This document shows positions 1 through 64,000 of a stretch of DNA of 64,000 nt, piece by piece. How positions within the stretch are numbered: position 1 is the first letter of the stretch; each line of letters begins with the position of its first letter. The stretch spans positions 1 through 64,000 of the forward strand of contig JAFXQR010000033.1 of the NCBI GenBank assembly GCA_017526985.1. The letters run 5' to 3'. The notes beneath the pieces were generated by a model. It saw only the letters and a program-made list of their open reading frames with translations, made no database searches and was not told where the DNA came from. A program made the translations under genes and the position numbers. Source of the DNA: Lachnospiraceae bacterium (GTDB lineage: Bacteria; Bacillota; Clostridia; Lachnospirales; Lachnospiraceae).

Positions 1-95
1 AATCTAAACTGAATAGGAAATTGGTTCAGAAGCTATCCGATATGTCAGAAGATGAGCAAGAACGAGCTTTGAAGATACTTGAACTGATGAATTAG
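1..95 (+). CDS. 3' end of an unidentified gene
   Basis: Only the last 30 codons are in the window (frame starting at base 3, stop TAG at 93-95). The tail is charged and helical, ending SEDEQERALKILELMN, a style seen at the C-terminus of small regulators, but the fragment is too short to assign. An intrinsic terminator follows at once. Confidence 0.5.
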   Translation, partial: SKLNRKLVQKLSDMSEDEQERALKILELMN

Positions 96-119
96 CATCC
101 GAAAGGGTGCTTTTTTATT
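95..119 (+). terminator. intrinsic terminator
   Basis: Six-base-pair stem (GCATCC/GGGTGC) with a GAAA loop followed by six T residues, directly after the stop codon of the partial gene. Confidence 0.75.
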
Positions 120-479
120 TTTAGATTTTTATAGTAGTATTTGATACTGTTTAGTTGAAATATTCAGACTTTGGTGGTAATATTATTTCTGTAGTAGTTT
201 ACCCAATAGAAAAGGCACCCGCTCTCCGACCAAAGATTACAGATGCCATTTCCGTTATTTAACTCAACGGTACTTGCGTACCAATTCGTTACAACCTTTA
301 CAGCCTTTATAATAATGCCTATGGTCTAAATTGTCAAGCGAAACTTATGTTGAAAATTATACAAAAATGCTCATAAATGAGCAGAATTATTAAATCTATC
401 ATTTCATTTTTCAAGGCATATCCGTAACGAATCCCCAAAACGCAGGAAATACCGTTGGTTCAAAGGTAGGTGATGTCTT

Positions 480-1868
480 ATGCCTATTGCAGACCAACAA
501 TACACAGCCTTACAGCAGTTGGATGGCGTGATTTCAGATATGGTATCCCATATATCTGATTTTACGAAGAATCCTGCTGACTTTACCCGTGACCGCAAAC
601 TTAATGCGTCCACGACTATTAAAGTTACCCTGAACATGGAAGGTCAGTCACTCAATACCGAGATGATACACGCATTTCCTGATATGGATGACCGTATGAC
701 TACTTCTGCTTATGAACAACAGAAAGCCAAACTCACGCCTGATATGTTTATGGCTCTGCTTAATGATTACAACAATACGCTGTATCGTCATAATCTCTAT
801 AATGGCAAATACGAACTCTTTGCCACAGATGGTTCGGATTTTAATATGCCGTATCAATCCAAATCCAAATACGCTATGAAAGCTCCTACAGGCAGACCGA
901 AAATAAATGGTGAGCCTTACAAGCCTTTCAGTCAGATGCACGGGAATATGCTCTTTAATATCACAGACAGGACCTATCAAGATATTGTGATACAGCCTAA
1001 ATCTTCTGCCGATGAGCGTGGTGCTGCTCTTGAAATGTTTGAGCGTCTGCACCCTAAACATCCGTACATCATTATGATGGACAGGGGATATGACGGCTTC
1101 AATATGATTGAGCATTGTAACCGCCTTAATGGTGATGGATACTATGTAATCCGTACCAAGGCAGGTGACGGTGGTATCAAAGAGATTGCAAATCTGCCTG
1201 ACAGGGAATGTGATGTAGAGATGGAGTTCAAGGTCACTACATCCAACAGATATTACATTCAGAACAAGGATACCGAAAACATCCATCTGATAAATGCTCC
1301 GAAGAATATCCATAAGAAGTATCTGTCTCCGAACACAAGGTATCAGCGTTGGGATTTCAAGCAATTTGAGAAGATAAAGTGTCGTGTGGTAAAGTTCCAG
1401 ATTAACGACCCCGAATCAGGTAAACAGGTATGGGAAGTGTTGATAACCAATCTGAATCGGTTTGAGTTCCCTGCAAAGAAGATGAAAGAACTGTATCACA
1501 TCAGATGGGATATAGAAACCTCTTTCCGTGAGCTGAAATACGCCCTCGGAGCAGTACAATTCCACAGTCGTAAAGACGATTTCGTAGAGATGGAACTTAT
1601 TGCACACCTTATCATGTTTAATGTGGTCAGCAGAACGATAAACGCTGTATCTGTACCACAGTCAGCACAAAAGAAGTATAAGTATGTACTGTCATTTAAG
1701 GATGCTGTAACCCTTGTGAGAAAGTATTTCAGATTACACGCTCACGAACCGCCTGACAGGATATATGCAGAACTGTTGGGATATACTCGTCCTGTTGTGA
1801 GTGGACGGGCTGATAAGCGTAATATGAAGCCTAAATCAGCAGTATGGTTCATGTATCGTGTCGCATAG
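480..1868 (+). CDS. IS4-family DDE transposase
   Basis: The 462-residue protein has the order of motifs of an IS4-type transposase: N-terminal DFTRDRKL segment, first catalytic Asp in FATDGSDFN, second in IIMMDRGYDG, and the Glu region YHIRWDIETSFRELKYALG, where the W-ETSFRELK sequence is the hallmark Y-R-E-K-type signature. It catalyses cut-and-paste transposition of its own element. An in-frame stop at 471 makes the ATG at 480 the first possible start. The length is normal for the family, with no frameshift, so it may be active. It is the only plus-strand gene in the first 6 kb and lacks the phage promoter motif seen elsewhere, as expected of a recent insertion. Confidence 0.93.
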   Translation: MPIADQQYTALQQLDGVISDMVSHISDFTKNPADFTRDRKLNASTTIKVTLNMEGQSLNTEMIHAFPDMDDRMTTSAYEQQKAKLTPDMFMALLNDYNNTLYRHNLYNGKYELFATDGSDFNMPYQSKSKYAMKAPTGRPKINGEPYKPFSQMHGNMLFNITDRTYQDIVIQPKSSADERGAALEMFERLHPKHPYIIMMDRGYDGFNMIEHCNRLNGDGYYVIRTKAGDGGIKEIANLPDRECDVEMEFKVTTSNRYYIQNKDTENIHLINAPKNIHKKYLSPNTRYQRWDFKQFEKIKCRVVKFQINDPESGKQVWEVLITNLNRFEFPAKKMKELYHIRWDIETSFRELKYALGAVQFHSRKDDFVEMELIAHLIMFNVVSRTINAVSVPQSAQKKYKYVLSFKDAVTLVRKYFRLHAHEPPDRIYAELLGYTRPVVSGRADKRNMKPKSAVWFMYRVA

Positions 1869-1950
1869 AAAGACACAACTGAATATCTCTATTTGAGGTT
1901 GGCTGAATGAATCCAACCATATCGTCATGCTCTAATACAGTAAAATAAAA

Positions 1951-1990
1951 AGACCTACCGAACAGATTTCTCTGCCGATAGGTCTTTGTT
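1951..1990 (+). terminator. terminator at the right side of the IS
   Basis: Near-perfect inverted repeat AGACCTACCG / CGATAGGTCT separated by 15 bases and followed by a T-rich stretch. A-rich bases on the left could make it work in both directions. Confidence 0.6.
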
Positions 1991-2179
1991 TGTTTTCTAC
2001 TGCCTTAACTGAATAGACTTTTCGGATTTCAATGCTAATTATGCGGCTTTAGAGATTGAAAATTTCTTATCTAATTAGCATTGGGTAGCACCCTGGGCTC
2101 TGTTTTGTATAACATTTTTGACCTATCATCTTCATCCACCTTTGATATGCTGTAATAACCGGATGGAAACAGAATCATA

Positions 2180-2968
2180 TTAAACAGTTTTATACTCGTC
2201 TTTTCTTCCCAGTAACTGGCTCCATCTGGCAGATATCAGTCGTGCATATAGCACTCCGGGCAGGCCATAACACCCCAAAGAATAAGCATCATTCATTTCC
2301 ACAAGCAATGTTCTGCCCTCCCGGGTGACACAAATATCCATACTGCAGGCGGCCGGCCGTTCCTCCCATTCTACAAAGGCCTCCATCATACGTTGGAGTA
2401 CGCTGCTGTCATAATGGTATAGAAATCCATCATAATCCGGCTTAACCAGGCTGCCATATGGCCTGACATCAACGATCCGGTCATATGTAATGAAGCATCT
2501 CCACTCCGCAACAATGTCAATTGGCTCGCTGACGATCACCTCATAATTTTCATAGCAGCTTCCGCAGCCGATCAGATCCGAGATATTCCGGATGATCTTA
2601 CCGGTAAAGGCCTTATCCCTTGTCGGCTTCACGAAATATCCTGCAGACCATTTGGATTCATCTGCCGAGATACTGTTGATCGTGTCCTTCCATACCTTTC
2701 TGCCCAGAAATGTCCGGAGCTGGTCCGGATAATCCGGGATCTTCGGCTCCACGCCAAACTTATAGAATACGGATGAGCATTGATCAATATAATCCAGCAC
2801 AATATCGTCCCGCTCAACCGCCTCATAAATGTCCTTGATCTCGTGATACGGAACGATCTCCTCTCCGAACTCCCGAAAGCCATACATGGCCTGTGCAAAG
2901 TTCGGATTATGCGGGATCTCCATCTTCATGCTGTTGTCGTATCTTGTTTTTAACCATACTTTTCCCAT
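2180..2968 (-). CDS. ATP-grasp protein, R2K family (DUF4343-like)
   Basis: The 262-residue protein resembles phage ATP-grasp enzymes of the R2K clade. Visible are the Lys-containing strand YFVKPTRDKAFTG (K114), EWRCFI with its conserved Arg (about 157), and the metal-binding end SMDICVTREG...LLVEMNDAYSLGCYGL. This clade, related to CDC123, is predicted from sequence to catalyse ATP-dependent ligation of an amino group to a carboxylate, perhaps modifying a protein; no substrate is known. It lies 16 bp downstream of the CCA-adding enzyme gene on the same strand, so the two are probably co-transcribed, which hints at but does not prove a link to translation or RNA. Confidence 0.7.
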   Translation of the reverse strand: MGKVWLKTRYDNSMKMEIPHNPNFAQAMYGFREFGEEIVPYHEIKDIYEAVERDDIVLDYIDQCSSVFYKFGVEPKIPDYPDQLRTFLGRKVWKDTINSISADESKWSAGYFVKPTRDKAFTGKIIRNISDLIGCGSCYENYEVIVSEPIDIVAEWRCFITYDRIVDVRPYGSLVKPDYDGFLYHYDSSVLQRMMEAFVEWEERPAACSMDICVTREGRTLLVEMNDAYSLGCYGLPGVLYARLISARWSQLLGRKDEYKTV

Positions 2969-2984
2969 AACAATTCCTTGCTAC

Positions 2985-4427
2985 TCACTCCAAATCTTCT
3001 TCCTTTTCTTTTTCCTGCATATTTTCCAGGATCTCCAGTAAGGATCCCCGATCATTCAGTTTTGGATTTTCCAGACATTTCTGATACAGTTCTGAGAGTA
3101 CCGTGCCGATCTCTTTACCCTCAAATCCGTGTTCCCGGACATCATTGCCGTTGACTGTCATTTGATTCATTGTAATCGCTGTACCGTTTTCCACAAACTC
3201 TTTGCACAGTTTGCAAAAATCCACATAGAAAGAACCGTTTTCCTGTTTTGCCCTCATCTGTCTTGAACTTGGATAAAGTGTTGCACAGCTTATGCTTACT
3301 CCAAGTGATAGCAGATCCCTCAAAAAGGAATCTCCAAATTTTGCTGTATGTTCTGCTGCGAATCTACGAATGTTTGCAGCTATCTGATTAGGAGTTCCTT
3401 TGCCTCTTACTTCCAAAAGCGCTTCCGGATCGCTGTATTGGATCAATTCTAGTGTGTATTTCAGGTCATCGTTGGAAAATTTCAGCCGTTTTAATAGATT
3501 TTCGGCAATTTCTGTAGATTTTGCCGCAAATCCGGGAAATTTTGTAACCCCGTCACAATCTTTTGTTATAACGCCTGGTTTACCAAGGTTATAACACAGA
3601 GCGGCAAAGAATACACATTTTTCATTACCAAACACTTTTTCATACTTTAATGATTTCAAAGTATCTACGGTCTCATGAAACAGACTGGGTTTCATCAGCA
3701 TTTCATCCGGATTAAAATTATTGATCACTCCGGCCAAATCGGCGACCTCTGGCAGAATCTGATCCATTAACCCGGAATCATATAGCAGATTCATACCTTG
3801 TTTTGGATGACTGGAAAGCAAAGTCTTTTCCAGTTCTGCGCAGATCCTCTCTGCAGAAACATTTCGGATTAGGTCTGATGTATCCTGGATTGCCCTCCAG
3901 GTCTTCTCTTCGATCTTAAAATCAAATTTCGCTGCAAACCGGATTGCACGCATCATACGCAGTGCATCTTCGGAGAAGCGCTCTTTCGGATCACCGACGC
4001 AGCGGATAAGGCCGTCATGTAAGTCCGCCTGTCCATCATAAGGGTCAATGATTCTGTCTGGCTTGGTCGGATCCAGAGCCATTGCGTTAATGGTAAAGTC
4101 CCGGCGCTTCAGGTCTTCTTCGATCGTTTTCGCAAAGGTAACCGCATCCGGGTGTCTGCCATCCGAATAGGTACTCTCCGAACGGAAAGTCGTGAGCTCA
4201 TAGCCATCCACAGTCACCGTGCCATACTGGATCCCACTGGGTACAAAATGCCGGTCAGAAAAGATCTTCTGAAGAATATCGGTATCTGCAGAGGACGCGA
4301 TATCCCAGTCGTGCGGTTTCTCCCCCAGGACGAAATCCCGGACAGCACCGCCGACGATATAGGCTTCAAACCCGGCGTTATGTAATTCTTTTATCAGATC
4401 AGTTACTCTTTTTGGTATCTGCACCAT
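2985..4427 (-). CDS. cca: CCA-adding enzyme (tRNA nucleotidyltransferase)
   Basis: A 480-residue class II nucleotidyltransferase of the poly(A) polymerase/CCA family, which adds CCA to tRNA 3' ends. Visible motifs are YIVGGAVRDFVLG (residues 24-35), the metal-binding HDWD (39-42), RRDFTINAMAL and the tRNA-binding RMMRAIRFAAKF. The C-terminal HD-type region is degenerate: where bacterial homologues read LLHDIGKP, this one reads CYNLGKP, so the HD phosphohydrolase activity is probably lost. None of the confidently assigned tRNA genes here encodes a CCA end, so this enzyme, or the host's, is needed to make them usable. Start ATG at 4427 has a modest upstream GTGGTG ribosome-binding site. Confidence 0.93.
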   Translation of the reverse strand: MVQIPKRVTDLIKELHNAGFEAYIVGGAVRDFVLGEKPHDWDIASSADTDILQKIFSDRHFVPSGIQYGTVTVDGYELTTFRSESTYSDGRHPDAVTFAKTIEEDLKRRDFTINAMALDPTKPDRIIDPYDGQADLHDGLIRCVGDPKERFSEDALRMMRAIRFAAKFDFKIEEKTWRAIQDTSDLIRNVSAERICAELEKTLLSSHPKQGMNLLYDSGLMDQILPEVADLAGVINNFNPDEMLMKPSLFHETVDTLKSLKYEKVFGNEKCVFFAALCYNLGKPGVITKDCDGVTKFPGFAAKSTEIAENLLKRLKFSNDDLKYTLELIQYSDPEALLEVRGKGTPNQIAANIRRFAAEHTAKFGDSFLRDLLSLGVSISCATLYPSSRQMRAKQENGSFYVDFCKLCKEFVENGTAITMNQMTVNGNDVREHGFEGKEIGTVLSELYQKCLENPKLNDRGSLLEILENMQEKEKEEDLE

Positions 4428-4514
4428 TTTGTATCACCACTTCTTTCTTGTTCACAGTTATGCAGTGTCCTTTGAAGAAAGCAGCTCTGCTGCGCCCCGC
4501 AAGGAGGAAAGCCG

Positions 4515-4766
4515 CTATGCAGCGTCTTTCAAAGAGGACAACAGCTTTTTGCGGTTGTATTCATCCAGCCAGACATCCTTATCGATCGAAATAGCAAGCG
4601 TGATCACAAAGAAGATTGTGATGCACAGCGCAAGATGCTGTGAATAATGCTTTGTTACAACCATGATTGCAAAGCTGACCAGGCCGACGATCGCTGCCAC
4701 TACAGATGCAATATTGGTGATGTCACGGATCTTTTCTGCTCTTTTTGCTTCTCTTTCCGTTGCCAT
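4515..4766 (-). CDS. small two-helix membrane protein
   Basis: An 83-residue protein with a charged N-terminus (MATEREAKRAEKIRD) and two hydrophobic segments: one around IASVVAAIVGLVSFAIMVV and a second around LALCITIFFVITLAIS. An in-frame ATG lies five codons upstream, but a strong Shine-Dalgarno GGAGGGG sits between the two, six bases from the ATG at 4766, which fixes the start. The phage promoter motif lies 35 bp upstream. No function is recognised; a small inner-membrane protein is all that can be said. Confidence 0.65.
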   Translation of the reverse strand: MATEREAKRAEKIRDITNIASVVAAIVGLVSFAIMVVTKHYSQHLALCITIFFVITLAISIDKDVWLDEYNRKKLLSSLKDAA

Positions 4767-4800
4767 ATCTTTCCCCTCCATTGATTTTTCATTGTCCTAA

Positions 4801-4823
4801 CATATATGAAAAAATATTTCTAA
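4801..4823 (-). promoter_or_regulatory. phage promoter motif
   Basis: Minus-strand copy of the repeated motif (AAATATTTTTTCATATA form), 35 bp upstream of the small membrane protein gene it faces. Confidence 0.7.
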
Positions 4824-4945
4824 CTCTGCGTCTGGGAAATAGATATGGTAAAATCTTTCTGTATCACCTTCTCTACAATGCTATTGCGATATCTGTTCCA
4901 CAAATGTTGCATGTCATAAATTATACTTCCTTGTCCTTATATGAG

Positions 4946-5536
4946 TTAAATCTCTGTTAAGGCATTCTTTAACTGTTCATCTGTATAAATATAATCCTCG
5001 AATCCATTGATAAACTCCAATTCTGATGTTCGATAGAAGCAATTAGATAATTGTTCTATATTATGCTGATAGTTGGTAAAAATCAATATTTCGGAACGCT
5101 TCTTAATCTTACTGATAATATCGTTTTTAGGCAATACAATACCTGACTTAGCCTGTAAAGCAAGTGTATCCATTTGCTGTGCTATCAGAAGAAATAAGTC
5201 CTCGGTAAAATATAAAAAGTCTTCTTTTGTTAATGCATCGATGGATTTTTGGGCATTGTTATACATTGTTGAAAAACATTTTTCTTTATATGCTGATGTA
5301 AACAAAGACCTACCTTGATATAGCGGGGTTTTGATCAATACTTTATACTTTTCTCTGACTTCTTCCAAATTTCGTTCTCTGGAAAGCTGATATTTTAAGT
5401 CATTGATAATATCACATATCTTTGCAAATTCAGTTATATCAAAATTGATCTTTGATATTTCTAACCCATTATAATAAAAATTACTTTCTACATTCTTTAA
5501 TGCAGATGAAGCCCCTGGAATTATCATGCTGGACAT
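4946..5536 (-). CDS. hypothetical protein
   Basis: A 196-residue soluble, mostly helical protein that matches no family I recognise. It starts MSSMIIPGASSALKNVE and has a hydrophilic middle with aromatic-rich helices. It is nine bases downstream of an 87-residue gene and shares its promoter. The order (small acidic gene first, larger gene second) is compatible with a toxin-antitoxin pair, but no toxin motif is visible. Confidence 0.7.
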   Translation of the reverse strand: MSSMIIPGASSALKNVESNFYYNGLEISKINFDITEFAKICDIINDLKYQLSRERNLEEVREKYKVLIKTPLYQGRSLFTSAYKEKCFSTMYNNAQKSIDALTKEDFLYFTEDLFLLIAQQMDTLALQAKSGIVLPKNDIISKIKKRSEILIFTNYQHNIEQLSNCFYRTSELEFINGFEDYIYTDEQLKNALTEI

Positions 5537-5545
5537 CCTTTTTTT

Positions 5546-5809
5546 TCAAATACTATCTTCTATCTCTTCTCTCATTGCTTTTTCCACGATTTTAGACAAT
5601 TCTTCTTCCGAATACTTCTTTTTGGTTTTTTCAAAAGAAAACTGCTGAAAATCTTTTCGATTTTGACATACCTGAGACCGGATTGCATTCATGATATAAA
5701 CCTCAATAAAGTCATGGTTATCCGTCAGGATGAAATGATCCTTTGCTTCTTGGAACAATACATCATCAATCGTGATTGTTGCATCAATTCTATTTACATA
5801 TACCGTCAT
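5546..5809 (-). CDS. hypothetical protein, antitoxin-like arrangement
   Basis: An 87-residue protein: an N-terminal beta strand followed by helices (VYVNRIDATITIDDVLF, then FIEVYIMNAIRSQ), loosely like the ribbon-helix-helix layout of RelB/DinJ-type antitoxins, and a charged C-terminal tail (EEELSKIVEKAMREEIE). The resemblance is weak. It is the first gene of a two-gene unit led by a phage promoter motif. Confidence 0.65.
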   Translation of the reverse strand: MTVYVNRIDATITIDDVLFQEAKDHFILTDNHDFIEVYIMNAIRSQVCQNRKDFQQFSFEKTKKKYSEEELSKIVEKAMREEIEDSI

Positions 5810-5830
5810 AACTTATACCTCCTCTTACTA

Positions 5831-5854
5831 TTATATGAAAAATAGCATCTAACC
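5831..5854 (-). promoter_or_regulatory. phage promoter motif
   Basis: Minus-strand motif copy about 25 bp upstream of the 5546-5809 gene. The TTTTTCATATAA core is intact and the upstream half is degenerate. Confidence 0.65.
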
Positions 5855-5992
5855 GGATTATACCACAAATTAGAAGCCGTCAAAACCCACCAAAACCGGC
5901 TATTAAAAATCCCCGAAAACCTTATTTTATGAGGATTCGGGGAAAATTAGATAAGCATTTTTCTTTAAACTTTATGTCCATAAAAACGCTTT

Positions 5993-6013
5993 TTGAAAAT
6001 TTTTTTCATATAT
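5993..6013 (+). promoter_or_regulatory. phage promoter motif (plus strand)
   Basis: TTGAAAATTTTTTTCATATA, the motif in plus orientation, upstream of the plus-strand gene at 6060. Orientation follows the gene, as with every other copy. Confidence 0.65.
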
Positions 6014-6059
6014 CTGCAAGAAGTGTAAACAATGAAAAATAAAAAAAAGGAGAAAGATT

Positions 6060-6545
6060 ATGAGTAAAGCGCAATATGATAAAATCATGCTCCCGAAACT
6101 GCCGGAAAAGTTCCGAGACGCACTTCATGGTGAAGTTGAATATGGCGGAATGGAAAACGAAAAAGAAGGAAAATATCTTCTTGCTCCGCTCGAAGATCGA
6201 TCCTTCCTTTTTGATCTTACTGTTGAAGATCCATTCCAATACGACAGTATGGATGGGGCGGAAGAATTTGCGGAATACGGGGATGATTATCAGTTGGTCT
6301 TCTTTGCAGAATATTACCCGTATACGGAAGAGGTTGCCATGCGGGTAGGTATCGATGCAGCAAGTAATGAGCTTCATGATAAGCTCGAAGCGATCCTGTA
6401 CGGAGAGGGAAGTCGGGTAAAAGACGGTTACATCCAGTTGAACGATGTGGAAAAAGATACTCTCCGGACCGCATTTAAAGACTATGCTGCAGATGAGATC
6501 GAGGAGTTCTTCCGGGTCGAAGAAGGCGGAATAGATAAAGAATGA
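6060..6545 (+). CDS. hypothetical acidic protein
   Basis: A 161-residue acidic protein starting MSKAQYDKIMLPKLPEKF, preceded by an AAGGAGAAAG ribosome-binding site and a plus-strand phage promoter motif, and followed by a strong terminator, so it is a single-gene transcription unit. No known domain is recognised. Confidence 0.75.
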   Translation: MSKAQYDKIMLPKLPEKFRDALHGEVEYGGMENEKEGKYLLAPLEDRSFLFDLTVEDPFQYDSMDGAEEFAEYGDDYQLVFFAEYYPYTEEVAMRVGIDAASNELHDKLEAILYGEGSRVKDGYIQLNDVEKDTLRTAFKDYAADEIEEFFRVEEGGIDKE

Positions 6546-6550
6546 TCAAA

Positions 6551-6590
6551 GAAAAGGGCTGCAACAGCAGCCCTCTCTTTTTGCTCTTTT
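6551..6590 (+). terminator. intrinsic terminator
   Basis: AGGGCTGC / GCAGCCCT stem with an AACA loop and T-rich tail, just after the 6060-6545 gene. Confidence 0.8.
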
Positions 6591-6662
6591 TAGATATCAT
6601 CTCTGTCTGTTTTTTTTTCGCCCGGCGGCAATACCTTTGTCATATGCGCACGGTATTTCTGT

Positions 6663-7586
6663 TCATCTATAATCCTTTTCCTCCTCTACCTCCTGATCAA
6701 TACCAATGGTCTCCGCAGCCGTTTCAGCCTTTGTATGGCCGACAACGGATAAAAGCGATTGTTCTGTAACACACCGGCAGAGATCATGCTTCGTATGCCA
6801 TGGTTTCGGATCCAGCGTCTCTCCATAAAACACAATACCTGCGGGATTATCCTTTGTGATAGCGTAGGGCTCTTTTTCGACCGCTGTGATCAATACCCGC
6901 TCTTTTTCCCAGTCATCAAGGATATCCCGATGGATCACAATATCTCCAACATGGATATCGTGAAGGTTTGGTTTCGGGGCCCTTAATTCATTTAAGATCT
7001 CCTGTCGGTTTTGCTCGATTTCCCGTACCTCCCCCATCAGCCTATCCATATCGAGATCTTCGCTCACAATACCCTCTCCATAAGGCCAAAACCCCTGGTT
7101 TGGATCCTCCATAGAGAATTCGCAGTCATTGTAGCAAAGATCCGTATCGTGCGTGATCTTGATCGGATAGATCAGATTTGCATTGTTATGATTCTGTGCC
7201 ATGGTGTAGATTTTAAGCCTTTTTGTCAAAAGCGCTTCCATTTTTTCAATGGTATCTGCCTTTCCATCCAGATATAATTCTCTTGCTTTCTGGATGCCGG
7301 TGCCGGACATCACATAACGATACCTTTCAGCCAGATCAGACATCTGCTCTTTTGAGGTGCAGCAGAGGTTCAGAAAGGAATACAGCTGCTCTACACCAAC
7401 TGTCCGGTTATTCACCACAACAGATCCGTATCCGTCGTATTCCCCACGAATCCCGTGCTCTACGGTATCTACACCAAAGAATTTACCAGCGGTTTTGATA
7501 TACTCCTGCGGGATCAACAGTGTCACCGTGTCTTTTTCTGCAATATTCTGTTTTCCGTTTGCATCGATCCAGCTAAACTGCCCCAT
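6663..7586 (-). CDS. hypothetical protein
   Basis: A 307-residue soluble protein starting MGQFSWIDANGKQNIAEKD. The frame is open further upstream, but AAAGGAGGG lies seven bases before the ATG at 7586, which decides the start. The C-terminal part contains a short beta-rich segment (DIHVGDIVIHRDILDDW) like SH3-type barrels. No family recognised. A degenerate phage promoter motif lies just upstream. Confidence 0.72.
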   Translation of the reverse strand: MGQFSWIDANGKQNIAEKDTVTLLIPQEYIKTAGKFFGVDTVEHGIRGEYDGYGSVVVNNRTVGVEQLYSFLNLCCTSKEQMSDLAERYRYVMSGTGIQKARELYLDGKADTIEKMEALLTKRLKIYTMAQNHNNANLIYPIKITHDTDLCYNDCEFSMEDPNQGFWPYGEGIVSEDLDMDRLMGEVREIEQNRQEILNELRAPKPNLHDIHVGDIVIHRDILDDWEKERVLITAVEKEPYAITKDNPAGIVFYGETLDPKPWHTKHDLCRCVTEQSLLSVVGHTKAETAAETIGIDQEVEEEKDYR

Positions 7587-7614
7587 CTCAAACCCTCCTT
7601 TTAGGATTTTCATA

Positions 7615-7638
7615 TTTATATGAAAAATGGAAAAAGAA
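7615..7638 (-). promoter_or_regulatory. phage promoter motif (degenerate)
   Basis: TTTTTCATATAAA core on the minus strand about 29 bp upstream of the ATG at 7586; the usual AAATATTA half is replaced by other A/T-rich sequence. Confidence 0.5.
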
Positions 7639-7665
7639 AACCCGCAAATTCCTTTGCCGGTTTCC
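7634..7665 (-). terminator. intrinsic terminator
   Basis: Minus-strand stem ACCGGCAAA / TTTGCGGGT followed by a T-rich run, ending the transcript of the 7680-8854 genes. It overlaps the next promoter motif. Confidence 0.7.
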
Positions 7666-7679
7666 ATACTTCTCTCGTA

Positions 7680-8111
7680 TTATTTCTCTGTCTGTTTGAT
7701 CAGTTTTCGCAGTTTTTCAATCTTTGTGCGTAAAGTTTCTCTGCGGACCGCTGTTTCTTCCGCATTGTTATCCATATAGTCCCAGTATACCCAGTCATTG
7801 AGATTACTTTCGATGTCAAAGATCAGCTCTTTCGCCATCCGGTTCTTTTCTCTGTTCCCCAGATAATTTTCAGGTGTCAGATCCAAAATCTTCCGCTTAT
7901 CTTCGTGGCAGACAACAAGTACCGACTCTTGCGATAAAAACAGTTCATACTCGCTGCCCTCTGTGTCAAAAAGGCACCCGCCAAAGCCGGTCTCATAAAG
8001 TGAGATCAGACAGTCCAGAAGATCCATCGGAACATCGGTCAGATAAGACGGTGTGCAGGAAAAATCCCGATATGTAAATGTTGCCCAACCGTGTTTTGGT
8101 ACTTCCAGCAT
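7680..8111 (-). CDS. hypothetical protein
   Basis: A 143-residue protein starting MLEVPKHGWATFTYRDFS, placed at the ATG at 8111 because a strong GAGGAGG site lies just upstream of it rather than of the earlier in-frame ATG. It ends in a charged helix (LRTKIEKLRKLIKQTEK). Third gene of a three-gene unit led by the promoter motif at 8886. Function unknown. Confidence 0.7.
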   Translation of the reverse strand: MLEVPKHGWATFTYRDFSCTPSYLTDVPMDLLDCLISLYETGFGGCLFDTEGSEYELFLSQESVLVVCHEDKRKILDLTPENYLGNREKNRMAKELIFDIESNLNDWVYWDYMDNNAEETAVRRETLRTKIEKLRKLIKQTEK

Positions 8112-8129
8112 ATATTTCCTCCTCAAAAC

Positions 8130-8579
8130 TTACTGACCTGTTGTGATACGAACGACCTTACGATCGTCATCAATATAGATCGTAACATAATCTGTATTCC
8201 GCAAATAGTCTTCCCAGCTTACAATATTATCCGCTTTTACACCATTTAAAACCCTCTCGTATTCCTTTGGTGCTGTACTGAGTTTTTCTAATTCATTTGC
8301 CTTGTGCCGTGCAATGAGATTTCTCTGTCGCACATCTTCTTCATAAGCAGCCTTTTCACGCAAGTCTGTAAAACAATCATTTATACAGAAAAGTGTACCA
8401 TAAAAGACAACTCCACCAATGAGCAAGACTATCGCTACAGAGATACCTTGCTTAAAATCCTCATTTGAGCCTGGTTTTACTCTTACAGAAGTAATTTCCA
8501 TGATAATGACAGAAATTATCACTATAATGAGTAGACCGCTACCAACCATTATCAGCTTTTCGCAATCCAGAATATTCAT
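8130..8579 (-). CDS. membrane protein, two helices
   Basis: A 149-residue protein with two transmembrane segments, around LIMVGSGLLIIVIISVIIM and VAIVLLIGGVVFYGTLF, then a charged coiled segment. The start codon overlaps the previous stop (TAATG), so it is translationally coupled to the small cysteine-rich protein before it. No family recognised. Confidence 0.7.
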   Translation of the reverse strand: MNILDCEKLIMVGSGLLIIVIISVIIMEITSVRVKPGSNEDFKQGISVAIVLLIGGVVFYGTLFCINDCFTDLREKAAYEEDVRQRNLIARHKANELEKLSTAPKEYERVLNGVKADNIVSWEDYLRNTDYVTIYIDDDRKVVRITTGQ

Positions 8580-8854
8580 TACTTATCACCTCCGATGTGT
8601 GCTGCGTATTCTTCCAAGTAGCGTTCCTGTTCGATCTTCGTCATCTTTGCAAACGCCTCCTCAAAGGTCTTGTACAGTCCGCAGGAACTCTCTCCAAAGT
8701 GAATGTATCCGTGTCCGTTGTAGCGCTTCTCTTTTCTGGGGGCCGGATAAACCATATTTCCGCTCATCCCGCAGATCCCGAAGTGGTTTCCGTGGTAATC
8801 TACCTTATCCGGATCATGATCTTTAAATCTGGGGCATTCTGAACATTTGATCAT
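8579..8854 (-). CDS. small cysteine-rich protein
   Basis: A 91-residue protein with an N-terminal CSEC pair and later FGICGMSG and ESSCGLY, a spacing compatible with one zinc site. First gene of a three-gene unit behind a well-conserved phage promoter motif. No family assigned. Confidence 0.68.
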   Translation of the reverse strand: MIKCSECPRFKDHDPDKVDYHGNHFGICGMSGNMVYPAPRKEKRYNGHGYIHFGESSCGLYKTFEEAFAKMTKIEQERYLEEYAAHIGGDK

Positions 8855-8885
8855 ACTGTAATCTCCTCCCGATTTTTGCGGTCAT

Positions 8886-8911
8886 CTATATATGAAAAGT
8901 ATTATTTCACC
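8886..8911 (-). promoter_or_regulatory. phage promoter motif
   Basis: GGTGAAATAATACTTTTCAT followed by ATATAG on the minus strand, about 32 bp upstream of the 8579-8854 gene. Confidence 0.7.
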
Positions 8912-8915
8912 ATAA

Positions 8916-8945
8916 AAAGAGCCGCACGGTTTTTGTGCGGCAGCC
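8916..8945 (-). terminator. terminator of tRNA array 1
   Basis: GCCGCAC / GTGCGGC stem followed by TCTTTTT on the minus strand, downstream of the last tRNA of array 1. Confidence 0.8.
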
Positions 8946-8981
8946 TTTTAGCAGACAGATTGTGGAAATAATGAAAAAAAA

Positions 8982-9011
8982 CAGCTTAAAAACGGAAAAT
9001 CCGTTTTTAAG
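8982..9011 (-). terminator. A/T-rich hairpin at the end of array 1
   Basis: Inverted repeat GCTTAAAAACGGA / TCCGTTTTTAAGC with a very short loop, 65 bases after tRNA-Arg(CCT). It may help termination or protect the 3' end of the array transcript. Confidence 0.5.
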
Positions 9012-9075
9012 CACCAAAAACGGGTGGTTTTTGCAAATATCGGTCGATTATCTCCCAAGATATTAAAGATAAGAC

Positions 9076-9147
9076 TGTTTCGTGCGGGAATCGAACCCAC
9101 ATTTACTCTTTAGGGGAGAGTTGTCTTTTCCATTCGACGAACGAAAC
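9076..9147 (-). tRNA. tRNA-Arg(CCT)
   Basis: Seven-base-pair acceptor GTTTCGT/ACGAAAC, T-loop TTCGATT, anticodon loop CCCCTAA giving CCT, with C instead of the near-universal T at position 33. No CCA encoded. Last tRNA of array 1. Confidence 0.82.
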
Positions 9148-9154
9148 ATTTTCG

Positions 9155-9215
9155 CATTCATGATACGATTCGAACGTGCAATAATTGGCTGGTTTCTCCA
9201 TTAACCTACAGGAAC
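9155..9215 (-). pseudogene. tRNA remnant lacking the anticodon arm
   Basis: D-arm (GGTT/AACC) and T-loop TTCGAAT are clear and a largely complementary acceptor can be drawn, but only 11 bases separate the D and T arms, so the anticodon arm is missing. Most likely a decayed tRNA gene. Confidence 0.5.
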
Positions 9216-9243
9216 AGGCTGCTAAAAGTTTAAAAGCAGATCG

Positions 9244-9316
9244 TGCGTACAGGAGGATTCGAACCTCCGACCACCTGTGTATCAGACAGGTACGCTGCCA
9301 ACTGCGCCATGTACGC
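9244..9316 (-). tRNA. tRNA-Ile(GAT)
   Basis: Complete cloverleaf: acceptor GCGTACA/TGTACGC, discriminator A, anticodon loop CTGATAC, T-loop TTCGAAT. No CCA encoded. Confidence 0.92.
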
Positions 9317-9367
9317 ATATTGGTTATCTAAAACTCATATTAAAATGCAGCTTTAGATAAGCCATAG

Positions 9368-9441
9368 TATCTGTGACCGGATTCGAACCGGTAATCTACG
9401 GTTTAGAAGACCGTTGCATTCATCCGTTATGCTACACAGAT
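9368..9441 (-). tRNA. tRNA-Arg(TCT)
   Basis: Complete cloverleaf: acceptor ATCTGTG/CACAGAT, anticodon stem ACGGT/ACCGT with loop CTTCTAA, T-loop TTCGAAT. Confidence 0.92.
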
Positions 9442-9445
9442 ATAG

Positions 9446-9517
9446 CATCCCCGGGGCGACTCGAACGCCCATTATCTGGTTCGTAGCCAGGCGGTCTCTC
9501 CTTTGGCCTACGGGGAC
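9446..9517 (-). tRNA. tRNA-Arg(ACG)
   Basis: Acceptor GTCCCCG/CGGGGAT, anticodon loop CTACGAA, T-loop TTCGAGT. ACG would read CGU/CGC, probably after A34-to-inosine editing by the host. Confidence 0.9.
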
Positions 9518-9520
9518 ATA

Positions 9521-9592
9521 CAGGCCACGAACGATTCGAACGCTCATCGTACGGTTTTGGAGACCGACAGGATACCATTACCCCAGTGACCT
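9521..9592 (-). tRNA. tRNA-Trp(CCA)
   Basis: Acceptor AGGTCAC/GTGGCCT, discriminator G, anticodon loop CTCCAAA, T-loop TTCGAAT. One of two tRNA-Trp genes in array 1. Confidence 0.9.
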
Positions 9593-9605
9593 ATGTATTG
9601 TTTTA

Positions 9606-9677
9606 CAGGCGATAAAGGATTCGAACCTCTATCTACCGGGTCAGAGCCGGTCGTACTCACCCTTATACTAATCGCCT
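9606..9677 (-). tRNA. tRNA-Gln(CTG)
   Basis: Acceptor AGGCGAT/ATCGCCT, anticodon stem ACCGG/CCGGT with loop CTCTGAC, T-loop TTCGAAT. Confidence 0.92.
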
Positions 9678-9681
9678 ATAA

Positions 9682-9816
9682 CGCCACAGGAGGGATTTGA
9701 ACCCACATACCCTTTCAGGCTGTCTGCTTTCGAGGCAGGTGCTCTTTTCGGGAAATCTTCGATTTCCTTATCGCACTCCCTATGGAAGTTTGGAACACCA
9801 GTTGAGCGACTGCGGC
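9682..9816 (-). tRNA. tRNA-Ser(CGA) with a 48-nt insertion in the D-loop
   Basis: Acceptor GCCGCAG/CTGTGGC, discriminator G, anticodon loop CTCGAAA, long variable arm and T-loop TTCAAAT identify a serine tRNA. The D-stem halves GCTC and GAGC are separated by a structured insert (9748-9795), making the gene 135 nt instead of about 87. If the insert were removed the D-loop would be of normal size. Confidence 0.75.
9748..9795 (-). repeat. family A hairpin element, copy 1 (in tRNA-Ser)
   Basis: 48 nt built as TTCCAA, stem ACTTCC/GGGAGT with an ATA loop, GCGATAAG, stem GAAATC/GATTTC with a GAA loop, CCGA. Two other copies have the same fixed segments but different, still complementary, stems. Confidence 0.75.
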
Positions 9817-9823
9817 ATATTAG

Positions 9824-9895
9824 AGACGATAGAGAGATTCGAACTCTCGGCCACGGAGTTGCAGTCCGCCCCCTTAACCACTTGGGTATATCGTC
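9824..9895 (-). tRNA. tRNA-Cys(GCA)
   Basis: Acceptor GACGATA/TATCGTC, discriminator T typical of tRNA-Cys, anticodon loop CTGCAAC, T-loop TTCGAAT. Confidence 0.9.
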
Positions 9896-9902
9896 ATTAT
9901 TA

Positions 9903-10025
9903 AGACATCGACGGGGTGCTGGATGTCCGGTAGACATCCGTTTAGCACCGACCGAAGCGGAGCGTAGACCGAACCCGCAACTCCGGTTTTGCAGACCGGC
10001 AACTTCACCATTTATCTACGATGTC
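9903..10025 (-). tRNA. tRNA-Cys(GCA) with a 51-nt T-loop insertion
   Basis: Acceptor GACATCG/CGATGTC, discriminator T, anticodon stem CCGGT/ACCGG with loop CTGCAAA. The T-stem GCGGG/CCCGT is intact, but the loop between its arms is 58 nt instead of 7. The extra sequence contains nested complementary segments (GGTGCT/AGCACC enclosing GGATGTC/GACATCC). The gene is 123 nt long. Confidence 0.75.
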
Positions 10026-10027
10026 TA

Positions 10028-10112
10028 CGCCGCCGGTAGGAATCGAACCTACGGCCCTGCAAAGGACTACAGTTTTCAAGACTGCTCTCCACGCCAACTG
10101 GAGATCAACGGC
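10028..10112 (-). tRNA. tRNA-Ser(TGA)
   Basis: Acceptor GCCGTTG/CGGCGGC, discriminator G, anticodon loop CTTGAAA, long variable arm, T-loop TTCGATT. Confidence 0.9.
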
Positions 10113-10117
10113 ATATC

Positions 10118-10207
10118 CGACGGTGAGTGGACTTGAACCACTACAGCGCTTTCACGCTTACTTACGGTTTAGCAAACCGCTGCCTTACCAATTAGGCTTA
10201 CACCGCC
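10118..10207 (-). tRNA. tRNA-Ser(GCT)
   Basis: Acceptor GGCGGTG/CACCGTC, discriminator G, anticodon loop TTGCTAA, long variable arm, T-loop TTCAAGT. Confidence 0.9.
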
Positions 10208-10208
10208 A

Positions 10209-10256
10209 TTCCAAACCCACGAAGTGGGTGCGACAAGGATTTGGAACAAATCCCGA
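10209..10256 (+). repeat. family A hairpin element, copy 2 (intergenic, plus strand)
   Basis: 48 nt between two tRNA-Ser genes, in opposite orientation to them: TTCCAA, perfect stem ACCCAC/GTGGGT with a GAA loop, GCGACAAG, perfect stem GATTTG/CAAATC with a GAA loop, CCGA. Confidence 0.75.
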
Positions 10257-10260
10257 TCAA

Positions 10261-10351
10261 CGACGCCGGGTGGATTCGAACCACCACACCGGTTTTCCCG
10301 ATTACTCTCCGCCTTCCAAGCGGATGCCTTGCCAATTAGGCTTACAGCGCC
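10261..10351 (-). tRNA. tRNA-Ser(GGA)
   Basis: Acceptor GGCGCTG/CGGCGTC, discriminator G, anticodon stem TCCGC/GCGGA with loop TTGGAAG, long variable arm, T-loop TTCGAAT. Confidence 0.9.
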
Positions 10352-10375
10352 ATTTCTATATTTTCAAACCTTTCA

Positions 10376-10447
10376 CAGGGGTAACGAGATTCGAACTCAT
10401 AATACCGGCGTCAAAGACCGGTGCCTTGACCGTTTGGCGATACCCCT
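10376..10447 (-). tRNA. tRNA-Gln(TTG)
   Basis: Acceptor AGGGGTA/TACCCCT, discriminator G, anticodon loop CTTTGAC, T-loop TTCGAAT. Confidence 0.92.
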
Positions 10448-10450
10448 ATA

Positions 10451-10523
10451 CAGGCGCAACAGGATTCGAACCCGTACTTGTGGTTTTGGAGACCACCGTG
10501 CTTGCCGTTGACACTATACGCCT
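10451..10523 (-). tRNA. tRNA-Trp(CCA)
   Basis: Acceptor AGGCGTA/TGCGCCT, discriminator G, anticodon stem GTGGT/ACCAC with loop CTCCAAA, T-loop TTCGAAT. First tRNA after the XRE gene. Confidence 0.9.
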
Positions 10524-10540
10524 ATTTTAAGTTGAGCGAT

Positions 10541-10765
10541 CTACTGCTCGTTTACTACTACAAGTTCATCCATTGTGGTCTTTGTGAGTTTCGCCAGAAC
10601 CACCAGGTTATCCAAAGCCGGCAGGTTCTCACCATTGATCCACTTGTAGACCGGGTACGGGGATGCAAAACCAAACATCTTTGCTACATCCTTTACGGTC
10701 ATACCGTTTTTCTTTATGGTTTCTTTTATCTTAAGCCCGGTGGCTGTCAAATCTATTGTTATCAT
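10541..10765 (-). CDS. XRE-family HTH regulator
   Basis: A 74-residue single-domain helix-turn-helix protein: VKDVAKMFGFA (helices 1-2) and YPVYKWINGENLPALDNLV (recognition helix and following turn), ending LTKTTMDELVVVNEQ. The start at ATG 10765 is set by GAAGGAGCGG a few bases upstream. It lies between the attenuator at 10793-10982 and tRNA array 1 in one transcription unit, so it would be controlled together with the tRNAs and could repress its own promoter. A paralogue (28000-28227) is attached to array 4. Confidence 0.88.
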   Translation of the reverse strand: MITIDLTATGLKIKETIKKNGMTVKDVAKMFGFASPYPVYKWINGENLPALDNLVVLAKLTKTTMDELVVVNEQ

Positions 10766-10792
10766 TTTACTCCGCTCCTTCTTTTGCAAATG

Positions 10793-10828
10793 AAAAACCG
10801 CTTATCCTAATTTCCTTAAGACAAGCGG
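10793..10828 (-). terminator. attenuator terminator of array 1 (regions 3 and 4)
   Basis: Minus-strand stem CCGCTTGTC / GATAAGCGG followed by TTTTTC, between the leader ORF and the XRE gene. Its 5' arm (10816-10827) is perfectly complementary over 12 bases to 10883-10894 inside the leader ORF, giving a competing antiterminator. Confidence 0.82.
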
Positions 10829-10862
10829 CCAACTTCTTTCTATGATCGGAGTATTATTATGG

Positions 10863-10982
10863 TTAATATATACCCCCGGTATCGCTTGTCTTAATTTCAC
10901 GCCAAATAGACCACTGGATCTGTCTGTCACAGCGGCTGCAAATCGAACTTTGTGAAATTGTAACAAGCATCATTGTGTTCAT
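10863..10982 (-). CDS. array 1 leader peptide (39 aa)
   Basis: ATG at 10982 with an AGAGGAAAGGATAAA Shine-Dalgarno region, stop at 10863. Residues 9-30 contain 5 Ile, 5 Ser, 3 Gln, 3 Arg, 2 Cys and 2 Trp (20 of 22), exactly the amino acids of the downstream array. The codons cover the four Ser tRNAs (TCA, TCG, TCT, AGT/AGC), both Gln tRNAs (CAA, CAG) and Arg AGA plus CGN. The ORF overlaps both strands of alternative RNA pairings: GCTTGT (10963-10968) can pair with ACAAGC in the antiterminator segment 10883-10894. It is read here as an attenuation leader whose translation is the signal; the peptide itself is probably not functional. Confidence 0.8.
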   Translation of the reverse strand: MNTMMLVTISQSSICSRCDRQIQWSIWREIKTSDTGGIY

Positions 10983-11059
10983 TGCATTTTATCCTTTCCT
11001 CTTATAATTTTCCTTTTACAAGGGACGCTACTCTGGGGCTTTCGTAATCTTATACTACT

Positions 11060-11088
11060 ATTATCGGCTATTTTATCCGATCCGTCAA
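11060..11088 (-). promoter_or_regulatory. sigma-A-type promoter of array 1
   Basis: TTGACG, a 17-bp spacer, then GATAAT on the minus strand. A good housekeeping promoter, unlike the phage motif used by most protein genes. Transcription would begin about 70 bp before the leader ORF. Confidence 0.72.
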
Positions 11089-11116
11089 TCTACCTGCAGT
11101 AGAAAACTGTTTTAAT

Positions 11117-11227
11117 TCAATGAAAAAATTTGTCGGACATACGCTTGATGATGATAATGAGTACCCCTACTCCAATAACTACAGGTACGCCTTTTAAAAG
11201 TAAAGTTACATATTCAGCCATTGTCAT
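11117..11227 (-). CDS. 36-aa single-span membrane protein
   Basis: ATG at 11227 with AAAGGAG ten bases upstream. The product starts MTMAEYVTLLLKG, has one strongly hydrophobic segment (VVIGVGVLIIIIKRM) and ends in a basic tail. It is too short for family assignment. Confidence 0.6.
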   Translation of the reverse strand: MTMAEYVTLLLKGVPVVIGVGVLIIIIKRMSDKFFH

Positions 11228-11314
11228 TGATCTTTTTCTCCTTTCTCTGTACCACTACCTGTGGTAAAAAACTCCCCGGTGCAGTAACGAAACGCAAATA
11301 CAGGGGTTTTGTAT

Positions 11315-11509
11315 TCACCAAATCTCACTATTAACCATAAGAATATCTCTTTTCTTGTCGTTTTTCCGAGATACGCTCAGCGTAGCTTCGGCGCCTTCTT
11401 CGTTAAAACAGGGGATACTTAAGATCACAAGATCTTTCTTCTTATACTTCTTCAGCATCTTTTTAAGATCCTTAACGTAAATTATTTCATTCTTATTCAT
11501 CAGATACAT
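11315..11509 (-). CDS. small basic hypothetical protein
   Basis: 64 residues, starting MYLMNKNEIIYVKDLKKML, with a Lys-rich helix (KKMLKKYKKKD) and a beta-rich end. Ribosome site AAAAAGGAGG and a well-formed phage promoter motif 55 bp upstream. Function unknown. Confidence 0.65.
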   Translation of the reverse strand: MYLMNKNEIIYVKDLKKMLKKYKKKDLVILSIPCFNEEGAEATLSVSRKNDKKRDILMVNSEIW

Positions 11510-11563
11510 TTCACATGCCTCCTTTTTAATAATGCTGTATCAAGCAGGCTTTATCTGTTACAT

Positions 11564-11589
11564 TTATATATGAAAAACAATATTTCACC
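11564..11589 (-). promoter_or_regulatory. phage promoter motif
   Basis: GGTGAAATATTGTTTTTCAT followed by ATATAA on the minus strand, upstream of 11315-11509. Confidence 0.72.
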
Positions 11590-11603
11590 GCATTTTCATA
11601 AAT

Positions 11604-12395
11604 CTAACAGATATCCAGGTTATCCAACTTCATTTCCAGCATTCTTGCAGGATCGACATCCTTAAAACCATCGATTTTCTCCGATATACGCTCCAAAGAA
11701 CACAAACACTGTTTGGATGTATTATTCAGCCAGGAGAAATCACAGGTGTCCGGATCCGGAAAGATCTTTGCGCAGAAATCCTTGGCAATAGTAAATACCT
11801 TTTCCTGGCCAAGAGTATGAAACTCTGCAGTACCGTCTTTAGATCTTTTGGTTTCGGCTTTTGCAGTAACCGCAACCCGCACTGTTTCCCTATCGTACTC
11901 TGCCACATTCAAAAAGACCTGTGCATAGCTGTTCTTACATTCACGAATATAATGGGACAACTGTTCGATTTCAAATAGTTCAGAAAGCCGGATCTTATCA
12001 CGAATCTGTTTGAATTCTTCCTTAAACTCACGCAAGTTTTCCAGGGCCTGATCAATTGCTTTCAGCTTGGGGTTCCAATTTGCCCTTATTTCATTTATTT
12101 CCATATCTATTAGGCCTATCATGAGACTCCAAAAGGGGCCAGAAATGATCACTGTAACAATTGCCATCACATATTTCAATAGTGGATGTATATTAAAATG
12201 CAGGACTGCACAGACTGTTGCTGTGGTAAGTACAATAGTGATTACAAGGTTAGCAAATTCGCTAATTCCACTGCTGTTTCTCTTTTCTTTAAGTTTTGCT
12301 ATAGCTTTAGAAATATCGGAACACTTTGTATCGAGCAAAGTGTCGATCTCTTTCAACTCTTCATAACACTTTTTATCGCAAAAGATATAGTTCAT
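11604..12395 (-). CDS. membrane protein with coiled coil
   Basis: 263 residues: a charged N-terminal helix, two close hydrophobic segments (VITIVLTTATVCAVLHF and YVMAIVTVIISGPFWSLMIG), then a long helical region and a C-terminal soluble domain containing DFSWL. The start is ATG 12395, whose ATGA overlaps the stop of the preceding gene. A plus-strand protein at 32290 has the same layout and a matching DFSWL...SEK segment, so the two look like distant paralogues. Function unknown. Confidence 0.72.
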   Translation of the reverse strand: MNYIFCDKKCYEELKEIDTLLDTKCSDISKAIAKLKEKRNSSGISEFANLVITIVLTTATVCAVLHFNIHPLLKYVMAIVTVIISGPFWSLMIGLIDMEINEIRANWNPKLKAIDQALENLREFKEEFKQIRDKIRLSELFEIEQLSHYIRECKNSYAQVFLNVAEYDRETVRVAVTAKAETKRSKDGTAEFHTLGQEKVFTIAKDFCAKIFPDPDTCDFSWLNNTSKQCLCSLERISEKIDGFKDVDPARMLEMKLDNLDIC

Positions 12396-12595
12396 ACACA
12401 TCCCCCTGTATGTTTCATCAAACCCTGGTGAAAATATCTTCTATCTGTCTCCTCAAAAGCAAATTCTATTGCATCCTGCGGATAGCCAACCCCAGCCATC
12501 ACGAAAGAAGCGCCTGATACCGTAAGCACCTGTCCGGTCTCTTTTACAACCACTTTATCACCAACCCTGATATGCTTCGCTTCTCTTAAACTCAT
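12392..12595 (-). CDS. small hypothetical protein
   Basis: 67 residues, beta-rich start RVGDKVVVKETGQVLTVSG, reminiscent of small SH3-like or KOW-type barrels. Coupled by a 4-bp ATGA overlap to the membrane protein gene that follows, and led by a phage promoter motif 20 bp upstream. Confidence 0.68.
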   Translation of the reverse strand: MSLREAKHIRVGDKVVVKETGQVLTVSGASFVMAGVGYPQDAIEFAFEETDRRYFHQGLMKHTGGCV

Positions 12596-12614
12596 AATTA
12601 TTCCTCACTTTTTA

Positions 12615-12639
12615 TTATATGAGAAAAGATTTTTAACTC
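12615..12639 (-). promoter_or_regulatory. phage promoter motif
   Basis: AGTTAAAAATCTTTTCTCAT followed by ATAA on the minus strand, only 20 bp before the ATG at 12595, which implies that transcription starts very near the motif's 3' end. Confidence 0.7.
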
Positions 12640-12648
12640 ATAAAAGAA

Positions 12649-12676
12649 CTGCCGGGAGTATTCCTGGCAGTTACTT
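12649..12676 (-). terminator. intrinsic terminator
   Basis: AACTGCC / GGCAGTT stem followed by CTTTTA on the minus strand, after the DUF458 gene. Confidence 0.7.
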
Positions 12677-12682
12677 ATACGT

Positions 12683-13177
12683 TTATTTACTGATCTTATC
12701 GGCTATACTTGAGGCTGCGTAGCTGTACGGCTTGCATTTTGCTTCAAATCCGCATGCTTTGATCCATCCGATCAGCCCCGGGATCAGTTCTTTGGTCTTA
12801 CCCTTATCGGACCAGCCGGCATCGACGTGGATTGAAAGCAGGGTATCCTCTCGCATTGCCTTATACCGGCTCTCCTCTTCCAACTCTCCGGCCAGTTCCA
12901 TCATTACTTCCAGTGACCTTGATGTTTCTGCATTCAGTTTCTGCTTTACATTCGTGATACGGTTTACCCGGTCGATCTCGTAGAAGAAAATACCACCGTG
13001 GCCTTCCTTATATGCAGCGATCACAGTCACCATCTTCGTATCATTGAAGTTCTGGCTGTCGGTACCAACCACGATCTGAAAAGTACCGCCGATCTTCTTA
13101 TTCTTGTTGTAAAATTCCAGGATCTTCTCCGGAATATCCTTCAGTTCAATCTTACCATAGGTTTCACTCTGAAACAT
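12683..13177 (-). CDS. DUF458/YkuK-like RNase H-fold protein, copy 1
   Basis: A 164-residue protein of the YkuK (DUF458) family, which has an RNase H-like fold: strand and Asp in FQIVVGTDSQNF, then HGGIFFYEIDR, and a later acidic strand LLSIHVDAGWSDKGKT. A ribonuclease-like or nucleic-acid-binding role is inferred from the fold; the substrate is unknown. A nearly identical paralogue lies at 18130-18624. The start at ATG 13177 (MFQSETYGK) is chosen because both copies share it. Confidence 0.82.
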   Translation of the reverse strand: MFQSETYGKIELKDIPEKILEFYNKNKKIGGTFQIVVGTDSQNFNDTKMVTVIAAYKEGHGGIFFYEIDRVNRITNVKQKLNAETSRSLEVMMELAGELEEESRYKAMREDTLLSIHVDAGWSDKGKTKELIPGLIGWIKACGFEAKCKPYSYAASSIADKISK

Positions 13178-13227
13178 TGTATTATCCTGCCTTTCTTTGT
13201 TTTTTCTCCGGCAGGACATACCTGCCG

Positions 13228-14250
13228 TTACTCTTTATCAAGTTCTTCTTCTGATTCTTCCTGTGTTTTGTTCTCTTTTCCTTTTGCAAACCATTCATCC
13301 ACATATTTCTTGATGTCAGATTTTTCATAAATGTTGGCATCTTCAGCTTTCCAATCTTTTCGAAAAGCACATCTACCAACAAAATCATTGCACAAAGCGT
13401 AACAGTCAGAGACGATCGTAAAACTATGATCTCCAAACGTAAATTTGTCTCCGATCTGAAGATTGGATGATTCCAAATCGGAAATAATCAAAGCGGGACG
13501 CACTCCAAACGACCCGAGGACATCGCGGCCAAAGTCATAGACATCACCGTCCACGCCGTCCACGAACGCGGCTAAGTCACCATACGTGCCGGGCGAGCGG
13601 AGCCACCAGCAGCCTGATGCTTTTAAAATATCTATATCTAGTTCTTCTGCTTCTTCAGCGGACAGCAATGTTGCACCCGTAATCCCTGGAATTTCGATAA
13701 CATCTTTTTCGGAATATAACTCATCCGTATTGCAAATACTTTCCAGATCACACCGCTTTATGGGGATACCTGCGTTTCTACATTCTTCCATCAGATCCAT
13801 CAGATCGGAATCAGTTAAATGATCGCAGCCCTGCCGCTGTCTTTCATCACACTTTGCCATAAGGAGAACCTGCAGCATATTATTCTGTTCGTCTGTAAGG
13901 TACGGAACAGGAAAAGCGTCCTTATCATCAAAATGATCGACCGCATCCAATCCCCAGGTAAGATAGGTCTTAAACTCATCCATAACCTGTTCGTGAGGAA
14001 TGCGTTTCTGGCCGCCATACTCACGAAAATCCACAATGGTATGCCGTTTTTCCAGCATAGTCAGGAACTCATCAAAGAGTTCCATTAAAAACTCCTGATC
14101 ATGTGTAGCGTGATTCGCAAGCCGTCTGCTCTGTTCCAAAATCGAATCCTTGACCAGATCGTGCCCGGGGTTTGCTGTTACATTCTCCAGGTCTCTTGCG
14201 ATCCCATCTACATAGCTTTTGATCTTCCCACTATACTTTTCGTGTATCAT
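13228..14250 (-). CDS. protein with permuted DUF6273-like module
   Basis: 340 residues. The N-terminal half is helical and unassigned. The C-terminal half contains TLLSAEEAEELD, GCWWLRSPGTYGD, VRPALIISD, then FGDHSFTIVSDCYALCNDF and SDIKKYVDEWFA. These are the two halves of the DUF6273 domain, which is C-type-lectin-like and common in Firmicutes, but in swapped order: the WWLRSP half comes before the FG...F.IVSD..ALC half. The same swapped module occurs twice in 24842-26476 and once fused to an ADP-ribosylglycohydrolase (56084-57340). Role unknown; no signal peptide. Confidence 0.75.
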   Translation of the reverse strand: MIHEKYSGKIKSYVDGIARDLENVTANPGHDLVKDSILEQSRRLANHATHDQEFLMELFDEFLTMLEKRHTIVDFREYGGQKRIPHEQVMDEFKTYLTWGLDAVDHFDDKDAFPVPYLTDEQNNMLQVLLMAKCDERQRQGCDHLTDSDLMDLMEECRNAGIPIKRCDLESICNTDELYSEKDVIEIPGITGATLLSAEEAEELDIDILKASGCWWLRSPGTYGDLAAFVDGVDGDVYDFGRDVLGSFGVRPALIISDLESSNLQIGDKFTFGDHSFTIVSDCYALCNDFVGRCAFRKDWKAEDANIYEKSDIKKYVDEWFAKGKENKTQEESEEELDKE

Positions 14251-14259
14251 ACAATCTCC

Positions 14260-14466
14260 TTATTCTCTTTCCGCACAGGTGCCATGCTGCAGATCATCAA
14301 TGTCATAAACCGTCAGATGATCCAGAAGATTTTCATAGATCGCATCACCACGGCCGGAATCACCGATATTTAAGACCAGCTGCCCATCCAAGGCACTCTG
14401 TCCGATCATGCCTTTGTGTTCTTCGCAGAAAAGCTGCAGCTCTGCAACGCTGATAAATCCATCCAT
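14260..14466 (-). CDS. small hypothetical protein
   Basis: 68 residues, start MDGFISVAELQLFCEEHKG, placed at ATG 14466 because AAAGGAGAC lies just upstream. Acidic; ends DLQHGTCAERE. No family recognised. Lies in a tight minus-strand run with its neighbours. Confidence 0.62.
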   Translation of the reverse strand: MDGFISVAELQLFCEEHKGMIGQSALDGQLVLNIGDSGRGDAIYENLLDHLTVYDIDDLQHGTCAERE

Positions 14467-14485
14467 TGTTCTGTCTCCTTTATAC

Positions 14486-14938
14486 TCAGATATATCCAAA
14501 TCCTTTTAGTGTCATCAGATAGCAGGTCATATTCGGATGTTTGTTCCGAAAGACCACGTTATCGTTGCCTTCTCTTACCCGCATAATTGCTGCGATCACG
14601 CCGGCGGAACGGCATTTTCCGGCATTACAGTGGGCGATGATGCGGTCTACCTGTCCATAATACCGGTTCACAAAGTCAGCGATCTGTCTGCCCTGTTCCT
14701 CACTTAAGGAATAGATCTTATCGTCATCATCTTCCCGGTCGGTATCATCCGCCTGCAGGAATAGAACATCTTTTACGCCGTTTTGCTCTGTTGCGAAGAC
14801 TTTCGGGATTTCCTTATCCCAGGTAGAACGGATTGAAATGATCACAGAGGATGCGGTATGCTTTTGTGTGCAGTACCGCTCCGCTGCAATACGGCTTATC
14901 GCGCTATAGCGTTTGATCTGTTCTTCTCTTAAGATCAT
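14486..14938 (-). CDS. protein tyrosine/dual-specificity phosphatase-like
   Basis: 150 residues. The catalytic loop HCNAGKCRSAGV carries the Cys-X5-Arg signature (C104, R110) of cysteine-dependent phosphatases, placed after an acidic segment and a helix as in small bacterial dual-specificity enzymes. It should dephosphorylate a phosphoprotein, or possibly RNA ends. It sits between the RNA ligase and small genes, so an RNA-end-processing role is possible but unproven. Confidence 0.75.
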   Translation of the reverse strand: MILREEQIKRYSAISRIAAERYCTQKHTASSVIISIRSTWDKEIPKVFATEQNGVKDVLFLQADDTDREDDDDKIYSLSEEQGRQIADFVNRYYGQVDRIIAHCNAGKCRSAGVIAAIMRVREGNDNVVFRNKHPNMTCYLMTLKGFGYI

Positions 14939-14958
14939 CGCTCATAGTCCCCGTCTCT

Positions 14959-16002
14959 TTACTCTTCGTTCTTCAGCAGATACTTATTGCTTACCACCTT
15001 CATGGATAAGGATCCGCCGATCCGCTTGCTGAATACCGGCTCGACAGGCCGGATCACAATGCCTTCCTTACGGCCGCCATTCGGATATTCTCCGTCTGCC
15101 CTTGCAAGAAGAGCATCCACAGTCGGGTACTTGGACGGAAGATCCGTATCTACTTCTTCGATCGGTACCATATTTAAGCTCAGTTCCGTACAAATCTCCT
15201 GCATCTTACGCAGTCCAACACGCTTTCCGTTTACACGCACGGTAAATACATACCATTCCGGTCTTGTTAACTTCAAACGGTTCTTCTGAATCCCAGGTGC
15301 GCAAAACTCGCCCTGAATTGTAAATAACTGCAGACCGTTTCTCTTTGCGTAATCCGTTACCTTTTCCTCGATTCCGTCACGCTTCACCAGTTCATAGAAA
15401 CCGCTGGTACCATCGTTCTTGTATTCGTAGTTATGTCCGGTTACATGGAAACCATCCGCGTCAACCGATACCGAATGCGAAGAACCGTCCATCTTGGTAC
15501 TGATATAGTATTCCAGTCCGGCAAACTCACCGATCAGTTCCGGATCCGCCTGTACTCTGGTTTCATCTGTCTTCGGTACATCCATAGGCAGTGTTCCGAT
15601 GATCGTGCCGCCGCTGGATGCTGCCTCTTCGATCTCCCACTTCTTTACCCCGAGCAGTTCGGATACATCCGTACCAATTTCAATGCCTTGTGCAATTTCC
15701 GAAAATGCGGTGATCGGAAGCAAAAGTCCCTGGGATACCTGCCCCCGAAACTTCATGGTCCGCAAACGGAAGCCCTCTCCCATAAGATCCGTCTTGCGGT
15801 AACTGTTGCTCCGCAGAAACTCAAACTCTGCACGAACCGGAAGGAAACTATCGATCTCAAAGTAGACCGCCTTATCTCCGGCCTGCATCTGTCCTTTATT
15901 AACTACACACTGCCAGCCGAGAACATGAGCCAGTTCAATCTTGTCGGCTCCTTCGATCGGCTCGACACTTATCACACTCTGAATACTTGCTAACTTTCTC
16001 AT
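14959..16002 (-). CDS. RNA ligase, DraRnl (Rnl5) family
   Basis: 347 residues. N-terminal OB-like domain (residues 1-100), then an adenylyltransferase domain with the nucleotidyl-lysine motif STKMDGSS (K170), QGEFCAPG, GRKEGIVIRP and SMKVVSNKYL. This layout matches the Deinococcus Rnl5-type ligase, which seals nicks with a 3'-OH RNA end. With the T4 Rnl1-like enzyme at 33635, the CCA-adding enzyme and the tRNA arrays, a role in repairing or joining tRNA is the natural inference. It follows the HNH gene closely and precedes the phosphatase gene in one run. Confidence 0.92.
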   Translation of the reverse strand: MRKLASIQSVISVEPIEGADKIELAHVLGWQCVVNKGQMQAGDKAVYFEIDSFLPVRAEFEFLRSNSYRKTDLMGEGFRLRTMKFRGQVSQGLLLPITAFSEIAQGIEIGTDVSELLGVKKWEIEEAASSGGTIIGTLPMDVPKTDETRVQADPELIGEFAGLEYYISTKMDGSSHSVSVDADGFHVTGHNYEYKNDGTSGFYELVKRDGIEEKVTDYAKRNGLQLFTIQGEFCAPGIQKNRLKLTRPEWYVFTVRVNGKRVGLRKMQEICTELSLNMVPIEEVDTDLPSKYPTVDALLARADGEYPNGGRKEGIVIRPVEPVFSKRIGGSLSMKVVSNKYLLKNEE

Positions 16003-16005
16003 TTT

Positions 16006-16380
16006 TTACTCCTTTTCTATTTTGTCTGCTTTCTTTTCGTTACAGATCCGGCACATAACCTGATAGTTGCTCATTGCATTTGTGCCGCCTTTGGATTTCG
16101 GAAGGATATGATCTTTGGTAAACAAGACCTCCTGACCGTTTTTGGTGCCATACAGGTTTAAGTGATATGAGCCATCCTTAGCACTCCGTTCCATAGCAAA
16201 ATACTGTCCTTCCAATCCGCACCGGCAGCATTTGCATCCATCCCGCTTAAACAGCCGGTAACGGTCAGAATCTGCATTGATCATTTCACCATCCAATTCC
16301 ACCTTGGCACCAAATTCATATATTTTATTGCCAAGAGCCGTAAATACTGTTGTAATGGAATAAATTCCTCGCCTTTGCAT
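16006..16380 (-). CDS. HNH endonuclease-like protein
   Basis: 124 residues. Zinc-binding CKCCRCG and CRICNEKK pairs enclose the HNH core FTKDHILPKSKGG. It could be a freestanding homing endonuclease or a nicking nuclease. First gene of a run led by a phage promoter motif and followed by the RNA ligase gene with a 3-bp gap. Confidence 0.85.
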   Translation of the reverse strand: MQRRGIYSITTVFTALGNKIYEFGAKVELDGEMINADSDRYRLFKRDGCKCCRCGLEGQYFAMERSAKDGSYHLNLYGTKNGQEVLFTKDHILPKSKGGTNAMSNYQVMCRICNEKKADKIEKE

Positions 16381-16444
16381 TGTTTACTCCTTATCTATCT
16401 GCGCTGATACTGAAATCAAATCTGTCTTTCTTTCTGTTCTGACA

Positions 16445-16468
16445 GTATATGAAAAAAGATATTTCACC
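16445..16468 (-). promoter_or_regulatory. phage promoter motif
   Basis: GGTGAAATATCTTTTTTCAT followed by ATAC on the minus strand, upstream of the HNH gene and just after the terminator of tRNA array 2. Confidence 0.72.
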
Positions 16469-16471
16469 AGG

Positions 16472-16503
16472 AATAAAAAAAAGACCAGAGTATGGTCTTT
16501 TGT
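16472..16503 (-). terminator. terminator of tRNA array 2
   Basis: AAAAGACCA / TGGTCTTTT stem followed by a T run on the minus strand, 26 bases after the initiator tRNA. Confidence 0.8.
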
Positions 16504-16528
16504 CACAGATTGCGTTACACTGCGATAA

Positions 16529-16599
16529 TTGCGGGAGCCGGATTCGAACCGGCGTATCTGGGATATGAGCCCAGCAAGGTGCCTCTCCTTAATCCCGCG
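16529..16599 (-). tRNA. initiator tRNA-fMet(CAT)
   Basis: All three initiator marks are present: mismatched first pair (C1 against A72), three G:C pairs at the base of the anticodon loop (CTGGG/CCCAG, loop CTCATAT), and A11:T24 in the D-stem. T-loop TTCGAAT. No CCA encoded. Confidence 0.9.
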
Positions 16600-16607
16600 A
16601 TAATATT

Positions 16608-16689
16608 GACCAGGTGGATTTCTACCACATCTTTCTGGCTTTCCAGAGAACGAGACACATCCGGCGTTTGCCATTTCGCCACTTTCCCA
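16608..16689 (-). pseudogene. degenerate Leu-like tRNA
   Basis: A Leu-type D-arm (TGGCGAAATGGCAAACGCC), a variable-arm hairpin (TCTGG/CCAGA) and a T-arm with an odd TAGAAAT loop are visible, but the anticodon arm is two bases short and the acceptor does not pair well. Confidence 0.4.
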
Positions 16690-16760
16690 AGCCCCCAGCC
16701 GGATTCGAACCAGCATACACTGCTTACAAGGCAGTAGTCCTACCATTAGACGATGGAGGC
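16690..16760 (-). tRNA. tRNA-Thr(TGT)
   Basis: Acceptor GCCTCCA/TGGGGGC, anticodon stem ACTGC/GCAGT with loop CTTGTAA, T-loop TTCGAAT. The only Thr tRNA in the window. Confidence 0.9.
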
Positions 16761-16881
16761 ATAGGATCAATGAAGCAGATACCATTGATCCATGAGGCCC
16801 ATAAATTGATTTATATTCCGCACCAAAGGTGTTTAACACCGCCAATCCGTCGATTGTCTGCATGGCCATCTGTGCGGTTAT

Positions 16882-17060
16882 TGTGAGGGTAAGGATTTGC
16901 ACCTTACATAGTGTTCATGTCACGACTTTGGAGTTGATTGCATTCATCCATTATAGTAACACCTTACGTTCTTTCGCTAGTACCTGCTGCAATTCGGTTG
17001 CTAGTTACTTGCCCGTTCCTGTTTACGGGACTAAGCGTCTACCTTTTTCCGCCACCTCAC
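16882..17060 (-). tRNA. possible interrupted Leu-type tRNA
   Basis: The 5' part has GTGAGG and a textbook Leu D-arm (TGGCGGAAAAAGGTAGACGC). About 120 bases on lie a variable-arm hairpin, a T-arm with loop TGCAAAT and the complementary CCCTCAC. Taken together they would form one class II tRNA carrying about 90 extra bases in the anticodon region. The anticodon cannot be read with confidence; two unrelated remnants are also possible. Confidence 0.35.
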
Positions 17061-17077
17061 GATTTGTTAACTTGTTT

Positions 17078-17212
17078 TTATGCTGCCTGCTGCTCTACGA
17101 TCTCAAAATACTCTTCAGAGATATCGTAGTTTTCAAGCAGATCTTCTTTGTTTTCTGCCTGGCAGGTATATACGCTGCCATCCTGCCTACTTGTGCAGAT
17201 ATAAGTCTTCAT
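17078..17212 (-). CDS. 44-aa hypothetical protein within array 2
   Basis: ATG at 17212 with GGTGGTGAAAG upstream. It starts MKTYICTSRQDGSVYTC and has an acidic C-terminal half (YDISEEYFEIVEQQAA). No family recognised. Its composition does not match the neighbouring tRNAs, so it is not read as a leader peptide. Confidence 0.55.
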   Translation of the reverse strand: MKTYICTSRQDGSVYTCQAENKEDLLENYDISEEYFEIVEQQAA

Positions 17213-17256
17213 TACTTTCACCACCTTTTTTAATGCTCATACCATACTTTGCTTCA

Positions 17257-17329
17257 TCGGAGTGGCGGGACTCGAACCCACGGCATCGTGATCCCAAATC
17301 ACGCAGTCTACCAACTGACTTACACCCCG
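17257..17329 (-). tRNA. tRNA-Pro(TGG)
   Basis: Acceptor CGGGGTG/CACTCCG, anticodon stem CGTGA/TCACG with loop TTTGGGA, T-loop TTCGAGT. Confidence 0.92.
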
Positions 17330-17574
17330 ATAACGGCATCCCACCGTCAAAGGGCTATCACATGCGTAACCTGTTACGCCTTATAGCGATCTGTCGGTAT
17401 AGCCTTACCGCCACATACTACTTCCTTTTCGGGAAAACAGAATTCCTTGCCTTTTATCACTTGTACTTGGTGCGTATTATGACAAGTTCATCTGAGCTGT
17501 TTAAGGTTGCCATCCTACAAGCGTTTCCCGACTACTCACCCGAGCGGCGAACACTTGCGAAAACTCGTAAGGTC
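17330..17574 (-). other. structured gap without a clear gene
   Basis: No convincing gene. The minus strand holds a compact foldable segment: outer stem GGCTAT/ATAGCC (about 17353-17404) enclosing the hairpin GCGTAAC/GTTACGC. The rest is unassigned. Confidence 0.35.
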
Positions 17575-17648
17575 TGAGATGGACAAGATTCGAACTCGCA
17601 ATCTATTCCCAATACTGAGGATCATTTTACCAATTAAACTACCATCCC
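17575..17648 (-). tRNA. tRNA, anticodon uncertain (possibly GTA)
   Basis: Acceptor GGGATGG/CCATCTC and T-loop TTCGAAT are good. The anticodon stem is short (TCCT/GGGA) with loop CAGTATT, which would read GTA but has A at position 33 and no long variable arm as expected for tRNA-Tyr. Confidence 0.6.
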
Positions 17649-17670
17649 ATTCTGTAAACCTCACGCCTCG

Positions 17671-17744
17671 TGGAGCATAAGGGATTTGAACCCTTGACCC
17701 CCTGCTTGCAAGGCAGGTGCTCGTCCCAACTGAGCTAATGCCCC
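17671..17744 (-). tRNA. tRNA-Ala(TGC)
   Basis: Acceptor GGGGCAT/ATGCTCC, discriminator A, anticodon loop CTTGCAA, T-loop TTCAAAT. Confidence 0.92.
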
Positions 17745-17854
17745 ATATTTTGGGTTTAGGCCAGCTTTCTCCCAGCTCGGAGTCGAACCGGTCTCTATCT
17801 TTCGATAGCATCCCACCACAGGACCAGCCAGGATACTAACTAACCATGCCCAAA

Positions 17855-17928
17855 CGACCTCGACGGGATTTGAACCCGCGACCCTCTGCGTGACAGGCAG
17901 GCATTCTAACCAACTGAACTACGAGGCC
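17855..17928 (-). tRNA. tRNA-Asp(GTC)
   Basis: Acceptor GGCCTCG/CGAGGTC, discriminator G, anticodon loop CTGTCAC, T-loop TTCAAAT. First tRNA of array 2. Confidence 0.92.
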
Positions 17929-18008
17929 GATAATATTTTCAATGTTCGAACAACAATATCCCACAAGGGGATTTTCTTCAAAGACGCTGATATTCATCAG
18001 CTTTCCTT

Positions 18009-18102
18009 CGTACTAAGGTTTCAAAAGACGAAACCTAAGTTCTCAGTTATCCTGCTGGATTCCTATGTACTAAGGTTTGAAAATACCAAACCTAAGTACA
18101 TA
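18009..18102 (-). promoter_or_regulatory. tandem hairpin leader of array 2
   Basis: Just downstream of the promoter motif at 18104-18127 the transcript would fold into a 17-bp hairpin (arms CTATGTACTTAGGTTTG and CAAACCTTAGTACATAG, one mismatch), followed 30 bases later by a second copy with an 11-bp stem (ACTTAGGTTTC/GAAACCTTAGT). The repeats share sequence. Role unknown; 5'-end protection or a processing signal is possible. Confidence 0.6.
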
Positions 18103-18103
18103 G

Positions 18104-18127
18104 TTATATGAAAAATAATATTTCACC
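18104..18127 (-). promoter_or_regulatory. phage promoter motif of array 2
   Basis: A consensus copy (GGTGAAATATTATTTTTCAT then ATAA) on the minus strand, upstream of tRNA array 2. Confidence 0.75.
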
Positions 18128-18129
18128 AG

Positions 18130-18624
18130 TTATTTACTGATCTTATCAGCAATACTGGATGCTGCGTAACTGTACGGCTTGCATTTTGCTTCAAAGCCGC
18201 AGGCTTTGATCCATCCGACCAGCCCAGGGATCAACTCTTTTGTTTTTCCTTTATCGCTCCATCCGGCATCCACATGGATAGATAAAAGAGTGTTCTCCCG
18301 CATCTTCTTATATTTGCTTTCTTCATCCAGTTCGCCAACCAGGTTCATCATAACTTCCAGAGACCTGGATGTTTCGGTATTCAGCTTCTGCTTTACATTT
18401 GTGATCCGGTCGATCCGGTCGATCTCATAAAAGAAGATTCCACCGTGTCCCTCTTTGTACGCTGCGATTACCGTAACCATCTTGGTATCATTAAAGTTCT
18501 GGCTGTCCGTTCCAACAACGATCTGGAACACGCCATCTGTATTTTTATTCTTGTCGTAAAATTCCAGGATCTTATCCGGTATCTGCTCGATATTCAGTTT
18601 TCCGTATGTTTCACTCTGGAACAT
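18130..18624 (-). CDS. DUF458/YkuK-like RNase H-fold protein, copy 2
   Basis: 164 residues, start MFQSETYGKLNIEQIPDKI, closely similar to the product of 12683-13177 along the whole length, including FQIVVGTDSQNF and LLSIHVDAGWSDKGKT. A GGAAAAGAG ribosome site precedes the ATG at 18624. The gene shares a transcript with the tRNA-Lys(TTT) just upstream, so the two would be expressed together. Confidence 0.82.
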   Translation of the reverse strand: MFQSETYGKLNIEQIPDKILEFYDKNKNTDGVFQIVVGTDSQNFNDTKMVTVIAAYKEGHGGIFFYEIDRIDRITNVKQKLNTETSRSLEVMMNLVGELDEESKYKKMRENTLLSIHVDAGWSDKGKTKELIPGLVGWIKACGFEAKCKPYSYAASSIADKISK

Positions 18625-18653
18625 CTCTTTTCCTTCTTTTACTGTAAATTTAC

Positions 18654-18726
18654 TGCGCCTGACGGGATTCGAACCCATGACCCTTCGATTAAAAGTCGAA
18701 TGCTCTACCTACTGAGCTATAGGCGC
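18654..18726 (-). tRNA. tRNA-Lys(TTT)
   Basis: Acceptor GCGCCTA/CAGGCGC (last pair mismatched), discriminator A, anticodon stem TTCGA/TCGAA with loop CTTTTAA, T-loop TTCGAAT. Encoded immediately upstream of the DUF458 gene. Confidence 0.88.
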
Positions 18727-18748
18727 ATATTTTTCATCATTATATCTA

Positions 18749-18774
18749 TATATGAGAGCAGCGATTTTCTGCGT
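18749..18774 (-). repeat. family B hairpin element (leader of tRNA-Lys)
   Basis: Minus-strand GGACGCAG, 7-base spacer, CTGCTCTC, directly downstream of the promoter motif at 18779-18804. Related copies lie at about 22070-22092 and inside two tRNA T-loops. Confidence 0.6.
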
Positions 18775-18778
18775 CCAT

Positions 18779-18804
18779 AGATATATGAAAAATAATATTT
18801 AACC
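18779..18804 (-). promoter_or_regulatory. phage promoter motif
   Basis: Minus-strand consensus copy (GGTTAAATATTATTTTTCAT then ATATCT), driving tRNA-Lys(TTT) and the DUF458 gene. Confidence 0.75.
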
Positions 18805-18834
18805 ATTATGGAGCTCGTATTCTCCTTTTGATCA

Positions 18835-18920
18835 AATGTGTGGACGGATTTGCACCGTCGTCTCTTCGCATTGCGGTTTAGCCTGGGATTCGGCGTGTTT
18901 TCCTACGAAACTACACACAT
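18835..18920 (-). tRNA. tRNA-like gene, isotype unknown
   Basis: Acceptor ATGTGTG/CACACAT, D-stem GTTT/AAAC and T-arm GACGG/CCGTC with loop TGCAAAT are clear, but the 36 bases between the D and T arms do not fold into a normal anticodon arm. It may be degenerate or carry an insertion. Last gene of array 3. Confidence 0.45.
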
Positions 18921-18934
18921 ATAATAGTTCCCAA

Positions 18935-19039
18935 TCGGTAGAGCAGGATTCGAAAGCAGCTTCGCTGCGTCCTTAACCTGCGAACCTTTCGGAACGGTTT
19001 TACAGACCGTCGCCTTTGACCACTTGGCTATATCTACCG
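18935..19039 (-). tRNA. tRNA-Tyr(GTA) with a 22-nt T-loop insertion
   Basis: Acceptor CGGTAGA/TCTACCG, discriminator A, anticodon stem ACGGT/ACCGT with loop CTGTAAA, variable arm present. The T-stem GCAGG/CCTGC encloses T, then a 22-nt insert (18951-18972), then TCGAAT. The insert is a family B hairpin (GGACGCAGC, GAA, GCTGCT). Confidence 0.78.
18951..18972 (-). repeat. family B hairpin element (in tRNA-Tyr T-loop)
   Basis: GACGCAGC / GCTGC hairpin with a GAA loop inserted after the first T of the T-loop. Approximate limits. Confidence 0.6.
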
Positions 19040-19043
19040 TAAC

Positions 19044-19130
19044 TCCCCCTCCTGAGAATCGGACTCAGCAGTGTCCATTACGACAGCGGGATTTACAGTC
19101 CCGCCCGCAGCCATTGCGGTCTAAAGGGGG
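19044..19130 (-). tRNA. tRNA-Tyr(GTA)
   Basis: Acceptor CCCCCTT/GAGGGGG, discriminator A, anticodon loop CTGTAAA, long variable arm, T-loop TCCGATT (C at position 55). Its 5' end abuts the stop codon of a Tyr-rich mini-ORF. Confidence 0.88.
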
Positions 19131-19169
19131 TTAATAATAATCAGTTTTCTCGTAATAATAGCTTTCCAT
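19131..19169 (-). CDS. Tyr-rich mini-ORF before tRNA-Tyr
   Basis: Twelve codons, MESYYYEKTDYY, with AAGGAG 11 bases before the ATG. Five of 12 residues are Tyr. The stop codon ends one base from tRNA-Tyr(GTA), and a second tRNA-Tyr follows. It is read as a cognate-codon leader peptide; no terminator is visible here. Confidence 0.6.
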   Translation of the reverse strand: MESYYYEKTDYY

Positions 19170-19240
19170 TTATTTTTTTTCTCCTTATGGTTCTATGATC
19201 TGCATTAGCGCCTGTAATACAGATCGATATATTGTTTTAG

Positions 19241-19314
19241 AGTGGATAGCGGGATTTGAACCCGTACCTGCGACATGGCAAGCCGCTATGCTAACCGTTA
19301 AACACCATACCCAC
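19241..19314 (-). tRNA. tRNA-Gly(GCC)
   Basis: Acceptor GTGGGTA/TATCCAC, discriminator T, anticodon stem GCGGC/GTCGC with loop TTGCCAT, T-loop TTCAAAT. Confidence 0.88.
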
Positions 19315-19343
19315 ATTTTTGTCAAAACACATATTGTACATAA

Positions 19344-19366
19344 GCGGTCCGGAGTCGAACCAGCTC
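19344..19366 (-). pseudogene. tRNA T-arm fragment
   Basis: An isolated T-arm-like hairpin (loop TTCGACT) directly after tRNA-Lys(CTT), with no matching 5' half. Confidence 0.35.
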
Positions 19367-19371
19367 TTCAA

Positions 19372-19443
19372 TGCCTGTGACAGGATTCGAACCTGCAGCC
19401 AGACGATTAAGAGTCGCCTGCTCTACCATTGAGCCACACAGAC
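19372..19443 (-). tRNA. tRNA-Lys(CTT)
   Basis: Acceptor GTCTGTG/CACAGGC, discriminator A, anticodon stem GGCGA/TCGTC with loop CTCTTAA, T-loop TTCGAAT. Confidence 0.9.
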
Positions 19444-19488
19444 GCACATAAACTTATTTTGTTTATGCAGATGATTGCTCATCTCTAC

Positions 19489-19560
19489 TGCGTCTGACAG
19501 GATTCGAACCTGCGATATACGGGTTAAAAGCCCGTTGCCATACCACTTGGCTACAGACGC
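19489..19560 (-). tRNA. tRNA-Lys(TTT)
   Basis: Acceptor GCGTCTG/CAGACGC, discriminator A, anticodon stem ACGGG/CCCGT with loop CTTTTAA, T-loop TTCGAAT. Preceded by a Lys-rich mini-ORF. Confidence 0.92.
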
Positions 19561-19564
19561 ATAT

Positions 19565-19615
19565 CTATGTTTTCTTGTCGCACTTATCGGGATTTCGTTT
19601 CTGTTTTCGTTTCAT
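19565..19615 (-). CDS. Lys-rich mini-ORF before tRNA-Lys
   Basis: Sixteen codons, MKRKQKRNPDKCDKKT, with an AGAGAGG ribosome site eight bases upstream of the ATG. Six residues are Lys and two Arg. The stop lies 4 bases before tRNA-Lys(TTT), and tRNA-Lys(CTT) follows. It is read as a cognate-codon leader peptide. Confidence 0.58.
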   Translation of the reverse strand: MKRKQKRNPDKCDKKT

Positions 19616-19644
19616 TATACATACCTCTCTCTGTTTTAACTTAA

Positions 19645-19718
19645 TACGCAGAGATGGAATCGAACCATCGGCGTTAACGTGTATAAGACGTATCCCTTCA
19701 CCACTTGGGTATCTGCGC
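19645..19718 (-). tRNA. tRNA-Ile(TAT)
   Basis: Acceptor GCGCAGA/TCTGCGT, anticodon loop CTTATAC giving TAT, T-loop TTCGATT. Reads AUA directly without needing lysidine-modified CAT. Confidence 0.85.
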
Positions 19719-19722
19719 ATAT

Positions 19723-19801
19723 TGGTGGCTGTCAGATTCGAACTGACTCCGCAACGGTTGCATCCGTTCTTTTTCCATTCCGGTGCGTCCACCAGACCAC
19801 C
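19723..19801 (-). tRNA. tRNA-like gene, possibly Cys(GCA)
   Basis: Acceptor GGTGGTC/AGCCACC with one mismatch, T-arm GTCAG/CTGAC with loop TTCGAAT. The anticodon stem AACGG/CCGTT has a six-base loop ATGCAA containing GCA, and the D-arm is abnormal (GGTG/CACC hairpin). Function doubtful. Confidence 0.5.
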
Positions 19802-19807
19802 AACATC

Positions 19808-19903
19808 AGTGGATAACGGGATTTGTGAGCGGTGCTCTTCCGCGTCTTTAACCCGCATAAGCTGTCTGGCAGGCAGCTATGCTAACCATTGCATCATATC
19901 CAC
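19808..19903 (-). tRNA. tRNA-Gly(GCC) with a 25-nt T-loop insertion
   Basis: Acceptor GTGGATA/TATCCAC, discriminator T, anticodon loop CTGCCAG. The T-stem GCGGG/CCCGT encloses T, a 25-nt insert holding a family B hairpin (AGACGCGG, 7 bases, CCGCTCA), then CAAAT. Confidence 0.75.
19824..19849 (-). repeat. family B hairpin element (in tRNA-Gly T-loop)
   Basis: GACGCGG / CCGCT hairpin inserted in the T-loop. Approximate limits. Confidence 0.6.
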
Positions 19904-19906
19904 ATA

Positions 19907-19978
19907 AGCACGATACGGGGTTTGAACCCGCTCCCCCAGTTTGGAAGACTGGTATGCAGCCAATTACACCTATCGTGC
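19907..19978 (-). tRNA. tRNA-Gly(TCC)
   Basis: Acceptor GCACGAT/ATCGTGC, discriminator T, anticodon stem CCAGT/ACTGG with loop CTTCCAA, T-loop TTCAAAC. Confidence 0.92.
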
Positions 19979-20050
19979 ATAGGGGAGGGAAGTGCCTTTC
20001 TTAACTCCCCATATGAAATTTTAATGTACTTTGCAGATTACTCTGCAGTA

Positions 20051-20123
20051 TCACTCCGGGGAGATTTGAACTCCTCGTTTCCGGCTTGAGAGGCCGGCGT
20101 CCTCACCGTTAGACGACGGAGCG
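20051..20123 (-). tRNA. tRNA-Glu(CTC)
   Basis: Acceptor CGCTCCG/CGGAGTG, discriminator A, anticodon stem CCGGC/GCCGG with loop CTCTCAA, T-loop TTCAAAT. Confidence 0.9.
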
Positions 20124-20128
20124 ATTCG

Positions 20129-20201
20129 CACCCGGTAGGAGGCTCGAACTCCTATCTGCACCTTGAAAGGGTGCTATCCTCACCTGTTAGAAGAACCGGG
20201 C
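20129..20201 (-). tRNA. tRNA-Glu(TTC)
   Basis: Acceptor GCCCGGT/ACCGGGT, discriminator G, anticodon stem GCACC/GGTGC with loop CTTTCAA, T-loop TTCGAGC. Confidence 0.9.
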
Positions 20202-20267
20202 ATTACATGACGCTTTTAGGTTTATGTTTAACAGACATATCCTTATAGATTGCTGTAAGCGTCACAA

Positions 20268-20341
20268 TTGCAGGGACGGGATTTGAACCCGCAATCTTCG
20301 GGGTATGAACCCGACATGTTTGCCAGTTACACTACCCTGCG
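20268..20341 (-). tRNA. tRNA-Met(CAT)
   Basis: Anticodon stem TCGGG/CCCGA with loop TTCATAC, T-loop TTCAAAT, discriminator A. It has a C1/A72 mismatch as in initiators but T11:A24 as in elongators; most likely an elongator or a mixed form. Confidence 0.82.
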
Positions 20342-20345
20342 ATAG

Positions 20346-20416
20346 TAGCGGGTACGGGATTTGCACCCGTGTCTTCAGGTTATGGGCCTGACAAGGAACT
20401 ACTCCTCTAACCCGCA
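20346..20416 (-). tRNA. tRNA-Met(CAT), unusual
   Basis: Acceptor TGCGGGT/ACCCGCT with a T1/T72 mismatch, A11:T24 in the D-stem, anticodon loop CCCATAA with C33, T-loop TGCAAAT. Some initiator-like traits but no three G:C pairs. It could also be a CAT-type Ile tRNA. Confidence 0.7.
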
Positions 20417-20417
20417 A

Positions 20418-20489
20418 TCGAAAGCGCCGGACTCGGACCGTTCCTCTCCCTTCCGACGGGAGTATGCAAACCCTTACACTTCGCTCTCG
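20418..20489 (-). tRNA. tRNA-Pro(CGG)
   Basis: Acceptor CGAGAGC/GCTTTCG, discriminator A, anticodon stem CTCCC/GGGAG with loop GTCGGAA. The T-stem is weak and the T-loop is TCCGAGT. Confidence 0.75.
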
Positions 20490-20604
20490 TGGTGGCACCC
20501 CAACCGTTCATGACACGGCGACTCTGCAGAGATTTAAGGGTGCTAACCTTAGCCTAAACATACTTGCCATGCACGTTCGTTTTCAAGCAGCTAAGGTATT
20601 TTCG

Positions 20605-20677
20605 TCGGAATGACAGGACTTGAACCTGCAACCTCATGATCCCAAATCACGCATGCTACCAATTGCACCACATCCCG
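20605..20677 (-). tRNA. tRNA-Pro(TGG)
   Basis: Acceptor CGGGATG/CATTCCG, discriminator A, anticodon loop TTTGGGA, T-loop TTCAAGT. Second Pro(TGG) gene in the window. Confidence 0.92.
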
Positions 20678-20682
20678 ATATG

Positions 20683-20754
20683 ATTCTCGCCCTCTAAAAC
20701 TTACAAAACTCAGCACCCGTCAGGATGTGCCACACCAAAGTGTGCCAGCGAGAA
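20683..20754 (-). pseudogene. degenerate tRNA
   Basis: A perfect acceptor TTCTCGC/GCGAGAA at normal tRNA distance (72 nt) with a D-like and an anticodon-like hairpin (GCAC/GGTGC), but no recognisable T-arm. Confidence 0.4.
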
Positions 20755-20794
20755 GAGATTTAGCATGGTACCCTGCCTTATCTCAGTTTTAGCG

Positions 20795-20867
20795 TACCGA
20801 CAGAGGGATTTGAACCCACAACTTCCTCCTTGTAGGGGAGGCACTCTCCCGGTTGAGTTATGCCGGT
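20795..20867 (-). tRNA. tRNA-Val(TAC)
   Basis: Acceptor ACCGGCA/TGTCGGT, discriminator A, anticodon stem CCTCC/GGAGG with loop CCTACAA (C33), T-loop TTCAAAT. Confidence 0.85.
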
Positions 20868-20871
20868 ATAT

Positions 20872-20998
20872 TGCAGTCAGACAACCGAATGTCTATGTGA
20901 ACGGTTTCTTCTGAGGTGCGACCTCATACTTCCCCTTGGTGATGTTCACCTACCTACCCCATATAGGCCTGTCCCTTTGGACATCGACTGCATTTTTG
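20872..20998 (-). ncRNA. structured spacer RNA in array 3
   Basis: The spacer before tRNA-Val can fold into nested stems on the minus strand: TGCAGTC/GACTGCA at the ends, GATGTC/GACATT inside, then GTGAAC/GTTCAC, with the hairpin GAGGT/ACCTC. Two short ORFs overlap it. Role unknown. Confidence 0.35.
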
Positions 20999-21044
20999 AC
21001 TGCACCTTAAACTCCGCACCACCAGAATATCTGGTGCAACCAAG

Positions 21045-21117
21045 TGGAATCGGTGGGAGTTGAACCCGCTACCCTCTGCTTGCAAGGCAGATGCTCTACC
21101 AGTTGAGCTACGACCCC
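21045..21117 (-). tRNA. tRNA-Ala(TGC)
   Basis: Acceptor GGGGTCG/CGATTCC, discriminator A, anticodon loop CTTGCAA, T-loop TTCAACT. Confidence 0.92.
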
Positions 21118-21326
21118 ATATTTTTGTACCGATAGCCCTCGCTATGGAATTTATTGCCCGTGTCCCGAATAGAACGGGATCCTCACTTTGGCCGTCGCAC
21201 AGGGCTTTTTACGCAAGTAGCGAACTTACGGCTCGGTTTTTGTTCCGACGAGCTCTTTTCGGAACCGCCGGTATTGCAATACCGGCAGCCAACCTCACAA
21301 CCCCATAACAACGGTTATCGATACAA
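21118..21326 (-). other. hairpin-rich spacer in array 3
   Basis: No tRNA of normal form. Contains a perfect 20-base palindrome (GCCGGTATTG and its complement), hairpins GTTCCG/CGGAAC and GTAAGT/ACTTGC, and an isolated T-arm (TCCCG/CGGGA, loop TTCTATT). An Ala-rich reading frame of about 28 codons crosses it but lacks a convincing start. Confidence 0.4.
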
Positions 21327-21399
21327 TGCCTCGTATTGGTGTCGGACCAATCTCTTCTGCTCTTCAGGCAGGCGCTGTCACCGGTTCAGCTGACGAGGC
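21327..21399 (-). tRNA. tRNA-Phe(GAA)
   Basis: Acceptor GCCTCGT/ACGAGGC, discriminator A, anticodon loop CTGAAGA, T-arm ATTGG/CCAAT with loop TCCGACA. Confidence 0.87.
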
Positions 21400-21549
21400 T
21401 GGGAAAAGTCAGAATCTGCTTCTCCCGTACTAAATCGTTTGTTCATTTTTCAATGTTCGTCCTTTCGAATTTTTCTTGCTTTTTTTTTCGCTCCGCAGGT
21501 GCCTGTTCTGCAGAGCCGGTATCTATTTTATTATTGTGGCTTTCGCCAG

Positions 21550-21622
21550 CTCCTCCGACAGGACTTGAACCTGCGACAAGACGGTTAACAGCCGCCTGCT
21601 CTACCAACTGAGCTACAGAGGA
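21550..21622 (-). tRNA. tRNA-Asn(GTT)
   Basis: Acceptor TCCTCTG/CGGAGGA, discriminator G, anticodon stem GGCGG/CCGTC with loop CTGTTAA, T-loop TTCAAGT. First tRNA of array 3, nine bases after the terminator. Confidence 0.92.
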
Positions 21623-21630
21623 ATATTCAT

Positions 21631-21663
21631 AAAAAATGGGAGCCGGTTCTCTTTTTCGGCTCC
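21631..21663 (-). terminator. attenuator terminator of array 3
   Basis: GGGAGCCG / CGGCTCCC stem followed by ATTTTTT on the minus strand, between the 58-codon leader ORF and tRNA-Asn. The 5' arm can alternatively pair with CGG...CCC at 21736-21744 inside the leader ORF, a weaker candidate antiterminator. Confidence 0.75.
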
Positions 21664-21701
21664 CACAAAAGAAACTATGTTGCTTTTCGCATCATATCCT
21701 T

Positions 21702-21878
21702 CTATGTTCGCCTATCCCTTTCTTCCTTATTTGTCGGGTATCCGGGGGTCGCATTTTTGGCATCAAAAACATAACCGGCTTTTACATAATCGGCTACAAA
21801 TCCAGCGCACACAAAACCAGACTGCCCCTGCAGTGCGGTATTTGCAATATTCATTTGTGTGGTTATAGACTGTAACAT
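21702..21878 (-). CDS. array 3 leader peptide (58 aa)
   Basis: ATG at 21878 with AAGGTAAAGCAA upstream, stop at 21702. Residues 21-53 contain 5 Ala, 4 Gly, 4 Val, 3 Phe, 3 Tyr, 3 Lys, 2 Asn, 2 Pro, 2 Glu and 1 Cys (29 of 33), all amino acids of array 3, and no Leu, Ser, Arg, Gln, His, Trp or Ile. The first 20 residues do not follow the pattern. It lies between the phage promoter motif at 21926 and the terminator at 21631. It is read as an attenuation leader; it could instead be a small protein of unknown function. Confidence 0.65.
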   Translation of the reverse strand: MLQSITTQMNIANTALQGQSGFVCAGFVADYVKAGYVFDAKNATPGYPTNKEERDRRT

Positions 21879-21925
21879 TTGCTTTACCTTACCTCGATCT
21901 GCTTGTTATTGTTTTCGCATCTATA

Positions 21926-21950
21926 CATATATGAAAAATAATTTTTAACT
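21926..21950 (-). promoter_or_regulatory. phage promoter motif of array 3
   Basis: AGTTAAAAATTATTTTTCAT then ATATG on the minus strand, about 50 bp before the array 3 leader ORF. Confidence 0.75.
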
Positions 21951-22069
21951 CCGTTTTTCACCCTGGCTTTTACCGAACATGCATCTTTTTTATGGATCGG
22001 AAGCCTTATGGTTTTAAGAGTGATCATCATTTTTCATAATCTGTTTCTCATCCTTACACTTGTATATGG

Positions 22070-22092
22070 GAGCGGTTCTTTTCCGCGTCCAT
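22070..22092 (-). repeat. family B hairpin element (leader)
   Basis: Minus-strand GGACGCGG, AAAAGAA, CCGCTCCC immediately downstream of the promoter motif at 22095-22118; same position relative to the promoter as the copy at 18749-18774. Confidence 0.6.
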
Positions 22093-22094
22093 AG

Positions 22095-22118
22095 TTATAT
22101 GAAAAATAATATTTCACT
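22095..22118 (-). promoter_or_regulatory. phage promoter motif
   Basis: AGTGAAATATTATTTTTCAT then ATAA on the minus strand, a second promoter upstream of array 3. Confidence 0.72.
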
Positions 22119-22135
22119 TTATTTGCATAAAAAAA

Positions 22136-22182
22136 TGGGAAGTGCTTCGCTCACATCAAAATGTGAAGGACAGGCACTTCCC
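22136..22182 (-). terminator. intrinsic terminator
   Basis: GGGAAGTGC / GCACTTCCC stem with an inner CACAT/ATGTG hairpin, followed on the minus strand by seven T residues. It insulates array 3 from transcription coming from the right. Confidence 0.75.
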
Positions 22183-22228
22183 TCTGATCATCATAATACA
22201 ACATAGCGCCAACGATGTCAACGGTTTT

Positions 22229-22250
22229 TTGAAAAAATAATTCATATATT
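22229..22250 (+). promoter_or_regulatory. phage promoter motif (plus strand)
   Basis: TTGAAAAAATAATTCATATA in plus orientation, 51 bp before the plus-strand gene at 22301. Confidence 0.65.
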
Positions 22251-22300
22251 GAAAAAGAAGTGTAAAATTGTTATATTTGCATTAAGGGAGTGCAAGTATA

Positions 22301-22618
22301 ATGATTGATATAAACGAAAAAGAGAATATCACAATCTATTCTGGGTATGGTTTTTCTGCCAAGATTCGAAATTATGAAAATCCTATAACTCATACAGCCA
22401 GAAAAGATGTTTCCATTGATGCGGAAAATCGTTTAATCGGAATTAAATACTTGGAAAATAAAGATGAGTTTATGATTTCCTTCCCAAGTATTCCAATTAA
22501 ATCCGACTTGTTTACGATACTAAACCAGGAAATCGAAAAAGCTGAGTGTTTTGTTACTGAAACGAACGAAATAATAAAAAAAAACAACGAATATAATATA
22601 GACGATTTTGAATTATAA
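22301..22618 (+). CDS. hypothetical protein
   Basis: 105 residues, start MIDINEKENITIYSGYGFSA, beta-rich then an acidic helix. A ribosome site AAGGGAG precedes it, a plus-strand promoter motif lies upstream and a terminator follows, so it is a single-gene unit. No family recognised. Confidence 0.7.
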   Translation: MIDINEKENITIYSGYGFSAKIRNYENPITHTARKDVSIDAENRLIGIKYLENKDEFMISFPSIPIKSDLFTILNQEIEKAECFVTETNEIIKKNNEYNIDDFEL

Positions 22619-22645
22619 AAAGGTTGAATGGTTATAACCTTTTTA
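22617..22645. terminator. bidirectional terminator
   Basis: AAAGGTT / AACCTTT stem with A-rich and T-rich flanks between the convergent genes 22301-22618 (+) and the minus-strand gene ending at 22643. Confidence 0.65.
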
Positions 22646-23026
22646 TTCTATTTCGTGATCGCTCGTCATTTCGTAATCATTCTCCGGATCCACCGGATAG
22701 TGCCCGTCGTCACCCCCGGCCCATATCGCAACCTTTGGCGCTCTCCATACATTTTCATCATTCTCTGCCTGTCGATTCTGAATGCTTTTGATCGCTTTGG
22801 CAAGCCGTTCACCTTCAAACCCACGCCATTCACTATTTTTTCCGGGGCCGTCTGTATAAGTCGGATCCATCTTGACCATATAATTCTTGATGCAATATTG
22901 GTCTTCTGGCAAAAGTTCCGGCAGAAGATTGTTGTATGCGATCACAGCCTTCTGAAATGTGTGATAGCAGAATGCTTTTTATCGTTCTTTGTCGCCATCA
23001 TTGAGTTCCTGTTCATGCACCCGCAT
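22643..23026 (-). pseudogene. hypothetical gene interrupted by a TAA codon
   Basis: A coding-like frame runs from ATG 23026 to 22643, but a TAA codon at 22979-22981 splits it after 15 codons (MRVHEQELNDGDKER). The frame continues with coding-like sequence (KAFCYHTFQKAVIAYNN...). A GTG at 22945 could start the last 100 residues, but its ribosome site is poorly placed. The downstream part contains NSEWRGFEGERLAKAIKSI. Either a recent nonsense mutation, or a shorter gene with a weak start. Function unknown. Confidence 0.5.
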
Positions 23027-23030
23027 CTCC

Positions 23031-23456
23031 TTATAGGTCATACTCTTCTTTTTCTTTAAGACCAAGATCTTCTGAAATGCTTCTAAAGCAGCTCCAAAGC
23101 CCACGAGTGTCATAATCACAGCCCATTTCTCTCATGGAATCCACTTCGTTTGCTGATAATTTTCGGATCGTTTCCGGATCTAATTCCGGAACTTCTTCTA
23201 ACTCCAGAACAAATTCGCAGTATTCTGCCCATTGCTTGCAGATATAGCTCTGATGATTTATAATCTCTATTTCACGGTGAAGCTTTTCTATGAGCTCCGC
23301 AGGAATAATGATCCGTTCTTTCTGAAATTCAATACCCCGGTCGTGATTTAATACGATCTCTTTGCTTTTTCCGAATTCGGTTTTCATCGTCCCGCTGTAA
23401 TCTGAAAAACCGTTAAACTGCAGTGGGATAAAGATAATCTCGTCCTCTATTTTCAT
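23031..23456 (-). CDS. hypothetical acidic protein
   Basis: 141 residues, start MKIEDEIIFIPLQFNGFSDY. Beta-rich N-terminal half and an acidic helical C-terminal half ending LGLKEKEEYDL. No family recognised. Part of the minus-strand run 22.6-26.5 kb. Confidence 0.7.
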   Translation of the reverse strand: MKIEDEIIFIPLQFNGFSDYSGTMKTEFGKSKEIVLNHDRGIEFQKERIIIPAELIEKLHREIEIINHQSYICKQWAEYCEFVLELEEVPELDPETIRKLSANEVDSMREMGCDYDTRGLWSCFRSISEDLGLKEKEEYDL

Positions 23457-23517
23457 TCACATCTCCTTATCTTTTTCGTCGCCAAGAGACACAGAAGAGA
23501 TCTCATTAAGTGCTTTT

Positions 23518-24318
23518 CTATATTTCCTTTTCTTCTTCTACGTCTCCATCTTCGATAGACGCCTCTTCGGCACGATCCTGGCTGCAGAAAGCTTCAAAAT
23601 CGTCCGTAAGCTTAACAACCTGCTGCAGTTCTTTTCTTGTAAAAATGCTTGCTGCGTCTTTCAGATTACCGAGCTCGTAGTTAAAATATGTAATGGATCC
23701 GGAATTTCGATCTTTTACATACCCATCAAAAGGAAGATCGCCGGGGTCGTATACATCATACTCCTCACCATCACAAGGTGTGCATCCCCAGCCATAGGTT
23801 TCAAGAACAATATCATCATATTGATCTGTCTCTGCGATCTTTATCAGATCGTCATAGGAAAGGTCTCTGATGCTTGTTAAAGAACCGTTCCACATAATCT
23901 TTGTGGTTACCAGATTCGTGCCGCCGAATGTAGTAGCCCATTTCCACTGTTCATCTTTGTGGTCGTCCCTGCCATAGAGAACATCTCCGGCCGGCTTAAA
24001 AAACATGGTTCTTTTTCCAAACTCTTCCAGTGTGGAAGGATTTATCGCATTTGCTTCGAGAATCTCTTTTAATTCTCCAATCGTTTGCACATCCCCGAAG
24101 TGATCATTCTCATTCTCATTAACAAATTCAAGAATGGATCTGCGAAGATCCATATGAAATTTATAAAATGTAACATGAAACATATTGTTGTTTTCTGCAA
24201 TTTTTGCATCATCGCAGTATTGCTGCAGAACTTTTGTAACTACTTCTTCCGGCAGATCATAACTATGTGTCTGAACAAAGTCATTGACCAGGTTATCGAG
24301 TATTTTCTGTGCATCCAT
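23518..24318 (-). CDS. hypothetical protein
   Basis: 266 residues, start MDAQKILDNLVNDFVQTHS, helical N-terminus and a mixed C-terminal half ending in a very acidic tail (EEASIEDGDVEEEKEI). No recognised domain. It lies 2 bp after the next gene's stop in the same run. Confidence 0.72.
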   Translation of the reverse strand: MDAQKILDNLVNDFVQTHSYDLPEEVVTKVLQQYCDDAKIAENNNMFHVTFYKFHMDLRRSILEFVNENENDHFGDVQTIGELKEILEANAINPSTLEEFGKRTMFFKPAGDVLYGRDDHKDEQWKWATTFGGTNLVTTKIMWNGSLTSIRDLSYDDLIKIAETDQYDDIVLETYGWGCTPCDGEEYDVYDPGDLPFDGYVKDRNSGSITYFNYELGNLKDAASIFTRKELQQVVKLTDDFEAFCSQDRAEEASIEDGDVEEEKEI

Positions 24319-24320
24319 TT

Positions 24321-24821
24321 TTATTCCATCTCCTTTACATCTTTTTCGATCATTTCATGCAGTTTGATCGCCTGACTGATCTTATCCATCACATCCGAAA
24401 GTGCTTTCCAGACCTCCGGACGAGCATTTGCATTAAACAAAGGTTCATCATTATTTTCGCCGATCTCAATACCATATCGTTTGAGTATCTTCTTAAAAGC
24501 TTTATCAACGACATCGTATTCGTCCTGGCTGCCAAGAACATCATATTTAAGAGCTTCCAAAGCCTCCATTTTTGCAATAAAGGCCCCGGGATGCTCAAAA
24601 CCATCTCCGCTAACATACTCTTCCGTATCTGCGGAAAATGTTGTCGGTTCCCATCTTTTCAGATCTTCGACAAAATTCCGATATGCCTCGTCATAACTGA
24701 TCGCAGCATCTTTAAAAGCCAAATTATCCTTTATCTTCTCGTGGATATGCGCATTCTGTAATGCCCAGTCATAACAGTCAGATCGATAGACATCACCATA
24801 ATTATTCTTTGCAAGAAACAT
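24321..24821 (-). CDS. hypothetical helical protein
   Basis: 166 residues, start MFLAKNNYGDVYRSDCYDWA. All-helical, acidic, no recognised domain. Closely spaced with its neighbours, probably co-transcribed from the promoter at 26529. Confidence 0.7.
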   Translation of the reverse strand: MFLAKNNYGDVYRSDCYDWALQNAHIHEKIKDNLAFKDAAISYDEAYRNFVEDLKRWEPTTFSADTEEYVSGDGFEHPGAFIAKMEALEALKYDVLGSQDEYDVVDKAFKKILKRYGIEIGENNDEPLFNANARPEVWKALSDVMDKISQAIKLHEMIEKDVKEME

Positions 24822-24841
24822 AGTCTTCTCCTTATTGTTGT

Positions 24842-26476
24842 TTACAGATCGTAGTCATCGTCCAGATCTTTATATTCATCTTTTTCAAACTCGGATTCCA
24901 TTATTTTGGCTCTTTCAAACCATATATCTACCATTTTCTTGACATCGGAATACTCATATTCGTCGGCAATCGCATACTCGGAGTCTCTTGAACATGCCCC
25001 CTGGTGGAATCGATACCATCCGATAAAGTCATCACATAAAGCATACTGATCCGAGACAATGGTAAAAGTCTTATCTCCGAAGCATACTTTATCTCCGATC
25101 TGCAAATCCTCCATATCTGTGATCTTCAAAGCAAGACGAACACCAAGATATTTATCTACTTTAGCGCAGCCGTGAAAATTTCCATCTGTACCACGAACGC
25201 AAGCCGCCACTTTGTCATAAAAAGCATTTCGATCAGAGTATGGAGAACGGAGCCACCATGCTTTATGTGAACTCAGTTCTTCCTTCTCCATCTTCAAAAA
25301 ATCTTTATCAATGCTGGCCGCTTCTTCTGTGGAAAGAAGTGTTGCGTTCTCAATATTAGAGATATCCAGCCTTTTGGCATTGCTGTCTATTTTAACTTTT
25401 TTTACGTCCTCTGCTCTGCCGTTTCTATTTCCGGAGATCTCATCGATCTTTTGCACCATATCTGTAAAAGACAGATCATGCCACACTTTTTCAAAGATTT
25501 CAAACGACATATCTTTATTCTCTGAATAAAGATGGAAAGTTCCATTCTCTATACCTTTACCATCACTCCAGATCTTAAATGGATACCCATTGATCAGATA
25601 GTCCATTGTATCATATACGGTAGATCCGTTATAAATCTCAGAAAGTTTTTCTTTTACAGAGACTTTATTCTCGGTATCCATCGTGCTGAAACTATATAAT
25701 ACTGTTCTGCCGGTATTCCCGCCAAGAGTAAGATCAAGATAAGTGTTAAAATCTTCAACAACTTTTATAACGGGATGTTCCATACGGAACTGTATTTCAT
25801 TTTGCTGTGCAAACCACTGATCTATTCTTTCTTTTGCTTTGGATTCTTCATAACTATCTTCACGATGTAGCTTATATCGGCAATCCGAAACGATCTTATC
25901 ACAAAGCGCATACTGATCGGAAACAATCGTAAAATCATATTCTCCAAACTGTAATTTGTCGCCCACTTTTAGATCAGAGGACGACAGATCGGAGATATGC
26001 AAAGCAGGTCTTAACCCTTCATTGCTATAAGCGTTGTAACCGATTTCGTTAATATGACCGGTTCTTCCACTTACCGTCGTCACAAGGTCATCGATATAAC
26101 CAGGCGAGCAAAGATACCAGGCGTATTCGTGCCAATAATTAGACTCAAGTTCTTCTTGTGGGACCGATGCTTTTAAAAGCTCCGGATTCATCTGCTTTAC
26201 CTCTGCTAATGAGAGCAAGCCGGCACCAAGAACCTTTGGAAGCTGTGGATCTTTTTCCCCATACATTCTTTTTAGTGTTTCTTTCATAAACTGCTCTTCC
26301 GCAATTTCCAAGGCCTCCGGTGTGCTCGTTGAGAAGCTTTCCTTGATTGCCTGAAGATACAGCTTCAGACTCTCCGGATATTGTTTTTCCTTTTTGCTTT
26401 TTACGAGATCCTGGTAGATCTTTTTCATTTCTTTATTTGAAGTATCTTTAAAAAGATATTTAAGATTCATCCTCAT
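24842..26476 (-). CDS. protein with two permuted DUF6273-like modules
   Basis: 544 residues from ATG 26476, chosen because AAAGGAATTACAAAG precedes it. Module 1: LLSLAEVKQMN, AWYLCSPGYIDD, GLRPALHISD, then FGEYDFTIVSDQYALCDKI and a YEES...RIDQWFA end. Module 2: TLLSTEEAASID, AWWLRSPYSDR, GVRLALKI, FGDKTFTIVSDQYALCDDF, YEYSDVKKMVDIWFE. As in 13228-14250, the order of the two DUF6273 halves is swapped relative to the usual domain. No signal peptide; role unknown. Confidence 0.75.
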   Translation of the reverse strand: MRMNLKYLFKDTSNKEMKKIYQDLVKSKKEKQYPESLKLYLQAIKESFSTSTPEALEIAEEQFMKETLKRMYGEKDPQLPKVLGAGLLSLAEVKQMNPELLKASVPQEELESNYWHEYAWYLCSPGYIDDLVTTVSGRTGHINEIGYNAYSNEGLRPALHISDLSSSDLKVGDKLQFGEYDFTIVSDQYALCDKIVSDCRYKLHREDSYEESKAKERIDQWFAQQNEIQFRMEHPVIKVVEDFNTYLDLTLGGNTGRTVLYSFSTMDTENKVSVKEKLSEIYNGSTVYDTMDYLINGYPFKIWSDGKGIENGTFHLYSENKDMSFEIFEKVWHDLSFTDMVQKIDEISGNRNGRAEDVKKVKIDSNAKRLDISNIENATLLSTEEAASIDKDFLKMEKEELSSHKAWWLRSPYSDRNAFYDKVAACVRGTDGNFHGCAKVDKYLGVRLALKITDMEDLQIGDKVCFGDKTFTIVSDQYALCDDFIGWYRFHQGACSRDSEYAIADEYEYSDVKKMVDIWFERAKIMESEFEKDEYKDLDDDYDL

Positions 26477-26528
26477 CTTTGTAATTCCTTTTAATCTTAT
26501 TGTCCGTGATACATATTTGTAGCTACAA

Positions 26529-26550
26529 CTATATGAAAAATAAAAATAGA
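26529..26550 (-). promoter_or_regulatory. phage promoter motif (degenerate)
   Basis: TTTTTCATATAG core on the minus strand about 53 bp before the ATG at 26476; A/T-rich upstream half differs from consensus. Confidence 0.55.
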
Positions 26551-26573
26551 AAAAGAGGTGAAAATTCACCTCA
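26548..26573 (-). terminator. intrinsic terminator
   Basis: GAGGTGA / TCACCTC stem followed by TTTTTC on the minus strand, after the DUF3592-like gene. Confidence 0.75.
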
Positions 26574-26578
26574 AATTC

Positions 26579-26959
26579 TTATAGTTCTCTGGTTGTAATA
26601 AAACTGCAGGCTCCGCATCCGACCAGGCAAACAGATAAAACACCGCCTACGATCATCGAAGTCAGATCATAAGCCGTATTCCAGCCCGGATCTGCTTCTT
26701 TATATCGGATCATAATAGTATCGTCTTTGTGATAAATATGTTCCGATACATAAGTCCCGGAATACGACTGTCCGCCCATCTGAAAAGAGTAGGTGTATTT
26801 ATAGCGGTGAGACTCATCATGGTTCTCTCCAAGATCCCAGATGCTGTCGATTTTACCCTCTGTGGTATTATCCAGATAGCAGGCAGGATACACCAGAAGA
26901 TAAAGGATAAGCCCAACTCCGATCAAGATATAAGCGAAAGGAAAGAATCGGACGCCCAT
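26579..26959 (-). CDS. DUF3592-like membrane protein
   Basis: 126 residues with an N-terminal hydrophobic segment (AYILIGVGLILYLLVYPAC), an extracytoplasmic beta domain (YTYSFQMGGQSYSGTYV, then DTIMIRYKEADPGWNTA) and a C-terminal hydrophobic segment (IVGGVLSVCLVGCGACSF), the layout of DUF3592 proteins. The start at ATG 26959 is preferred over an upstream GTG because AGGAGG lies eight bases before it. Function of the family is unknown. Confidence 0.75.
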   Translation of the reverse strand: MGVRFFPFAYILIGVGLILYLLVYPACYLDNTTEGKIDSIWDLGENHDESHRYKYTYSFQMGGQSYSGTYVSEHIYHKDDTIMIRYKEADPGWNTAYDLTSMIVGGVLSVCLVGCGACSFITTREL

Positions 26960-26971
26960 CTGGACCACCTC

Positions 26972-27415
26972 CTATTTGTATAACTGATATTTTTTACTGA
27001 TCTGATGGGCGATCTCATCCGGCAGCGGACGAAATCCGATACAGGTAAGTGTCCGGCCTACTCCGTTTTCATCAAATTCTTCCGGTGTGAGTTCAGTCAG
27101 GCAGTTGTCTCGGATCAGAAAGAAATCAATACCCTCTTCCAGATCAAGATCTTCTGCCATAGCTACCGCTTTCATCAGCTGATTTTTGTTCTTTGCCTCA
27201 CAGATCGTCTTGGTGAAGCTGCCATTGATCCAGTCTTCGTATACATCTTTCCGGATGACGGTCTCTACGATATGGCAATCCCCGTGTATCTCACCGGAGA
27301 TACTGCCGAATTTTACAGCAGTAGACAGAAACGCCATGCTGGCGTGGCTTACCTGGGCTGCCAGTTTCCCGGGGGACATATTCAGATCTTTTCTTGCTAT
27401 GATCAACTGTCGCAT
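26972..27415 (-). CDS. peptidyl-tRNA hydrolase, Pth2 type
   Basis: 147 residues with the Pth2 (PF01981) signature: RQLIIARKDLNMSPGKLAAQVSHASMAFL, then FTKTICEAKNKNQL, the RDNCLTEL segment and RTLTCIGFRPLPDEI. Pth2 enzymes, typical of archaea and eukaryotes and of some phages and bacteria, release tRNA from aborted peptidyl-tRNA. Next to large tRNA arrays this suggests recycling of tRNA during infection. The start codon overlaps the stop of 27415-27825 by one base. Confidence 0.88.
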   Translation of the reverse strand: MRQLIIARKDLNMSPGKLAAQVSHASMAFLSTAVKFGSISGEIHGDCHIVETVIRKDVYEDWINGSFTKTICEAKNKNQLMKAVAMAEDLDLEEGIDFFLIRDNCLTELTPEEFDENGVGRTLTCIGFRPLPDEIAHQISKKYQLYK

Positions 27416-27825
27416 TATTCGATTTCTTTCCCTTTCTCGTACTCATCAATCTTCGATAATCCAAAGTTCAAAAGACGATCATAATGATCTTTGTCGAAAA
27501 TATCCTTTGGCCCAAAGTTTAGTTCAAAATCTCCACCGCCTTCTGTATACATACCAATGGAAATCTTATCCATAGGAACCTTATCCCAATAAATATGAAA
27601 GCCGCACTCAAGCTCGCTATCCAGCAGATTTTCTGCGGTATATTTCCCATTCAGAGATGGTTGGTTTGCGATGTCCAGCTTTTCAAAAATCCCGGCCGGG
27701 ATCTCGTTAAAACCGACGGTATTTAATGCCCATTCCCAACTCATAACTTCAAAGCAGTTGCGTTCTCCTTTTCCGGAGAATATATCAAGCAGTGTATCCT
27801 GCTCTTCGTTTGTTAAGAACCCCAT
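27415..27825 (-). CDS. hypothetical protein
   Basis: 136 residues, start MGFLTNEEQDTLLDIFSGKG. Mixed helix and strand, acidic; no recognised family. First gene of the unit with Pth2, translationally coupled to it, with a promoter motif 46 bp upstream. Confidence 0.72.
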   Translation of the reverse strand: MGFLTNEEQDTLLDIFSGKGERNCFEVMSWEWALNTVGFNEIPAGIFEKLDIANQPSLNGKYTAENLLDSELECGFHIYWDKVPMDKISIGMYTEGGGDFELNFGPKDIFDKDHYDRLLNFGLSKIDEYEKGKEIE

Positions 27826-27870
27826 ATGAAATACCTCCTCGTTTACATTTTATTTTTATCAATATCTTAT

Positions 27871-27895
27871 ATTATATGAAAAATGATTTTTATCT
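27871..27895 (-). promoter_or_regulatory. phage promoter motif
   Basis: AGATAAAAATCATTTTTCAT then ATAAT on the minus strand, upstream of 27415-27825. Confidence 0.7.
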
Positions 27896-27897
27896 AA

Positions 27898-27932
27898 TAC
27901 AAAAAATGCCTCCGACAGACATATCGAAGGCT
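27898..27932 (-). terminator. terminator of the array 4/XRE transcript
   Basis: GCCTTCGA / TCGGAGGC stem followed by ATTTTTT on the minus strand, downstream of the XRE gene. Confidence 0.75.
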
Positions 27933-27999
27933 TCCTATAAACAATCAAAATTATTGCGCTATTCACCCAAGATCGTTCATACATTTTATGGTTTTTGCA

Positions 28000-28227
28000 T
28001 TATGCAGTCTTTTTGACCGCCACGATCTCATCCATCCGGACCCCGAAGATCTCCGTCATCATCACAATATTGTCGATGGTCGGCATACTATCTCCCCGGA
28101 ACCATTTATAGATCGCCTGCGGCGTGTTAAAGCCAAATGCGGACTGTATATCGGCAATTTTCATTCCTTTTTGCCGGATTATGGTTTTTATGTTTTGTCC
28201 GGTCTGCACTGTATCTACCGTGGTCAT
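28000..28227 (-). CDS. XRE-family HTH regulator, paralogue 2
   Basis: 75 residues from ATG 28227 (CAGGAGATAAG ribosome site). HTH: KIADIQSAFGFN, then PQAIYKWFRGDSMPTIDNI, ending VRMDEIVAVKKTA. It is similar in length and layout to the regulator at 10541-10765. It is the last gene of the array 4 transcript, after tRNA-Leu(TAA). Both regulators sit in attenuated tRNA operons, suggesting a shared feedback circuit. Confidence 0.87.
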   Translation of the reverse strand: MTTVDTVQTGQNIKTIIRQKGMKIADIQSAFGFNTPQAIYKWFRGDSMPTIDNIVMMTEIFGVRMDEIVAVKKTA

Positions 28228-28264
28228 TGTCTTATCTCCTGTTGCTTTGCCAATTACTGTTCCG

Positions 28265-28338
28265 TACCCCCTGTGGGATTCGAACCCACACCGTACCGGG
28301 CTTAAACCGGATGCCTCTGCCAGTTGGACCAAGGGAGC
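28265..28338 (-). tRNA. tRNA-Leu(TAA), short variable arm
   Basis: Acceptor GCTCCCT/AGGGGGT, anticodon loop TTTAAGC, T-arm GTGGG/CCCAC with loop TTCGAAT. The variable region is only about five bases, unlike normal bacterial tRNA-Leu. Confidence 0.78.
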
Positions 28339-28345
28339 AGATCAG

Positions 28346-28418
28346 GGTGACCGAGGGGCTTCGAACCCCCAACCGGCGGAATCACAATCCGCTGCTCTAC
28401 CATTTGAGCTACGGCCAC
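28346..28418 (-). tRNA. tRNA-His(GTG)
   Basis: Acceptor GTGGCCG/CGGTCAC, discriminator C as in tRNA-His, anticodon stem GCGGA/TCCGC with loop TTGTGAT. The base before position 1 is T, so the usual encoded G-1 is absent. Confidence 0.9.
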
Positions 28419-28420
28419 AG

Positions 28421-28549
28421 TGCGGAATACGGGAGTCGAACCCGTACGGGATATCCCGGCAGCTTCTTTTGTCGGAAAACCTTTGGTTTTCTTATCGCAC
28501 CCCTTCGGGGTTTGGAAGACTGCTGTGGCTTCCATTACACCAATTCCGC
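28421..28549 (-). tRNA. tRNA, probably Gly(TCC), interrupted by a family A element
   Basis: Acceptor GCGGAAT/ATTCCGC and T-arm ACGGG/CCCGT with loop TTCGACT are intact. The 5' anticodon half reads GCAGT CTTCCAA (TCC), but the 3' stem GCTGC follows only after about 47 extra bases (28472-28517). A CGGGA/TCCCG hairpin in the variable region is unusual for Gly, so the isotype is not certain. Confidence 0.6.
28472..28517 (-). repeat. family A hairpin element, copy 3
   Basis: 46 nt: TTCCAA, stem ACCCC/GGGGT with a GAA loop, GCGATAAG, stem AAAACC/GGTTTT with an AAA loop, CCGA. Same framework as copies at 9748 and 10209. Confidence 0.75.
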
Positions 28550-28555
28550 ATATCG

Positions 28556-28629
28556 TACAGCAGGCGGGAGTTGAACCCGCAAAACTTCAGTTCTTAGCCG
28601 AAGGCGTTTGCCAATTACACCACTGCTGC
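28556..28629 (-). tRNA. tRNA-Leu(AAG), short variable arm
   Basis: Acceptor GCAGCAG/CTGCTGT, six-base-pair anticodon stem with loop CTAAGAA, variable region of about four bases, T-loop TTCAACT. Confidence 0.75.
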
Positions 28630-28630
28630 G

Positions 28631-28705
28631 TACCCCATAAGGGAGTCGAACCCTTAAATTCCGGATTTTGAATCCAGCGCATATGCCAAATTCTGCTAAT
28701 GGGGC
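28631..28705 (-). tRNA. tRNA-Leu(CAA), short variable arm
   Basis: Acceptor GCCCCAT/ATGGGGT, anticodon stem CTGGA/TCCGG with loop TTCAAAA, variable region AATTT, T-loop TTCGACT. Confidence 0.8.
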
Positions 28706-28710
28706 TTAAG

Positions 28711-28794
28711 TGCATCCGGGGAGATTCGAACTCCCAATCCCTGCGGGCACAGCATTCTGAGTGCTGCGTGTATACCGGGTTCCACCACGGATGC
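28711..28794 (-). tRNA. tRNA-Leu(CAG)
   Basis: Acceptor GCATCCG/CGGATGC, discriminator A, anticodon stem CAGCA/TGCTG with loop CTCAGAA, normal long variable arm, T-loop TTCGAAT. First tRNA of array 4. Confidence 0.92.
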
Positions 28795-28806
28795 ATATTA
28801 TATAAT

Positions 28807-28834
28807 AAAAAACCGCCTGCGCTATGCAGACGGC
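28807..28834 (-). terminator. attenuator terminator of array 4 (regions 3 and 4)
   Basis: CCGTCTGC / GCAGGCGG stem followed by TTTTTT on the minus strand, 13 bases before tRNA-Leu(CAG). The 5' arm (28825-28834) can instead pair with TGCAGA...CGG at 28879-28891 inside the leader ORF. Confidence 0.82.
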
Positions 28835-28864
28835 TTGTTTGACCTTTTATGATCTATCTCCAGA

Positions 28865-28969
28865 CTATTTTCCGGATCCCGTATTCTGCACAGCAAAACT
28901 GACCTGTTCGTTCAGTAACAGGTGGAGCAAGAGTGCAGTATGCAGGTTGTTAGATCTGAAGTTATTCAT
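28865..28969 (-). CDS. array 4 leader peptide (34 aa)
   Basis: ATG at 28969 with GAAAGGAAAAAAGG upstream. Residues 9-19 read LHTALLLHLLL: seven Leu and two His among eleven, followed by VQNTGSGK. Leu codons are CTG x3, CTC x2, TTG and TTA, matching the four tRNA-Leu genes downstream; His matches tRNA-His(GTG). Region 1 (CTGCAC, 28933-28938) can pair with region 2 (GTGCAG), and region 2 with the terminator 5' arm, the classical attenuator arrangement. Confidence 0.82.
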   Translation of the reverse strand: MNNFRSNNLHTALLLHLLLNEQVSFAVQNTGSGK

Positions 28970-29000
28970 TGCCTTTTTTCCTTTCTTAATCTTTAAGATC

Positions 29001-29029
29001 ATTATAGTACCAGTATCCTTCTTTTACAA
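29001..29029 (-). promoter_or_regulatory. sigma-A-type promoter of array 4
   Basis: TTGTAA, 17-bp spacer, TATAAT on the minus strand, about 25 bp before the leader's ribosome site. Array 4, like array 1, appears to use a host-type promoter. Confidence 0.75.
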
Positions 29030-29051
29030 GTAAACTGGTGGTATACTTTTC

Positions 29052-29381
29052 TTATTTGATGTAGCGGATCAATGCATTTGTAACCTGGGACGCTACAGCC
29101 ACAGATCCGAGTTCTGCTATGGAAAGCAGGATGTAATTATTCCACTTAGTATCTTCATCTCGGTCTCTGAGCTGTTTTGTTAATATCATATGAACCGGGA
29201 CAACAACAACCAGGACCATTATAGAGATCAATATCTGAATGTTCTCCGATAACTCAAAATATCTGGTTGCTGTAAATATGATCGTCAGCAAAACGGTTGT
29301 AATAACTGCGAAGATCCCGGATACTTTATGCCATTTGCTGATATCCCACTCTTCGTTCTTTTTACTATCCTGCGTTTTCAT
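29052..29381 (-). CDS. membrane protein, about three helices
   Basis: 109 residues: charged start MKTQDSKKNEEWDISKWHK, hydrophobic segments around FAVITTVLLTIIFTA, ILISIMVLVVVVPVHMI and a shorter YILLSIAELGSVAVA. No family recognised. Single gene behind a consensus promoter motif. Confidence 0.7.
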   Translation of the reverse strand: MKTQDSKKNEEWDISKWHKVSGIFAVITTVLLTIIFTATRYFELSENIQILISIMVLVVVVPVHMILTKQLRDRDEDTKWNNYILLSIAELGSVAVASQVTNALIRYIK

Positions 29382-29456
29382 GCGCTCTCTTCTCCATCGA
29401 TAGATGCGGCGTTATCAGTACCATCCATACCAGTTATCTCTTTGCTTTGTTTTACA

Positions 29457-29480
29457 TTATATGAAAAATAATATTTCACG
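29457..29480 (-). promoter_or_regulatory. phage promoter motif
   Basis: CGTGAAATATTATTTTTCAT then ATAA on the minus strand, upstream of 29052-29381. Confidence 0.72.
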
Positions 29481-29490
29481 AGAAACAGAG

Positions 29491-29516
29491 AAGATCCGAG
29501 GCCCCCACAACCCCGG
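29491..29516 (-). terminator. hairpin ending the first structured RNA
   Basis: AGATCCG / CGGATCT inverted repeat with a G-rich loop on the minus strand; the T run after it is weak. Confidence 0.45.
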
Positions 29517-29519
29517 ATC

Positions 29520-29795
29520 TTTCCCTGCCATCATTTAATCTACGAAAGGAGTTCCCTGCTGCTGCTCTCATACCTGCAAGGAAGCACCAGATGTCCGGTC
29601 CATCGCCTCATTCGAAGTTCCGAACAACACAGATAATGCAGCATTTCTGGCTACACCCCGGTTTAATGTTCAAACCAGCATGTGTGAGCCGGTTTTTAGT
29701 GCGCACCGAAGTGCCAAGGCGTTTAGCGCACCTTTGCTAACAAAGTCTGTCAGATGGAAATCCCTCAAAAAACCATCGGACACCTCTGTTACAAT
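29520..29795 (-). ncRNA. structured RNA, copy I
   Basis: No credible gene. The region starts at a promoter motif (29797-29820). On the minus strand it shares ordered blocks with copy II: CCTTGG, GGCTCACA, GCTGGTT, AACCGG, AAATGCTGCATTATCTGT, GGAC...GGACATCTG, GCAGGTATGAGAGCAG. Block order and spacing are kept while the sequence between differs, as expected of a folded RNA. End points are approximate. Confidence 0.55.
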
Positions 29796-29796
29796 A

Positions 29797-29820
29797 TTAT
29801 ATGAAAAATAAGATTTTATT
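29797..29820 (-). promoter_or_regulatory. phage promoter motif of structured RNA I
   Basis: AATAAAATCTTATTTTTCAT then ATAA on the minus strand. Confidence 0.7.
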
Positions 29821-29834
29821 ACAACATTCGGCAG

Positions 29835-29862
29835 TAAAAAACCGGAATTTTCTTCCGGTTTT
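29835..29862 (-). terminator. terminator of structured RNA II
   Basis: ACCGGAA / TTCCGGT stem followed by TTTTT on the minus strand. Confidence 0.8.
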
Positions 29863-29948
29863 ATAGAAAGGAGCCTTCGCTTCTGATATTTATAGAAAGG
29901 AGCTTTCGCTCCTGATGTTTATAGAAAGGAGACCTCACTACTGCTCAC
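29862..29948 (-). repeat. three tandem 29-nt hairpin repeats
   Basis: Units share TTTATAGAAAGGAG on the plus strand; on the minus strand the best unit folds as AGGAGC, GAAA tetraloop, GCTCCT, then TTCTATAAA. Confidence 0.65.
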
Positions 29949-30145
29949 ATACCTACGAGGCCGCATCAAATGTCCAATAAATAGGACAATACAGGTAATG
30001 CAGTATTTTTGACCATGATCCGGTAAATGTAAAGGCAACGTAACCAGCCCTGTGAGCCCCGGACCACCAAGGCACATCGCTCACAACAAAAGTGAAAAAG
30101 TAATAGACGGTGCTTAAAAAGCACTGACTACAGCCATCCACACAC

Positions 30146-30168
30146 TTATATGAAAAATAGAAAAATCC
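30146..30168 (-). promoter_or_regulatory. phage promoter motif of structured RNA II
   Basis: TTTTTCTATTTTTCATATAA on the minus strand; overlaps the terminator of the thymidylate synthase gene. Confidence 0.6.
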
Positions 30169-30192
30169 GCCGACTTTTTGTGCCGACGGATC
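30163..30192 (-). terminator. intrinsic terminator
   Basis: Minus-strand stem ATCCGTCGGC / GTCGGCGGAT followed by TTTTTC, right after the ThyA-like gene. Confidence 0.7.
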
Positions 30193-30196
30193 CATT

Positions 30197-31171
30197 TTAT
30201 ACCGCAACCGGGATGTTTTTAATCTGTTCTCCGAACCGGTAGTCCTCTACGATCAGATCATCGTCCACCGTAAACTGATAAAAATCGGTTTTATCCGGGT
30301 TTAAATATACCTTCGGAGCCGGAAATTCCTCTCTTTGAAGCAGTTCTTCCACCATCGGAATATGCCGGTCGTAGATATGGCAGTCGGTGATCACATGCAT
30401 CAGTTTCCCGGAGAGCATTCCGACGCTCTGTGCCACCATCATAAGCAGGATCGCATACTGTGCGGTATTCCAGCCGTTTGCGGTCAGCATATCCTGGGAA
30501 CGCTGATTGAGTACCGCATTCAGATACATTTTCCCGTCTTTTTCGGTCACATTGTAGGTCATAGAGTATGCGCAGGGTGCCAAAGCCATATTCCACTGCT
30601 CCTGCGGATTCCACATACTCGTCATGATCCTTCTGGAAAAAGGCGTGTTCTTGAGATCATACAACACCTTATCCATCTGATCGATCATAAAGCCTTTGGC
30701 GCTGTAGGTTGGCATTGTTGCGATGATCCTGCCGGACTTACGATCCCGAAAAACATACTCTCCGGCCGGGTTTGTCTCAAAGGACCCGTCGAATGCCGCC
30801 AATAACCCTTCTTTCGTTACATCCAGGCAAAGATTTTTTGTAGCGATCTGGTAACCATAAGCCGTCCGGATGCTGCCGTGCTGATCGGCCCAGGCATCCC
30901 AGATATGACTGTTTAAATCGTGAACATTGTTGGACTTCTTTTGATAGATCCAGATCATCTCGTCCATCGCCTTCTTAAGCGGCACTTGGCGCAGCGTAAT
31001 CGCCGGAAACTCCTGCTGCAGGTCATAGGTATGTACCACACCGAACTGCTTGACCGTGTAGGCGCTCGTCCCGTCCTCCCAATGCGGGCGGACTTTCTCA
31101 CCTCTGGTATCAGTCCCGTTCTCAAGAATATCCTTACAGGTTTCTTTGAAACACTTATCTGCGTAACTCAT
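30197..31171 (-). CDS. thyA: thymidylate synthase (ThyA family)
   Basis: 324 residues of the ThyA fold, which methylates dUMP using methylene-tetrahydrofolate. Visible are the phosphate-binding TPFSRRIMTSMWNP, the nucleophile in LAPCAYSMTYNV (C200), NQRSQDML and GWNTAQYA. The Asn of WNTAQYA, which selects uracil over cytosine, is present. Two changes stand out: the His after the catalytic Cys (PPCH in most enzymes) is Ala, and the usual GLPFN loop is TANGWN. So a related reaction such as dUMP hydroxymethylation for modified phage DNA cannot be excluded. Ribosome site GGAGAATGT; single-gene unit. Confidence 0.85.
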   Translation of the reverse strand: MSYADKCFKETCKDILENGTDTRGEKVRPHWEDGTSAYTVKQFGVVHTYDLQQEFPAITLRQVPLKKAMDEMIWIYQKKSNNVHDLNSHIWDAWADQHGSIRTAYGYQIATKNLCLDVTKEGLLAAFDGSFETNPAGEYVFRDRKSGRIIATMPTYSAKGFMIDQMDKVLYDLKNTPFSRRIMTSMWNPQEQWNMALAPCAYSMTYNVTEKDGKMYLNAVLNQRSQDMLTANGWNTAQYAILLMMVAQSVGMLSGKLMHVITDCHIYDRHIPMVEELLQREEFPAPKVYLNPDKTDFYQFTVDDDLIVEDYRFGEQIKNIPVAV

Positions 31172-31241
31172 ACATTCTCCTTTCGTTCTTCCAGAACCTC
31201 GATTACTCCGCTGCTCTGTGATTTTCTCTTTCGTGTTACAT

Positions 31242-31267
31242 CTATATATGAGAAATGATATTTAACC
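31242..31267 (-). promoter_or_regulatory. phage promoter motif
   Basis: GGTTAAATATCATTTCTCAT then ATATAG on the minus strand, upstream of the ThyA-like gene. Confidence 0.72.
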
Positions 31268-31317
31268 ATGTCGTCATAAAATACCCTGCTTTTACCGCCT
31301 TATTGCTTGCCTTTATG

Positions 31318-31339
31318 GTGAGATATTATTTTCCATATA
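31318..31339 (+). promoter_or_regulatory. phage promoter motif (plus strand)
   Basis: GTGAGATATTATTTTCCATA then TA in plus orientation, 60 bp before the plus-strand gene at 31400; forms a divergent pair with the copy at 31242. Confidence 0.65.
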
Positions 31340-31399
31340 CTTATGTAAGGATAGAGGTGGTATAGCGGGGTGGTCGCAGAAAAAAAAAGGAGCAAAACA

Positions 31400-31714
31400 A
31401 TGAAGAATAAATGGGTAATTGTGAAATCAACAGATGATTTTCCGAAGAAAACGGCATTTATGACCGTTATATCCAAGAACGGGACGATCGCTGCCGGACT
31501 GTGGCATATTTGTTCCGACTCAGGTCTTAAACTTTTTAGAGCATCTGGTGGTCTTAAGATCTTCAATCGTGATATTTATGCTTATCAAACCTTTGAGGTA
31601 CCGACAGATCTGTTAAGATCAATGTATCAGAGTATGGAATGGAATCAAAAAGGAGTGTTCTCAAAGAATATTCCGATTCAGGCATACCTGGAGGAATACG
31701 ATATCAAATTATAA
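31400..31714 (+). CDS. hypothetical protein
   Basis: 104 residues from ATG 31400 (AAAAGGAGCAAAACA ribosome site). Start MKNKWVIVKSTDDFPKKTA, beta-rich; no recognised family. Single-gene unit ending at a bidirectional terminator. Confidence 0.7.
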   Translation: MKNKWVIVKSTDDFPKKTAFMTVISKNGTIAAGLWHICSDSGLKLFRASGGLKIFNRDIYAYQTFEVPTDLLRSMYQSMEWNQKGVFSKNIPIQAYLEEYDIKL

Positions 31715-31743
31715 CAAGCACCCCGCTATATCCCTTATCCAAT

Positions 31744-31778
31744 AAAAAAAGACTTCTACTATGAAAAGTCTTTTTTTA
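31744..31778. terminator. bidirectional terminator
   Basis: AAAAAGACTT / AAGTCTTTTT stem between convergent genes ending at 31714 (+) and 31787 (-). Confidence 0.8.
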
Positions 31779-31786
31779 ATCCAGAT

Positions 31787-32143
31787 TTACTCTCGCTCCA
31801 TACTGCAGTATTTTTCACAATACTCTTCGATCGCTTTACGGTTCTGCGGAGTATCCACCCAGCCAAAATATCGAAGTGAATGACCGTAACCTTTAAAGTT
31901 TTCCGGCAGTTCTTCGACCGGGATGATCGCACAATACCCGCTGCGCTCGGCTTCCCTTGCGCAAGCCTCATCGTCGTAACCATCCTCCGGCTGCTGCGTT
32001 GGATAGCAGTCACCGATTGCTTCGATCTGCACAATCCCGCACATGTCGTAGTCAAATTCAGTATAACCCCGTTCGGCATCTTCTCTTGACCAGCCTGCGG
32101 ATATAGCGTATTCTACATTTTCTTTTGTTGGCTTTACATACAT
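31787..32143 (-). CDS. hypothetical protein
   Basis: 118 residues from ATG 32143 (GGGAGGATTG upstream). Start MYVKPTKENVEYAISAGWS, an acidic helical protein with two C-terminal Cys (YCEKYCSMERE). No recognised family. Behind a promoter motif that forms a divergent pair with the one at 32230. Confidence 0.68.
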   Translation of the reverse strand: MYVKPTKENVEYAISAGWSREDAERGYTEFDYDMCGIVQIEAIGDCYPTQQPEDGYDDEACAREAERSGYCAIIPVEELPENFKGYGHSLRYFGWVDTPQNRKAIEEYCEKYCSMERE

Positions 32144-32172
32144 AAACACAATCCTCCCTTGTGGTCTGTTTA

Positions 32173-32196
32173 TTATATATGAAAAACAATATAAAA
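32173..32196 (-). promoter_or_regulatory. phage promoter motif
   Basis: TTTATATTGTTTTTCATATA on the minus strand, 30 bp before ATG 32143. Confidence 0.68.
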
Positions 32197-32229
32197 ACTT
32201 CCACTTTTATTGATGTTATTTTAATATGG

Positions 32230-32253
32230 TGAAATATTGTTTCTCATATAATA
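32230..32253 (+). promoter_or_regulatory. phage promoter motif (plus strand)
   Basis: GGTGAAATATTGTTTCTCAT then ATAA in plus orientation, 37 bp before the plus-strand gene at 32290. The cleanest plus-strand copy, and the best proof that motif orientation follows gene orientation. Confidence 0.78.
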
Positions 32254-32289
32254 ATATGAGCAAATTGTATAACTTAGGAGGAGGACGTT

Positions 32290-33024
32290 ATGGAATATTT
32301 ATTTCCGAAGCAGATACTGGATTTTGGAGAGGTAAAACATCAGGTTTATACCATGGAAGAGTGGTTAAATCCAATATGCGACACTCAAATCCCGGAGGCA
32401 GCTGCCGGTTTCGCACTCGGTGCAGCAACTTATATAGCCGGTTGGTTTTTTCATTGGCCCAGCGCCTTCCTGATCATACCAGTCATTTCTCTTCTATTTG
32501 GCCTTCATCAACTGTTGGTTTGGTCTCGTGGAATTATCGGCGAGCATATAATGGAACAAAGATGGGCGGATCCTGCGTATATCGAAGCAAAGAAGATGTT
32601 GGAAGATGCATATGATTCACTGGAGGGAATGCAAAAAAAATTTAATATCGCTTACAGAGTAAAGGAGCTCTACACACGATTTGCGGATAATATGCAGGTA
32701 GACATTCAGCATTGTGGCGATGCCTATACTGTGAAATTTTCGGCAACTGTTTGTAAAAATCTTGGTGACCAGATCTCGTATACTGATCAGGACTTTGCAT
32801 CTTTTGATATGAGCCGGGAAATGGTTGAAAAGACTTTTCGTGAAAATACAGTGGATTTCTCCTGGCTGGACGGTGAAGCCGCATCTGCGAGAGAAAATCT
32901 CTGCAGAACCGCAAAACGATTGTCTGAAAAATTGTCTGAAAACTCTGTGGTGCAAAAAGTGTTGAAAACAAAGCCGGAAGAGCAAAAATTTCTTCTTGCC
33001 TGCCAGGATGATAACATCTTATAA
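32290..33024 (+). CDS. membrane protein, paralogue of 11604-12395
   Basis: 244 residues. Two hydrophobic segments (AAAGFALGAATYIAGWFF and SAFLIIPVISLLFGLHQLLV), a helical linker and a soluble C-terminal domain with VDFSWLDGEAASAREN and a following SEKL helix. The layout and DFSWL segment match the minus-strand protein at 11604. Strong AGGAGGAGG ribosome site and a plus-strand promoter motif. Co-transcribed with the CinA-like gene after it. Function unknown. Confidence 0.72.
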   Translation: MEYLFPKQILDFGEVKHQVYTMEEWLNPICDTQIPEAAAGFALGAATYIAGWFFHWPSAFLIIPVISLLFGLHQLLVWSRGIIGEHIMEQRWADPAYIEAKKMLEDAYDSLEGMQKKFNIAYRVKELYTRFADNMQVDIQHCGDAYTVKFSATVCKNLGDQISYTDQDFASFDMSREMVEKTFRENTVDFSWLDGEAASARENLCRTAKRLSEKLSENSVVQKVLKTKPEEQKFLLACQDDNIL

Positions 33025-33043
33025 TATATAAAGGGGTGACAGT

Positions 33044-33568
33044 ATGGAATATCGTCTGGAAGATGCTTTAGAAACAACCTTTAGCTGCCTGGTAAATAAT
33101 CTGATCGCACAAAACATCAGTATCAGCGCTATGGAGAGCTGCACATCCGGCTTATTCGCCACGATGCTTACGAATACCTCGGGAGCATCCGAAATCTTCA
33201 AAGGCTCTTTCGTGACCTATAGTAATGAGGCCAAGATCAAGTGTGGCGTAAGTGCCGAATGTATTGAAAAACACGGAGTATATTCCAAGGAAACTGCTCT
33301 GGAAATGGCGTTGGCCTGCCAAAAAGTATATGGCTCTATTCTGGGTGTCGGTATTACCGGGGTTTTGGACCGGACAGACCCAAGTAATCCCACAACCGAT
33401 CACAAGGTCTATTATGCGATCGTATGGAAAAACGGATATGCTTTTGCCGGATGTATAGATGAGATCCCGGAAGAACTTACTGATCGAATGGATCGAAAAC
33501 GGTACGTGGTTTGGACGATTGGAGAGCATCTTGTGACGCTTTTAGACATCAATGCTATCCTAAAGTAA
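33044..33568 (+). CDS. CinA C-terminal-like amidohydrolase
   Basis: 174 residues matching the CinA C-terminal family (PncC, nicotinamide-mononucleotide amidohydrolase): SAMESCTSGLFATMLTNTSG, SEIFKGSFVTYSNEAK, KHGVYSKETALEMA, and LGVGITGVL. The family deamidates NMN and feeds pyridine-nucleotide salvage. In a phage this might maintain NAD during infection, which is an inference. Second gene of the plus-strand pair with 32290, followed by a terminator. Confidence 0.85.
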   Translation: MEYRLEDALETTFSCLVNNLIAQNISISAMESCTSGLFATMLTNTSGASEIFKGSFVTYSNEAKIKCGVSAECIEKHGVYSKETALEMALACQKVYGSILGVGITGVLDRTDPSNPTTDHKVYYAIVWKNGYAFAGCIDEIPEELTDRMDRKRYVVWTIGEHLVTLLDINAILK

Positions 33569-33569
33569 A

Positions 33570-33602
33570 CAAAAAAAGCATACCACTTGGTATGCTTTTT
33601 TT
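33570..33602. terminator. bidirectional terminator
   Basis: AGCATACCA / TGGTATGCT stem with A and T runs on its two sides, between convergent genes. Confidence 0.85.
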
Positions 33603-33634
33603 TATACTTTTTTTTTGGATTTCTGTAGTGGATA

Positions 33635-34894
33635 TCACAGATCCCTTTCTTCGTCGTTATCTTCGATATTCTCTTCCAAACCGCAGGCCGGCTGAAAATC
33701 TTCGATAAACCCCATGATCTTTCTGCCGTAATCCGAAATAATCTGGTCTGCGGACTCTTCACAGCCCAGAGCTTTAAATGCGTAGAATTTGACCGGCTCT
33801 GTCTTGATCGCCTCTGCGATCTCTTTTCTGGTTTTTCCATTTGCCGCCATTTCACGCACACGATCCACAAGACTGCGGATCTCTTCTTTTACCTGGGACA
33901 TCTGCTCATTATAATATGCAACAGCTTCGCAGGCATATTCCGGGGCGGATTTCATAAAAGCATCGAAGTTGAAATCATCGGAAGTCAGCAGATCATATGC
34001 CCGTTCTTTGTTGATCTGACCATTATTTATCATGAGATGATAGATCAGATATTCCGGGCTCTTTATTTTCACACGGTTGTAATTTCCATCTACAACCACG
34101 AAACCCTCATGGTTTGGGAAACCATTCTCATCAAGACGCGGAAAGGCGCCGCTCCCAAGATTTGGAAAACTGTCATTACTCTGGCGCGGAAGATCAAGGG
34201 CCTCGTCCTCTTTCTGCTGGTTCAGCTTCTCTGCCGCTTTGATACAGTCTTCCAGGCTGTGCAGCGGATATTCCCTCGGAGACATAATAAATCCGGCAAA
34301 CTGGCCGGTACCAAGTTCTTTACCGGTCTCATTGTTTCTTGTGCCGATATGATAAAGCCGTGCTTCATCGTATTTGATCACCACCCGATTCTTAGGCCCC
34401 ACCAGTTCAAAGATATAGGTATTATGCTCGTCCAGTTCTCCGTTTTTGATCAGATTTTCCAGATAAGCAAATTCATCTGTCTCTTTGATCAGGTCAAGCA
34501 CCGTATAGCCGGAATTCAACTTTGCATCTGCAGCGCGAATGCAGGCGTTAGATGAAAACATCCACTGGTCATCGGTGATATACCACAGTTTGACGATCGA
34601 ACCATCTATCTTTTCCTGCACTCTGGCGGTAGACCAGTCGATCGGATCTGCATAAGATTCGTGGCTGTTAAAAAATTTATCAAAACCAACACCTACTACA
34701 GATAGATCGGCTATATTTATAATAACCCCTCTGGCTGCTCTACATAACGGATTGTTGAAATCGCAGGTAATATCGTAGTTAAAAATGTAGAAATCTCCAG
34801 AATTTTTAACTTTAATTCCGATATTCGCAAAATCTTCTTGCCATGTGTTCTTATGGCTATTTATATATTGGCAAATTATATTCCAATTACTCAT
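33635..34894 (-). CDS. T4 Rnl1-like RNA ligase
   Basis: 419 residues. Nucleotidyltransferase motif I is VQEKIDGSIVKLWY (K95), followed by the FELVGPKNRVVIKY strand and NHEGFVVVDGNYNRVKIKSPEYL (motifs IV and V), the arrangement of T4 RNA ligase 1, which in T4 repairs tRNA cut by a host anticodon nuclease. The C-terminal part is helical as in Rnl1. The N-terminal end (residues 9-45) resembles the 48-aa fragment at 35818-35964, from which it is separated by a homing endonuclease gene. Ribosome site TGGAGGG. Confidence 0.9.
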   Translation of the reverse strand: MSNWNIICQYINSHKNTWQEDFANIGIKVKNSGDFYIFNYDITCDFNNPLCRAARGVIINIADLSVVGVGFDKFFNSHESYADPIDWSTARVQEKIDGSIVKLWYITDDQWMFSSNACIRAADAKLNSGYTVLDLIKETDEFAYLENLIKNGELDEHNTYIFELVGPKNRVVIKYDEARLYHIGTRNNETGKELGTGQFAGFIMSPREYPLHSLEDCIKAAEKLNQQKEDEALDLPRQSNDSFPNLGSGAFPRLDENGFPNHEGFVVVDGNYNRVKIKSPEYLIYHLMINNGQINKERAYDLLTSDDFNFDAFMKSAPEYACEAVAYYNEQMSQVKEEIRSLVDRVREMAANGKTRKEIAEAIKTEPVKFYAFKALGCEESADQIISDYGRKIMGFIEDFQPACGLEENIEDNDEERDL

Positions 34895-34907
34895 TTTGTA
34901 CCCTCCA

Positions 34908-35813
34908 TTATAAGAAATCTGCTTTTTTCGGAATAAGATCTTTTATACACATATCATTATACTGTGTATATGGAATTCTAATCAGTGGAATATGATTATT
35001 TATACACCATTTGTTTTTTAATTCGTCACTATTCTTTATCTCGGCAAATCTTTCTTTATTATTCCAACCTCCATTTTGAACAAAATGTTGTTCTCCATCG
35101 TATTCAACAAAGTATGATACATCGCCGGCATCATTCAATACAGCCACATCAAAAATAACCATTTCTTCCTTTTCAATAAAAACTCTATAGTGCATTTTGA
35201 ATTTTATATTGTTTTCTCTTAATAATTTGGTAATTTTTGCTTCTCCGTGCGACATAGAGCATCCGCACGACATCCGAGATGTATCTCTGCCGTTTTTAAA
35301 GTAGCCTGTACTTATCAAAACCATATTTCCACAATCACATCTACACATCCATTTAACATTACTGCCAGATCGATCCTTTGTAGGATATAAAGCGGTTAAT
35401 TTACCAAACTTTTTGTTAGTTATATCAACCATTGTGGAGTGCCCATTTTTAGCTGCGGTGATTTTATGATAACAACCGCATGAAACAACAAGGCCATGTT
35501 TCATACTACCAGAATTGATTTCAGCTTCTTTTCCACAGTCACATTTGCACAAACATATTATATTGCCGTCTGTTGTTCGTTTATCAGTAAGGCGAATGAC
35601 CGTAAGCATACCATATTTTTCTCCTGGTTTTACTGTTTTATGTAGATGTCCACATGATTTTTTATGTCCTTTTAACATAAGGCAGCCATCTGCTTCACAT
35701 ATTTTTCCACAGCTACATTTACATTCCCATATAACATGATATTTTTCAGTTCTTTTTCCAGTATCCCGTATTACTGTCAATTCTCCGAATTTTTGCCCTG
35801 TTAGATCTTTCAT
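34908..35813 (-). CDS. homing endonuclease-like protein with zinc-ribbon repeats
   Basis: 301 residues. Three repeats of a short zinc-binding DNA-contact module (KFGELTVIRD...WECKCSCGK...SCGH; GMLTVIRL...CLCKCDCGK...SCGC; KFGKLTALYP...WMCRCDCGN...SCGC) precede a nuclease domain with FVEYDGEQHFVQNGGWNN and CINNHIPLIRIPYTQY, typical of phage VSR-like (PD-(D/E)XK) homing endonucleases. It lies between a fragment of an Rnl1 N-terminus and a full Rnl1-like gene, so it is best read as a freestanding homing endonuclease that invaded the ligase gene. Confidence 0.85.
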   Translation of the reverse strand: MKDLTGQKFGELTVIRDTGKRTEKYHVIWECKCSCGKICEADGCLMLKGHKKSCGHLHKTVKPGEKYGMLTVIRLTDKRTTDGNIICLCKCDCGKEAEINSGSMKHGLVVSCGCYHKITAAKNGHSTMVDITNKKFGKLTALYPTKDRSGSNVKWMCRCDCGNMVLISTGYFKNGRDTSRMSCGCSMSHGEAKITKLLRENNIKFKMHYRVFIEKEEMVIFDVAVLNDAGDVSYFVEYDGEQHFVQNGGWNNKERFAEIKNSDELKNKWCINNHIPLIRIPYTQYNDMCIKDLIPKKADFL

Positions 35814-35817
35814 TGTT

Positions 35818-35964
35818 TTATCTCCCTAAATCCGCCATAATGTCGTAATTGAAGATCGCATACCCATACTGTTCCTTCACTTTGATCTTCTTTTCTGTGC
35901 AGATCTCCCGCCAATCATCCGGATGTTCGTGGATCAATCTGCAGATATATGAATTTTGTGTCAT
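35818..35964 (-). pseudogene. orphan N-terminal fragment of an Rnl1-like ligase
   Basis: 48 codons with an ATG coupled (ATGA) to the previous gene. Segments EHPDDWREICTEKKIKVKE and YGYAIFNYDIMADLG match SHKNTWQEDFANIGIKVKN and FYIFNYDITCDF at the start of the ligase at 33635. The frame stops just after IFNYDI, where the homing endonuclease gene begins. It appears to be the original 5' end of the ligase gene, replaced downstream by a second copy. Confidence 0.72.
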
Positions 35965-36365
35965 TTCTGTACCTCCCCTTCATATGTATTTTTCTTTCTT
36001 CCATCGTCGTACTCGATCAATGGTGGCTGGCCGCCGGTGAGTTCCACTTCTTTTACCGCAACACGGTACAGCGTTCCAAAGTCGTTTGTGGCGTATCTGT
36101 TATCGTTGATCACAATAAATCCATAACCCCTTTTGTTCTTTTTCTTTAAAGCATTTGTGATTTTCCGTTTGATCCAGAATCCCTTTTCTTCATATTTTTT
36201 CAGATAAGGGCATTGCTTCTCCAGACATTTGTGCTGTTTTAACAGATTCTCACTCAGATTTCCGAAATGTTTGGAATACCGGCAGAAAGCGATTCTGGCT
36301 TCTTCCTTCGGGGCGCCTTTCATCCAGGTGCGGTTTGGCTTTGTACTATTTGATTCCTCCGCCAT
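35961..36365 (-). CDS. hypothetical basic protein
   Basis: 134 residues from ATG 36365 (AGAGAGGATTAGG upstream), start MAEESNSTKPNRTWMKGAP. A Cys pair (HKCLEKQCPYLKKYEEKG) and a Lys-rich stretch (ITNALKKKNKRGYG) suggest nucleic-acid contact. No family recognised. Its stop overlaps the next start by four bases. Confidence 0.68.
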   Translation of the reverse strand: MAEESNSTKPNRTWMKGAPKEEARIAFCRYSKHFGNLSENLLKQHKCLEKQCPYLKKYEEKGFWIKRKITNALKKKNKRGYGFIVINDNRYATNDFGTLYRVAVKEVELTGGQPPLIEYDDGRKKNTYEGEVQK

Positions 36366-36366
36366 C

Positions 36367-36720
36367 CTAATCCTCTCTTTCCGGTTCTTCTTTCTCTTTT
36401 TTCTTATAGATGCAGTTCTCCCCACATCCTTGGCAGATCTGTGGAGCGGGATCATCGTTAAACGAAACGATCTGGCTCTCATAAGGGATCAGATAGATGT
36501 CTTTATAGTAGATCGTCTTGGCGTCCGGAAAGTAATCCTTATCCTGGATCCAGCGGCTGTTTGCTTCGCTGCCGTGAGCAATCGTACCACGGATTTTATC
36601 GCCGACATACATCGGAAGGTATTGTCCATACTTTGTCACCACAGTACCGATCCTCGGACGGTCATAGGGGTATGCCAGTTTGTTGATCCGCAGAGCTGCG
36701 GATGCAGGTTTCTTATCCAT
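36367..36720 (-). CDS. hypothetical protein with C-terminal Cys cluster
   Basis: 117 residues, start MDKKPASAALRINKLAYPYD, beta-rich (RPRIGTVVTKYGQYLPMYV), with ICQGCGENCIYKK near the end that could bind zinc. No family recognised. Confidence 0.68.
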   Translation of the reverse strand: MDKKPASAALRINKLAYPYDRPRIGTVVTKYGQYLPMYVGDKIRGTIAHGSEANSRWIQDKDYFPDAKTIYYKDIYLIPYESQIVSFNDDPAPQICQGCGENCIYKKKEKEEPERED

Positions 36721-36732
36721 AAAGCACCTCTC

Positions 36733-36951
36733 TTATACTTCGGTCAGTTTAACAGTAACGATCTTAAACTCGTCTTCGGTATAATGAAACCTTACCGATT
36801 TTCGGATGATCCCCCATATCGTCTTTTTTGACCGATACAGCTGGGCTCCGAGCAGGGTAGCTACCGGATTTTTGCCATATCCGGCATAATACCTTCCGGC
36901 ATCATATCCTTTTGTGATCTTGATCGCATACGCTGTCGCAGATTTCTTCAT
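36733..36951 (-). CDS. small basic hypothetical protein
   Basis: 72 residues from ATG 36951 (GAGGAAGAAAAT upstream), start MKKSATAYAIKITKGYDAG; beta-rich, basic. No family recognised. First gene of the 36.95-33.6 kb run, 31 bp after a promoter motif. Confidence 0.65.
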   Translation of the reverse strand: MKKSATAYAIKITKGYDAGRYYAGYGKNPVATLLGAQLYRSKKTIWGIIRKSVRFHYTEDEFKIVTVKLTEV

Positions 36952-36981
36952 ATTTTCTTCCTCTCTTATCATCATCTACTA

Positions 36982-37005
36982 GATATATGAAAAATAATAT
37001 TAAAC
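36982..37005 (-). promoter_or_regulatory. phage promoter motif
   Basis: AGTTTAATATTATTTTTCAT then ATAT on the minus strand; leads the run ending in the Rnl1-like gene. Confidence 0.73.
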
Positions 37006-37145
37006 TTGGAATACAAAAAAGCCGCCCATCTCATCTAAGAGACAGACAGCCCTTCGTAAGAAAAGGTGAAAGAGGAAAACAAAAACTTCGTTATAAGCTA
37101 CACCATACGCCATCTTTGTATCTGTAATCCGGCATAAGGATCCCC

Positions 37146-37988
37146 TTATTTCTTTAACAGTTCGATTGCCTGGGAAACACGATCCAGATCGAGATCCATC
37201 TGTGTCAGCTTTGCCTTCAGCTTGTTATATTCGGATACCATCTCATTATAAGATTCCACCATCATTTCTGCGCAGTCCAGATATTCCTCCGCATTTACTT
37301 CACAGAAAGTACGCTCCGGCTTTACATAGACCGATGGATCTGATTTTCCCTCTTCGTAGATGGTCGGGTCTGTGATCTCTCTGCGGCAGCCCATGCTCTC
37401 CGGCTCTGCGTCTAAAACAGTCTCTTCCGGTTCCGGCGCCTCGCTTTCCTTTTGCTTCAGATACTTCTTGATCGTACGGCCGATATAATCTTCCGTGCAA
37501 TCCAGAGCCTTCGCAATACGCTCTGCAGAAATCCCGCTGTCTACCATAGATTTTAAGATATCCCATTCTTTTGCGGAGAGACGGCGATATCTGGATCCAA
37601 TCCTATGGATCTCCCGGAAATGATCATAAGCATCCTGGAACTCTGCAATTTCTTCCCTTTGTGCTGCAGACGGAGAATAAAAGACCTGTGCAGCGTAGGA
37701 CTGTGAAATCGAATGCTTTTTCAGAACCGCCAAAAGGTTTTCTTCCGGTTCGTGATTCATATAATACTCGCAGACAGACTGCACGATCGTCATTTTCTCT
37801 TCCGGAGAAAGAGCATCAAACTCTCTTTCTGCTTTTAAAAGAGGGATCCTTATGATAGCGGCCTTAACCGCACTGGGAGAACGATCCGGGAAGGCTTCTA
37901 TGATCGCTTCTGTGTTTGCTCCATTTGCATGCATCTGTGCCAGAAAATTTAGTTCTTCCTCTGTCCATTTCTGATTACTTTTTCCCAC
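37146..37988 (-). CDS. DNA-binding protein, SANT/Myb-like plus HTH
   Basis: 280 residues. N-terminal three-helix unit KWTEEELNFLAQMHANG...IIEAFPDRSPSAVKAAI, like SANT/Myb-type domains; a second HTH-like unit LSAKEWDILKSMVDSGIS...IAKALDCTEDYIGRTI; and a C-terminal coiled coil (YNEMVSEYNKLKAKLTQMD). Probably a sequence-specific DNA-binding regulator or structural protein. No terminator is obvious after it. Confidence 0.72.
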   Translation of the reverse strand: MGKSNQKWTEEELNFLAQMHANGANTEAIIEAFPDRSPSAVKAAIIRIPLLKAEREFDALSPEEKMTIVQSVCEYYMNHEPEENLLAVLKKHSISQSYAAQVFYSPSAAQREEIAEFQDAYDHFREIHRIGSRYRRLSAKEWDILKSMVDSGISAERIAKALDCTEDYIGRTIKKYLKQKESEAPEPEETVLDAEPESMGCRREITDPTIYEEGKSDPSVYVKPERTFCEVNAEEYLDCAEMMVESYNEMVSEYNKLKAKLTQMDLDLDRVSQAIELLKK

Positions 37989-38013
37989 GATTTTGTGCTC
38001 CTTTCTATCTTAT

Positions 38014-38571
38014 TTACCACAAAAAATCTTCCAATATGCAGTGTACAAATTTATATTGCCCGCCATTCGCCAGCATCACACGATTGCTGCGAAGGTCTTC
38101 CTCATCAAAAGCCACCCGCCGGCGTACTTTTCTGGAAGCCAGCTGTTTGAAATATTTCTTACGGATATCATACCGGCGAAGATACGGTCGGATCGGCAGG
38201 TATTCCCAGGTATGTTTTACGATCGTTCTTTCCGGCACCATCACGGTCTTATAAGTGTAGATCGGAAGGTCGTAGTCCATCCGGGGATCCCGATGTGCGT
38301 AGCCTTCTTTGTCATACCAGTAATACCGATGTGTTGTGTATCCGGTAATTTCCTTTACGCTTTCCGTATGCGCCGGGATCACTTTATAAACCGGAGTCCG
38401 CTGCAGCCGGTCTTCTTTGATGTGATAGCCGCAGACATAGGAATATTCGCCGTTCTTTGCCGCACGAAAACGAGATTTTTTCTTATCTTCCGTCTCTTTC
38501 CGGCGGAGGGAATGACGGCTCTTTTCACGGATATGCCGGTCAAAATTATCAGCGTTCTGTACCTTGGACAT
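38014..38571 (-). CDS. hypothetical basic protein
   Basis: 185 residues from ATG 38571 (AAAGGGAATAAG upstream). Strongly basic N-terminus (HSLRRKETEDKKKSRFRAAK) and a Tyr-rich middle (THRYYWYDKEGYAHRDPRM). No family recognised; nucleic-acid binding is possible. Confidence 0.68.
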   Translation of the reverse strand: MSKVQNADNFDRHIREKSRHSLRRKETEDKKKSRFRAAKNGEYSYVCGYHIKEDRLQRTPVYKVIPAHTESVKEITGYTTHRYYWYDKEGYAHRDPRMDYDLPIYTYKTVMVPERTIVKHTWEYLPIRPYLRRYDIRKKYFKQLASRKVRRRVAFDEEDLRSNRVMLANGGQYKFVHCILEDFLW

Positions 38572-38572
38572 C

Positions 38573-38851
38573 TTATTCCCTTTCAACTTCTTTATCGTTT
38601 TCCTGCTCTTTTGAAGTATCGATCCCAAAAATAGCATCCAGATCGTTTAGCGGGATCCAACCGATCGCTTCTTCAACCGGCCAGCTTGCATCTCCGTCTA
38701 CATCCGCTTCTTTAAAAACATCTTTTTTGCTAAAATAGCCGATCGTTTTGTAGCAGACATAATAGGACGGACAGATGTTTTTAAATCTTACCAATACATG
38801 CAGCCCATATGGACATTCTTCTATCGGTCTTAATTTTCTTTCTTTCTCCAT
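38573..38851 (-). CDS. hypothetical protein
   Basis: 92 residues: RPIEECPYGLHVLVRFKN and a later EEAIGWIPLNDLD, the layout of small phage DUF551-like proteins (a P..CP..G..VL start and an IGWxPL end). The resemblance is moderate. Confidence 0.6.
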   Translation of the reverse strand: MEKERKLRPIEECPYGLHVLVRFKNICPSYYVCYKTIGYFSKKDVFKEADVDGDASWPVEEAIGWIPLNDLDAIFGIDTSKEQENDKEVERE

Positions 38852-38854
38852 CTT

Positions 38855-38911
38855 TTATCTCCACACCATATTTCTGCGGCAGCTATAACACTCCATATAC
38901 GCATTGATCAT
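38855..38911 (-). CDS. 18-aa small ORF
   Basis: ATG at 38911 just after the previous stop, GAGGGTG ribosome site, product MINAYMECYSCRRNMVWR. Its end supplies the ribosome site of the next gene. Coding status uncertain; CXXC-like CYSC is present. Confidence 0.42.
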   Translation of the reverse strand: MINAYMECYSCRRNMVWR

Positions 38912-38913
38912 TT

Positions 38914-39123
38914 TTACACCCTCTCGCTTTCCGGTAACACATCGATGCCGATATTGTCGTTTCCTACCTTCATAAACATACAGTCTATTTTATTTAAAGG
39001 CCTGTCGTCGTGAAAATCTTCTTCGGATTCCGTAAAGACTGCTGCGCTCTGCAAAAGCTGGATCTCTGCTCCCATCCGCGCCATTGTATCCACGATCTTT
39101 TCTTTGTCTTTTTCACTTTGCAT
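38914..39123 (-). CDS. small hypothetical protein
   Basis: 69 residues, start MQSEKDKEKIVDTMARMGAE, helical then acidic beta segment. Its start overlaps the end of the 39113-39427 gene by 11 bp. Function unknown. Confidence 0.6.
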   Translation of the reverse strand: MQSEKDKEKIVDTMARMGAEIQLLQSAAVFTESEEDFHDDRPLNKIDCMFMKVGNDNIGIDVLPESERV

Positions 39124-39427
39124 CTTTTATCCTCTGTAAAACGATTTCTTTTTGCTCCGGAGTAAGGATGTCTTCGATCTTTTCCAGCGAAATACATTTG
39201 GTCGGCTTGATCGTATATCCGTTCTCAAAGGTCGGACGGCAGGCGAGTCTGCCACGCTTGTAAAGGACATTGAAGTAATTTAAGCTTCTGGTCCATTCTG
39301 CAGAGTTCTTGATTTCGTGAACCACTGTTTCCGCCTCTAAAAGTCTTGGGATAACAGACTGCATATATTTGAGATGTTTCTGATAAGTCGGACTGGCTTC
39401 TCCGAAAAGATCCATTTTCTCTGCCAT
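39113..39427 (-). CDS. hypothetical protein
   Basis: 104 residues, start MAEKMDLFGEASPTYQKHLK, helical with a basic middle. First gene of a run of six small genes (39.4-37.1 kb), 25 bp after a promoter motif. No family recognised. Confidence 0.68.
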   Translation of the reverse strand: MAEKMDLFGEASPTYQKHLKYMQSVIPRLLEAETVVHEIKNSAEWTRSLNYFNVLYKRGRLACRPTFENGYTIKPTKCISLEKIEDILTPEQKEIVLQRIKDAK

Positions 39428-39451
39428 AAACCCTCCTGTTCGTTTCTGATA

Positions 39452-39475
39452 GTATATGAAAAATAATTTTTAACT
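39452..39475 (-). promoter_or_regulatory. phage promoter motif
   Basis: AAGTTAAAAATTATTTTTCA then TATAC on the minus strand, upstream of 39113-39427. Confidence 0.72.
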
Positions 39476-39498
39476 TTTGTACCAGAAAAAAAGAAACA

Positions 39499-39533
39499 AT
39501 AAAAAATCAGGTACCGGAAACACCCGATACCTG
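39499..39533 (-). terminator. intrinsic terminator
   Basis: TCAGGTATCGG / CCGGTACCTGA stem followed by TTTTTT on the minus strand, after the secreted protease gene. Confidence 0.82.
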
Positions 39534-39540
39534 ACTATGA

Positions 39541-41682
39541 TCAGATCAGTCTGCCATTTTCCACGAAGAAGATCTCGCCATTATATACAACCTCTCCGGA
39601 ATACTGTGTCTGAACCTGTCCGCAGGAGCAGAAATACCACTCGCCGGTCTTTGGATCCATCACAAGACCGTTTGCCTCCCGCACAATCCTTCCGGCTGCA
39701 ATATAGAACAGGCTGCCGTTATACGGGATCAGACCGGAAAAATCGGTATCTAACCGACCGTTTTCTACATAAAACCACTCGTTATCATACATAGCGAGGC
39801 CGGAATAATTACAGATCTGTCCGAAAGAGCAGAAATACCAGATGCCACTGTCGGGATCCATCGCCAAACCGTTTACCGGAGCAACTGTGCCGTTTGCGAT
39901 CAGAAAACGGTTGTTGTTATAGGTCACAAAGCCGTATTTTGTCATATCGATCCTGTCGTCGGTCATATATACCCATTTTCCGTTTTGCAGACAAAGACCG
40001 GTATATTTTTCAGGCTCTGGCTCTGGTGTTTCTTCCTTCGGCTCTATAACTTCCTTCGACTCTTCAATTACCTTCGGTTCTGGATCTTCAACAATGCTTT
40101 CGTTCTCCGGCTGGCTTGAAACCACATATTCATCCGTAAAGGCACTGATCAGCATATCGTACTTACGGACAGCCCCCACATCAACCCATGCACCTCTCCA
40201 CTGCAGATAGGACCGGTTTGGTGCTGAACCTGGCTGCACCTGATATCCATCAGCACCAGAACTGTCGGATTCCGCCAGAATATATGCACCCTCTTTGGGG
40301 AAGGAAAAACGGATCAGAAAATGATCGCCCTCACACAGATAAACAGGATCAATATCCAGACGGTAATACCCAAAGCCGTCATAGATATGACCACTTGTAT
40401 GATATGCCAGAGACTGTGGATCTTCTATAGAGATTTCTTCTTCTGATACGAAAATATCCATTTCATAATCCGACGCTTCTGTATAACTGCCGGTAAGAAA
40501 CGATACAGCACCAAGACGGCAGTTGCTGTCTGCAACATACTGATTTGCAAAGATCTTTCCGGTAGGGGCGCCGCCCATCACATCACCAACCTGGTTATAG
40601 GTGTATTCACGGTCATAAGTCAGATCATCCGAGTATTCCATACTGCGGAAGTACATCTGCTTGCTTTCGTAGGAGATCCAGAAATAGGATGCTGCGCCTT
40701 CAAACACCTCGGTGCTGGAAGAGTTTCTTGCCAGCCACGCTCCGTTATGCTCCGGAGTGCCGCCCATCCACCGGTTCTCAAAACCATTATATCTGGCCTG
40801 AAAATTCTCTTTCGGATAATTGTTATCCCATCCAACGATCACCAGCATATGATTGGTGCTCTGGTAATCCGGATTTTCCGTGTAATAATAAGCATTATTA
40901 CGGTCCGGATTTCCATACCAGGCATTGTAGTTCATTGAGACATTGACGGAACCGTTCTGCAGGATGCAGTCTTTGATCTCGTCCATATCATTCAGTTCCT
41001 TTACCCCAACCAGCCGAAACTCATGCTGGAGTGCGGTAGCATCGTCCAGTTCCGCACCATTTGATAATTCGCCGTACCTGGAATACGGGACAACACTTTC
41101 GGGAACCGGGCCAACCCCGTGCGACAAGGTATTAACTATATTTGGCAATACCCCACCGCCGGTCATTTCTTTGTAGCCGTTCACAAGGCGGTCTTTTCCA
41201 TCTGCAGGACCGATTGGCAGTTCGTGACACATCCAATATCCGAGATGCGCCTCACTGTAATCCACCGAGGTATCTGCAATACCGTTTTTGAGTGCCCATA
41301 ATTCAGCGGATGCAATCGCTGCGTGCGCATAACAGGTTCCAAACGGTGCCTGATCCCTGGTGGCCGGATAATTTTTTTGCATATAGAAGAGCCAGTCATC
41401 TTTATAGGCTGCCGGATAGGCCGCCGGAAACCTTGAGGATTCGTAAAGATCTATATCTTCAGTCTCTTCCGGGATTTCGGCGTCTTCTTCTATGGTCACA
41501 TCTTCGTACTCAACTTCTTCTTCCTCTTCCTGTTCCTCTTCGAATTTTTCCTCCAGAAGATCAGAGAACTCTTCTTCTTCAACAATCTCCACATCTTCGG
41601 TATCTTCTTCTGCGGCATAAACGCTCATTTCAGAACCAAGCATTACCGCTGTAAGCAATATCGCAACCCATCTTTTTCTCAT
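39541..41682 (-). CDS. secreted C1 (papain-like) cysteine protease with wall-binding-type repeats
   Basis: 713 residues from ATG 41682 (AAAGGAGAAAACC upstream). Signal peptide (MRKRWVAILLTAVMLGSEM... cut near VYA-AE), an acidic motif FSDLLEEKFEEE, then a papain-like domain: catalytic Cys in DQAPFGTCYAHAA, His in STNHMLVIVGWDNNY, Asn in WLARNSSS. The last about 170 residues are aromatic 20-residue repeats such as GLAMYDNEWFYVENGRL and GLVMDPKTGEWYFCSCGQV, like those that bind cell-wall polymers in Firmicutes. Likely exported from the infected cell, where it could act on surface proteins. The same repeats end the next two proteins. Confidence 0.82.
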   Translation of the reverse strand: MRKRWVAILLTAVMLGSEMSVYAAEEDTEDVEIVEEEEFSDLLEEKFEEEQEEEEEVEYEDVTIEEDAEIPEETEDIDLYESSRFPAAYPAAYKDDWLFYMQKNYPATRDQAPFGTCYAHAAIASAELWALKNGIADTSVDYSEAHLGYWMCHELPIGPADGKDRLVNGYKEMTGGGVLPNIVNTLSHGVGPVPESVVPYSRYGELSNGAELDDATALQHEFRLVGVKELNDMDEIKDCILQNGSVNVSMNYNAWYGNPDRNNAYYYTENPDYQSTNHMLVIVGWDNNYPKENFQARYNGFENRWMGGTPEHNGAWLARNSSSTEVFEGAASYFWISYESKQMYFRSMEYSDDLTYDREYTYNQVGDVMGGAPTGKIFANQYVADSNCRLGAVSFLTGSYTEASDYEMDIFVSEEEISIEDPQSLAYHTSGHIYDGFGYYRLDIDPVYLCEGDHFLIRFSFPKEGAYILAESDSSGADGYQVQPGSAPNRSYLQWRGAWVDVGAVRKYDMLISAFTDEYVVSSQPENESIVEDPEPKVIEESKEVIEPKEETPEPEPEKYTGLCLQNGKWVYMTDDRIDMTKYGFVTYNNNRFLIANGTVAPVNGLAMDPDSGIWYFCSFGQICNYSGLAMYDNEWFYVENGRLDTDFSGLIPYNGSLFYIAAGRIVREANGLVMDPKTGEWYFCSCGQVQTQYSGEVVYNGEIFFVENGRLI

Positions 41683-41733
41683 CCTGGTTTTCTCCTTTTT
41701 TTTTGTATAAACCTTGGTAAATACCCCTCTGTT

Positions 41734-41758
41734 GATATATGAAAAATAAAAAATCACC
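41734..41758 (-). promoter_or_regulatory. phage promoter motif
   Basis: GGTGATTTTTTATTTTTCAT then ATATC on the minus strand, upstream of the protease gene. Confidence 0.65.
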
Positions 41759-41764
41759 AAGATT

Positions 41765-41802
41765 AAAAAAAGGAGCCCCGCATATTTCTATGCGAAGCCC
41801 CA
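41765..41802 (-). terminator. intrinsic terminator
   Basis: GGGGCTTCGCATA / TATGCGGGGCTCC stem followed by seven T residues on the minus strand, after the Ig-like surface protein gene. Confidence 0.82.
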
Positions 41803-41847
41803 TGGAGAAAAGGAAAAAGCGTAACGCCCTTCCGTAATCGGATGGTT

Positions 41848-44800
41848 TTAGTAAACCATACCGTTTACGACATTAAACAACTGATTGTCGTAAGTAACAA
41901 CGCCTGTGTAATCATCGGCAAGTCTACCCTTGATTACATAGAACCAGGCACCATTGTAGGTTGCAAGGCCGGTGTACTGATTCTGCACTTCGCCGAGCGC
42001 TACAAAGTACCAGCCGGAGCCGTTCGGATCCAGTACCAGACCGGAAACCTCACGGGTGATACGACCTGCTGCTACATAGAACAGACCACCGTTGTACGGA
42101 ACCAATGCGTTAAGGCCGGTATCCAAAACACCATCCTTTACATAGAACCACTCTTCGTTGTACATCACCAGACCGGTATGTTTCACCACCTGGCCCTCTG
42201 CACAGAAGTACCAGAGATCGCTGTTCGGATCCATTGCAAGGCCGTTTACTGCTGCGATCTGACCGTTTGCCACCAGGAACTTGTAGCCTTCATAGTCCAC
42301 AAATCCGTAGTAGTCGTAATCGATCTCACCGCCTACATAGTAGTCCCACGCCTCTGTCTCCTCGTTATACTTAAAGGTCGGAGCATCGGTTTCTTCGCTG
42401 TTCTTAATCGCCTCTTTAAGTGCGACAATTACATCTTCAAGTTTCTTAACCGTCTCATCGTCGATCAGAGCCTTCTGGCTTTCCGTCAGATTCTCGAAGT
42501 CCTGCTTTGCCTGCTCGATTTCCTGCTGATTTTCTTTGGTTACATCACTTGCTGCCGGAAGGTTGGAAATCTGCTCTGCTACAGCACCGGCTTTTTCCTC
42601 ATCCGTCTTTGCGATGATATCCTTCAGTCCCTCTACTGCTTCCGCCAGCTTATTAACGGTATTGTTGTCCAGTTTTGCTTTCTGATCATCCGTCAGTTTC
42701 TCGAAGGCTTCCTTAGCTGCCTGTACGGCATCCTTGTTTGCTTCAGTGATCTGATCTGCGGACGGAAGAGCATTGATGAGATCGGTAACTGCCTTTGCTG
42801 CTGCAGTATCCTCAGCCTCTTTCTTTTCCAATGCAGATTCGAGTGCTGCGATAGCATCATTCAGTTTCTGTACTACTTCCGGAGCAACCTTTTCCTGCTC
42901 AGACTTCGGAAGATTATCGTACTGCTCTTTTGCCTGCTCGATTGCATTCTTATCTTCCGGCTTAACATCACTTGCACTCGGCAGATTGTTGATTGCTTCC
43001 GTCGTCTTTTCTGCGGTGTTTGCTTCCTGTCCTGTTACAGTCACTTTACATGATGCGTTATACAGATAGTCGCGTCCGTCTGCTTCTACAACTGTTGCAC
43101 GGATTGTGGTAGAACCAGCGGTCAGAGCGGTTACCTTACCAGTAGAGTCAACATTTGCTACAGCCGGATCGTCCGATTTCCAGCTGATCTTCTGATAATC
43201 TGCATCTGTCGGAGATACTACCGCGGTCAGCTGCACTGTGTCGCTGATCTTCAATTCAACTTCCTTCTTATCGATGCTCACGCCATTTACTGCAACGGAT
43301 TTTGCCTTTACAGTTACGGAACATGCAGCAGTCTTCTCACCATCTGCCGTTTTAACGGTGATTGTTGCGTTTCCTGCTGCGACTGCGGTTACCTTACCGT
43401 TTGCATCTACGGTTGCAACAGAGATGTTATCGGAAGTCCATGTAACACCCTGATTGGTAGCGTTAGACGGAGCCACAGTTGCAGTCAATGTAACGCTTTC
43501 ACCTGCCTCCAGAGCAGTCGTCGTTCTATTCAGTGAAACACCGGTAACTGCTACTGTCGCCGCATTTACAGTGATCTTACAGGTCGCTGTCTTGCTGCCG
43601 TCCTTTGTTGTTACCGTAATCATTGCCTCACCGGCTGCCTTTGCAGTCACAACACCATCGGCGCTTACAGATGCTACATCCGCATTACTGCTCGTATAGG
43701 TAACCGCCGGATTTGTTGCATTCGCAGGAGCAACAGTTGCTGTCAGAGCCAGTGTTTCCCCTTCGGTCAGAGTGGCGATGGTCTTATTTAAGGTAACTCC
43801 GGTAACGGAGACGGTTTTTGCAGTAACAGTTACCAGGCAGTTTGCAGTCTTACTGCCGTCTGCGGTAGTGGCCGTTATGGTTGCGGTTCCGGGCGCTATC
43901 GCAACGATCGCACCACCGGCACTTACGGTCGCAACATGGTCATTGCTGGTTGTGAAAGTTACGGCTTTATTGGTTGCATTCGACGGAGATACCGTCGCCT
44001 GCAGCGTTGCCGTATCGCCCTCTACAAGAGATACCGATGTCTTATCCAGGATCACGCCCGTTACTGCCACCGTAGGATTGCTTACTGTTACAGTGCATGT
44101 TGCGGTCTTATTACCGTCTGCGGTCTTTACGGTGATCGTTGCAGTACCTGCCGCTTTTGCCGTTACGATACCGATATTGTTTACGGTTGCTACCGATGTG
44201 TTGGAACTGCTGAAAGTCACATTGGTATTGGATGCGTTTGTCGGACTTACGGTTGCCGTCAGAACCTCAATATCACCGGGCTTTAAAGACAGACTTGTCT
44301 GATCCAGGGACACCCCGCTTACGCTCACGGTTGCATCGGATACGGATACTGCGCAGCTGGCCGTTTTGTTGCCGTCTTCGGTAGTCGCTGTGATCAATGC
44401 CGAACCTTTTGCCATTGCCGTAACCTTACCATTTTCATCCACGGTTGCTACTGCAGCATTCGATGTGGACCAGATTACCTTCTTGTTGGTTGCATCTGCA
44501 GGAGATACGGTTGCTGTCAAGGTCTGCTGTCCGCCGACAGTCATATCCAGCGTGGCTTTGTTAAGAGCAACGCCACTGACCAGAACATCTGCCGGAAGAA
44601 CCGTGATCGTGATCGGCATGTAAGCATATCCGTAGGAAGAGCTGTACGCTACAATCTTTCCGCTGGTTGTACCGGTTTCACCGATATAGAACTTCAGGCA
44701 GCTATTTACTCTGTCTGCATCTACCAATGCAACGGGATTTCCCATCTGTCCGGAATCTTCAGAAAACCAGAAACTACTGGTACCTTCTACCAGATCAACA

Positions 44801-45510
44801 TCAATGGTATAAGTATTGTCGCTTCCGTCCGGATAATCATAATGATAACTGCTGTTGCCAGTCGATGTCACAGTAAATGTCTTTACACCTTCCTGCCCCT
44901 GCTTAAAGGTGAAATCGGTCTGATCGATCTTAATGACATCACTCTCTTCGTATACAATGACCGTCACTTCGACTGCAGACGCTCCGGAAGTGCCATACTG
45001 GATCTTAAAAGTCCCGGCTTTGCTACAGTTGATGACATGCTCGTAGTACGTTTCATTTCCGGATCCGCTGTCATACTGTCCGTCTTCCTCCAGTGATTTT
45101 GTAGACAGACCAATCGGAATGCTCGTGGTGAGCGCATAGGTTGTATGGTTTTCCGCATCTCTTTCTGCAGCTGCACCGCTGATCATAATATCTACCTGCG
45201 TTGTCTTTCCCTTGATCGCATACACTGTGGTACGGTTTGTGCGGATCGTTGAAGAGCCGGCCATTACGATTTCAGCATCCTCTTCCTCTACTGCGATTTC
45301 TTCCACGGCATCCTCTTCCACATACTCGTCTTCGGCCTCTTCCTCGAAGTTCTCTTCGAGATAATCGACGAACTCTTCCTCATCCTCTTCGAAGGACACA
45401 TTTTCTGTACCGTCTTCCGGGGCTGCCATAACGGGTGTCGCCATCGACGATACGGTGACAACTGCGGTTGTGACACCGCTTAACAAACGGGTTACAAATT
45501 TTCTTTTCAT
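41848..45510 (-). CDS. secreted surface protein with six BIG2 Ig-like domains
   Basis: 1220 residues from ATG 45510 (AAAGGAGAGTG upstream). Signal peptide ending near VMA-AP, acidic motif FVDYLEENFEEE, an unassigned beta region, six BIG2 (bacterial Ig-like 2) repeats (each beginning V.GV.L, with ATVSP.NA.N and TVT elements), three about 60-residue helical repeats (each with a LPSA...A.K..EKL..L pattern), then the same aromatic wall-binding-type repeats as the protease. BIG2 domains serve adhesion in bacteria and phages. Here the signal peptide argues for display on the host cell rather than the virion. Confidence 0.85.
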   Translation of the reverse strand: MKRKFVTRLLSGVTTAVVTVSSMATPVMAAPEDGTENVSFEEDEEEFVDYLEENFEEEAEDEYVEEDAVEEIAVEEEDAEIVMAGSSTIRTNRTTVYAIKGKTTQVDIMISGAAAERDAENHTTYALTTSIPIGLSTKSLEEDGQYDSGSGNETYYEHVINCSKAGTFKIQYGTSGASAVEVTVIVYEESDVIKIDQTDFTFKQGQEGVKTFTVTSTGNSSYHYDYPDGSDNTYTIDVDLVEGTSSFWFSEDSGQMGNPVALVDADRVNSCLKFYIGETGTTSGKIVAYSSSYGYAYMPITITVLPADVLVSGVALNKATLDMTVGGQQTLTATVSPADATNKKVIWSTSNAAVATVDENGKVTAMAKGSALITATTEDGNKTASCAVSVSDATVSVSGVSLDQTSLSLKPGDIEVLTATVSPTNASNTNVTFSSSNTSVATVNNIGIVTAKAAGTATITVKTADGNKTATCTVTVSNPTVAVTGVILDKTSVSLVEGDTATLQATVSPSNATNKAVTFTTSNDHVATVSAGGAIVAIAPGTATITATTADGSKTANCLVTVTAKTVSVTGVTLNKTIATLTEGETLALTATVAPANATNPAVTYTSSNADVASVSADGVVTAKAAGEAMITVTTKDGSKTATCKITVNAATVAVTGVSLNRTTTALEAGESVTLTATVAPSNATNQGVTWTSDNISVATVDANGKVTAVAAGNATITVKTADGEKTAACSVTVKAKSVAVNGVSIDKKEVELKISDTVQLTAVVSPTDADYQKISWKSDDPAVANVDSTGKVTALTAGSTTIRATVVEADGRDYLYNASCKVTVTGQEANTAEKTTEAINNLPSASDVKPEDKNAIEQAKEQYDNLPKSEQEKVAPEVVQKLNDAIAALESALEKKEAEDTAAAKAVTDLINALPSADQITEANKDAVQAAKEAFEKLTDDQKAKLDNNTVNKLAEAVEGLKDIIAKTDEEKAGAVAEQISNLPAASDVTKENQQEIEQAKQDFENLTESQKALIDDETVKKLEDVIVALKEAIKNSEETDAPTFKYNEETEAWDYYVGGEIDYDYYGFVDYEGYKFLVANGQIAAVNGLAMDPNSDLWYFCAEGQVVKHTGLVMYNEEWFYVKDGVLDTGLNALVPYNGGLFYVAAGRITREVSGLVLDPNGSGWYFVALGEVQNQYTGLATYNGAWFYVIKGRLADDYTGVVTYDNQLFNVVNGMVY

Positions 45511-45604
45511 ATACACTCTCCTTTTCTAAAAATGCTGATTCTTCAGCTGTTTATGCTCAAGACATCCCGGTCACACTATGCGACCGGAACGCCAAGATAT
45601 CTTT

Positions 45605-48124
45605 TTATCTCTGTACCATACCGTTTACTACGGTAAACGGTTGACCGTCATACTCTACGGTTCCACTGTATTCCACTGCCAGACGGCCGTTTTCTACATA
45701 GAACCATTCATTATTGTATGCAGCCAGACCAGTGTAGTGGTTCTGCACTTCACCGTAAGCTACGAAATACCAGCTCGGAGAATTCGGATCCAGAACCAGT
45801 CCGGAAACTTCTCTGGTAATACGGCCCGCTGCCACATAGAACAGTCCGCCATTGTAACCAACCAGCGCATTTAATCCGGTATCCAGAACACCTTCGTCCA
45901 CATAGAACCATTCATCGTTATACATAACGAGTCCGGTGTGTTTTACCGCCTGGCCTTCTGCGCAGAAATACCATTTGTCACCGTTCGGGTCCATTACCAG
46001 GCCGTTTACCGGAGCAACAGCGCCATTGGCAACAATAAACTTGTAGCCTTCATAATCCACAAAACCGTATTCTTCGGTATCGTGAACACCATCCACAAAA
46101 TACTCCCAGAGGCCGGTTTCTTCGTTCAGTTTAAATTTCACGCCGGTATCATCTCCGGAAATAGCTTCCAGAGCTGCGATCAGATCCAGCAGTTTCTGGA
46201 TCGTCTCTTCGCTCAGGGAATTCTTCTGCTTTTCGGTCAGCTTTTCGTAATCCTCTTTTGCTTTCTCGATCGCTTCTTTGTTCTCGATCGTAACCTCCGA
46301 AGGATCCGGAAGAGCCTTAACCTCATTTACTACATTTTCCGCAGGATCGGTTGCTGTTTCAGAAACCGAGACCATACAGTGTGCCGTATAGTTGTCTGCA
46401 GTTGCTGCTTCAATAGAAGCACTGCCGGCTTTTAATGCGGTTACTTTGCCGCTCTCATCCACAGATGCGACTTCGGGATTGCTGCTGTTCCAGGTAACCG
46501 TCTTGTTAGCCGCATTTTCTGGACGAACAGATGCTGTCAGAGAATAGGTGTCTCCGATCACCAGGTCCAGAGTGGTCTTATCCAAAGATACGCCAGTTGT
46601 TGCCACCGCATTTTCGCTTACTTCCACGATCATGGATGCAGATGCATTGCCAAAGATCGTCTCGTTGGAAGAAGATGCGCTGATAATGGCTTTACCTGGT
46701 GCGACTGCTTTTACCGTACCATCCTCAGATACTGTTGCAACGGAAGTGTTGCTGGAAGTCCAGACAAGCTTCTTATTGCTTGCATTCTCCGGAGAAACAG
46801 TGCTAACGACCTTAACCGTATCACCAGCCTTTAACTCCAGTTCATCCTTCTCCAGGGTGATCTTCTCTACCGGAGTAGTTACGGTAATGGCGCAGGTCGC
46901 AGTCTTGTTTCCTGCCAGTGCGGTGATCGTTGCTTTTCCGTCACCGACTGCGGTTACTTTGCCATCTGCATCCACAGTAGCGACTGCCGGATCGTTGCTT
47001 CTCCATACCACATCCTGATCGGTTGCACTTTCCGGAGCCACTACAGCACTCAACTCCTCGACTGCCCCACGCTTTAACAGGGCTTCTGTCTTGTTTAAGG
47101 TAACACTCTGCACATCCACAAACTGATAGGATGCAATTACCTTACAGGTAGCGCTCAGGCTGCCATCCTGTGTTGCTGCTGTGATTTCTGCCTCTCCTGC
47201 ACGGGATGCTGTGATCTGGCCGGTCGTTTCATTGACAGCGATCACTCTCGGAGCGCTGGATGTCCACTTCAGCGTCCTGTGAGTGGCATTATCCGGTGTG
47301 ATAAGAACATTCAGCTGGCTGGTTTTGCCTGCTTCAACATATACGGTCGGCTTTTCCATTTCCAGTCCGGTAATGTCTATTCTCTCCCCGCTTACTGTAA
47401 CAGTACAGCTTGCCTCATAATGTCCGTCATCGGAGATCGCTGTTACAGTTGCGGTACCAGGTCCCTGCGGAGTCACATATCTTCTTGTAGTATCGATTGT
47501 GGTAACTTCACTTAAGCTGACTACGGACTCATCGGATACCTTCCAGGTAACTGTCTTGTTATCCGCATTGGACGGCTGTGTGTATGCAGTAAGAACTACC
47601 GGAGTATCATCAATGTTCATATCCAGGCTGCGCTCACTAAGTGTTATTCCGTTTACATATACACGGTCGTGAACACTCACATTGATCTTTGTCGTCTCAC
47701 CGCCCGAACTTTTTACAGTAACCGTGGTACTACCGGCGCCGGCTGCTTTCATACTGATCGTAGAGCCGTTATTCCACTCCCTGCCGACTTCCCAGTTCAG
47801 ATCCACTACCGAACTGTTATAATCGCCTGAAACGGTAAAAGTTTCGTCATTGTTGGTATGAATGGTGATATACGCCCACGCACCTACTACCAGATTGACA
47901 GAACTCCTGGATGCTGATATTCCCACCAGTTCCGTATCTTCGGTCTCCAGCTCCAGTTCGGTATCATCTTCTTCCACTTCCACGTCCTCCTCTGCTTCAA
48001 AGCTCTCTTCGAGGATATCCGTGAAATCATCTTCTGCCGCCAACACCTGCGGGGCAAAAGAGGATGCTGCTATTGTTGCAGTAATCATACCGCTCAGCAG
48101 CCGTGTAACAAGTTTTCTTTTCAT
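45605..48124 (-). CDS. secreted surface protein with five BIG2 Ig-like domains
   Basis: 839 residues from ATG 48124 (AAAGGAGAAAAGC upstream). Signal peptide (MKRKLVTRLLSGMITATIAA... cut near VLA-AE) nearly identical to that of 41848-45510, acidic motif FTDILEESFEAE, five BIG2 repeats, one helical 60-residue repeat and the aromatic C-terminal repeats. Clearly a duplicate of the neighbouring gene with fewer modules. No phage promoter motif was found upstream; a host-type promoter could drive it. Confidence 0.85.
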   Translation of the reverse strand: MKRKLVTRLLSGMITATIAASSFAPQVLAAEDDFTDILEESFEAEEDVEVEEDDTELELETEDTELVGISASRSSVNLVVGAWAYITIHTNNDETFTVSGDYNSSVVDLNWEVGREWNNGSTISMKAAGAGSTTVTVKSSGGETTKINVSVHDRVYVNGITLSERSLDMNIDDTPVVLTAYTQPSNADNKTVTWKVSDESVVSLSEVTTIDTTRRYVTPQGPGTATVTAISDDGHYEASCTVTVSGERIDITGLEMEKPTVYVEAGKTSQLNVLITPDNATHRTLKWTSSAPRVIAVNETTGQITASRAGEAEITAATQDGSLSATCKVIASYQFVDVQSVTLNKTEALLKRGAVEELSAVVAPESATDQDVVWRSNDPAVATVDADGKVTAVGDGKATITALAGNKTATCAITVTTPVEKITLEKDELELKAGDTVKVVSTVSPENASNKKLVWTSSNTSVATVSEDGTVKAVAPGKAIISASSSNETIFGNASASMIVEVSENAVATTGVSLDKTTLDLVIGDTYSLTASVRPENAANKTVTWNSSNPEVASVDESGKVTALKAGSASIEAATADNYTAHCMVSVSETATDPAENVVNEVKALPDPSEVTIENKEAIEKAKEDYEKLTEKQKNSLSEETIQKLLDLIAALEAISGDDTGVKFKLNEETGLWEYFVDGVHDTEEYGFVDYEGYKFIVANGAVAPVNGLVMDPNGDKWYFCAEGQAVKHTGLVMYNDEWFYVDEGVLDTGLNALVGYNGGLFYVAAGRITREVSGLVLDPNSPSWYFVAYGEVQNHYTGLAAYNNEWFYVENGRLAVEYSGTVEYDGQPFTVVNGMVQR

Positions 48125-48445
48125 ACGCTTTTCTCCTTTTTTTTGTATGTATGGTTTTACAGGGCACAAAACACCCATACTCCCATTGTGTAAAGAAAAG
48201 CGGTAAAAGTCACGGTACGAAACGTACCACAAAGACTGCCGGGAAGAAAATATCCCAAGATTTATGAAGGACAATGACGGGTTCTTCTTGTTGATACTTC
48301 TGTTGTGCTTATGAATAAGCCTTATAGGACACGAGCAACCCTATAGGGTTTATTCCTATGTTTATATAATCCTAAAAAATACAAAAATAGGGAGTAACAA
48401 ACCGTTACTCCCTTAATTATCTATAATTATCTAAAAAACACTTAT
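48125..48445 (-). other. 320-bp intergenic region
   Basis: No gene. Holds the terminator of 48446-49252 (48389-48415) and an imperfect inverted repeat ATAAGCCTTATAGG / CCTATAGGGTTTAT (48311-48352). The promoter of the BIG2 gene must lie here but no motif copy is present. Confidence 0.5.
48389..48415 (-). terminator. intrinsic terminator
   Basis: GGGAGTAAC / GTTACTCCC stem followed by TATTTTTG on the minus strand. Confidence 0.8.
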
Positions 48446-49252
48446 TTAGGCAATTGAGCCGTAGATGCACTTTTCGCCGGACATCACCACCCGTACATTC
48501 CGCTCGTTACGCAAGATCCGCAGATTATTCGGTTTACTGCCGATCCTGCCTGCCAGAAGATTATGAAATACATCCGTATTACAGATATCTGAAACATCTT
48601 TCATTACAGAGAGCGGTAACTGATTGACATCCTTCTCGTATTTGGAAACGGCTTCTCTGGAAAGATGCAGAAGATCTGCAAGCTGCTGCTGGGTATAGCC
48701 GTTCTTCTCCCGCTCCCTCTTTAACAGACTTCCCGGAGTTTCGGCCGGGAGTACAACCGGTGTGTTCTGTTCGGAGGTATAGCGTTTGATGCATTTTACC
48801 GTAAGTCCGGTGATCCTGGAGGCTTTTTCATATCCGCAGGCCTGTGCAATCTCGATCGCATTTTTAATGCGTTCTTCTTCGGTTTTCTGATAGGAAAGCA
48901 ATAGCACAACCAGATCGTGCGCATTTACCGATATCCTGTTGTGTTTTACATAGGCTTCGCCGATACAGGATGCGGAGAAGGAATAAGATACCGAGGTATC
49001 AGGATCGGTGATCAGATATTTCGGGATCGGACGGATTACTTCTTCCGGATCATAATACAAAAGAAATCCACGATCCTTCATAAAAATATCCGAAAAAGTC
49101 CAATACCCGCAGTTATAATCCGTCAGAATAAAATCCGATATATCAATACCGTCCTGTTCGATATATTTGTGGATCGTATCCAGATACGGCTCTTTCTGCC
49201 GGTTTTTCAGCGTCCCAAGATCAGCGTCCCAGATATATTTCTTCTCTTTCAT
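48446..49252 (-). CDS. XRE-type regulator with N-terminal domain
   Basis: 268 residues from ATG 49252 (AAGGAGAAAAGGG upstream). The N-terminal about 175 residues are unassigned. The middle carries a classical HTH: LLKREREKNGYTQQQLADLLHLSREAVSKYEKDVNQ, and the tail is basic. Lies next to the secreted-protein genes and divergent from phoH, so it may regulate either. Its promoter motif forms a divergent pair with that of phoH. Confidence 0.82.
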   Translation of the reverse strand: MKEKKYIWDADLGTLKNRQKEPYLDTIHKYIEQDGIDISDFILTDYNCGYWTFSDIFMKDRGFLLYYDPEEVIRPIPKYLITDPDTSVSYSFSASCIGEAYVKHNRISVNAHDLVVLLLSYQKTEEERIKNAIEIAQACGYEKASRITGLTVKCIKRYTSEQNTPVVLPAETPGSLLKREREKNGYTQQQLADLLHLSREAVSKYEKDVNQLPLSVMKDVSDICNTDVFHNLLAGRIGSKPNNLRILRNERNVRVVMSGEKCIYGSIA

Positions 49253-49311
49253 CCCTTTTCTCCTTAAAAAACCCGAAATTGCACTCCTATATGCCACAGT
49301 TATGTTTGTAT

Positions 49312-49335
49312 GTATATGAAAAATCAGATTTTATT
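49312..49335 (-). promoter_or_regulatory. phage promoter motif
   Basis: AAATAAAATCTGATTTTTCA then TATAC on the minus strand, upstream of 48446-49252. Confidence 0.65.
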
Positions 49336-49356
49336 TTTTTCGGAGGGAAAGAATTT

Positions 49357-49382
49357 GGCGTAAAATCTTATTTTTCATATAG
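49357..49382 (+). promoter_or_regulatory. phage promoter motif (plus strand)
   Basis: GGCGTAAAATCTTATTTTTC then ATATAG in plus orientation, 59 bp before phoH; divergent from the copy at 49312. Confidence 0.7.
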
Positions 49383-49440
49383 AAGTAGGATGGAAAAGGC
49401 TGAAAACAGCAAAAATATCGTCCGGAAAGGAAAATTAAAT

Positions 49441-51930
49441 ATGGTAAAACGCTTTCTGCTGGATACGAACATTATCCTGAACGACCCAAAGGCGATGATC
49501 AACGGTTTTTCCGACAATATTGTCATCATCAGCGGTACGACACTGCAGGAACTGGATAAGAAAAAGACGGTTCCGGGTGAAATTGGGTACAAAGCAAGGG
49601 AATGCTGCCGTATCCTGGATGATTTCCGAATGAAAGGTGACATCATCAAAGGGATTCGTCTGAAGAACAAAGGGGTCCTTATGATCGAACCGGATGGCGT
49701 AAAGCAGGAATACCTGCCGGAGGGCTTCAGTATCCAGGTGCCGGATAACCGCATTATCTCTACCTGTATTCATTTAACGAAGCAAAATCCGAAGAAACCG
49801 GTTATCCTGGTAACCAATGACATTTCTATGCGGATCAATGCAACCGCATGCGGCGTCAAAGTAGAAGGATATCGTAATGATCAGGTAGAAGAATCCGGGT
49901 ATACCGGGCATCGTACCGAGTACCTGCCGGCAAAAGCGATCGATGAAATCTATGAGAAAAAGGTCGTTGATTTTGCGCTCAACCGGGTAAATGGTGAGGA
50001 GCGTGAACGGATCACGATCTTCGACAAAGAGTTCGTTACTTTAAAGGATGATGGGGTTACCGGCAGCAATCAGTCCGCCCTCACGGTTTATTATGACGGA
50101 AAATTACACCTGGTGGAGAAGCAGTCCTCTTATAATGGTCTGCAGCCGAAAAACGCAATGCAGTCTTATGCATTATGGGCACTCTCCGCTCCTGCCGAGG
50201 AAGTTCCGCTGGTGGTAATGAACGGACCGGCCGGAACCGCAAAGACGCTGCTTTCCCTGGCGGCAGGCCTGGATAAGACCTACACTTCCCAGCAGAAGCA
50301 TTTAAAACATATTGATGGCGAATACGACCGCATCATCATCAGCCGTCCGTCAGCCGGCGGTTTCGCAGAAATGGGCTTCTTGCCGGGTGATATGAAGCAT
50401 AAGCTGGATCCGCTTCTGGCACCGTACTATGATAATCTGAAGATCCTGCTGGCCGGATTTGGGAAGGAAAAAGCAACTCCGGAGGAAGTCCGTCTGCAAA
50501 TGGATTACCTGTTCGATGAAGAGATCATTGAGATCCTGGCATTATCCTTTATTCGTGGACGGTCTCTGATGAATACTTATCTGATCTGCGATGAGTGCTT
50601 TGTGGGAGAAACGCTTGTATTGTTGGCGAACGGTAGTGTTGAAACAATAGAAAAACTTACCAGGCGTATCAATAATGGGGAAGATATTCAGGTTGTTTCC
50701 TACAACACGGATAAAGACAAATTTGAAAACAAAAAGATTCTGTCCGCGCAGTGTAAAGGCAAAAAGAAGTATATTACTGTAAAAGCTGGTAATAGGAAGG
50801 TTCGTTGCACAAAAAACCACCCATTTTTAACAACTATTGGGTGGAAAAAAGCTGAAGATTTGCATATCGGAGATGGTTTAATGATGACCCATCCTTCTAC
50901 ATTGCAAAACTTGTATCGGCTGAATGATGATCAAAAGCAGATTTTTATCGGATCCTTCCTGGGAGATGGTGGCATAGATCATATTCATGATCATTCTTAT
51001 CGCATAAAATTTGTCCACAGCATGGAGCAGCAAGAATATATTGAATGGAAAGCATCTATGTTTCCCGGGACAAAGATCGGGCATACGGGACCCAATGGAT
51101 TTAATATGAGAGATAAATATGCTGGATCAACACCCTGTTTTTATTCAGAGCACAATGACTTAAAAAGAAAAAAAAGTGGGATTATTCCCGAATGGGTTAT
51201 TAGTGATCTCGATTGGAGAGGGATCGCCATCTGGATCATGGATGATGGATCCTATTGGACATCAAAATCGGGAACCAAATGTCTACAGATTTCCACATAT
51301 TCTTTTGACGAGGAGTATGTGCAGAAGTTATCAGAAAAACTCGATCTTATGGGTGTCAAAAACAGTGTTGTCCATAGTAAAGGGCGAACTCTGATAAATA
51401 TTCTGAAGGCCGGTTTGCCAGCACTGGTGAAAAATATATCTGCGTATGTACATGACTCAATGATAAACAAAATTGGTGGATACTGTGAATGCGACAAATA
51501 CGAATGGGATAACAAATATTTGGATGCCGGGGTTGTAGTAGTCACAGATATTATTGACGAAGAAGATACAGCGCTTGTTTATGATATCGAAGTGGAAGAT
51601 AATCATAATTTTATTGTTTGTGGGAATGGAAGAATACAACGGAAATACAAAAACAGCGATAAGCCGGATGGGATAATTGTCCACAACTGCCAGAATGCTT
51701 CCAAATCAATGATCCGCGATGTGATCACCAGAGCCGGTACCGGTACAAAGGTAGTGCTCTGCGGGGATCCGAACCAGATCGACCAGCCGACTTTGGACCG
51801 CAAGAATAACGGCCTGGTCTATGCAATGGAATGTATGAAGTCCAGCCCGATGGCAGCAATCATCCAGTTCGACGCAGAAAACAGTGTGCGCAGCCCGCTT
51901 GCAAGGGATGCAGTACAGAGAATGAAGTAA
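49441..51930 (+). CDS. phoH: PhoH-like ATPase with PIN domain, interrupted by an intein
   Basis: 829 codons from ATG 49441 (AAAGGAAAATTAAAT upstream; the frame is open further 5' but without a better start). Residues 1-150 are a PIN nuclease-like domain (KRFLLDTNIILNDPKAMI). The PhoH domain has Walker A NGPAGTAKTLL (about 262-269; Ala replaces the usual Gly before Lys) and Walker B ending LICDE. After DE the extein is split by a 364-residue intein and resumes CQNASKSMIRDV...KVVLCGDPNQID. PIN-PhoH proteins are ribonuclease/RNA helicase-type enzymes; in phages their role is unclear. First gene of a plus-strand run to 54756. Confidence 0.9.
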   Translation: MVKRFLLDTNIILNDPKAMINGFSDNIVIISGTTLQELDKKKTVPGEIGYKARECCRILDDFRMKGDIIKGIRLKNKGVLMIEPDGVKQEYLPEGFSIQVPDNRIISTCIHLTKQNPKKPVILVTNDISMRINATACGVKVEGYRNDQVEESGYTGHRTEYLPAKAIDEIYEKKVVDFALNRVNGEERERITIFDKEFVTLKDDGVTGSNQSALTVYYDGKLHLVEKQSSYNGLQPKNAMQSYALWALSAPAEEVPLVVMNGPAGTAKTLLSLAAGLDKTYTSQQKHLKHIDGEYDRIIISRPSAGGFAEMGFLPGDMKHKLDPLLAPYYDNLKILLAGFGKEKATPEEVRLQMDYLFDEEIIEILALSFIRGRSLMNTYLICDECFVGETLVLLANGSVETIEKLTRRINNGEDIQVVSYNTDKDKFENKKILSAQCKGKKKYITVKAGNRKVRCTKNHPFLTTIGWKKAEDLHIGDGLMMTHPSTLQNLYRLNDDQKQIFIGSFLGDGGIDHIHDHSYRIKFVHSMEQQEYIEWKASMFPGTKIGHTGPNGFNMRDKYAGSTPCFYSEHNDLKRKKSGIIPEWVISDLDWRGIAIWIMDDGSYWTSKSGTKCLQISTYSFDEEYVQKLSEKLDLMGVKNSVVHSKGRTLINILKAGLPALVKNISAYVHDSMINKIGGYCECDKYEWDNKYLDAGVVVVTDIIDEEDTALVYDIEVEDNHNFIVCGNGRIQRKYKNSDKPDGIIVHNCQNASKSMIRDVITRAGTGTKVVLCGDPNQIDQPTLDRKNNGLVYAMECMKSSPMAAIIQFDAENSVRSPLARDAVQRMK
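50596..51687 (+). mobile_element. intein with LAGLIDADG homing endonuclease
   Basis: 364 codons inside phoH, from Cys1 (CFVGETLVLLANGS) to the terminal His-Asn (IIVHN) before the extein Cys. Splicing blocks are visible: RKVRCTKNHPFLTT (block B), two LAGLIDADG-like motifs IGSFLGDGGID and AIWIMDDGSYW, and VYDIEVEDNHNFIV (block F). All residues needed for self-splicing appear to be present. Insertion is in the Walker B motif, between DE and QN, a site at which inteins often sit in ATPases. Confidence 0.9.
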
Positions 51931-51944
51931 TAAAGGAGACAACG

Positions 51945-52337
51945 ATGGATCAGATTAGATTAAATCGTGATGTCCTGGAAAAAGTGATCGAACTCGCAGA
52001 GCAATATGAAAAGGAAGAGAGGTCATCCGAAAGGGTTACACTGGGTGATCTCTCCAGTTTTCCGCCGGAGTCATTGCAGCGTCTTTGCAGAATGCTGGAA
52101 TGGTGTACCTATCCGCAGCTTCTTGGTATCGAAGCGGTTATGCTCCTGGGACGTGGTGATTATGATACGATCGAAGAAGCTCTTCAGGATATGGTGGATG
52201 AATATCCGGAAGAATACCCAGGCGCTTTTGGTCTGGCGATCACATATATCGTCGGAAAATTAACGCTTTCCACGTATTTGAGAGACGGAATTGCTAAGGT
52301 CGATTTTGACAAGCTTGAGGCTGCTTATGAAAAATAA
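51945..52337 (+). CDS. hypothetical protein
   Basis: 130 residues from ATG 51945 (AAAGGAGACAACG upstream), start MDQIRLNRDVLEKVIELAEQ. All-helical and acidic; helices resemble a DUF3775-like layout but this is not secure. Second gene of the phoH run. Confidence 0.7.
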   Translation: MDQIRLNRDVLEKVIELAEQYEKEERSSERVTLGDLSSFPPESLQRLCRMLEWCTYPQLLGIEAVMLLGRGDYDTIEEALQDMVDEYPEEYPGAFGLAITYIVGKLTLSTYLRDGIAKVDFDKLEAAYEK

Positions 52338-52369
52338 TACAGCAGACAGGTAAAAAAAGGAGGTATAAA

Positions 52370-52726
52370 ATGAGAGATTTAGACATCAATATTGACATGA
52401 TGAATCTGATCGGATATATGAACCGATTGGCTGAAAGAACCAAATATGGATATGTCCCAGAAGATTTAAGGCATGATCTCCCCAGGTCGTCTAAAGCTAT
52501 AATCTATGATAGAAGTGAAAATCTGGATAAGGATCCCGATGATATAAGAAAATACAAGATCATCCCGCATCCGGCTTTCCTGATCAACGGGGAAAAGGTT
52601 CTTTTTGTTGTAGAATATGATGATGATCTTAAACCGATGATCTGCGTATATATTGGAGAAGGTTTTGAAGAACCTCGTTATATAATCGAAGATGGCTATT
52701 GGTATCTGTTTATGCTTGGAGAATAA
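52370..52726 (+). CDS. hypothetical protein
   Basis: 118 residues after an AAAAAAGGAGG ribosome site. Start MRDLDINIDMMNLIGYMNRL, then a beta-rich C-terminal half (KVLFVVEYDDDLKPMICVYI). No recognised family. Confidence 0.7.
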   Translation: MRDLDINIDMMNLIGYMNRLAERTKYGYVPEDLRHDLPRSSKAIIYDRSENLDKDPDDIRKYKIIPHPAFLINGEKVLFVVEYDDDLKPMICVYIGEGFEEPRYIIEDGYWYLFMLGE

Positions 52727-52728
52727 TG

Positions 52729-52920
52729 ATGAAAGTAAGCGTAGATATTAAAATCAGTGGTCTGGGAGTGATACTCACGATCATTTTTGCGGTGTTGAAA
52801 CTGACCAGAGTAATCGATTGGGGCTGGTTTTACTGCTTCCTGCCACTGATCATCAGTGCCGGACTGGCACTATTGTTGTTTCTGATCGCAGCGATCGTGA
52901 TGTTCTGGCCCAGAAAATAG
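52729..52920 (+). CDS. small membrane protein, Fragile-X-F-like
   Basis: 63 residues: a short start, then two hydrophobic segments (LGVILTIIFAVLKLTRVI and FLPLIISAGLALLLFLIAA). The WGWFYCFLPLIISAGL pattern resembles the small transmembrane proteins named Fragile-X-F in phage annotations. The start codon follows the previous stop within two bases (translational coupling). Function unknown. Confidence 0.62.
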   Translation: MKVSVDIKISGLGVILTIIFAVLKLTRVIDWGWFYCFLPLIISAGLALLLFLIAAIVMFWPRK

Positions 52921-52935
52921 CAAGGGAGAAGAAAG

Positions 52936-53388
52936 ATGGTAAACAATCCATATAATATAGAGCGTTTTGTGGTAAAGCAGCAGGAATGGTTTTCTACTGC
53001 TTTATCAGAGATCCGGCAGGGAAGAAAAGAATCCCACTGGATGTGGTTTATATTCCCGCAGCTTCGGGGACTTGGACAGTCTGAGATGTCTGAAATCTAC
53101 GGGATCTCCGGCAAAAAGGAAGCAAAAGCCTATCTGGAGGATCGGTATCTGGCAGAAAATCTGCGGACACTGTGCCGGGAGCTCTTGAAATTGCCGGCGA
53201 ATATCGATCAGGTCTTTGGATATCCGGATAATCTGAAACTGCAGTCTTCCATCACACTCTTCCTCTTTTCTGCAGAGGAAGAGGAAGATCTTTGGCTGTT
53301 TAAAAAGGTCCTGGACCGTTTTTATGGCGGCGCTGTGGATGTCAAGACGAAGATGCTTTTGTACCAGGGGTATGTATCGGGATGTTAG
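52936..53388 (+). CDS. DUF1810 family protein
   Basis: 150 residues with the DUF1810 signature: NIERFVVKQQEWFSTALSEI, GRKESHWMWFIFPQLRGLG, IYGISGKKEAKAYLEDRYL. The family has no established function. Genes for ADP-ribose chemistry lie nearby (56084) but no link is shown. Part of the phoH run, directly before the diguanylate cyclase gene. Confidence 0.85.
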   Translation: MVNNPYNIERFVVKQQEWFSTALSEIRQGRKESHWMWFIFPQLRGLGQSEMSEIYGISGKKEAKAYLEDRYLAENLRTLCRELLKLPANIDQVFGYPDNLKLQSSITLFLFSAEEEEDLWLFKKVLDRFYGGAVDVKTKMLLYQGYVSGC

Positions 53389-53403
53389 ATGGGAGGATAT
53401 TTT

Positions 53404-54756
53404 ATGCAGAATAACCGGTATGAGCTGCTTTTAGATAATAATCTGCGTGTTCTGCAAACCGATGATGCTTTTTATGAGCATATTGGGCAGCGAAGTCTGA
53501 AAATGCTGGATGATATCATCCCGCCACAGGATCTGATGCTGTTAAAGAACGCACTTTTCGCTCTTGGCCCAGGAGAAGGCAATCTCTGCTGTTTCCGTAT
53601 GCGCACTTCCACAGGAAAACTAAACTGGAACGCCGCTAATCTGCAGAAAGCAAATGACGAAAGCGGTCAGATCCAGATGGAACTCGAAGATATCCAGTCA
53701 TTTCGCAAGGTCAAAGACTCTGCGCTGTATGATCCGATGACCGGTCTGTATAACAAACAGTCCATCACGGATTATGCTCATGAAATGGTGGAAAACCCTG
53801 GCAAAGGGTTCTATTTTGCACTGCTGGATATCGATCATTTTAAGCGTGTGAATGATACTCTCGGACATAAGAAGGGGGATGAAGTCATTATCGATGTGGC
53901 ACACATGATCCGGGATATCATAGGCGATAAGGGTCGTGTTGGAAGGATCGGCGGAGACGAATTTATGCTGGTGCTGGATCAGATCCACGAGCGCCCTGCT
54001 CTGCGTGTGGTTATGAATGAGTTGCGGGAAACGATCGAAGAAAAGTATGCGGCTATGGAAGATGCCTTACATATCACGATCTCCGTTGGGGTTACTCTGT
54101 ATCCGGATTATTCGGACGATTATGAAGAACTCTTCTCTCTTACCGACAAACTGCTCTATCGTGCAAAAGAAAAAGGCCGGAACCGCTATGTGATCTATAC
54201 GCCGGAAGTACATGCTGCGATCCGTAACAAAGAAGAAGCAGTCGCTCTGCAGCCGCAGCGGATCTATACGGAAAATATGAAAAACCGGCTGATCATGGAT
54301 CTGATGGACCGGTTTTTGATGTGTGACAACACCAATATCGATACTGCAATGTCGGAGATCTTAAAGGCGTATAACCTGGATGAAATTTACATCTCCTACG
54401 ACGATGAAAAAGACTCCCGTTACGGAGTAAAGAAAAATGCGGAAAACGAAAACGGATTTGACCTTTCCACAAGAGAATTCCCATTTTTGCAAGGTCTTAA
54501 CGGGCAATATAACGAGAATAGCTTATTTTCCAGGATTACAGAAGACTATACCGATATCGCAGAACCGGAAATACGCACCTATATGCAGGAAAACCAGCTG
54601 CGATTCCTGATGGTTTATCGTATGGCGGAAAGCCGTGTCAAAGGCTGCCTCATCTATATGAATGCATTAAACAGTGCCTGCCGGCCTTCCGAATCGGATA
54701 TTTCTGACTTGTTATACTTTGCCAGGATGATGGAACTGGTAATGAAAACCAGGTAA
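53404..54756 (+). CDS. GGDEF diguanylate cyclase
   Basis: 450 residues from ATG 53404 (GGGAGGATATTTT upstream). N-terminal PAS-like region (1-100), GGDEF domain with DPMTGLYNK, LLDIDHFKRVNDTLGH and an intact RIGGDEF active site (183-187), then an about 170-residue C-terminal region that may be a GAF-like sensor. Expected to make cyclic di-GMP from GTP. No RxxD inhibitory site is evident just upstream of GGDEF. Last gene of the phoH run, followed by a terminator. Diguanylate cyclases are unusual in phage genomes. Confidence 0.88.
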   Translation: MQNNRYELLLDNNLRVLQTDDAFYEHIGQRSLKMLDDIIPPQDLMLLKNALFALGPGEGNLCCFRMRTSTGKLNWNAANLQKANDESGQIQMELEDIQSFRKVKDSALYDPMTGLYNKQSITDYAHEMVENPGKGFYFALLDIDHFKRVNDTLGHKKGDEVIIDVAHMIRDIIGDKGRVGRIGGDEFMLVLDQIHERPALRVVMNELRETIEEKYAAMEDALHITISVGVTLYPDYSDDYEELFSLTDKLLYRAKEKGRNRYVIYTPEVHAAIRNKEEAVALQPQRIYTENMKNRLIMDLMDRFLMCDNTNIDTAMSEILKAYNLDEIYISYDDEKDSRYGVKKNAENENGFDLSTREFPFLQGLNGQYNENSLFSRITEDYTDIAEPEIRTYMQENQLRFLMVYRMAESRVKGCLIYMNALNSACRPSESDISDLLYFARMMELVMKTR

Positions 54757-54757
54757 A

Positions 54758-54788
54758 AACAGCCCCGGTCGTAACAGATCGGGGCCAT
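54758..54788 (+). terminator. intrinsic terminator
   Basis: GCCCCGGTC / GATCGGGGC stem with a GTAACA loop after the GGDEF gene. Confidence 0.75.
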
Positions 54789-54855
54789 TATTCTCCACCT
54801 CCTTACTTCTGTCTTCGGCTGTCTCAGCCATACGGGGCTTTCAGCCCCTCCCTAC

Positions 54856-55278
54856 TTACAGATCTCTCTCATCACTATCCATCCCCAGCCAGTTCTGTTC
54901 TGCAAAATTTCCATAAACCTCGGCATGTGCTGCCATAAATGCCACATTGATGCTGTCGCCTTTCTGGTAGTTTTCAAGAAATTTCTTAGCAATCTCTGGC
55001 GCCATCTTCTTAACATCTTCCGGATCTGCATCCGCCGGAATATCAATATCCCACTTCAGTTCTTCAGGATACCGCTCCCGGCAGTCACCATCCCGGAAGG
55101 CAAAGTCTTTCAGTGTCATTTCTGCAGAATATACCGGCTCTTTTGTCAGTATATAACCATAGCTGTTTTCTTTATGCTCATACTCTTTGGAGCTTTCTTT
55201 TCTCGGATCCCACACCATATGCTCACTATCGCCTTTATAAAGACAAAGATCAAACTGCTCATTTTTATGCTGGATCAT
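54856..55278 (-). CDS. hypothetical acidic protein
   Basis: 140 residues, start MIQHKNEQFDLCLYKGDSEH, mixed fold, acidic end MDSDERDL. A GGAGGTG ribosome site precedes it. No family recognised. Confidence 0.68.
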   Translation of the reverse strand: MIQHKNEQFDLCLYKGDSEHMVWDPRKESSKEYEHKENSYGYILTKEPVYSAEMTLKDFAFRDGDCRERYPEELKWDIDIPADADPEDVKKMAPEIAKKFLENYQKGDSINVAFMAAHAEVYGNFAEQNWLGMDSDERDL

Positions 55279-55311
55279 TTTTTCACCTCCATTCGGGTTT
55301 TACTCCTTAAA

Positions 55312-56037
55312 TTACATTTCTTTTTCTTCTTCTTGCACTTTCTTGTTCATTTTCTTCTGGCACTCATTATTGCCGTTATATGGACGATGACCATACACAT
55401 CCTTATGATAGTCGGAGAAGTAATCATATGCATCCCGCTGTTCTGTCGTCCAGGTCTCTGCCGGATCGTGAATAAATGTGGAGATTTTCTCCTCGTAGAA
55501 CGCCTGGAGATCTTCTTCGGAACGGTCCTGCTCTTTCTGCAGAGTATCGTAATTTACAATGTCTGCCGCCAGAAGATACAGGCAGGAATTTCCGCCGACC
55601 AGATAATCATGGGTTAAGAAGTAATCCACATCCTCCAGCTTCTTCGGAGGCTCGATCCCGTTTGCCATCGGCGAGATCTTAATGCGATAATCCTCTTTTA
55701 CCGAAACAGAAATATCTTCATACCCGTTCTTTTCCAGAGCGGCTTTGATCTTTTCTGCTTTATCCAAAACTTTTCTTGCCCAGGTCTGAAGGCTTTCCGG
55801 ATAACAGGGATCTTTTTTGACCTCCTGCAGAGCGTTCTCAAACAGCATATTCTTCAAAACCGCAGGATCCGTATACAAAGACAGACCTTTGTCCGTCAGA
55901 TACTGCTCGAACTGGGATCTGGAAAGTTCTGTAAGCATACGATACTGGTCATATGTCGGAACAAAGATCACACTGGTTTCGATATATCCTTTGGAAAGCT
56001 CAATATACTGCAAAACTGCAGATCCTTTTTTCTCCAT
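55312..56037 (-). CDS. hypothetical protein
   Basis: 241 residues, start MEKKGSAVLQYIELSKGYIE. C-terminal segment QRDAYDYFSDYHKDVYGHRPY resembles a short motif found in many phage proteins (a helix ending KDVYG.RPR), without known function. Led by a degenerate promoter motif 21 bp upstream. Confidence 0.7.
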   Translation of the reverse strand: MEKKGSAVLQYIELSKGYIETSVIFVPTYDQYRMLTELSRSQFEQYLTDKGLSLYTDPAVLKNMLFENALQEVKKDPCYPESLQTWARKVLDKAEKIKAALEKNGYEDISVSVKEDYRIKISPMANGIEPPKKLEDVDYFLTHDYLVGGNSCLYLLAADIVNYDTLQKEQDRSEEDLQAFYEEKISTFIHDPAETWTTEQRDAYDYFSDYHKDVYGHRPYNGNNECQKKMNKKVQEEEKEM

Positions 56038-56057
56038 AGTATTCTCCTCTATCCCTA

Positions 56058-56081
56058 TTATATGAAAAAATTTTCAAAAAT
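56058..56081 (-). promoter_or_regulatory. phage promoter motif
   Basis: TTTTTGAAAATTTTTTCATA then TAA on the minus strand, upstream of 55312-56037. Confidence 0.6.
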
Positions 56082-56083
56082 CA

Positions 56084-57340
56084 TTACCGATACTTCTTTG
56101 TCTTCTCTTCATACCAGTTTTTAAGATATTCCCGCACTTTGGAATACTGATATTGTGTATGTCCGAAATCAATATGATCGATCACGGAATCACACAATGC
56201 TTTATTCTCGTCGATCATCGTCCAGTCATACCCAAATAGCGTAAATTTCCGCACCTTGGTGTTTTTGAACAGGAAAAACGAACTGGTTTTGCGAGCGTTT
56301 AAGATCAGTACCGGCCGGATACCCAGCCATTCTGCAGGAGACGCAGCATCTACTTCGCCGGTCGGGCGCACCACGTCCACCAACTTTTCGTAAACTTCAT
56401 CTGTGTCCGACAGCCACCAGCAGATATTCGCCGGCCGGATCTTCTCATGTTTTTCATATTCCGCTCTGGAAAGCAGTGTGATCCGTTTGAGTGCCAGCTC
56501 CAGGCCACTGGTACTGATATGCACAATATCCTGCTTGATACCTTTGCAGATCTCATTAAAACGATCGATCACATCGTGCATTTCCGCCGGCAGGTCTTTT
56601 ACCGCCCGTCTTTTTAATTCCTCCGGGATCCCGTAAAACGCTTCTGCAATGCTGCCGGTGATCGCTCCGATCGTATCCGAATCCCCGCCAAACCAGATCG
56701 CATAACGGATACACTCTTCGAAATCATTCCCAAGCAGAAAAGCAAAAAGAGCTACCGGAACGGTCCCCTGGCAGCTTACATCAAAAGTATAATCTTTTCG
56801 AAGGGCTTCTTTATCCAGATCCAGATCATATCCGAATTCCTGTGTAACATAAGATTTGATTTCGTCTTTGGATTTGTCGTGCAGTGCCAGCCATATTGAA
56901 GATACAACAGCTTCCGCTCCTTTTACGCCTTCCGGATGATTATGGGTCAATTCTGCCGACCATCTGGCAATTTCTCTTGCTCTTTCCAGAGATTGATCTT
57001 TGTACAGCCATCCGATCGCTCCAACTCGCATTGCGGATCCATTTCCCCAGGAATTATACGGCTGCGGATTTTCCGAATGGATCCATTCGATAAATCGCTG
57101 CCCATAGCCGGTCCAGAAACTGCGGCCCCACTTTTGCATCGACCCTACCAGCTGATCTTTCATTGTGGTCTCATCCGCATCCAGACCGGCTTTCATGATC
57201 GCATCCGCAACGGCAATCGTCATAATTGAGTCATCGGTATATCCGCATCTGGGCGGGAAGAGTTCAAAATCAAAATCCGGCTTATCTTTATTGAATTCCC
57301 AGACGGATCCCACTGTATCTCCGCAAATCGTTCCATACAC
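56084..57340 (-). CDS. ADP-ribosylglycohydrolase fused to a permuted DUF6273-like domain
   Basis: 418 residues from GTG 57340 (AAAGGAAATAATAAC upstream). Residues 1-270 are a DraG-type ADP-ribosylglycohydrolase: YGTICGDTVGSVWEF, metal-binding GYTDDSIMT, and WFGGDSDTIGAITGSIAEA. Such enzymes remove ADP-ribose from proteins or nucleic acids, and phages use them against host ADP-ribosylating defences. The C-terminal 150 residues carry TLLSRAEYEKHE, NICWWLSDTDEV, GIRPVLILN, then FGYDWTMIDENKALCDSVI and YSKVREYLKNWYE, the same swapped DUF6273-like module as in 13228 and 24842. A TnpB gene begins 77 bp upstream. Confidence 0.87.
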   Translation of the reverse strand: MYGTICGDTVGSVWEFNKDKPDFDFELFPPRCGYTDDSIMTIAVADAIMKAGLDADETTMKDQLVGSMQKWGRSFWTGYGQRFIEWIHSENPQPYNSWGNGSAMRVGAIGWLYKDQSLERAREIARWSAELTHNHPEGVKGAEAVVSSIWLALHDKSKDEIKSYVTQEFGYDLDLDKEALRKDYTFDVSCQGTVPVALFAFLLGNDFEECIRYAIWFGGDSDTIGAITGSIAEAFYGIPEELKRRAVKDLPAEMHDVIDRFNEICKGIKQDIVHISTSGLELALKRITLLSRAEYEKHEKIRPANICWWLSDTDEVYEKLVDVVRPTGEVDAASPAEWLGIRPVLILNARKTSSFFLFKNTKVRKFTLFGYDWTMIDENKALCDSVIDHIDFGHTQYQYSKVREYLKNWYEEKTKKYR

Positions 57341-58690
57341 GTTATTATTTCCTTTCTTATTATTAAAAAGTATTAAAAGAAACATAATATTTATTGTTCT
57401 CTGCATATCTCATATCCTTATACAAGACACGCATTTACTACAAATGGATGTAACGCTACACCCTCTACCCTATTGTTATAAGCGTTTGGGAATACTTTTT
57501 TAAGAATCTGTAGGCTCCCATTTACATCAGCGTTGATAAGTTTTCCTGTATTACTTTGAAATAATCCTCTGTGAACACGCCTTTCTTTTCTGTAATTGCT
57601 CTCTATAGGTTCTTCATTATCTAAGAAACTTGTTCCGCTTGTGTAACTTTCCTCAGCAAGCATTACAGATATACCATATTCTTCGGCTTTATATTGGATC
57701 ATCTCTATCAATCTGTTATATGGTATTTGTATAAAAGATTGATTAACTCTTTTGTTCATTTCTGATTTCTGTTTCCAACCTTTATTGTTACCTATAACAA
57801 TCATAGAAACGTCATCTTTATGAGCTTTATCAACTATATATCTACTTGCCTGATGTAAATAGTTATCAACAATCTGATTCCTTTTCTTTGTTATACTCTG
57901 TGTCCTTTTTGTCGAATATTTCTTGTTCATTCTCATAGCAATTGACTTATAGTGAGCTAACAATTTATTATAGTATTTGTTCTCAGACTTCAGACCTTTA
58001 CCGTTTATTATAAATGGTTGTTCCCCAAAATTATTTGTTACGGTTGCTAAGTTATCTAAGCCTATATCAATACTATAATATCTGTTGTTGTTACCAATTA
58101 TTTCCGGAATCTCTACATTGTAAATCACCTCCAATTCAATATGATTGGCTTTGGGTATAAACCTTACTTGTTGAAATGATACATAGTTTTCTTTGTTTAC
58201 GAATAATGGTCTAATCATAAAACCATCAAATACTTTTGGAAACTGTAATATATCATCTTTCAGCTTTACATTTTGGTTGGTAAGTATTAACACATATCTG
58301 TCGTTCTTATCTTTATACTTAGGGAGTTTTGGTCTTCCTAAATACTTGTTTTTGTTATTCTTCCAATCCTTAATAGATTTGAAGAATGACTTCCAATTTT
58401 TATCAAGTAACCTTAATAATTGCTGTGCTGATTGTGCTGTAGGCATATTCTTATAGTCTGGATATTCTATATTTGCTCTTAATGTTTTATCCAAGTCAGT
58501 ATATCTTAACCAATTTCCATTACTTACAAATTCTTGTCTGATTAAATAGTTGGCGTGGTTATACAGATTTTTTGCACTAAAGCAAAATCCATCTATAAGA
58601 GGATAATAAGGATTTGATTGTTTAATTTTATGTTTCTCTACTCTTTGAATTATCATTTTTATTATTATCCTTTAATATTGGTGAATATTA
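57341..58690 (-). mobile_element. IS605-type element carrying only tnpB (approximate limits)
   Basis: The tnpB gene with about 80 bases on the 3' side and 35 on the 5' side up to the neighbouring phage genes. The base composition is more A/T-rich than its neighbours. Exact ends cannot be set from the sequence alone. Confidence 0.5.
57418..58656 (-). CDS. tnpB: TnpB, RNA-guided nuclease of an IS200/IS605-type element
   Basis: 412 residues. RuvC motif I IDIGLDNLAT, the region VIGNNKGWKQKSEM where other TnpBs carry the second catalytic Glu, EESYTSGTSFLD, and the final NADVNGSLQI with the third catalytic Asp. The Glu of motif II is absent from VIGNN and the usual CXXC zinc knuckle is missing. 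This matches the TnpB clade whose catalytic Glu is thought to be relocated (EESYTS). No TnpA gene accompanies it, so it depends on a transposase elsewhere or acts as a guide-RNA nuclease that biases inheritance. Its omega RNA would overlap the 3' end near 57341-57420. Confidence 0.88.
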   Translation of the reverse strand: MIIQRVEKHKIKQSNPYYPLIDGFCFSAKNLYNHANYLIRQEFVSNGNWLRYTDLDKTLRANIEYPDYKNMPTAQSAQQLLRLLDKNWKSFFKSIKDWKNNKNKYLGRPKLPKYKDKNDRYVLILTNQNVKLKDDILQFPKVFDGFMIRPLFVNKENYVSFQQVRFIPKANHIELEVIYNVEIPEIIGNNNRYYSIDIGLDNLATVTNNFGEQPFIINGKGLKSENKYYNKLLAHYKSIAMRMNKKYSTKRTQSITKKRNQIVDNYLHQASRYIVDKAHKDDVSMIVIGNNKGWKQKSEMNKRVNQSFIQIPYNRLIEMIQYKAEEYGISVMLAEESYTSGTSFLDNEEPIESNYRKERRVHRGLFQSNTGKLINADVNGSLQILKKVFPNAYNNRVEGVALHPFVVNACLV

Positions 58691-59353
58691 TTTAATGTTA
58701 TTAGTGACTATATTTTCTTCGAGGTCTTTGATCTCGTTACATACCTCTTCAAAACGCTCTTCGATCGCTCCCACTCTGCAGCAGAACATACTGTAGATCG
58801 TCTCTTCGTACGGTATTTCGGTAAAACCGATTTCTTTTAATACCCTTGATATCTGCTCTTTCGTCTTGGAAATATCAATCTCTTCCGGCAGCCCAAAGCC
58901 GATCGGAAGGTCTGTAGATGTGATATAGTTATAATCCACATCTTTTGACCATCCCAGAAAATCTATGGTAGACAAAACAGCTCCTGCAATCAGATATTTC
59001 CAATAATTCTTAAGATCATCAAGAATACTGACATCTGCAATATGCAGGATATCCGGATAATCAAGATCCGCCTCTTCATCATCTCCATAGGTAAAATCTC
59101 GTGCAGCCACATAAGCCATTCCGAGCTCACTGGACTCGCCATCCATATCGATAAAATCTGCGGATTCTGCAATAATAAAATGAACATACCCGAGCTTTTC
59201 TTCCGTATCTCGGTCGTGCATCGACATGATCAGTCCTCCGATCGGACTTTCCTTATCGACATCCTCCTCAATCTTTCCGGAGTGATAGCTATATATCTGA
59301 TTTTCGTGATATTCCGGAATGAAAATAATATCCTCAAGTGCGATTTTCTTCAT
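58688..59353 (-). CDS. hypothetical acidic protein
   Basis: 221 residues, start MKKIALEDIIFIPEYHENQI. Mixed fold, acidic, with IAESADFIDMDGESSELGM and a helical C-terminus. No recognised family. Confidence 0.7.
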   Translation of the reverse strand: MKKIALEDIIFIPEYHENQIYSYHSGKIEEDVDKESPIGGLIMSMHDRDTEEKLGYVHFIIAESADFIDMDGESSELGMAYVAARDFTYGDDEEADLDYPDILHIADVSILDDLKNYWKYLIAGAVLSTIDFLGWSKDVDYNYITSTDLPIGFGLPEEIDISKTKEQISRVLKEIGFTEIPYEETIYSMFCCRVGAIEERFEEVCNEIKDLEENIVTNNIK

Positions 59354-59362
59354 AGATCTCCT

Positions 59363-59824
59363 TTATCGTGAGCGTCCTTTTACCTTTTCCAGTGCTTTTT
59401 CAATCAGCTGTTCGATCGCTTCCAGGATCACAGGAGGAATTTCATATTCGTCCGGGTATTCAAAACGGCTTAAAAGATAATTCATATCGACCGGTTTTGT
59501 ATCCTCCAGATTCTGACAAGTCTCATCAATAAGCGACCGGATTGCCTTATGCCACTTTGTGATGAGGTTAATCGCAAAATCGTTCGGATCCATACCACTT
59601 GCTTTGAGCTTATAAGAAAGATCGTCTGGAAGAATATTTATAATGCCGCTAATCAGATAGCATGTCATCGTCATATAATCCAGAAAATTTCCGGTGTAAT
59701 ATGCTTTTACCGCATCCAAAGCTTCATCACCTTCGACAGTTATAGTCAGCCTGTCAAAATTATTTTCCGAAAGACCATTGATCCATTTTTTATAAGCCTC
59801 GGTAGATATAATATCGTCTTTCAT
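59363..59824 (-). CDS. hypothetical helical protein
   Basis: 153 residues from ATG 59824 (GAGGTGAGAATT upstream), start MKDDIISTEAYKKWINGLSE. Helical, ends KALEKVKGRSR. Six-base gap to the CheY-like gene before it, so probably co-transcribed. No recognised family. Confidence 0.68.
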   Translation of the reverse strand: MKDDIISTEAYKKWINGLSENNFDRLTITVEGDEALDAVKAYYTGNFLDYMTMTCYLISGIINILPDDLSYKLKASGMDPNDFAINLITKWHKAIRSLIDETCQNLEDTKPVDMNYLLSRFEYPDEYEIPPVILEAIEQLIEKALEKVKGRSR

Positions 59825-59829
59825 AATTC

Positions 59830-60189
59830 TCACCTCAGTGCCTTATTGACTGCTTCTTTGACACGCTCTGCCTGAAACGGCTTTACAATAAAGTCTTTGG
59901 CACCATTCTGAATCGCTTCGATCACCATTGCCTGCTGACCCATTGCGGAACACATAAGCACTCTGGCTGACGGGTCTACTTTTTTGATCTCTTTTAGGGC
60001 TGCCAGACCATCCATTTCCGGCATTGTGATATCCATTGTCACCACATCCGGGGATAGCTCCTTATATTTTGCCACTCCATCAGCGCCATTTACAGCTTCT
60101 CCGATCACTTCAAAACCATTTTTTGTTAAAATATCCCGCAGCATCATCCGCATAAATGCTGCATCATCCACAATCAGTATCTTCGCCAT
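59830..60189 (-). CDS. CheY-like single-domain response regulator
   Basis: 119 residues from ATG 60189 (AAAGGGGCAGC upstream). A complete receiver domain: ILIVDDAAFMRMM with the acidic pair D8-D9, phosphorylation site D53 in VVTMDITMPEMDG, VLMCSAMGQ with the Ser/Thr-position residue, and K103 in IVKPFQ. It closely resembles chemotaxis CheY of Clostridia and has no output domain, so it could compete for or alter host two-component or flagellar signalling. No histidine kinase is in the window. Confidence 0.92.
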   Translation of the reverse strand: MAKILIVDDAAFMRMMLRDILTKNGFEVIGEAVNGADGVAKYKELSPDVVTMDITMPEMDGLAALKEIKKVDPSARVLMCSAMGQQAMVIEAIQNGAKDFIVKPFQAERVKEAVNKALR

Positions 60190-60373
60190 TTGCTGCCCCT
60201 TTCTTGGTATCTGCCGGCGCTTTAGAAGCGTTTTTCCGCTCCTCCAGCCAATCCTCCTGCATCTGATATTCGGAATCCAGTCTGCGCCTTTCATTCCGGT
60301 ATGCAAGCAGAATCATCAGGAGTCCCAGAACCGCTAAAACGCTTATGATCACATCGATAAAATTCCCAAACAT
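60164..60373 (-). CDS. single-span membrane protein
   Basis: 69 residues: N-terminal hydrophobic segment DVIISVLAVLGLLMILLAY, then a charged cytoplasmic tail rich in Glu, Lys and Ala. The end overlaps the start of the CheY-like gene by 26 bp. First gene of the transcript from the promoter at 60453. Confidence 0.6.
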   Translation of the reverse strand: MFGNFIDVIISVLAVLGLLMILLAYRNERRRLDSEYQMQEDWLEERKNASKAPADTKKGAANGEDTDCG

Positions 60374-60452
60374 ATATTTTTCCCGCCTTATACAAAGATC
60401 TCATAAGCCGGATTTTTGAAGTCAACACCCGTAAGCTTATAATTTTATATTT

Positions 60453-60476
60453 TTATATGAAAAATAATTTTTTGCG
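60453..60476 (-). promoter_or_regulatory. phage promoter motif
   Basis: CGCAAAAAATTATTTTTCAT then ATAAA on the minus strand, leading the unit that contains the CheY-like gene. Confidence 0.7.
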
Positions 60477-60479
60477 ATA

Positions 60480-60509
60480 TATAAAAAGACAGCAGTGTTC
60501 TGACTGCTG
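60480..60509 (-). terminator. intrinsic terminator
   Basis: GACAGCAG / CTGCTGTC stem followed by TTTTTA on the minus strand, after 60533-60784. Confidence 0.82.
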
Positions 60510-60532
60510 TCAAAATATTATGATATTCATTG

Positions 60533-60784
60533 TCAGCCAAGCTCCGGGCCGTCTTCTTCGATCTGGCTTTTTAACCACTCCGATAGATCAAATCCGGCAC
60601 AGGTAAACCGGTATTTTTCTGTAAGATAGTTCTCGATCACCTCACTGCCCCTGCTGATTGCTTCCGAAACAACATTTTCCGGCAGAATGATCGTCTCCGG
60701 CAGGAAGAAATCGTCTGCAAATGGTTCATCGCCCGGCTCTAACTTCCATTTTACTCCGGTGATGGTTCTATCTTCTTTCGTCAT
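60533..60784 (-). CDS. hypothetical acidic protein
   Basis: 83 residues, start MTKEDRTITGVKWKLEPGDE. Its ATG overlaps the stop of 60781-61332 (ATGA), so it is translationally coupled. No recognised family. Confidence 0.65.
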   Translation of the reverse strand: MTKEDRTITGVKWKLEPGDEPFADDFFLPETIILPENVVSEAISRGSEVIENYLTEKYRFTCAGFDLSEWLKSQIEEDGPELG

Positions 60785-61332
60785 TCTCTTTCCTCCTCAT
60801 AGTTTGCCGGTGCGTAGTACAGGATCTCGTTCATCGCTTTATCAAAATCCTCCGCCGTCCAGTCTTTTACCTTATCATACGGGAATTTTACCGCATTATC
60901 CTTGCTATACTCCGGATTGCTCTCAGATACAGAAAAGACAACGGTGTCATCGTTGAGATCATAACTGCCATTTATGGTGACATTAGAGAAGGTCTCGTTC
61001 TCCATCTCATAATCATCCTGTAGTTCCGACAGAGAAACTTTATAGTTCTTCGGGCAACCTTCGGACTTACACATCTCCAGTTCTGCCAGAAAAGCATAAA
61101 ACGCAATCGCATGGTCGTCGGAATACGGACCTTTGCGATCTTCTTCGCATAATGCAATGTTTGCCCGCACATATCTGGCCTCGTGATCCATACCTTCTCC
61201 GTCCAGAAACTCGGAGATCTTACCCATTGCTTCTGGGTTATCATCAAAATATCCTTTGGATACCTGCCGGAACAGTTCCTCGGATGTACCGTCAATATCC
61301 AGTTCCTTATTATAGTAACGAATATCGTTCAT
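60781..61332 (-). CDS. hypothetical acidic protein
   Basis: 183 residues, start MNDIRYYNKELDIDGTSEEL. Helical N-terminal half, beta-rich middle (FSNVTINGSYDLNDDTVVF). No recognised family. In a run of four co-directional small genes from 62167. Confidence 0.68.
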   Translation of the reverse strand: MNDIRYYNKELDIDGTSEELFRQVSKGYFDDNPEAMGKISEFLDGEGMDHEARYVRANIALCEEDRKGPYSDDHAIAFYAFLAELEMCKSEGCPKNYKVSLSELQDDYEMENETFSNVTINGSYDLNDDTVVFSVSESNPEYSKDNAVKFPYDKVKDWTAEDFDKAMNEILYYAPANYEEERE

Positions 61333-61341
61333 ATAGACCCC

Positions 61342-61554
61342 CTATTTTTCAAACGGTTCTTCCTCATCTCCGTAATCAAACTGCAGATGTGAAAAAGTAC
61401 GCTCGATCTCCAAAGAATCTGTTGTGCTGTAATCGCCGACGATCCTGCCGCCGATATAACAGTTGCCACGATATATACAGTCAGCATCCGAGAATGAAAT
61501 ATCGATCTTATCGATATCCTCTATTTTGTCGCCATACCACATATCTACGCTCAT
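61342..61554 (-). CDS. small hypothetical protein
   Basis: 70 residues, start MSVDMWYGDKIEDIDKIDIS; beta-rich with DCIYRGNCYIGGRIVGDY and a DSLEIERTF segment, a style shared by many small phage proteins. Function unknown. Confidence 0.65.
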   Translation of the reverse strand: MSVDMWYGDKIEDIDKIDISFSDADCIYRGNCYIGGRIVGDYSTTDSLEIERTFSHLQFDYGDEEEPFEK

Positions 61555-61570
61555 AACACCCTCCGAATAC

Positions 61571-62167
61571 TTATATATCCAGATTTTCTTCCGCAGGATC
61601 CTCCGGCTCGATTTCCGGCGGATTCTTCAGATGTTCGATCTCCTGCTCCATAAAATCGTGCAATACCGGGACATTTGTGCAATACTCCATTAACTGCTTG
61701 TAGATCTCTTCTTTTTCATAGGTAAAGAAGCCGCTACTGGCCTGAATCAGCTGCTTGGACATATAGGAGATCATTGCGTACTCCTTATTCTCCAAAAGAT
61801 CCGGGAGCAGTTCTGCGTCTTCCTCGGGGAACGCATACGCTATTTTGAACCCCTCGGTTTCAATATTCAGCGACATCACACCATCGGTTTTTTCAGCGGT
61901 GATCAGTCCTTTCTCCAGACAGTAGCGGAGTACATCGGAAAGTACGACTTTTTCGGTTACATCCACAAAATTATCATCGAACTTATCGATCAGATAAGAC
62001 CCCGGTACCAGACCGATATTCCCCTGATCCGTCTCAATACTCCAGGAACCGCTGCGGTGCTGGTGAGCATTGTAGGTTTTTCCGCTCGTCCAGATATTCA
62101 CATCTTCTTCCGCATAAGTGCGGACGCACAATACTTTCTGGTCCAACTCGTCTTTTTCCGTGATCAT
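61571..62167 (-). CDS. hypothetical protein
   Basis: 198 residues, start MITEKDELDQKVLCVRTYAE. The N-terminal part (NIWTSGKTYNAHQHRSGSWS, then PGSYLIDKF) resembles short SH3-like domains; the C-terminal part is helical. First gene of its run, behind a promoter motif. Confidence 0.68.
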   Translation of the reverse strand: MITEKDELDQKVLCVRTYAEEDVNIWTSGKTYNAHQHRSGSWSIETDQGNIGLVPGSYLIDKFDDNFVDVTEKVVLSDVLRYCLEKGLITAEKTDGVMSLNIETEGFKIAYAFPEEDAELLPDLLENKEYAMISYMSKQLIQASSGFFTYEKEEIYKQLMEYCTNVPVLHDFMEQEIEHLKNPPEIEPEDPAEENLDI

Positions 62168-62234
62168 TGCTCTATCTCCTCATTCTTTTCTTGTATTCAC
62201 ATTTATAGATGTAAAAGTTGTCCATGTTTTTCAC

Positions 62235-62257
62235 CTATATATGAAAATTTGATAAAG
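62235..62257 (-). promoter_or_regulatory. phage promoter motif (degenerate)
   Basis: TTCTTTATCAAATTTTCATA then TATAG on the minus strand, about 70 bp before 61571-62167. Confidence 0.55.
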
Positions 62258-62272
62258 AAACGGGGGTAGGCC

Positions 62273-63028
62273 TTATAGGATCCTGGTGATCTGCTGATAC
62301 AGCAATACTTCTTCGGTATTCACATAGCGGTTACTGTGATAGTGCCCGAAAAACCAGCGTTTGAACTTTGTTTTTGCCCGGATATCGTCCAGATAATCCG
62401 TCAAACGGTCCGGTTTGAAATCCCCGTGAGAAAGGATTGCCTGTGTACTGCTTGCACAGCAATGCGTAAGGATATAATCTACGGTATAGTCATTAAGAGC
62501 AAGGTTTTTAAGCCCTTCACGCATCTCTTCATCAGAAGGAAGCTCCTGCTCCCACCAGCTGACATTCCGGATACGGTACGGACGCATTCCTTTGTTCAGT
62601 CTCGCCTTCTTTCTCTTAAATTCCGGATCGTTCGGATCCAGAATTCCGCCGCTGATATCGTGACTGCTGGCCCCGCCAAAGGTAAAGAACTTCTTGCCTT
62701 CAAGCGTAAAGACCTGTCCACGCGTAAGATGCAGGACATTATCCTGGATCTTATGAACAAGACCGCCGTGCCATTCCTCTTTAGGGTAAGCGTAGAGCCG
62801 GTCAAAATTTTCGTGGTTACCATCGACAAAAAGCAGCGTAAAGTTCTTTTCAGACAGCCATTTTAGCCAGTATCTCTCTTCCTTATCCTCTTTACCAACC
62901 GCCCAAATGCCGCCGAAATCTCCGCAGATGATCACATAATCCTCTTTTGTCATCTCCTTTTGTTCCGGAAAATTTTCCTTATTGAAACGGCGAAAATCAC
63001 CGTGGGTATCCCCCGTAACATAAATCAT
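62273..63028 (-). CDS. metallophosphoesterase
   Basis: 251 residues with the full calcineurin-type signature: YVTGDTHGDFRRF, ICGDFGGIW, FVDGNHENFDRL, LTHCCAS and FGHYHSNRY. Hydrolyses a phosphoester; substrate unknown (protein, nucleotide or nucleic acid). It lies in a run with a second metallophosphatase at 63120 and a 23-codon ORF between them. Confidence 0.88.
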   Translation of the reverse strand: MIYVTGDTHGDFRRFNKENFPEQKEMTKEDYVIICGDFGGIWAVGKEDKEERYWLKWLSEKNFTLLFVDGNHENFDRLYAYPKEEWHGGLVHKIQDNVLHLTRGQVFTLEGKKFFTFGGASSHDISGGILDPNDPEFKRKKARLNKGMRPYRIRNVSWWEQELPSDEEMREGLKNLALNDYTVDYILTHCCASSTQAILSHGDFKPDRLTDYLDDIRAKTKFKRWFFGHYHSNRYVNTEEVLLYQQITRIL

Positions 63029-63042
63029 CGTATCACCTCTTT

Positions 63043-63114
63043 CTACAGGTTCAGATTCACCTCTGCATTCTCTATGGTGGCCTTCGGTTCAAATTGAAAA
63101 TCATCATAGGTCAT
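63043..63114 (-). CDS. 23-aa small ORF between the phosphatases
   Basis: ATG at 63114 with AAAGGTAAGAACA upstream, reading MTYDDFQFEPKATIENAEVN and three more codons (LNL). Coding status is uncertain but the ribosome site is good and no overlap is needed. Confidence 0.42.
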   Translation of the reverse strand: MTYDDFQFEPKATIENAEVNLNL

Positions 63115-63119
63115 TGTTC

Positions 63120-64000
63120 TTACCTTTTGTCTCTTTTCCGGCATTGCGATGCAGAGATCTCAGACTCCCGGATGTGCTTATACAGCGCTTTATCTTCTTC
63201 TGCATAAATATCGTAGGACGGCTCCTCTTTCTGGCCGGCTGCCCCATAGGCGTCAACGATTGCGATCTTACCCTTTTGCAGCCCCTTGTGTGTCCGGAAT
63301 ATAACTATCTGGCCCTCCTGGTATATCGGGTGCCCCAGGATATGATTTGTGATACGGATACCGCCCATCTCACTTAAAGTATCGTTTATTACTCCCATTT
63401 CCAGGCTTTTGGTGTCCACCCAGACCATCTGCTTTGTGCCGATCGCTTTCCCGGTACTATAGGTGGAATAGTTATCAGCGACCAAAAGACGCTGCGATTG
63501 GTAGTAGGTCGGCTGTGACACCGGGGTATGCCCGACTACCTGCAGACAGGCATTGTGGAAGGTATAATTCCCCGGCCTTGCCCAGATCGGGGACGGATCG
63601 TGCCACAGCTTATCTTTGCCCATTTCGTTGATCTTTGCTGCGATCTCATCCGTACTCTTCTTTGACAACCGGTTCTTCTTCAGAAATTCCACTGTGATCC
63701 CTGCATGAGAGAATAAAACATCGTCAATCTTATGAACGATCTTCCACCGGCTGGTACCGTGGTTTTTGTATATTTCGTGAAGCCTGGTAAGTACGGTATC
63801 GTGTGCGTAAGCGGAATATCCGGTCTCCAGCTCCTCCCAGACGTAGGATAGGTCGTGGTTGCCATAGCAGATCAGGGTATCCGGATACTGCCGCAGGAAC
63901 TCATCTAAAGCATCGAAAGTATCGTTATATGCTTTGATGTTCCTCTGCTGCTCCCAGTCATCTACAAAATCCCCCAGGAACACGGCTATGTCGTAGTTTC
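63120..64000 (-). CDS. PPP-type metallophosphatase, 5' end outside the window
   Basis: At least 293 residues; the reading frame continues to the window edge (YDIAVFLGDF precedes the first start-like codon, so the true start lies beyond base 64000). Motifs: FLGDFVDDW, CYGNHDLSYVW, FSHAGITVEF and VVGHTPVSQ, the order found in bacterial serine/threonine-type phosphatases. Ends in a charged tail (ASQCRKRDKR). Substrate unknown. Confidence 0.85.
   Translation of the reverse strand, partial: NYDIAVFLGDFVDDWEQQRNIKAYNDTFDALDEFLRQYPDTLICYGNHDLSYVWEELETGYSAYAHDTVLTRLHEIYKNHGTSRWKIVHKIDDVLFSHAGITVEFLKKNRLSKKSTDEIAAKINEMGKDKLWHDPSPIWARPGNYTFHNACLQVVGHTPVSQPTYYQSQRLLVADNYSTYSTGKAIGTKQMVWVDTKSLEMGVINDTLSEMGGIRITNHILGHPIYQEGQIVIFRTHKGLQKGKIAIVDAYGAAGQKEEPSYDIYAEEDKALYKHIRESEISASQCRKRDKR

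What the first reader, a model, noticed from the sequence alone, without database searches (positions are those of the whole stretch)
10793..11088. tRNA array 1 is preceded by a complete transcription attenuator whose leader peptide encodes the array's own amino acids
Seen directly: a sigma-A-type promoter, a 39-codon ORF with a good ribosome site, and a terminator. Residues 9-30 of the peptide are 20 of 22 from Ile, Ser, Gln, Arg, Cys and Trp, exactly the set carried by the array 1 tRNAs, including the rare Trp and Cys twice each. The Ser codons sample all four tRNA-Ser genes and the Gln codons both tRNA-Gln genes. Region 2 (10883-10894) is perfectly complementary over 12 bases to the terminator 5' arm (10816-10827), and region 1 (10963-10968) to region 2. 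By analogy with trp/his attenuators, ribosome stalling from lack of any of these charged tRNAs would allow readthrough into the XRE gene and tRNAs. A phage attenuator that senses several amino acids at once and outputs tRNA genes is, to my knowledge, undescribed.
Basis: partly seen in the sequence, partly recalled or inferred. Interest (0 to 1): 0.97.

Follow-up and report, generated by a model that had tools for sequence, protein, structure and literature searches.

The report
Leader peptides mirroring their tRNA cargo
Plasmid-like DNA in a gut bacterium carries three groups of tRNA genes, and just ahead of each lies a short reading frame with a stretch rich in the amino acids that its own tRNAs carry, followed by a hairpin that looks like a transcription stop signal: likely a switch that would turn the tRNA genes on when ribosomes run short of those very tRNAs.

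Summary
All reported parts of array 1 are at the stated coordinates. The window's other two tRNA arrays also have a leader ORF and terminator directly before the first tRNA: array 3 (Leu, His) NLHTALLLHLLL, array 2 (13 amino acids) AGFVADYVKAGYVFDAKNATPG. Together the arrays carry all 20 amino acids. The pattern recurs in relatives (Gln/Cys/Phe/Lys/Asn array: NKQFNNKQFKQFCKKQK) and in cultured Ruminococcus albus 7, plasmid pRUMAL01 (Leu/Glu: ESLLSLVLESEE; Asp/Gln/Cys/Phe/Trp: YDDYQCFFSFSFDWQD; Tyr/Ser: FSYSYSYSS). Antiterminator pairing beats shuffles at array 1, the Leu/His and QCFKN families and R. albus A and B; not in the large-array family or R. albus C. One relative's leader (G032) does not fit its broken-off array. 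No T-box was found at the leaders scanned. The contig looks like a conjugative plasmid, not a phage. Best explanation: ribosome-mediated transcription attenuation sensing loss of any tRNA that the operon carries. Readthrough on stalling is inferred; no expression data were seen. Closest known case: the Anabaena megaplasmid trn operon, controlled by a protein repressor. A new variant of a known kind, directly testable.

The parts
11060..11088 (-). array 1 promoter-like site TTGACG-17-GATAAT
   Evidence: 10 of 12 consensus matches
10993..11002 (-). ribosome-binding-like AGAGGAAAGG before leader 1
10863..10982 (-). leader ORF 1, 39 aa; residues 9-30 are 20 of 22 I/S/Q/R/C/W
10963..10968 (-). region 1 (6 bp to region 2, weak)
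10883..10894 (-). region 2, antiterminator strand TTAAGACAAGCG (codons 30-34)
10816..10827 (-). region 3, terminator 5' arm CGCTTGTCTTAA
10793..10828 (-). terminator 1
10541..10765 (-). XRE-family (HTH_3) gene between terminator 1 and the tRNAs
9075..10524 (-). tRNA array 1: Trp, Gln, Ser, Cys, Arg, Ile (12 called, plus Ser-CGA 9680-9818 and a second Cys read by eye)
22193..22221 (-). array 2 promoter-like site TTGACA-17-TATTAT
   Evidence: 11 of 12
22129..22182 (-). conserved 5' hairpin with T run between promoter and leader 2
21702..21878 (-). leader ORF 2, 58 aa; residues 25-46 are 22 of 22 from the array 2 set
21699..21713 (-). region 2 of leader 2 (AGGCGAACATAGAAG; encodes the conserved RRT-stop end)
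21658..21671 (-). region 3 of leader 2
21631..21664 (-). terminator 2, 8 bases before the first tRNA
16528..21622 (-). tRNA array 2: Asn, Phe, Ala, Val, Pro, Met, Glu, Gly, Ile-TAT, Lys, Tyr, Asp, Thr
29001..29029 (-). array 3 promoter-like site TTGTAA-17-TATAAT
   Evidence: 10 of 12
28972..28984 (-). ribosome-binding-like AAAGGAAAAAAGG before leader 3
28865..28969 (-). leader ORF 3, 34 aa, 9 of 12 residues Leu/His at NLHTALLLHLLL
28935..28945 (-). region 1 of leader 3
28886..28894 (-). region 2 of leader 3
28821..28829 (-). region 3 of leader 3
28807..28833 (-). terminator 3, 12 bases before the first tRNA
28264..28794 (-). tRNA array 3: Leu-CAG, Leu-CAA, Leu-AAG, His, Leu-TAA (plus an interrupted Gly-TCC 28421-28549)
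28000..28227 (-). XRE paralogue directly downstream of array 3
14959..16002 (-). RNA ligase (PHA02142 OB-fold + RNA_ligase), downstream of array 2

Best explanation
Each of the window's three tRNA operons opens with a promoter-like site, a short leader ORF with a stretch rich in the amino acids of that operon's own tRNAs, and a terminator-like hairpin placed just before the tRNA (or xre-tRNA) genes, an arrangement predicted to work as a ribosome-mediated transcription attenuator in which a ribosome held up for lack of any of those tRNAs would let the end of the ORF pair with the terminator's 5' arm and likely allow readthrough into the tRNA genes. Shown: the parts, their positions, the composition match at several leaders that differ in the matching stretch, in-frame conservation, and for three leader families (and two R. 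albus leaders) a complementarity beyond codon-order shuffles. Inferred: that the ORFs are translated, that stalling changes termination, and that the purpose is to replace tRNAs that have been depleted or cut. Feeding back on tRNA supply makes more sense as a response to missing tRNA than to missing amino acid, because new tRNA genes do not cure an amino-acid shortage. A CCA-adding/poly(A)-polymerase family enzyme, two RNA ligases and a peptidyl-tRNA hydrolase in the same window fit a tRNA upkeep kit.
For: (1) All three arrays of the window have leader + terminator directly before the first gene; 8 and 12 bases lie between terminator and first tRNA of arrays 2 and 3. (2) Composition: W1 0 of 1434 other ORFs match at sizes 16 and 22; W3 1 of 1435 at size 12; QCFKN leader 0 of 1435 ORFs of the window's contig; R. 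albus leaders 1, 1 and 0 of 1031 at sizes 12, 12 and 8. Window sizes were picked after seeing the leaders; other sizes give larger counts (W3 7, 39, 112; R. albus A 70, 3, 9; B 18, 1, 2; C 1, 24, 75). The true pairing of leaders with arrays is the best of all 120, 720 and 120 permutations for three sets. (3) Array contents and leaders partly change together: G1c57 has no Val or Thr tRNA called and no V or T in its leader core, G31 with both has 3 V and 1 T; G24 has no Gln tRNA called before its contig ends and 1 Q in the leader, G15 has two Gln tRNAs and 4 Q. (4) Antiterminator complementarity: shuffles reaching the observed duplex energy 9, 4, 5, 2, 1 and 2 of 2000 for W1, W3, G1c57LH, G31LH, G15, G24, 7 and 3 of 1000 for R. 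albus A and B. (5) In the truncated-transcript model a ribosome on the control codons favours the antiterminator and one over the end of the ORF does not, for most of 14 leaders (exceptions under evidence against). (6) Indels inside the Leu/His ORF are multiples of 3, after the stop not; pN/pS below 1 in 27 of 28 pairs, which are not independent. (7) No T-box or other cis-regulatory family at the leaders scanned. (8) Stress induction of a megaplasmid tRNA operon is a known physiology (PMC10272220, abstract and passages).
Against: No expression or ribosome data. At equilibrium with the full terminator present the terminator wins at nearly all ribosome positions; the switch needs co-transcriptional kinetics. 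In the large-array family the antiterminator duplex is no better than shuffles (140 to 644 of 2000 reach it, four leaders tested), and without a ribosome the model antiterminates. G24 switches only for early codons, W1 drops to 0.2-0.5 at some control codons, and for W1 and W3 the antiterminator returns with the ribosome at the stop codon (0.49 and 0.86). The ribosome model gives no clean switch for R. albus A, B or C, and R. albus C complementarity is not significant (99 of 1000). By a crude whole-peptide score the own array is the best column in only 4 of 12 rows, and W2, G1c104big and G32big do not beat random peptides (273, 419 and 2769 of 3000 reach them). Within the large-array family the match is imperfect: G31's leader core has 2 A and 2 G and G1c104's has 2 G, 2 P and 1 W without such tRNAs called, W2's has no I despite Ile-TAT. 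G32's leader does not fit its array; that array breaks off inside a tRNA beside a chromosomal-type gene, a reading made after the fact. By eye no leader-plus-terminator unit was recognised before arrays of B. breve pMP7017, Anoxybacillus, Bacillus phage Mater or viral contigs L003, L010, L026, although single ORFs at the first two and at L003 reach 13 to 16 of 16 of their sets.
Confidence: 0.82

Rival explanations
1. The leaders act as attenuators of amino-acid or charging status in general (starvation sensors of the trp/his kind), and the tRNA genes are just the regulated cargo; the signal is uncharged rather than missing tRNA.
For: The architecture is that of amino-acid attenuators; a leucine-rich attenuator peptide is known in a Gram-positive (PMC5794164, title and abstract start in a search listing).
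Against: Making more tRNA does not relieve amino-acid shortage; tRNA repair or upkeep enzymes (two RNA ligases, a CCA-adding/poly(A)-polymerase family enzyme, PTH2) sit in the same window, but this is circumstantial.
Confidence: 0.3
2. The short ORFs are translated small proteins or pieces of the XRE regulatory circuit; the composition match is chance, and the terminators insulate the arrays from upstream genes.
For: XRE genes lie in or beside arrays 1 and 3, the G015, G024 and Leu/His arrays and R. albus A and B; W2-type matches are individually weak.
Against: Leaders that differ in the matching stretch fit their own arrays, strongly for W1, G15, Leu/His and the three of R. albus, and the match partly follows array content within a family.
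Confidence: 0.08
3. Regulation is mainly by the linked XRE repressors at the promoters, as TrcR does for the Anabaena trn operon; the leader-terminator only sets a basal level.
For: XRE genes are linked to many of these arrays; TrcR precedent, though a ribbon-helix-helix protein (PMC10272220).
Against: Does not explain the amino-acid match of the leaders; the XRE search found only the copies at arrays 1 and 3 on the window's contig, and R. albus C has none between leader and tRNAs.
Confidence: 0.2

Closest known systems
trp/his/ilv-type ribosome-mediated transcription attenuators (recalled; S. aureus leucine-rich attenuator peptide PMC5794164 seen in a search listing)
   Same: Short translated-looking leader with control codons, antiterminator and terminator that exclude each other, genes right after the terminator
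   Different: Output is tRNA genes, not biosynthetic enzymes; one leader faces from 2 up to about 16 amino acids; several operons on one element divide the 20 amino acids among themselves
Anabaena trn operon / TrcR (PMC10272220; abstract and passages seen)
   Same: 26 tRNA genes on a megaplasmid, silent normally, induced by translational stress
   Different: Control there is a ribbon-helix-helix repressor at the promoter; words beginning leader, attenuat or terminator do not occur in its main text
Phage and plasmid tRNA arrays as anti-defence (PMC11555353, PMC10264068, PMC12803027; passages seen)
   Same: tRNA genes on mobile elements thought to replace tRNAs attacked by host defence
   Different: No 'leader' or 'attenuat' in their main texts; the phage SP15 tRNA uses a strong promoter
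T-box riboswitches (mechanism recalled)
   Same: Sense tRNA charging to control termination in Firmicutes
   Different: Bind one uncharged tRNA directly; no T-box match at the leaders scanned

Membership tests
ribosome-mediated transcription attenuator | short leader ORF with ribosome-binding site after a promoter | tested here: met
   in-frame conservation; translation itself not shown
ribosome-mediated transcription attenuator | control codons for the amino acids tied to the regulated genes | tested here: met
   strong for W1, G15, Leu/His, R. albus; weak one by one for large-array leaders; not met for G32 (broken-off array)
ribosome-mediated transcription attenuator | intrinsic terminator between leader and first regulated gene | tested here: met
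ribosome-mediated transcription attenuator | antiterminator pairing exclusive with the terminator | tested here: inconclusive
   beyond shuffles for W1, Leu/His, QCFKN, R. albus A and B; not for the large-array family nor R. albus C
ribosome-mediated transcription attenuator | protective 1:2 helix when untranslated | tested here: inconclusive
   P(2:3) of naked RNA 0.00-0.08 for three Leu/His relatives, G15 and G24, but 0.95 for W1, 0.77 for W3 and 0.94-1.00 for the large-array leaders
ribosome-mediated transcription attenuator | stalling at control codons raises readthrough | not testable with these tools
   needs a reporter or RNA-seq; ribosome-position model only
T-box riboswitch | T-box covariance model match in the leader | tested here: not met
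bacteriophage genome | structural or packaging genes on the contig | tested here: inconclusive
   10 proteins scanned, no convincing head/packaging hit (one Hoc-like hit at E 0.0006; one RNA ligase hit is filed under tail); two conjugation coupling proteins and ParA. Not every ORF was scanned

The most novel reading that the evidence does not exclude
A mobile element carries a self-tuning tRNA replacement system: its tRNA genes are split into operons that together carry all 20 amino acids, and each operon has an attenuator whose interchangeable sensor cassette lists the same amino acids, so that loss of any one tRNA (for example by a host tRNA-cutting defence) switches on exactly the operon that replaces it. 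The antiterminator chassis stays while the sensor stretch is rewritten as tRNA genes are gained or lost.
Probability: 0.5. Interest if true: 0.95.

Novelty: new variant of a known kind. Interest (0 to 1): 0.9.

Why it matters
How silent tRNA arrays on plasmids and phages are switched on, and by what signal, is mostly open. These leaders name the likely signal in the sequence: each lists the tRNAs whose loss it would detect. It would be an OR-gate sensor of translation damage built from one small ORF, readable by eye, portable as a reporter for tRNA depletion, and testable in a cultured strain (R. albus 7). It would also give a simple sequence rule for predicting which tRNAs a mobile element expects to lose.

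Tried and rejected
T-box or another riboswitch: none at gathering score at the leaders scanned; the two weak hits near array 1 are meaningless families. Full-length equilibrium folding as a test of switching: terminator wins at nearly all positions. First ribosome model with a 60-base 5' end cut a hairpin in the large-array leaders; redone from the predicted start for 13 of the 14 leaders, while W2 kept a 60-base 5' end. Leader relatives in viral contigs: none for the large-array and QCFKN alignments (Leu/His and leader 1 not searched there); in phages no match for the one Leu/His leader tried. RNA-ligase relatives in viral contigs (26 loci): few tRNAs and no leader-plus-terminator unit recognised by eye at the six loci looked at. 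XRE as a marker in viral contigs: one partial hit, then none. In plasmids the XRE hits were R. albus 7 and 33 Ligilactobacillus salivarius records; the one L. salivarius record opened has no tRNA in 16.2 kb. Family-wide searches with the leader alignments (250 genomes each, nearly one per genus) found the window itself or nothing. Paenibacillus thiaminolyticus plasmid: two tandem similar ORFs and a terminator before a 27-tRNA array, left as a lead.

Literature: searches (open PMC library only); 'tRNA array' with 'leader peptide' 0 papers, 'phage-encoded tRNA' with 'leader peptide' 0 papers. A description in a subscription journal or preprint would not have been found.

Full report
What is there. 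The window is bases 1-64000 of a 118,621-base contig (G000:C105). Its genus includes G031, whose contig matches in length and leader a named sheep-rumen Lachnospiraceae MAG. ARAGORN tRNA genes, all on the minus strand, in three arrays: array 1 Trp, Gln, Ser, Cys, Arg, Ile; array 2 thirteen amino acids; array 3 Leu and His. Their union is all 20 amino acids. ARAGORN finds none in the remaining 54.6 kb of the contig.

Array 1. The stretch ISQSSICSRCDRQIQWSIWREI is 20 of 22 from the array's six amino acids; none of the other 1434 ORFs of the contig reaches that. The 12-base complement between ORF codons 30-34 and the terminator's 5' arm is matched in run length by 2 of 2000 codon-order shuffles. 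The terminator lies between the leader and the xre-tRNA genes.

Arrays 2 and 3. The prediction that other arrays should have their own matching leaders holds. Array 3 (Leu, His): MNNFRSNNLHTALLLHLLLNEQVSFAVQNTGSGK, 12 bases between terminator and first tRNA. Array 2: MLQSITTQMNIANTALQGQSGFVCAGFVADYVKAGYVFDAKNATPGYPTNKEERDRRT, 8 bases. For array 3, 1 of 1435 ORFs reaches 9 of 12 Leu/His; for array 2 the set is large (background 72%) and 21 of 1434 ORFs reach 22 of 22, so that match is weak alone. Window lengths were chosen after seeing the leaders; the counts for all lengths tried are.

Relatives. A search with the array XRE in 35 genomes of the genus and with leader alignments gave more. G015: array Gln, Cys, Phe, Lys, Lys, Gln, Asn, leader MYYAIINKQFNNKQFKQFCKKQKGFVNYANCKLVESGPGYVRR; G024: array Phe, Lys, Asn, Met up to near the contig end, leader MYYVSINKQFNSKNEKRFKNNKRLVCYANCKLVESGPGLNH. 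G001 C57, G001 C104 and G031: large arrays with leaders similar to leader 2, each also with a Leu/His leader before Leu/His genes; in G031 and G001 C104 it sits inside the array, so sub-arrays have their own leaders. Incomplete cases: G024 C55, G030, G032 C188 and G001 C290 are cut by contig ends; G029's array is mostly gone, with one tRNA called; G032 C299's array stops inside a tRNA beside a chromosomal-type gene and its leader does not fit what is left.

Ruminococcus albus 7. The array XRE also matches pRUMAL01 (58% identity), a complete plasmid of a cultured strain of another family. Its main tRNA cluster has three leader-terminator units (L101 coordinates): 19519-19647, MNKFTVSYLYSESLLSLVLESEETSFVLRTDKVDEHFGISCF, before Leu-CAA, Leu-TAA, xre, Glu; 21016-21153, MNSIMNNTVVRSYDDYQCFFSFSFDWQDEGLFVLHTNTGNCSVQR, before xre, Asp, Gln, Cys, Phe, Gln, Trp; 22183-22275, MKNTVFAFSYSYSYSSVVQKNKARLAMREC, before Tyr and four Ser. 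One full and one sub-threshold tRNA match lie elsewhere on the plasmid. Other ORFs in 90 kb reaching the match: 1, 1 and 0 of 1031. TTG...-17-TATAAT sites precede all three. Leaders A and B share with the Leu/His leaders a C-terminal F-V/A-L/M/V-x-T/N-like stretch that encodes region 2 and a similar terminator, while the stretch before it differs and follows the array: a constant antiterminator chassis with an exchangeable sensor is suggested by these short alignments, not proven.

Tests of the match. One representative per family: the true pairing of leaders with arrays scores best of 120, 720 and 120 permutations in three choices, the third with the misfit G032. Against random peptides of contig composition: W1 0, G15 0, G1c57big 3, Leu/His leaders 6 to 33, G24 23, G31big 43, W2 273, G1c104big 419, G32big 2769 of 3000. 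Own array was the best column in 4 of 12 rows, as larger sets absorb mismatches. Within the large-array family the leader core partly follows the array: V and T counts are 4 and 3 in W2, 3 and 1 in G31, 1 and 1 in G1c104, whose arrays have Val and Thr tRNAs, but 0 and 0 in G1c57, where neither was called; R, Q, S, W are 1, 2, 1, 0 in W2 (no such tRNAs in array 2) and 2, 2, 4, 2 in G1c57 (all present). Against: G31 has 2 A and 2 G, and G1c104 2 G, 2 P and 1 W, without such tRNAs called; W2 has 1 C without Cys and no I with Ile-TAT; G32 has 0 T with Thr. Val in G31 and G1c104 rests on tRNAs with an insertion, called by Rfam but not by ARAGORN.

RNA switching. In a model where the transcript ends before the terminator's 3' arm and a ribosome masks 17 bases behind and 10 ahead of the A-site codon's first base, the antiterminator probability is high with the ribosome on the control codons and falls to about zero over the end of the ORF for most of the 14 leaders modelled. 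Exceptions: G24 switches only for early codons; W1 shows 0.2-0.5 at some control codons, and W1 and W3 recover the antiterminator at the stop codon (0.49, 0.86); the large-array leaders antiterminate without any ribosome. R. albus A and B do not show a clean switch. In seven of seven large-array leaders the purines read between CAT and G in region 2 match the T run of region 3 in number (3 with 3, 4 with 4), but the 3/3 group is closely related, so this may be one event. Indels inside the Leu/His ORF are in frame and those after the stop are not; pN/pS is below 1 in 27 of 28 pairs.

What carries it. Two T4SS-DNA_transf proteins, ParA and a PIF1-like helicase speak for a conjugative plasmid; R. 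albus pRUMAL01 is typed mobilizable. The window also encodes a CCA-adding/poly(A)-polymerase family enzyme, two RNA ligases, and a PTH2 peptidyl-tRNA hydrolase.

How it likely works. Normal tRNA supply: the ribosome runs to the end of the leader, masks region 2, the terminator forms and tRNA genes stay off. Loss of any listed tRNA: the ribosome stalls in the sensor stretch, region 2 pairs with region 3, the polymerase reads through. Every step after 'the sequence has these parts' is inferred. Physiological precedent: the Anabaena trn operon on a megaplasmid is silent and induced by translational stress, through the repressor TrcR (PMC10272220, abstract and passages). Phage tRNAs can rescue infection from tRNA-cutting defences (PMC11555353, passages). 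I found no paper describing leader peptides for tRNA arrays in the library searched.

Noticed in passing
window 28421-28549, 9680-9818; L066 7357-7479, 8545-8664; L068 3860-3979, 4657-4777, 4985-5104; L074 10990-11111; L090 12040-12159: tRNA genes carry a recurrent insertion of about 45-60 bases with two hairpins (like AAACCCCCGAAGGGGGTGCGATAAGG..CC..CGAAAA), mostly in the anticodon loop, once in the D loop, and once in reversed orientation in the variable loop; not called by ARAGORN (positions read by eye). Mobile mini-repeat or a tiny intron (the element has two RNA ligases).
   Followed up: partly
window 8888, 11566, 16445, 18104, 18781, 21927, 22095, 29457, 29797, 31319, 32230, 36983, 39452, 49361, 60453: Motif TGAAATATTATTTTTCATATAA, 15 sites with up to 3 mismatches on both strands against 0 in 100 shuffles; perhaps an element-wide promoter or operator.
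   Followed up: partly
window 22129-22182 and upstream of the large-array leaders in L066, L067, L068, L089, L090, L091: A hairpin GGGAAGTG...CACTTCCC (with small changes) followed by a T run lies between promoter and leader, like a second terminator; its role is unknown.
   Followed up: partly
L108 (Paenibacillus thiaminolyticus plasmid) upstream of the 27-tRNA array at 3533: Two tandem similar ORFs of 84-90 codons (GRFK..FI..LYSK) and a terminator-like hairpin right before the array; a possible leader covering most amino acids.
   Followed up: no
L090 11400-12300: tRNA array of G032 breaks off inside a tRNA and continues into a chromosomal-type gene: integration or assembly junction.
   Followed up: partly
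window 18130-18678 and 12683-13219; L090 11450-11990: RNaseH_like gene (PF04308 for 18130-18678) inside array 2, with a similar second copy in the window and a similar gene in a relative's array (the last two judged by eye).
   Followed up: no
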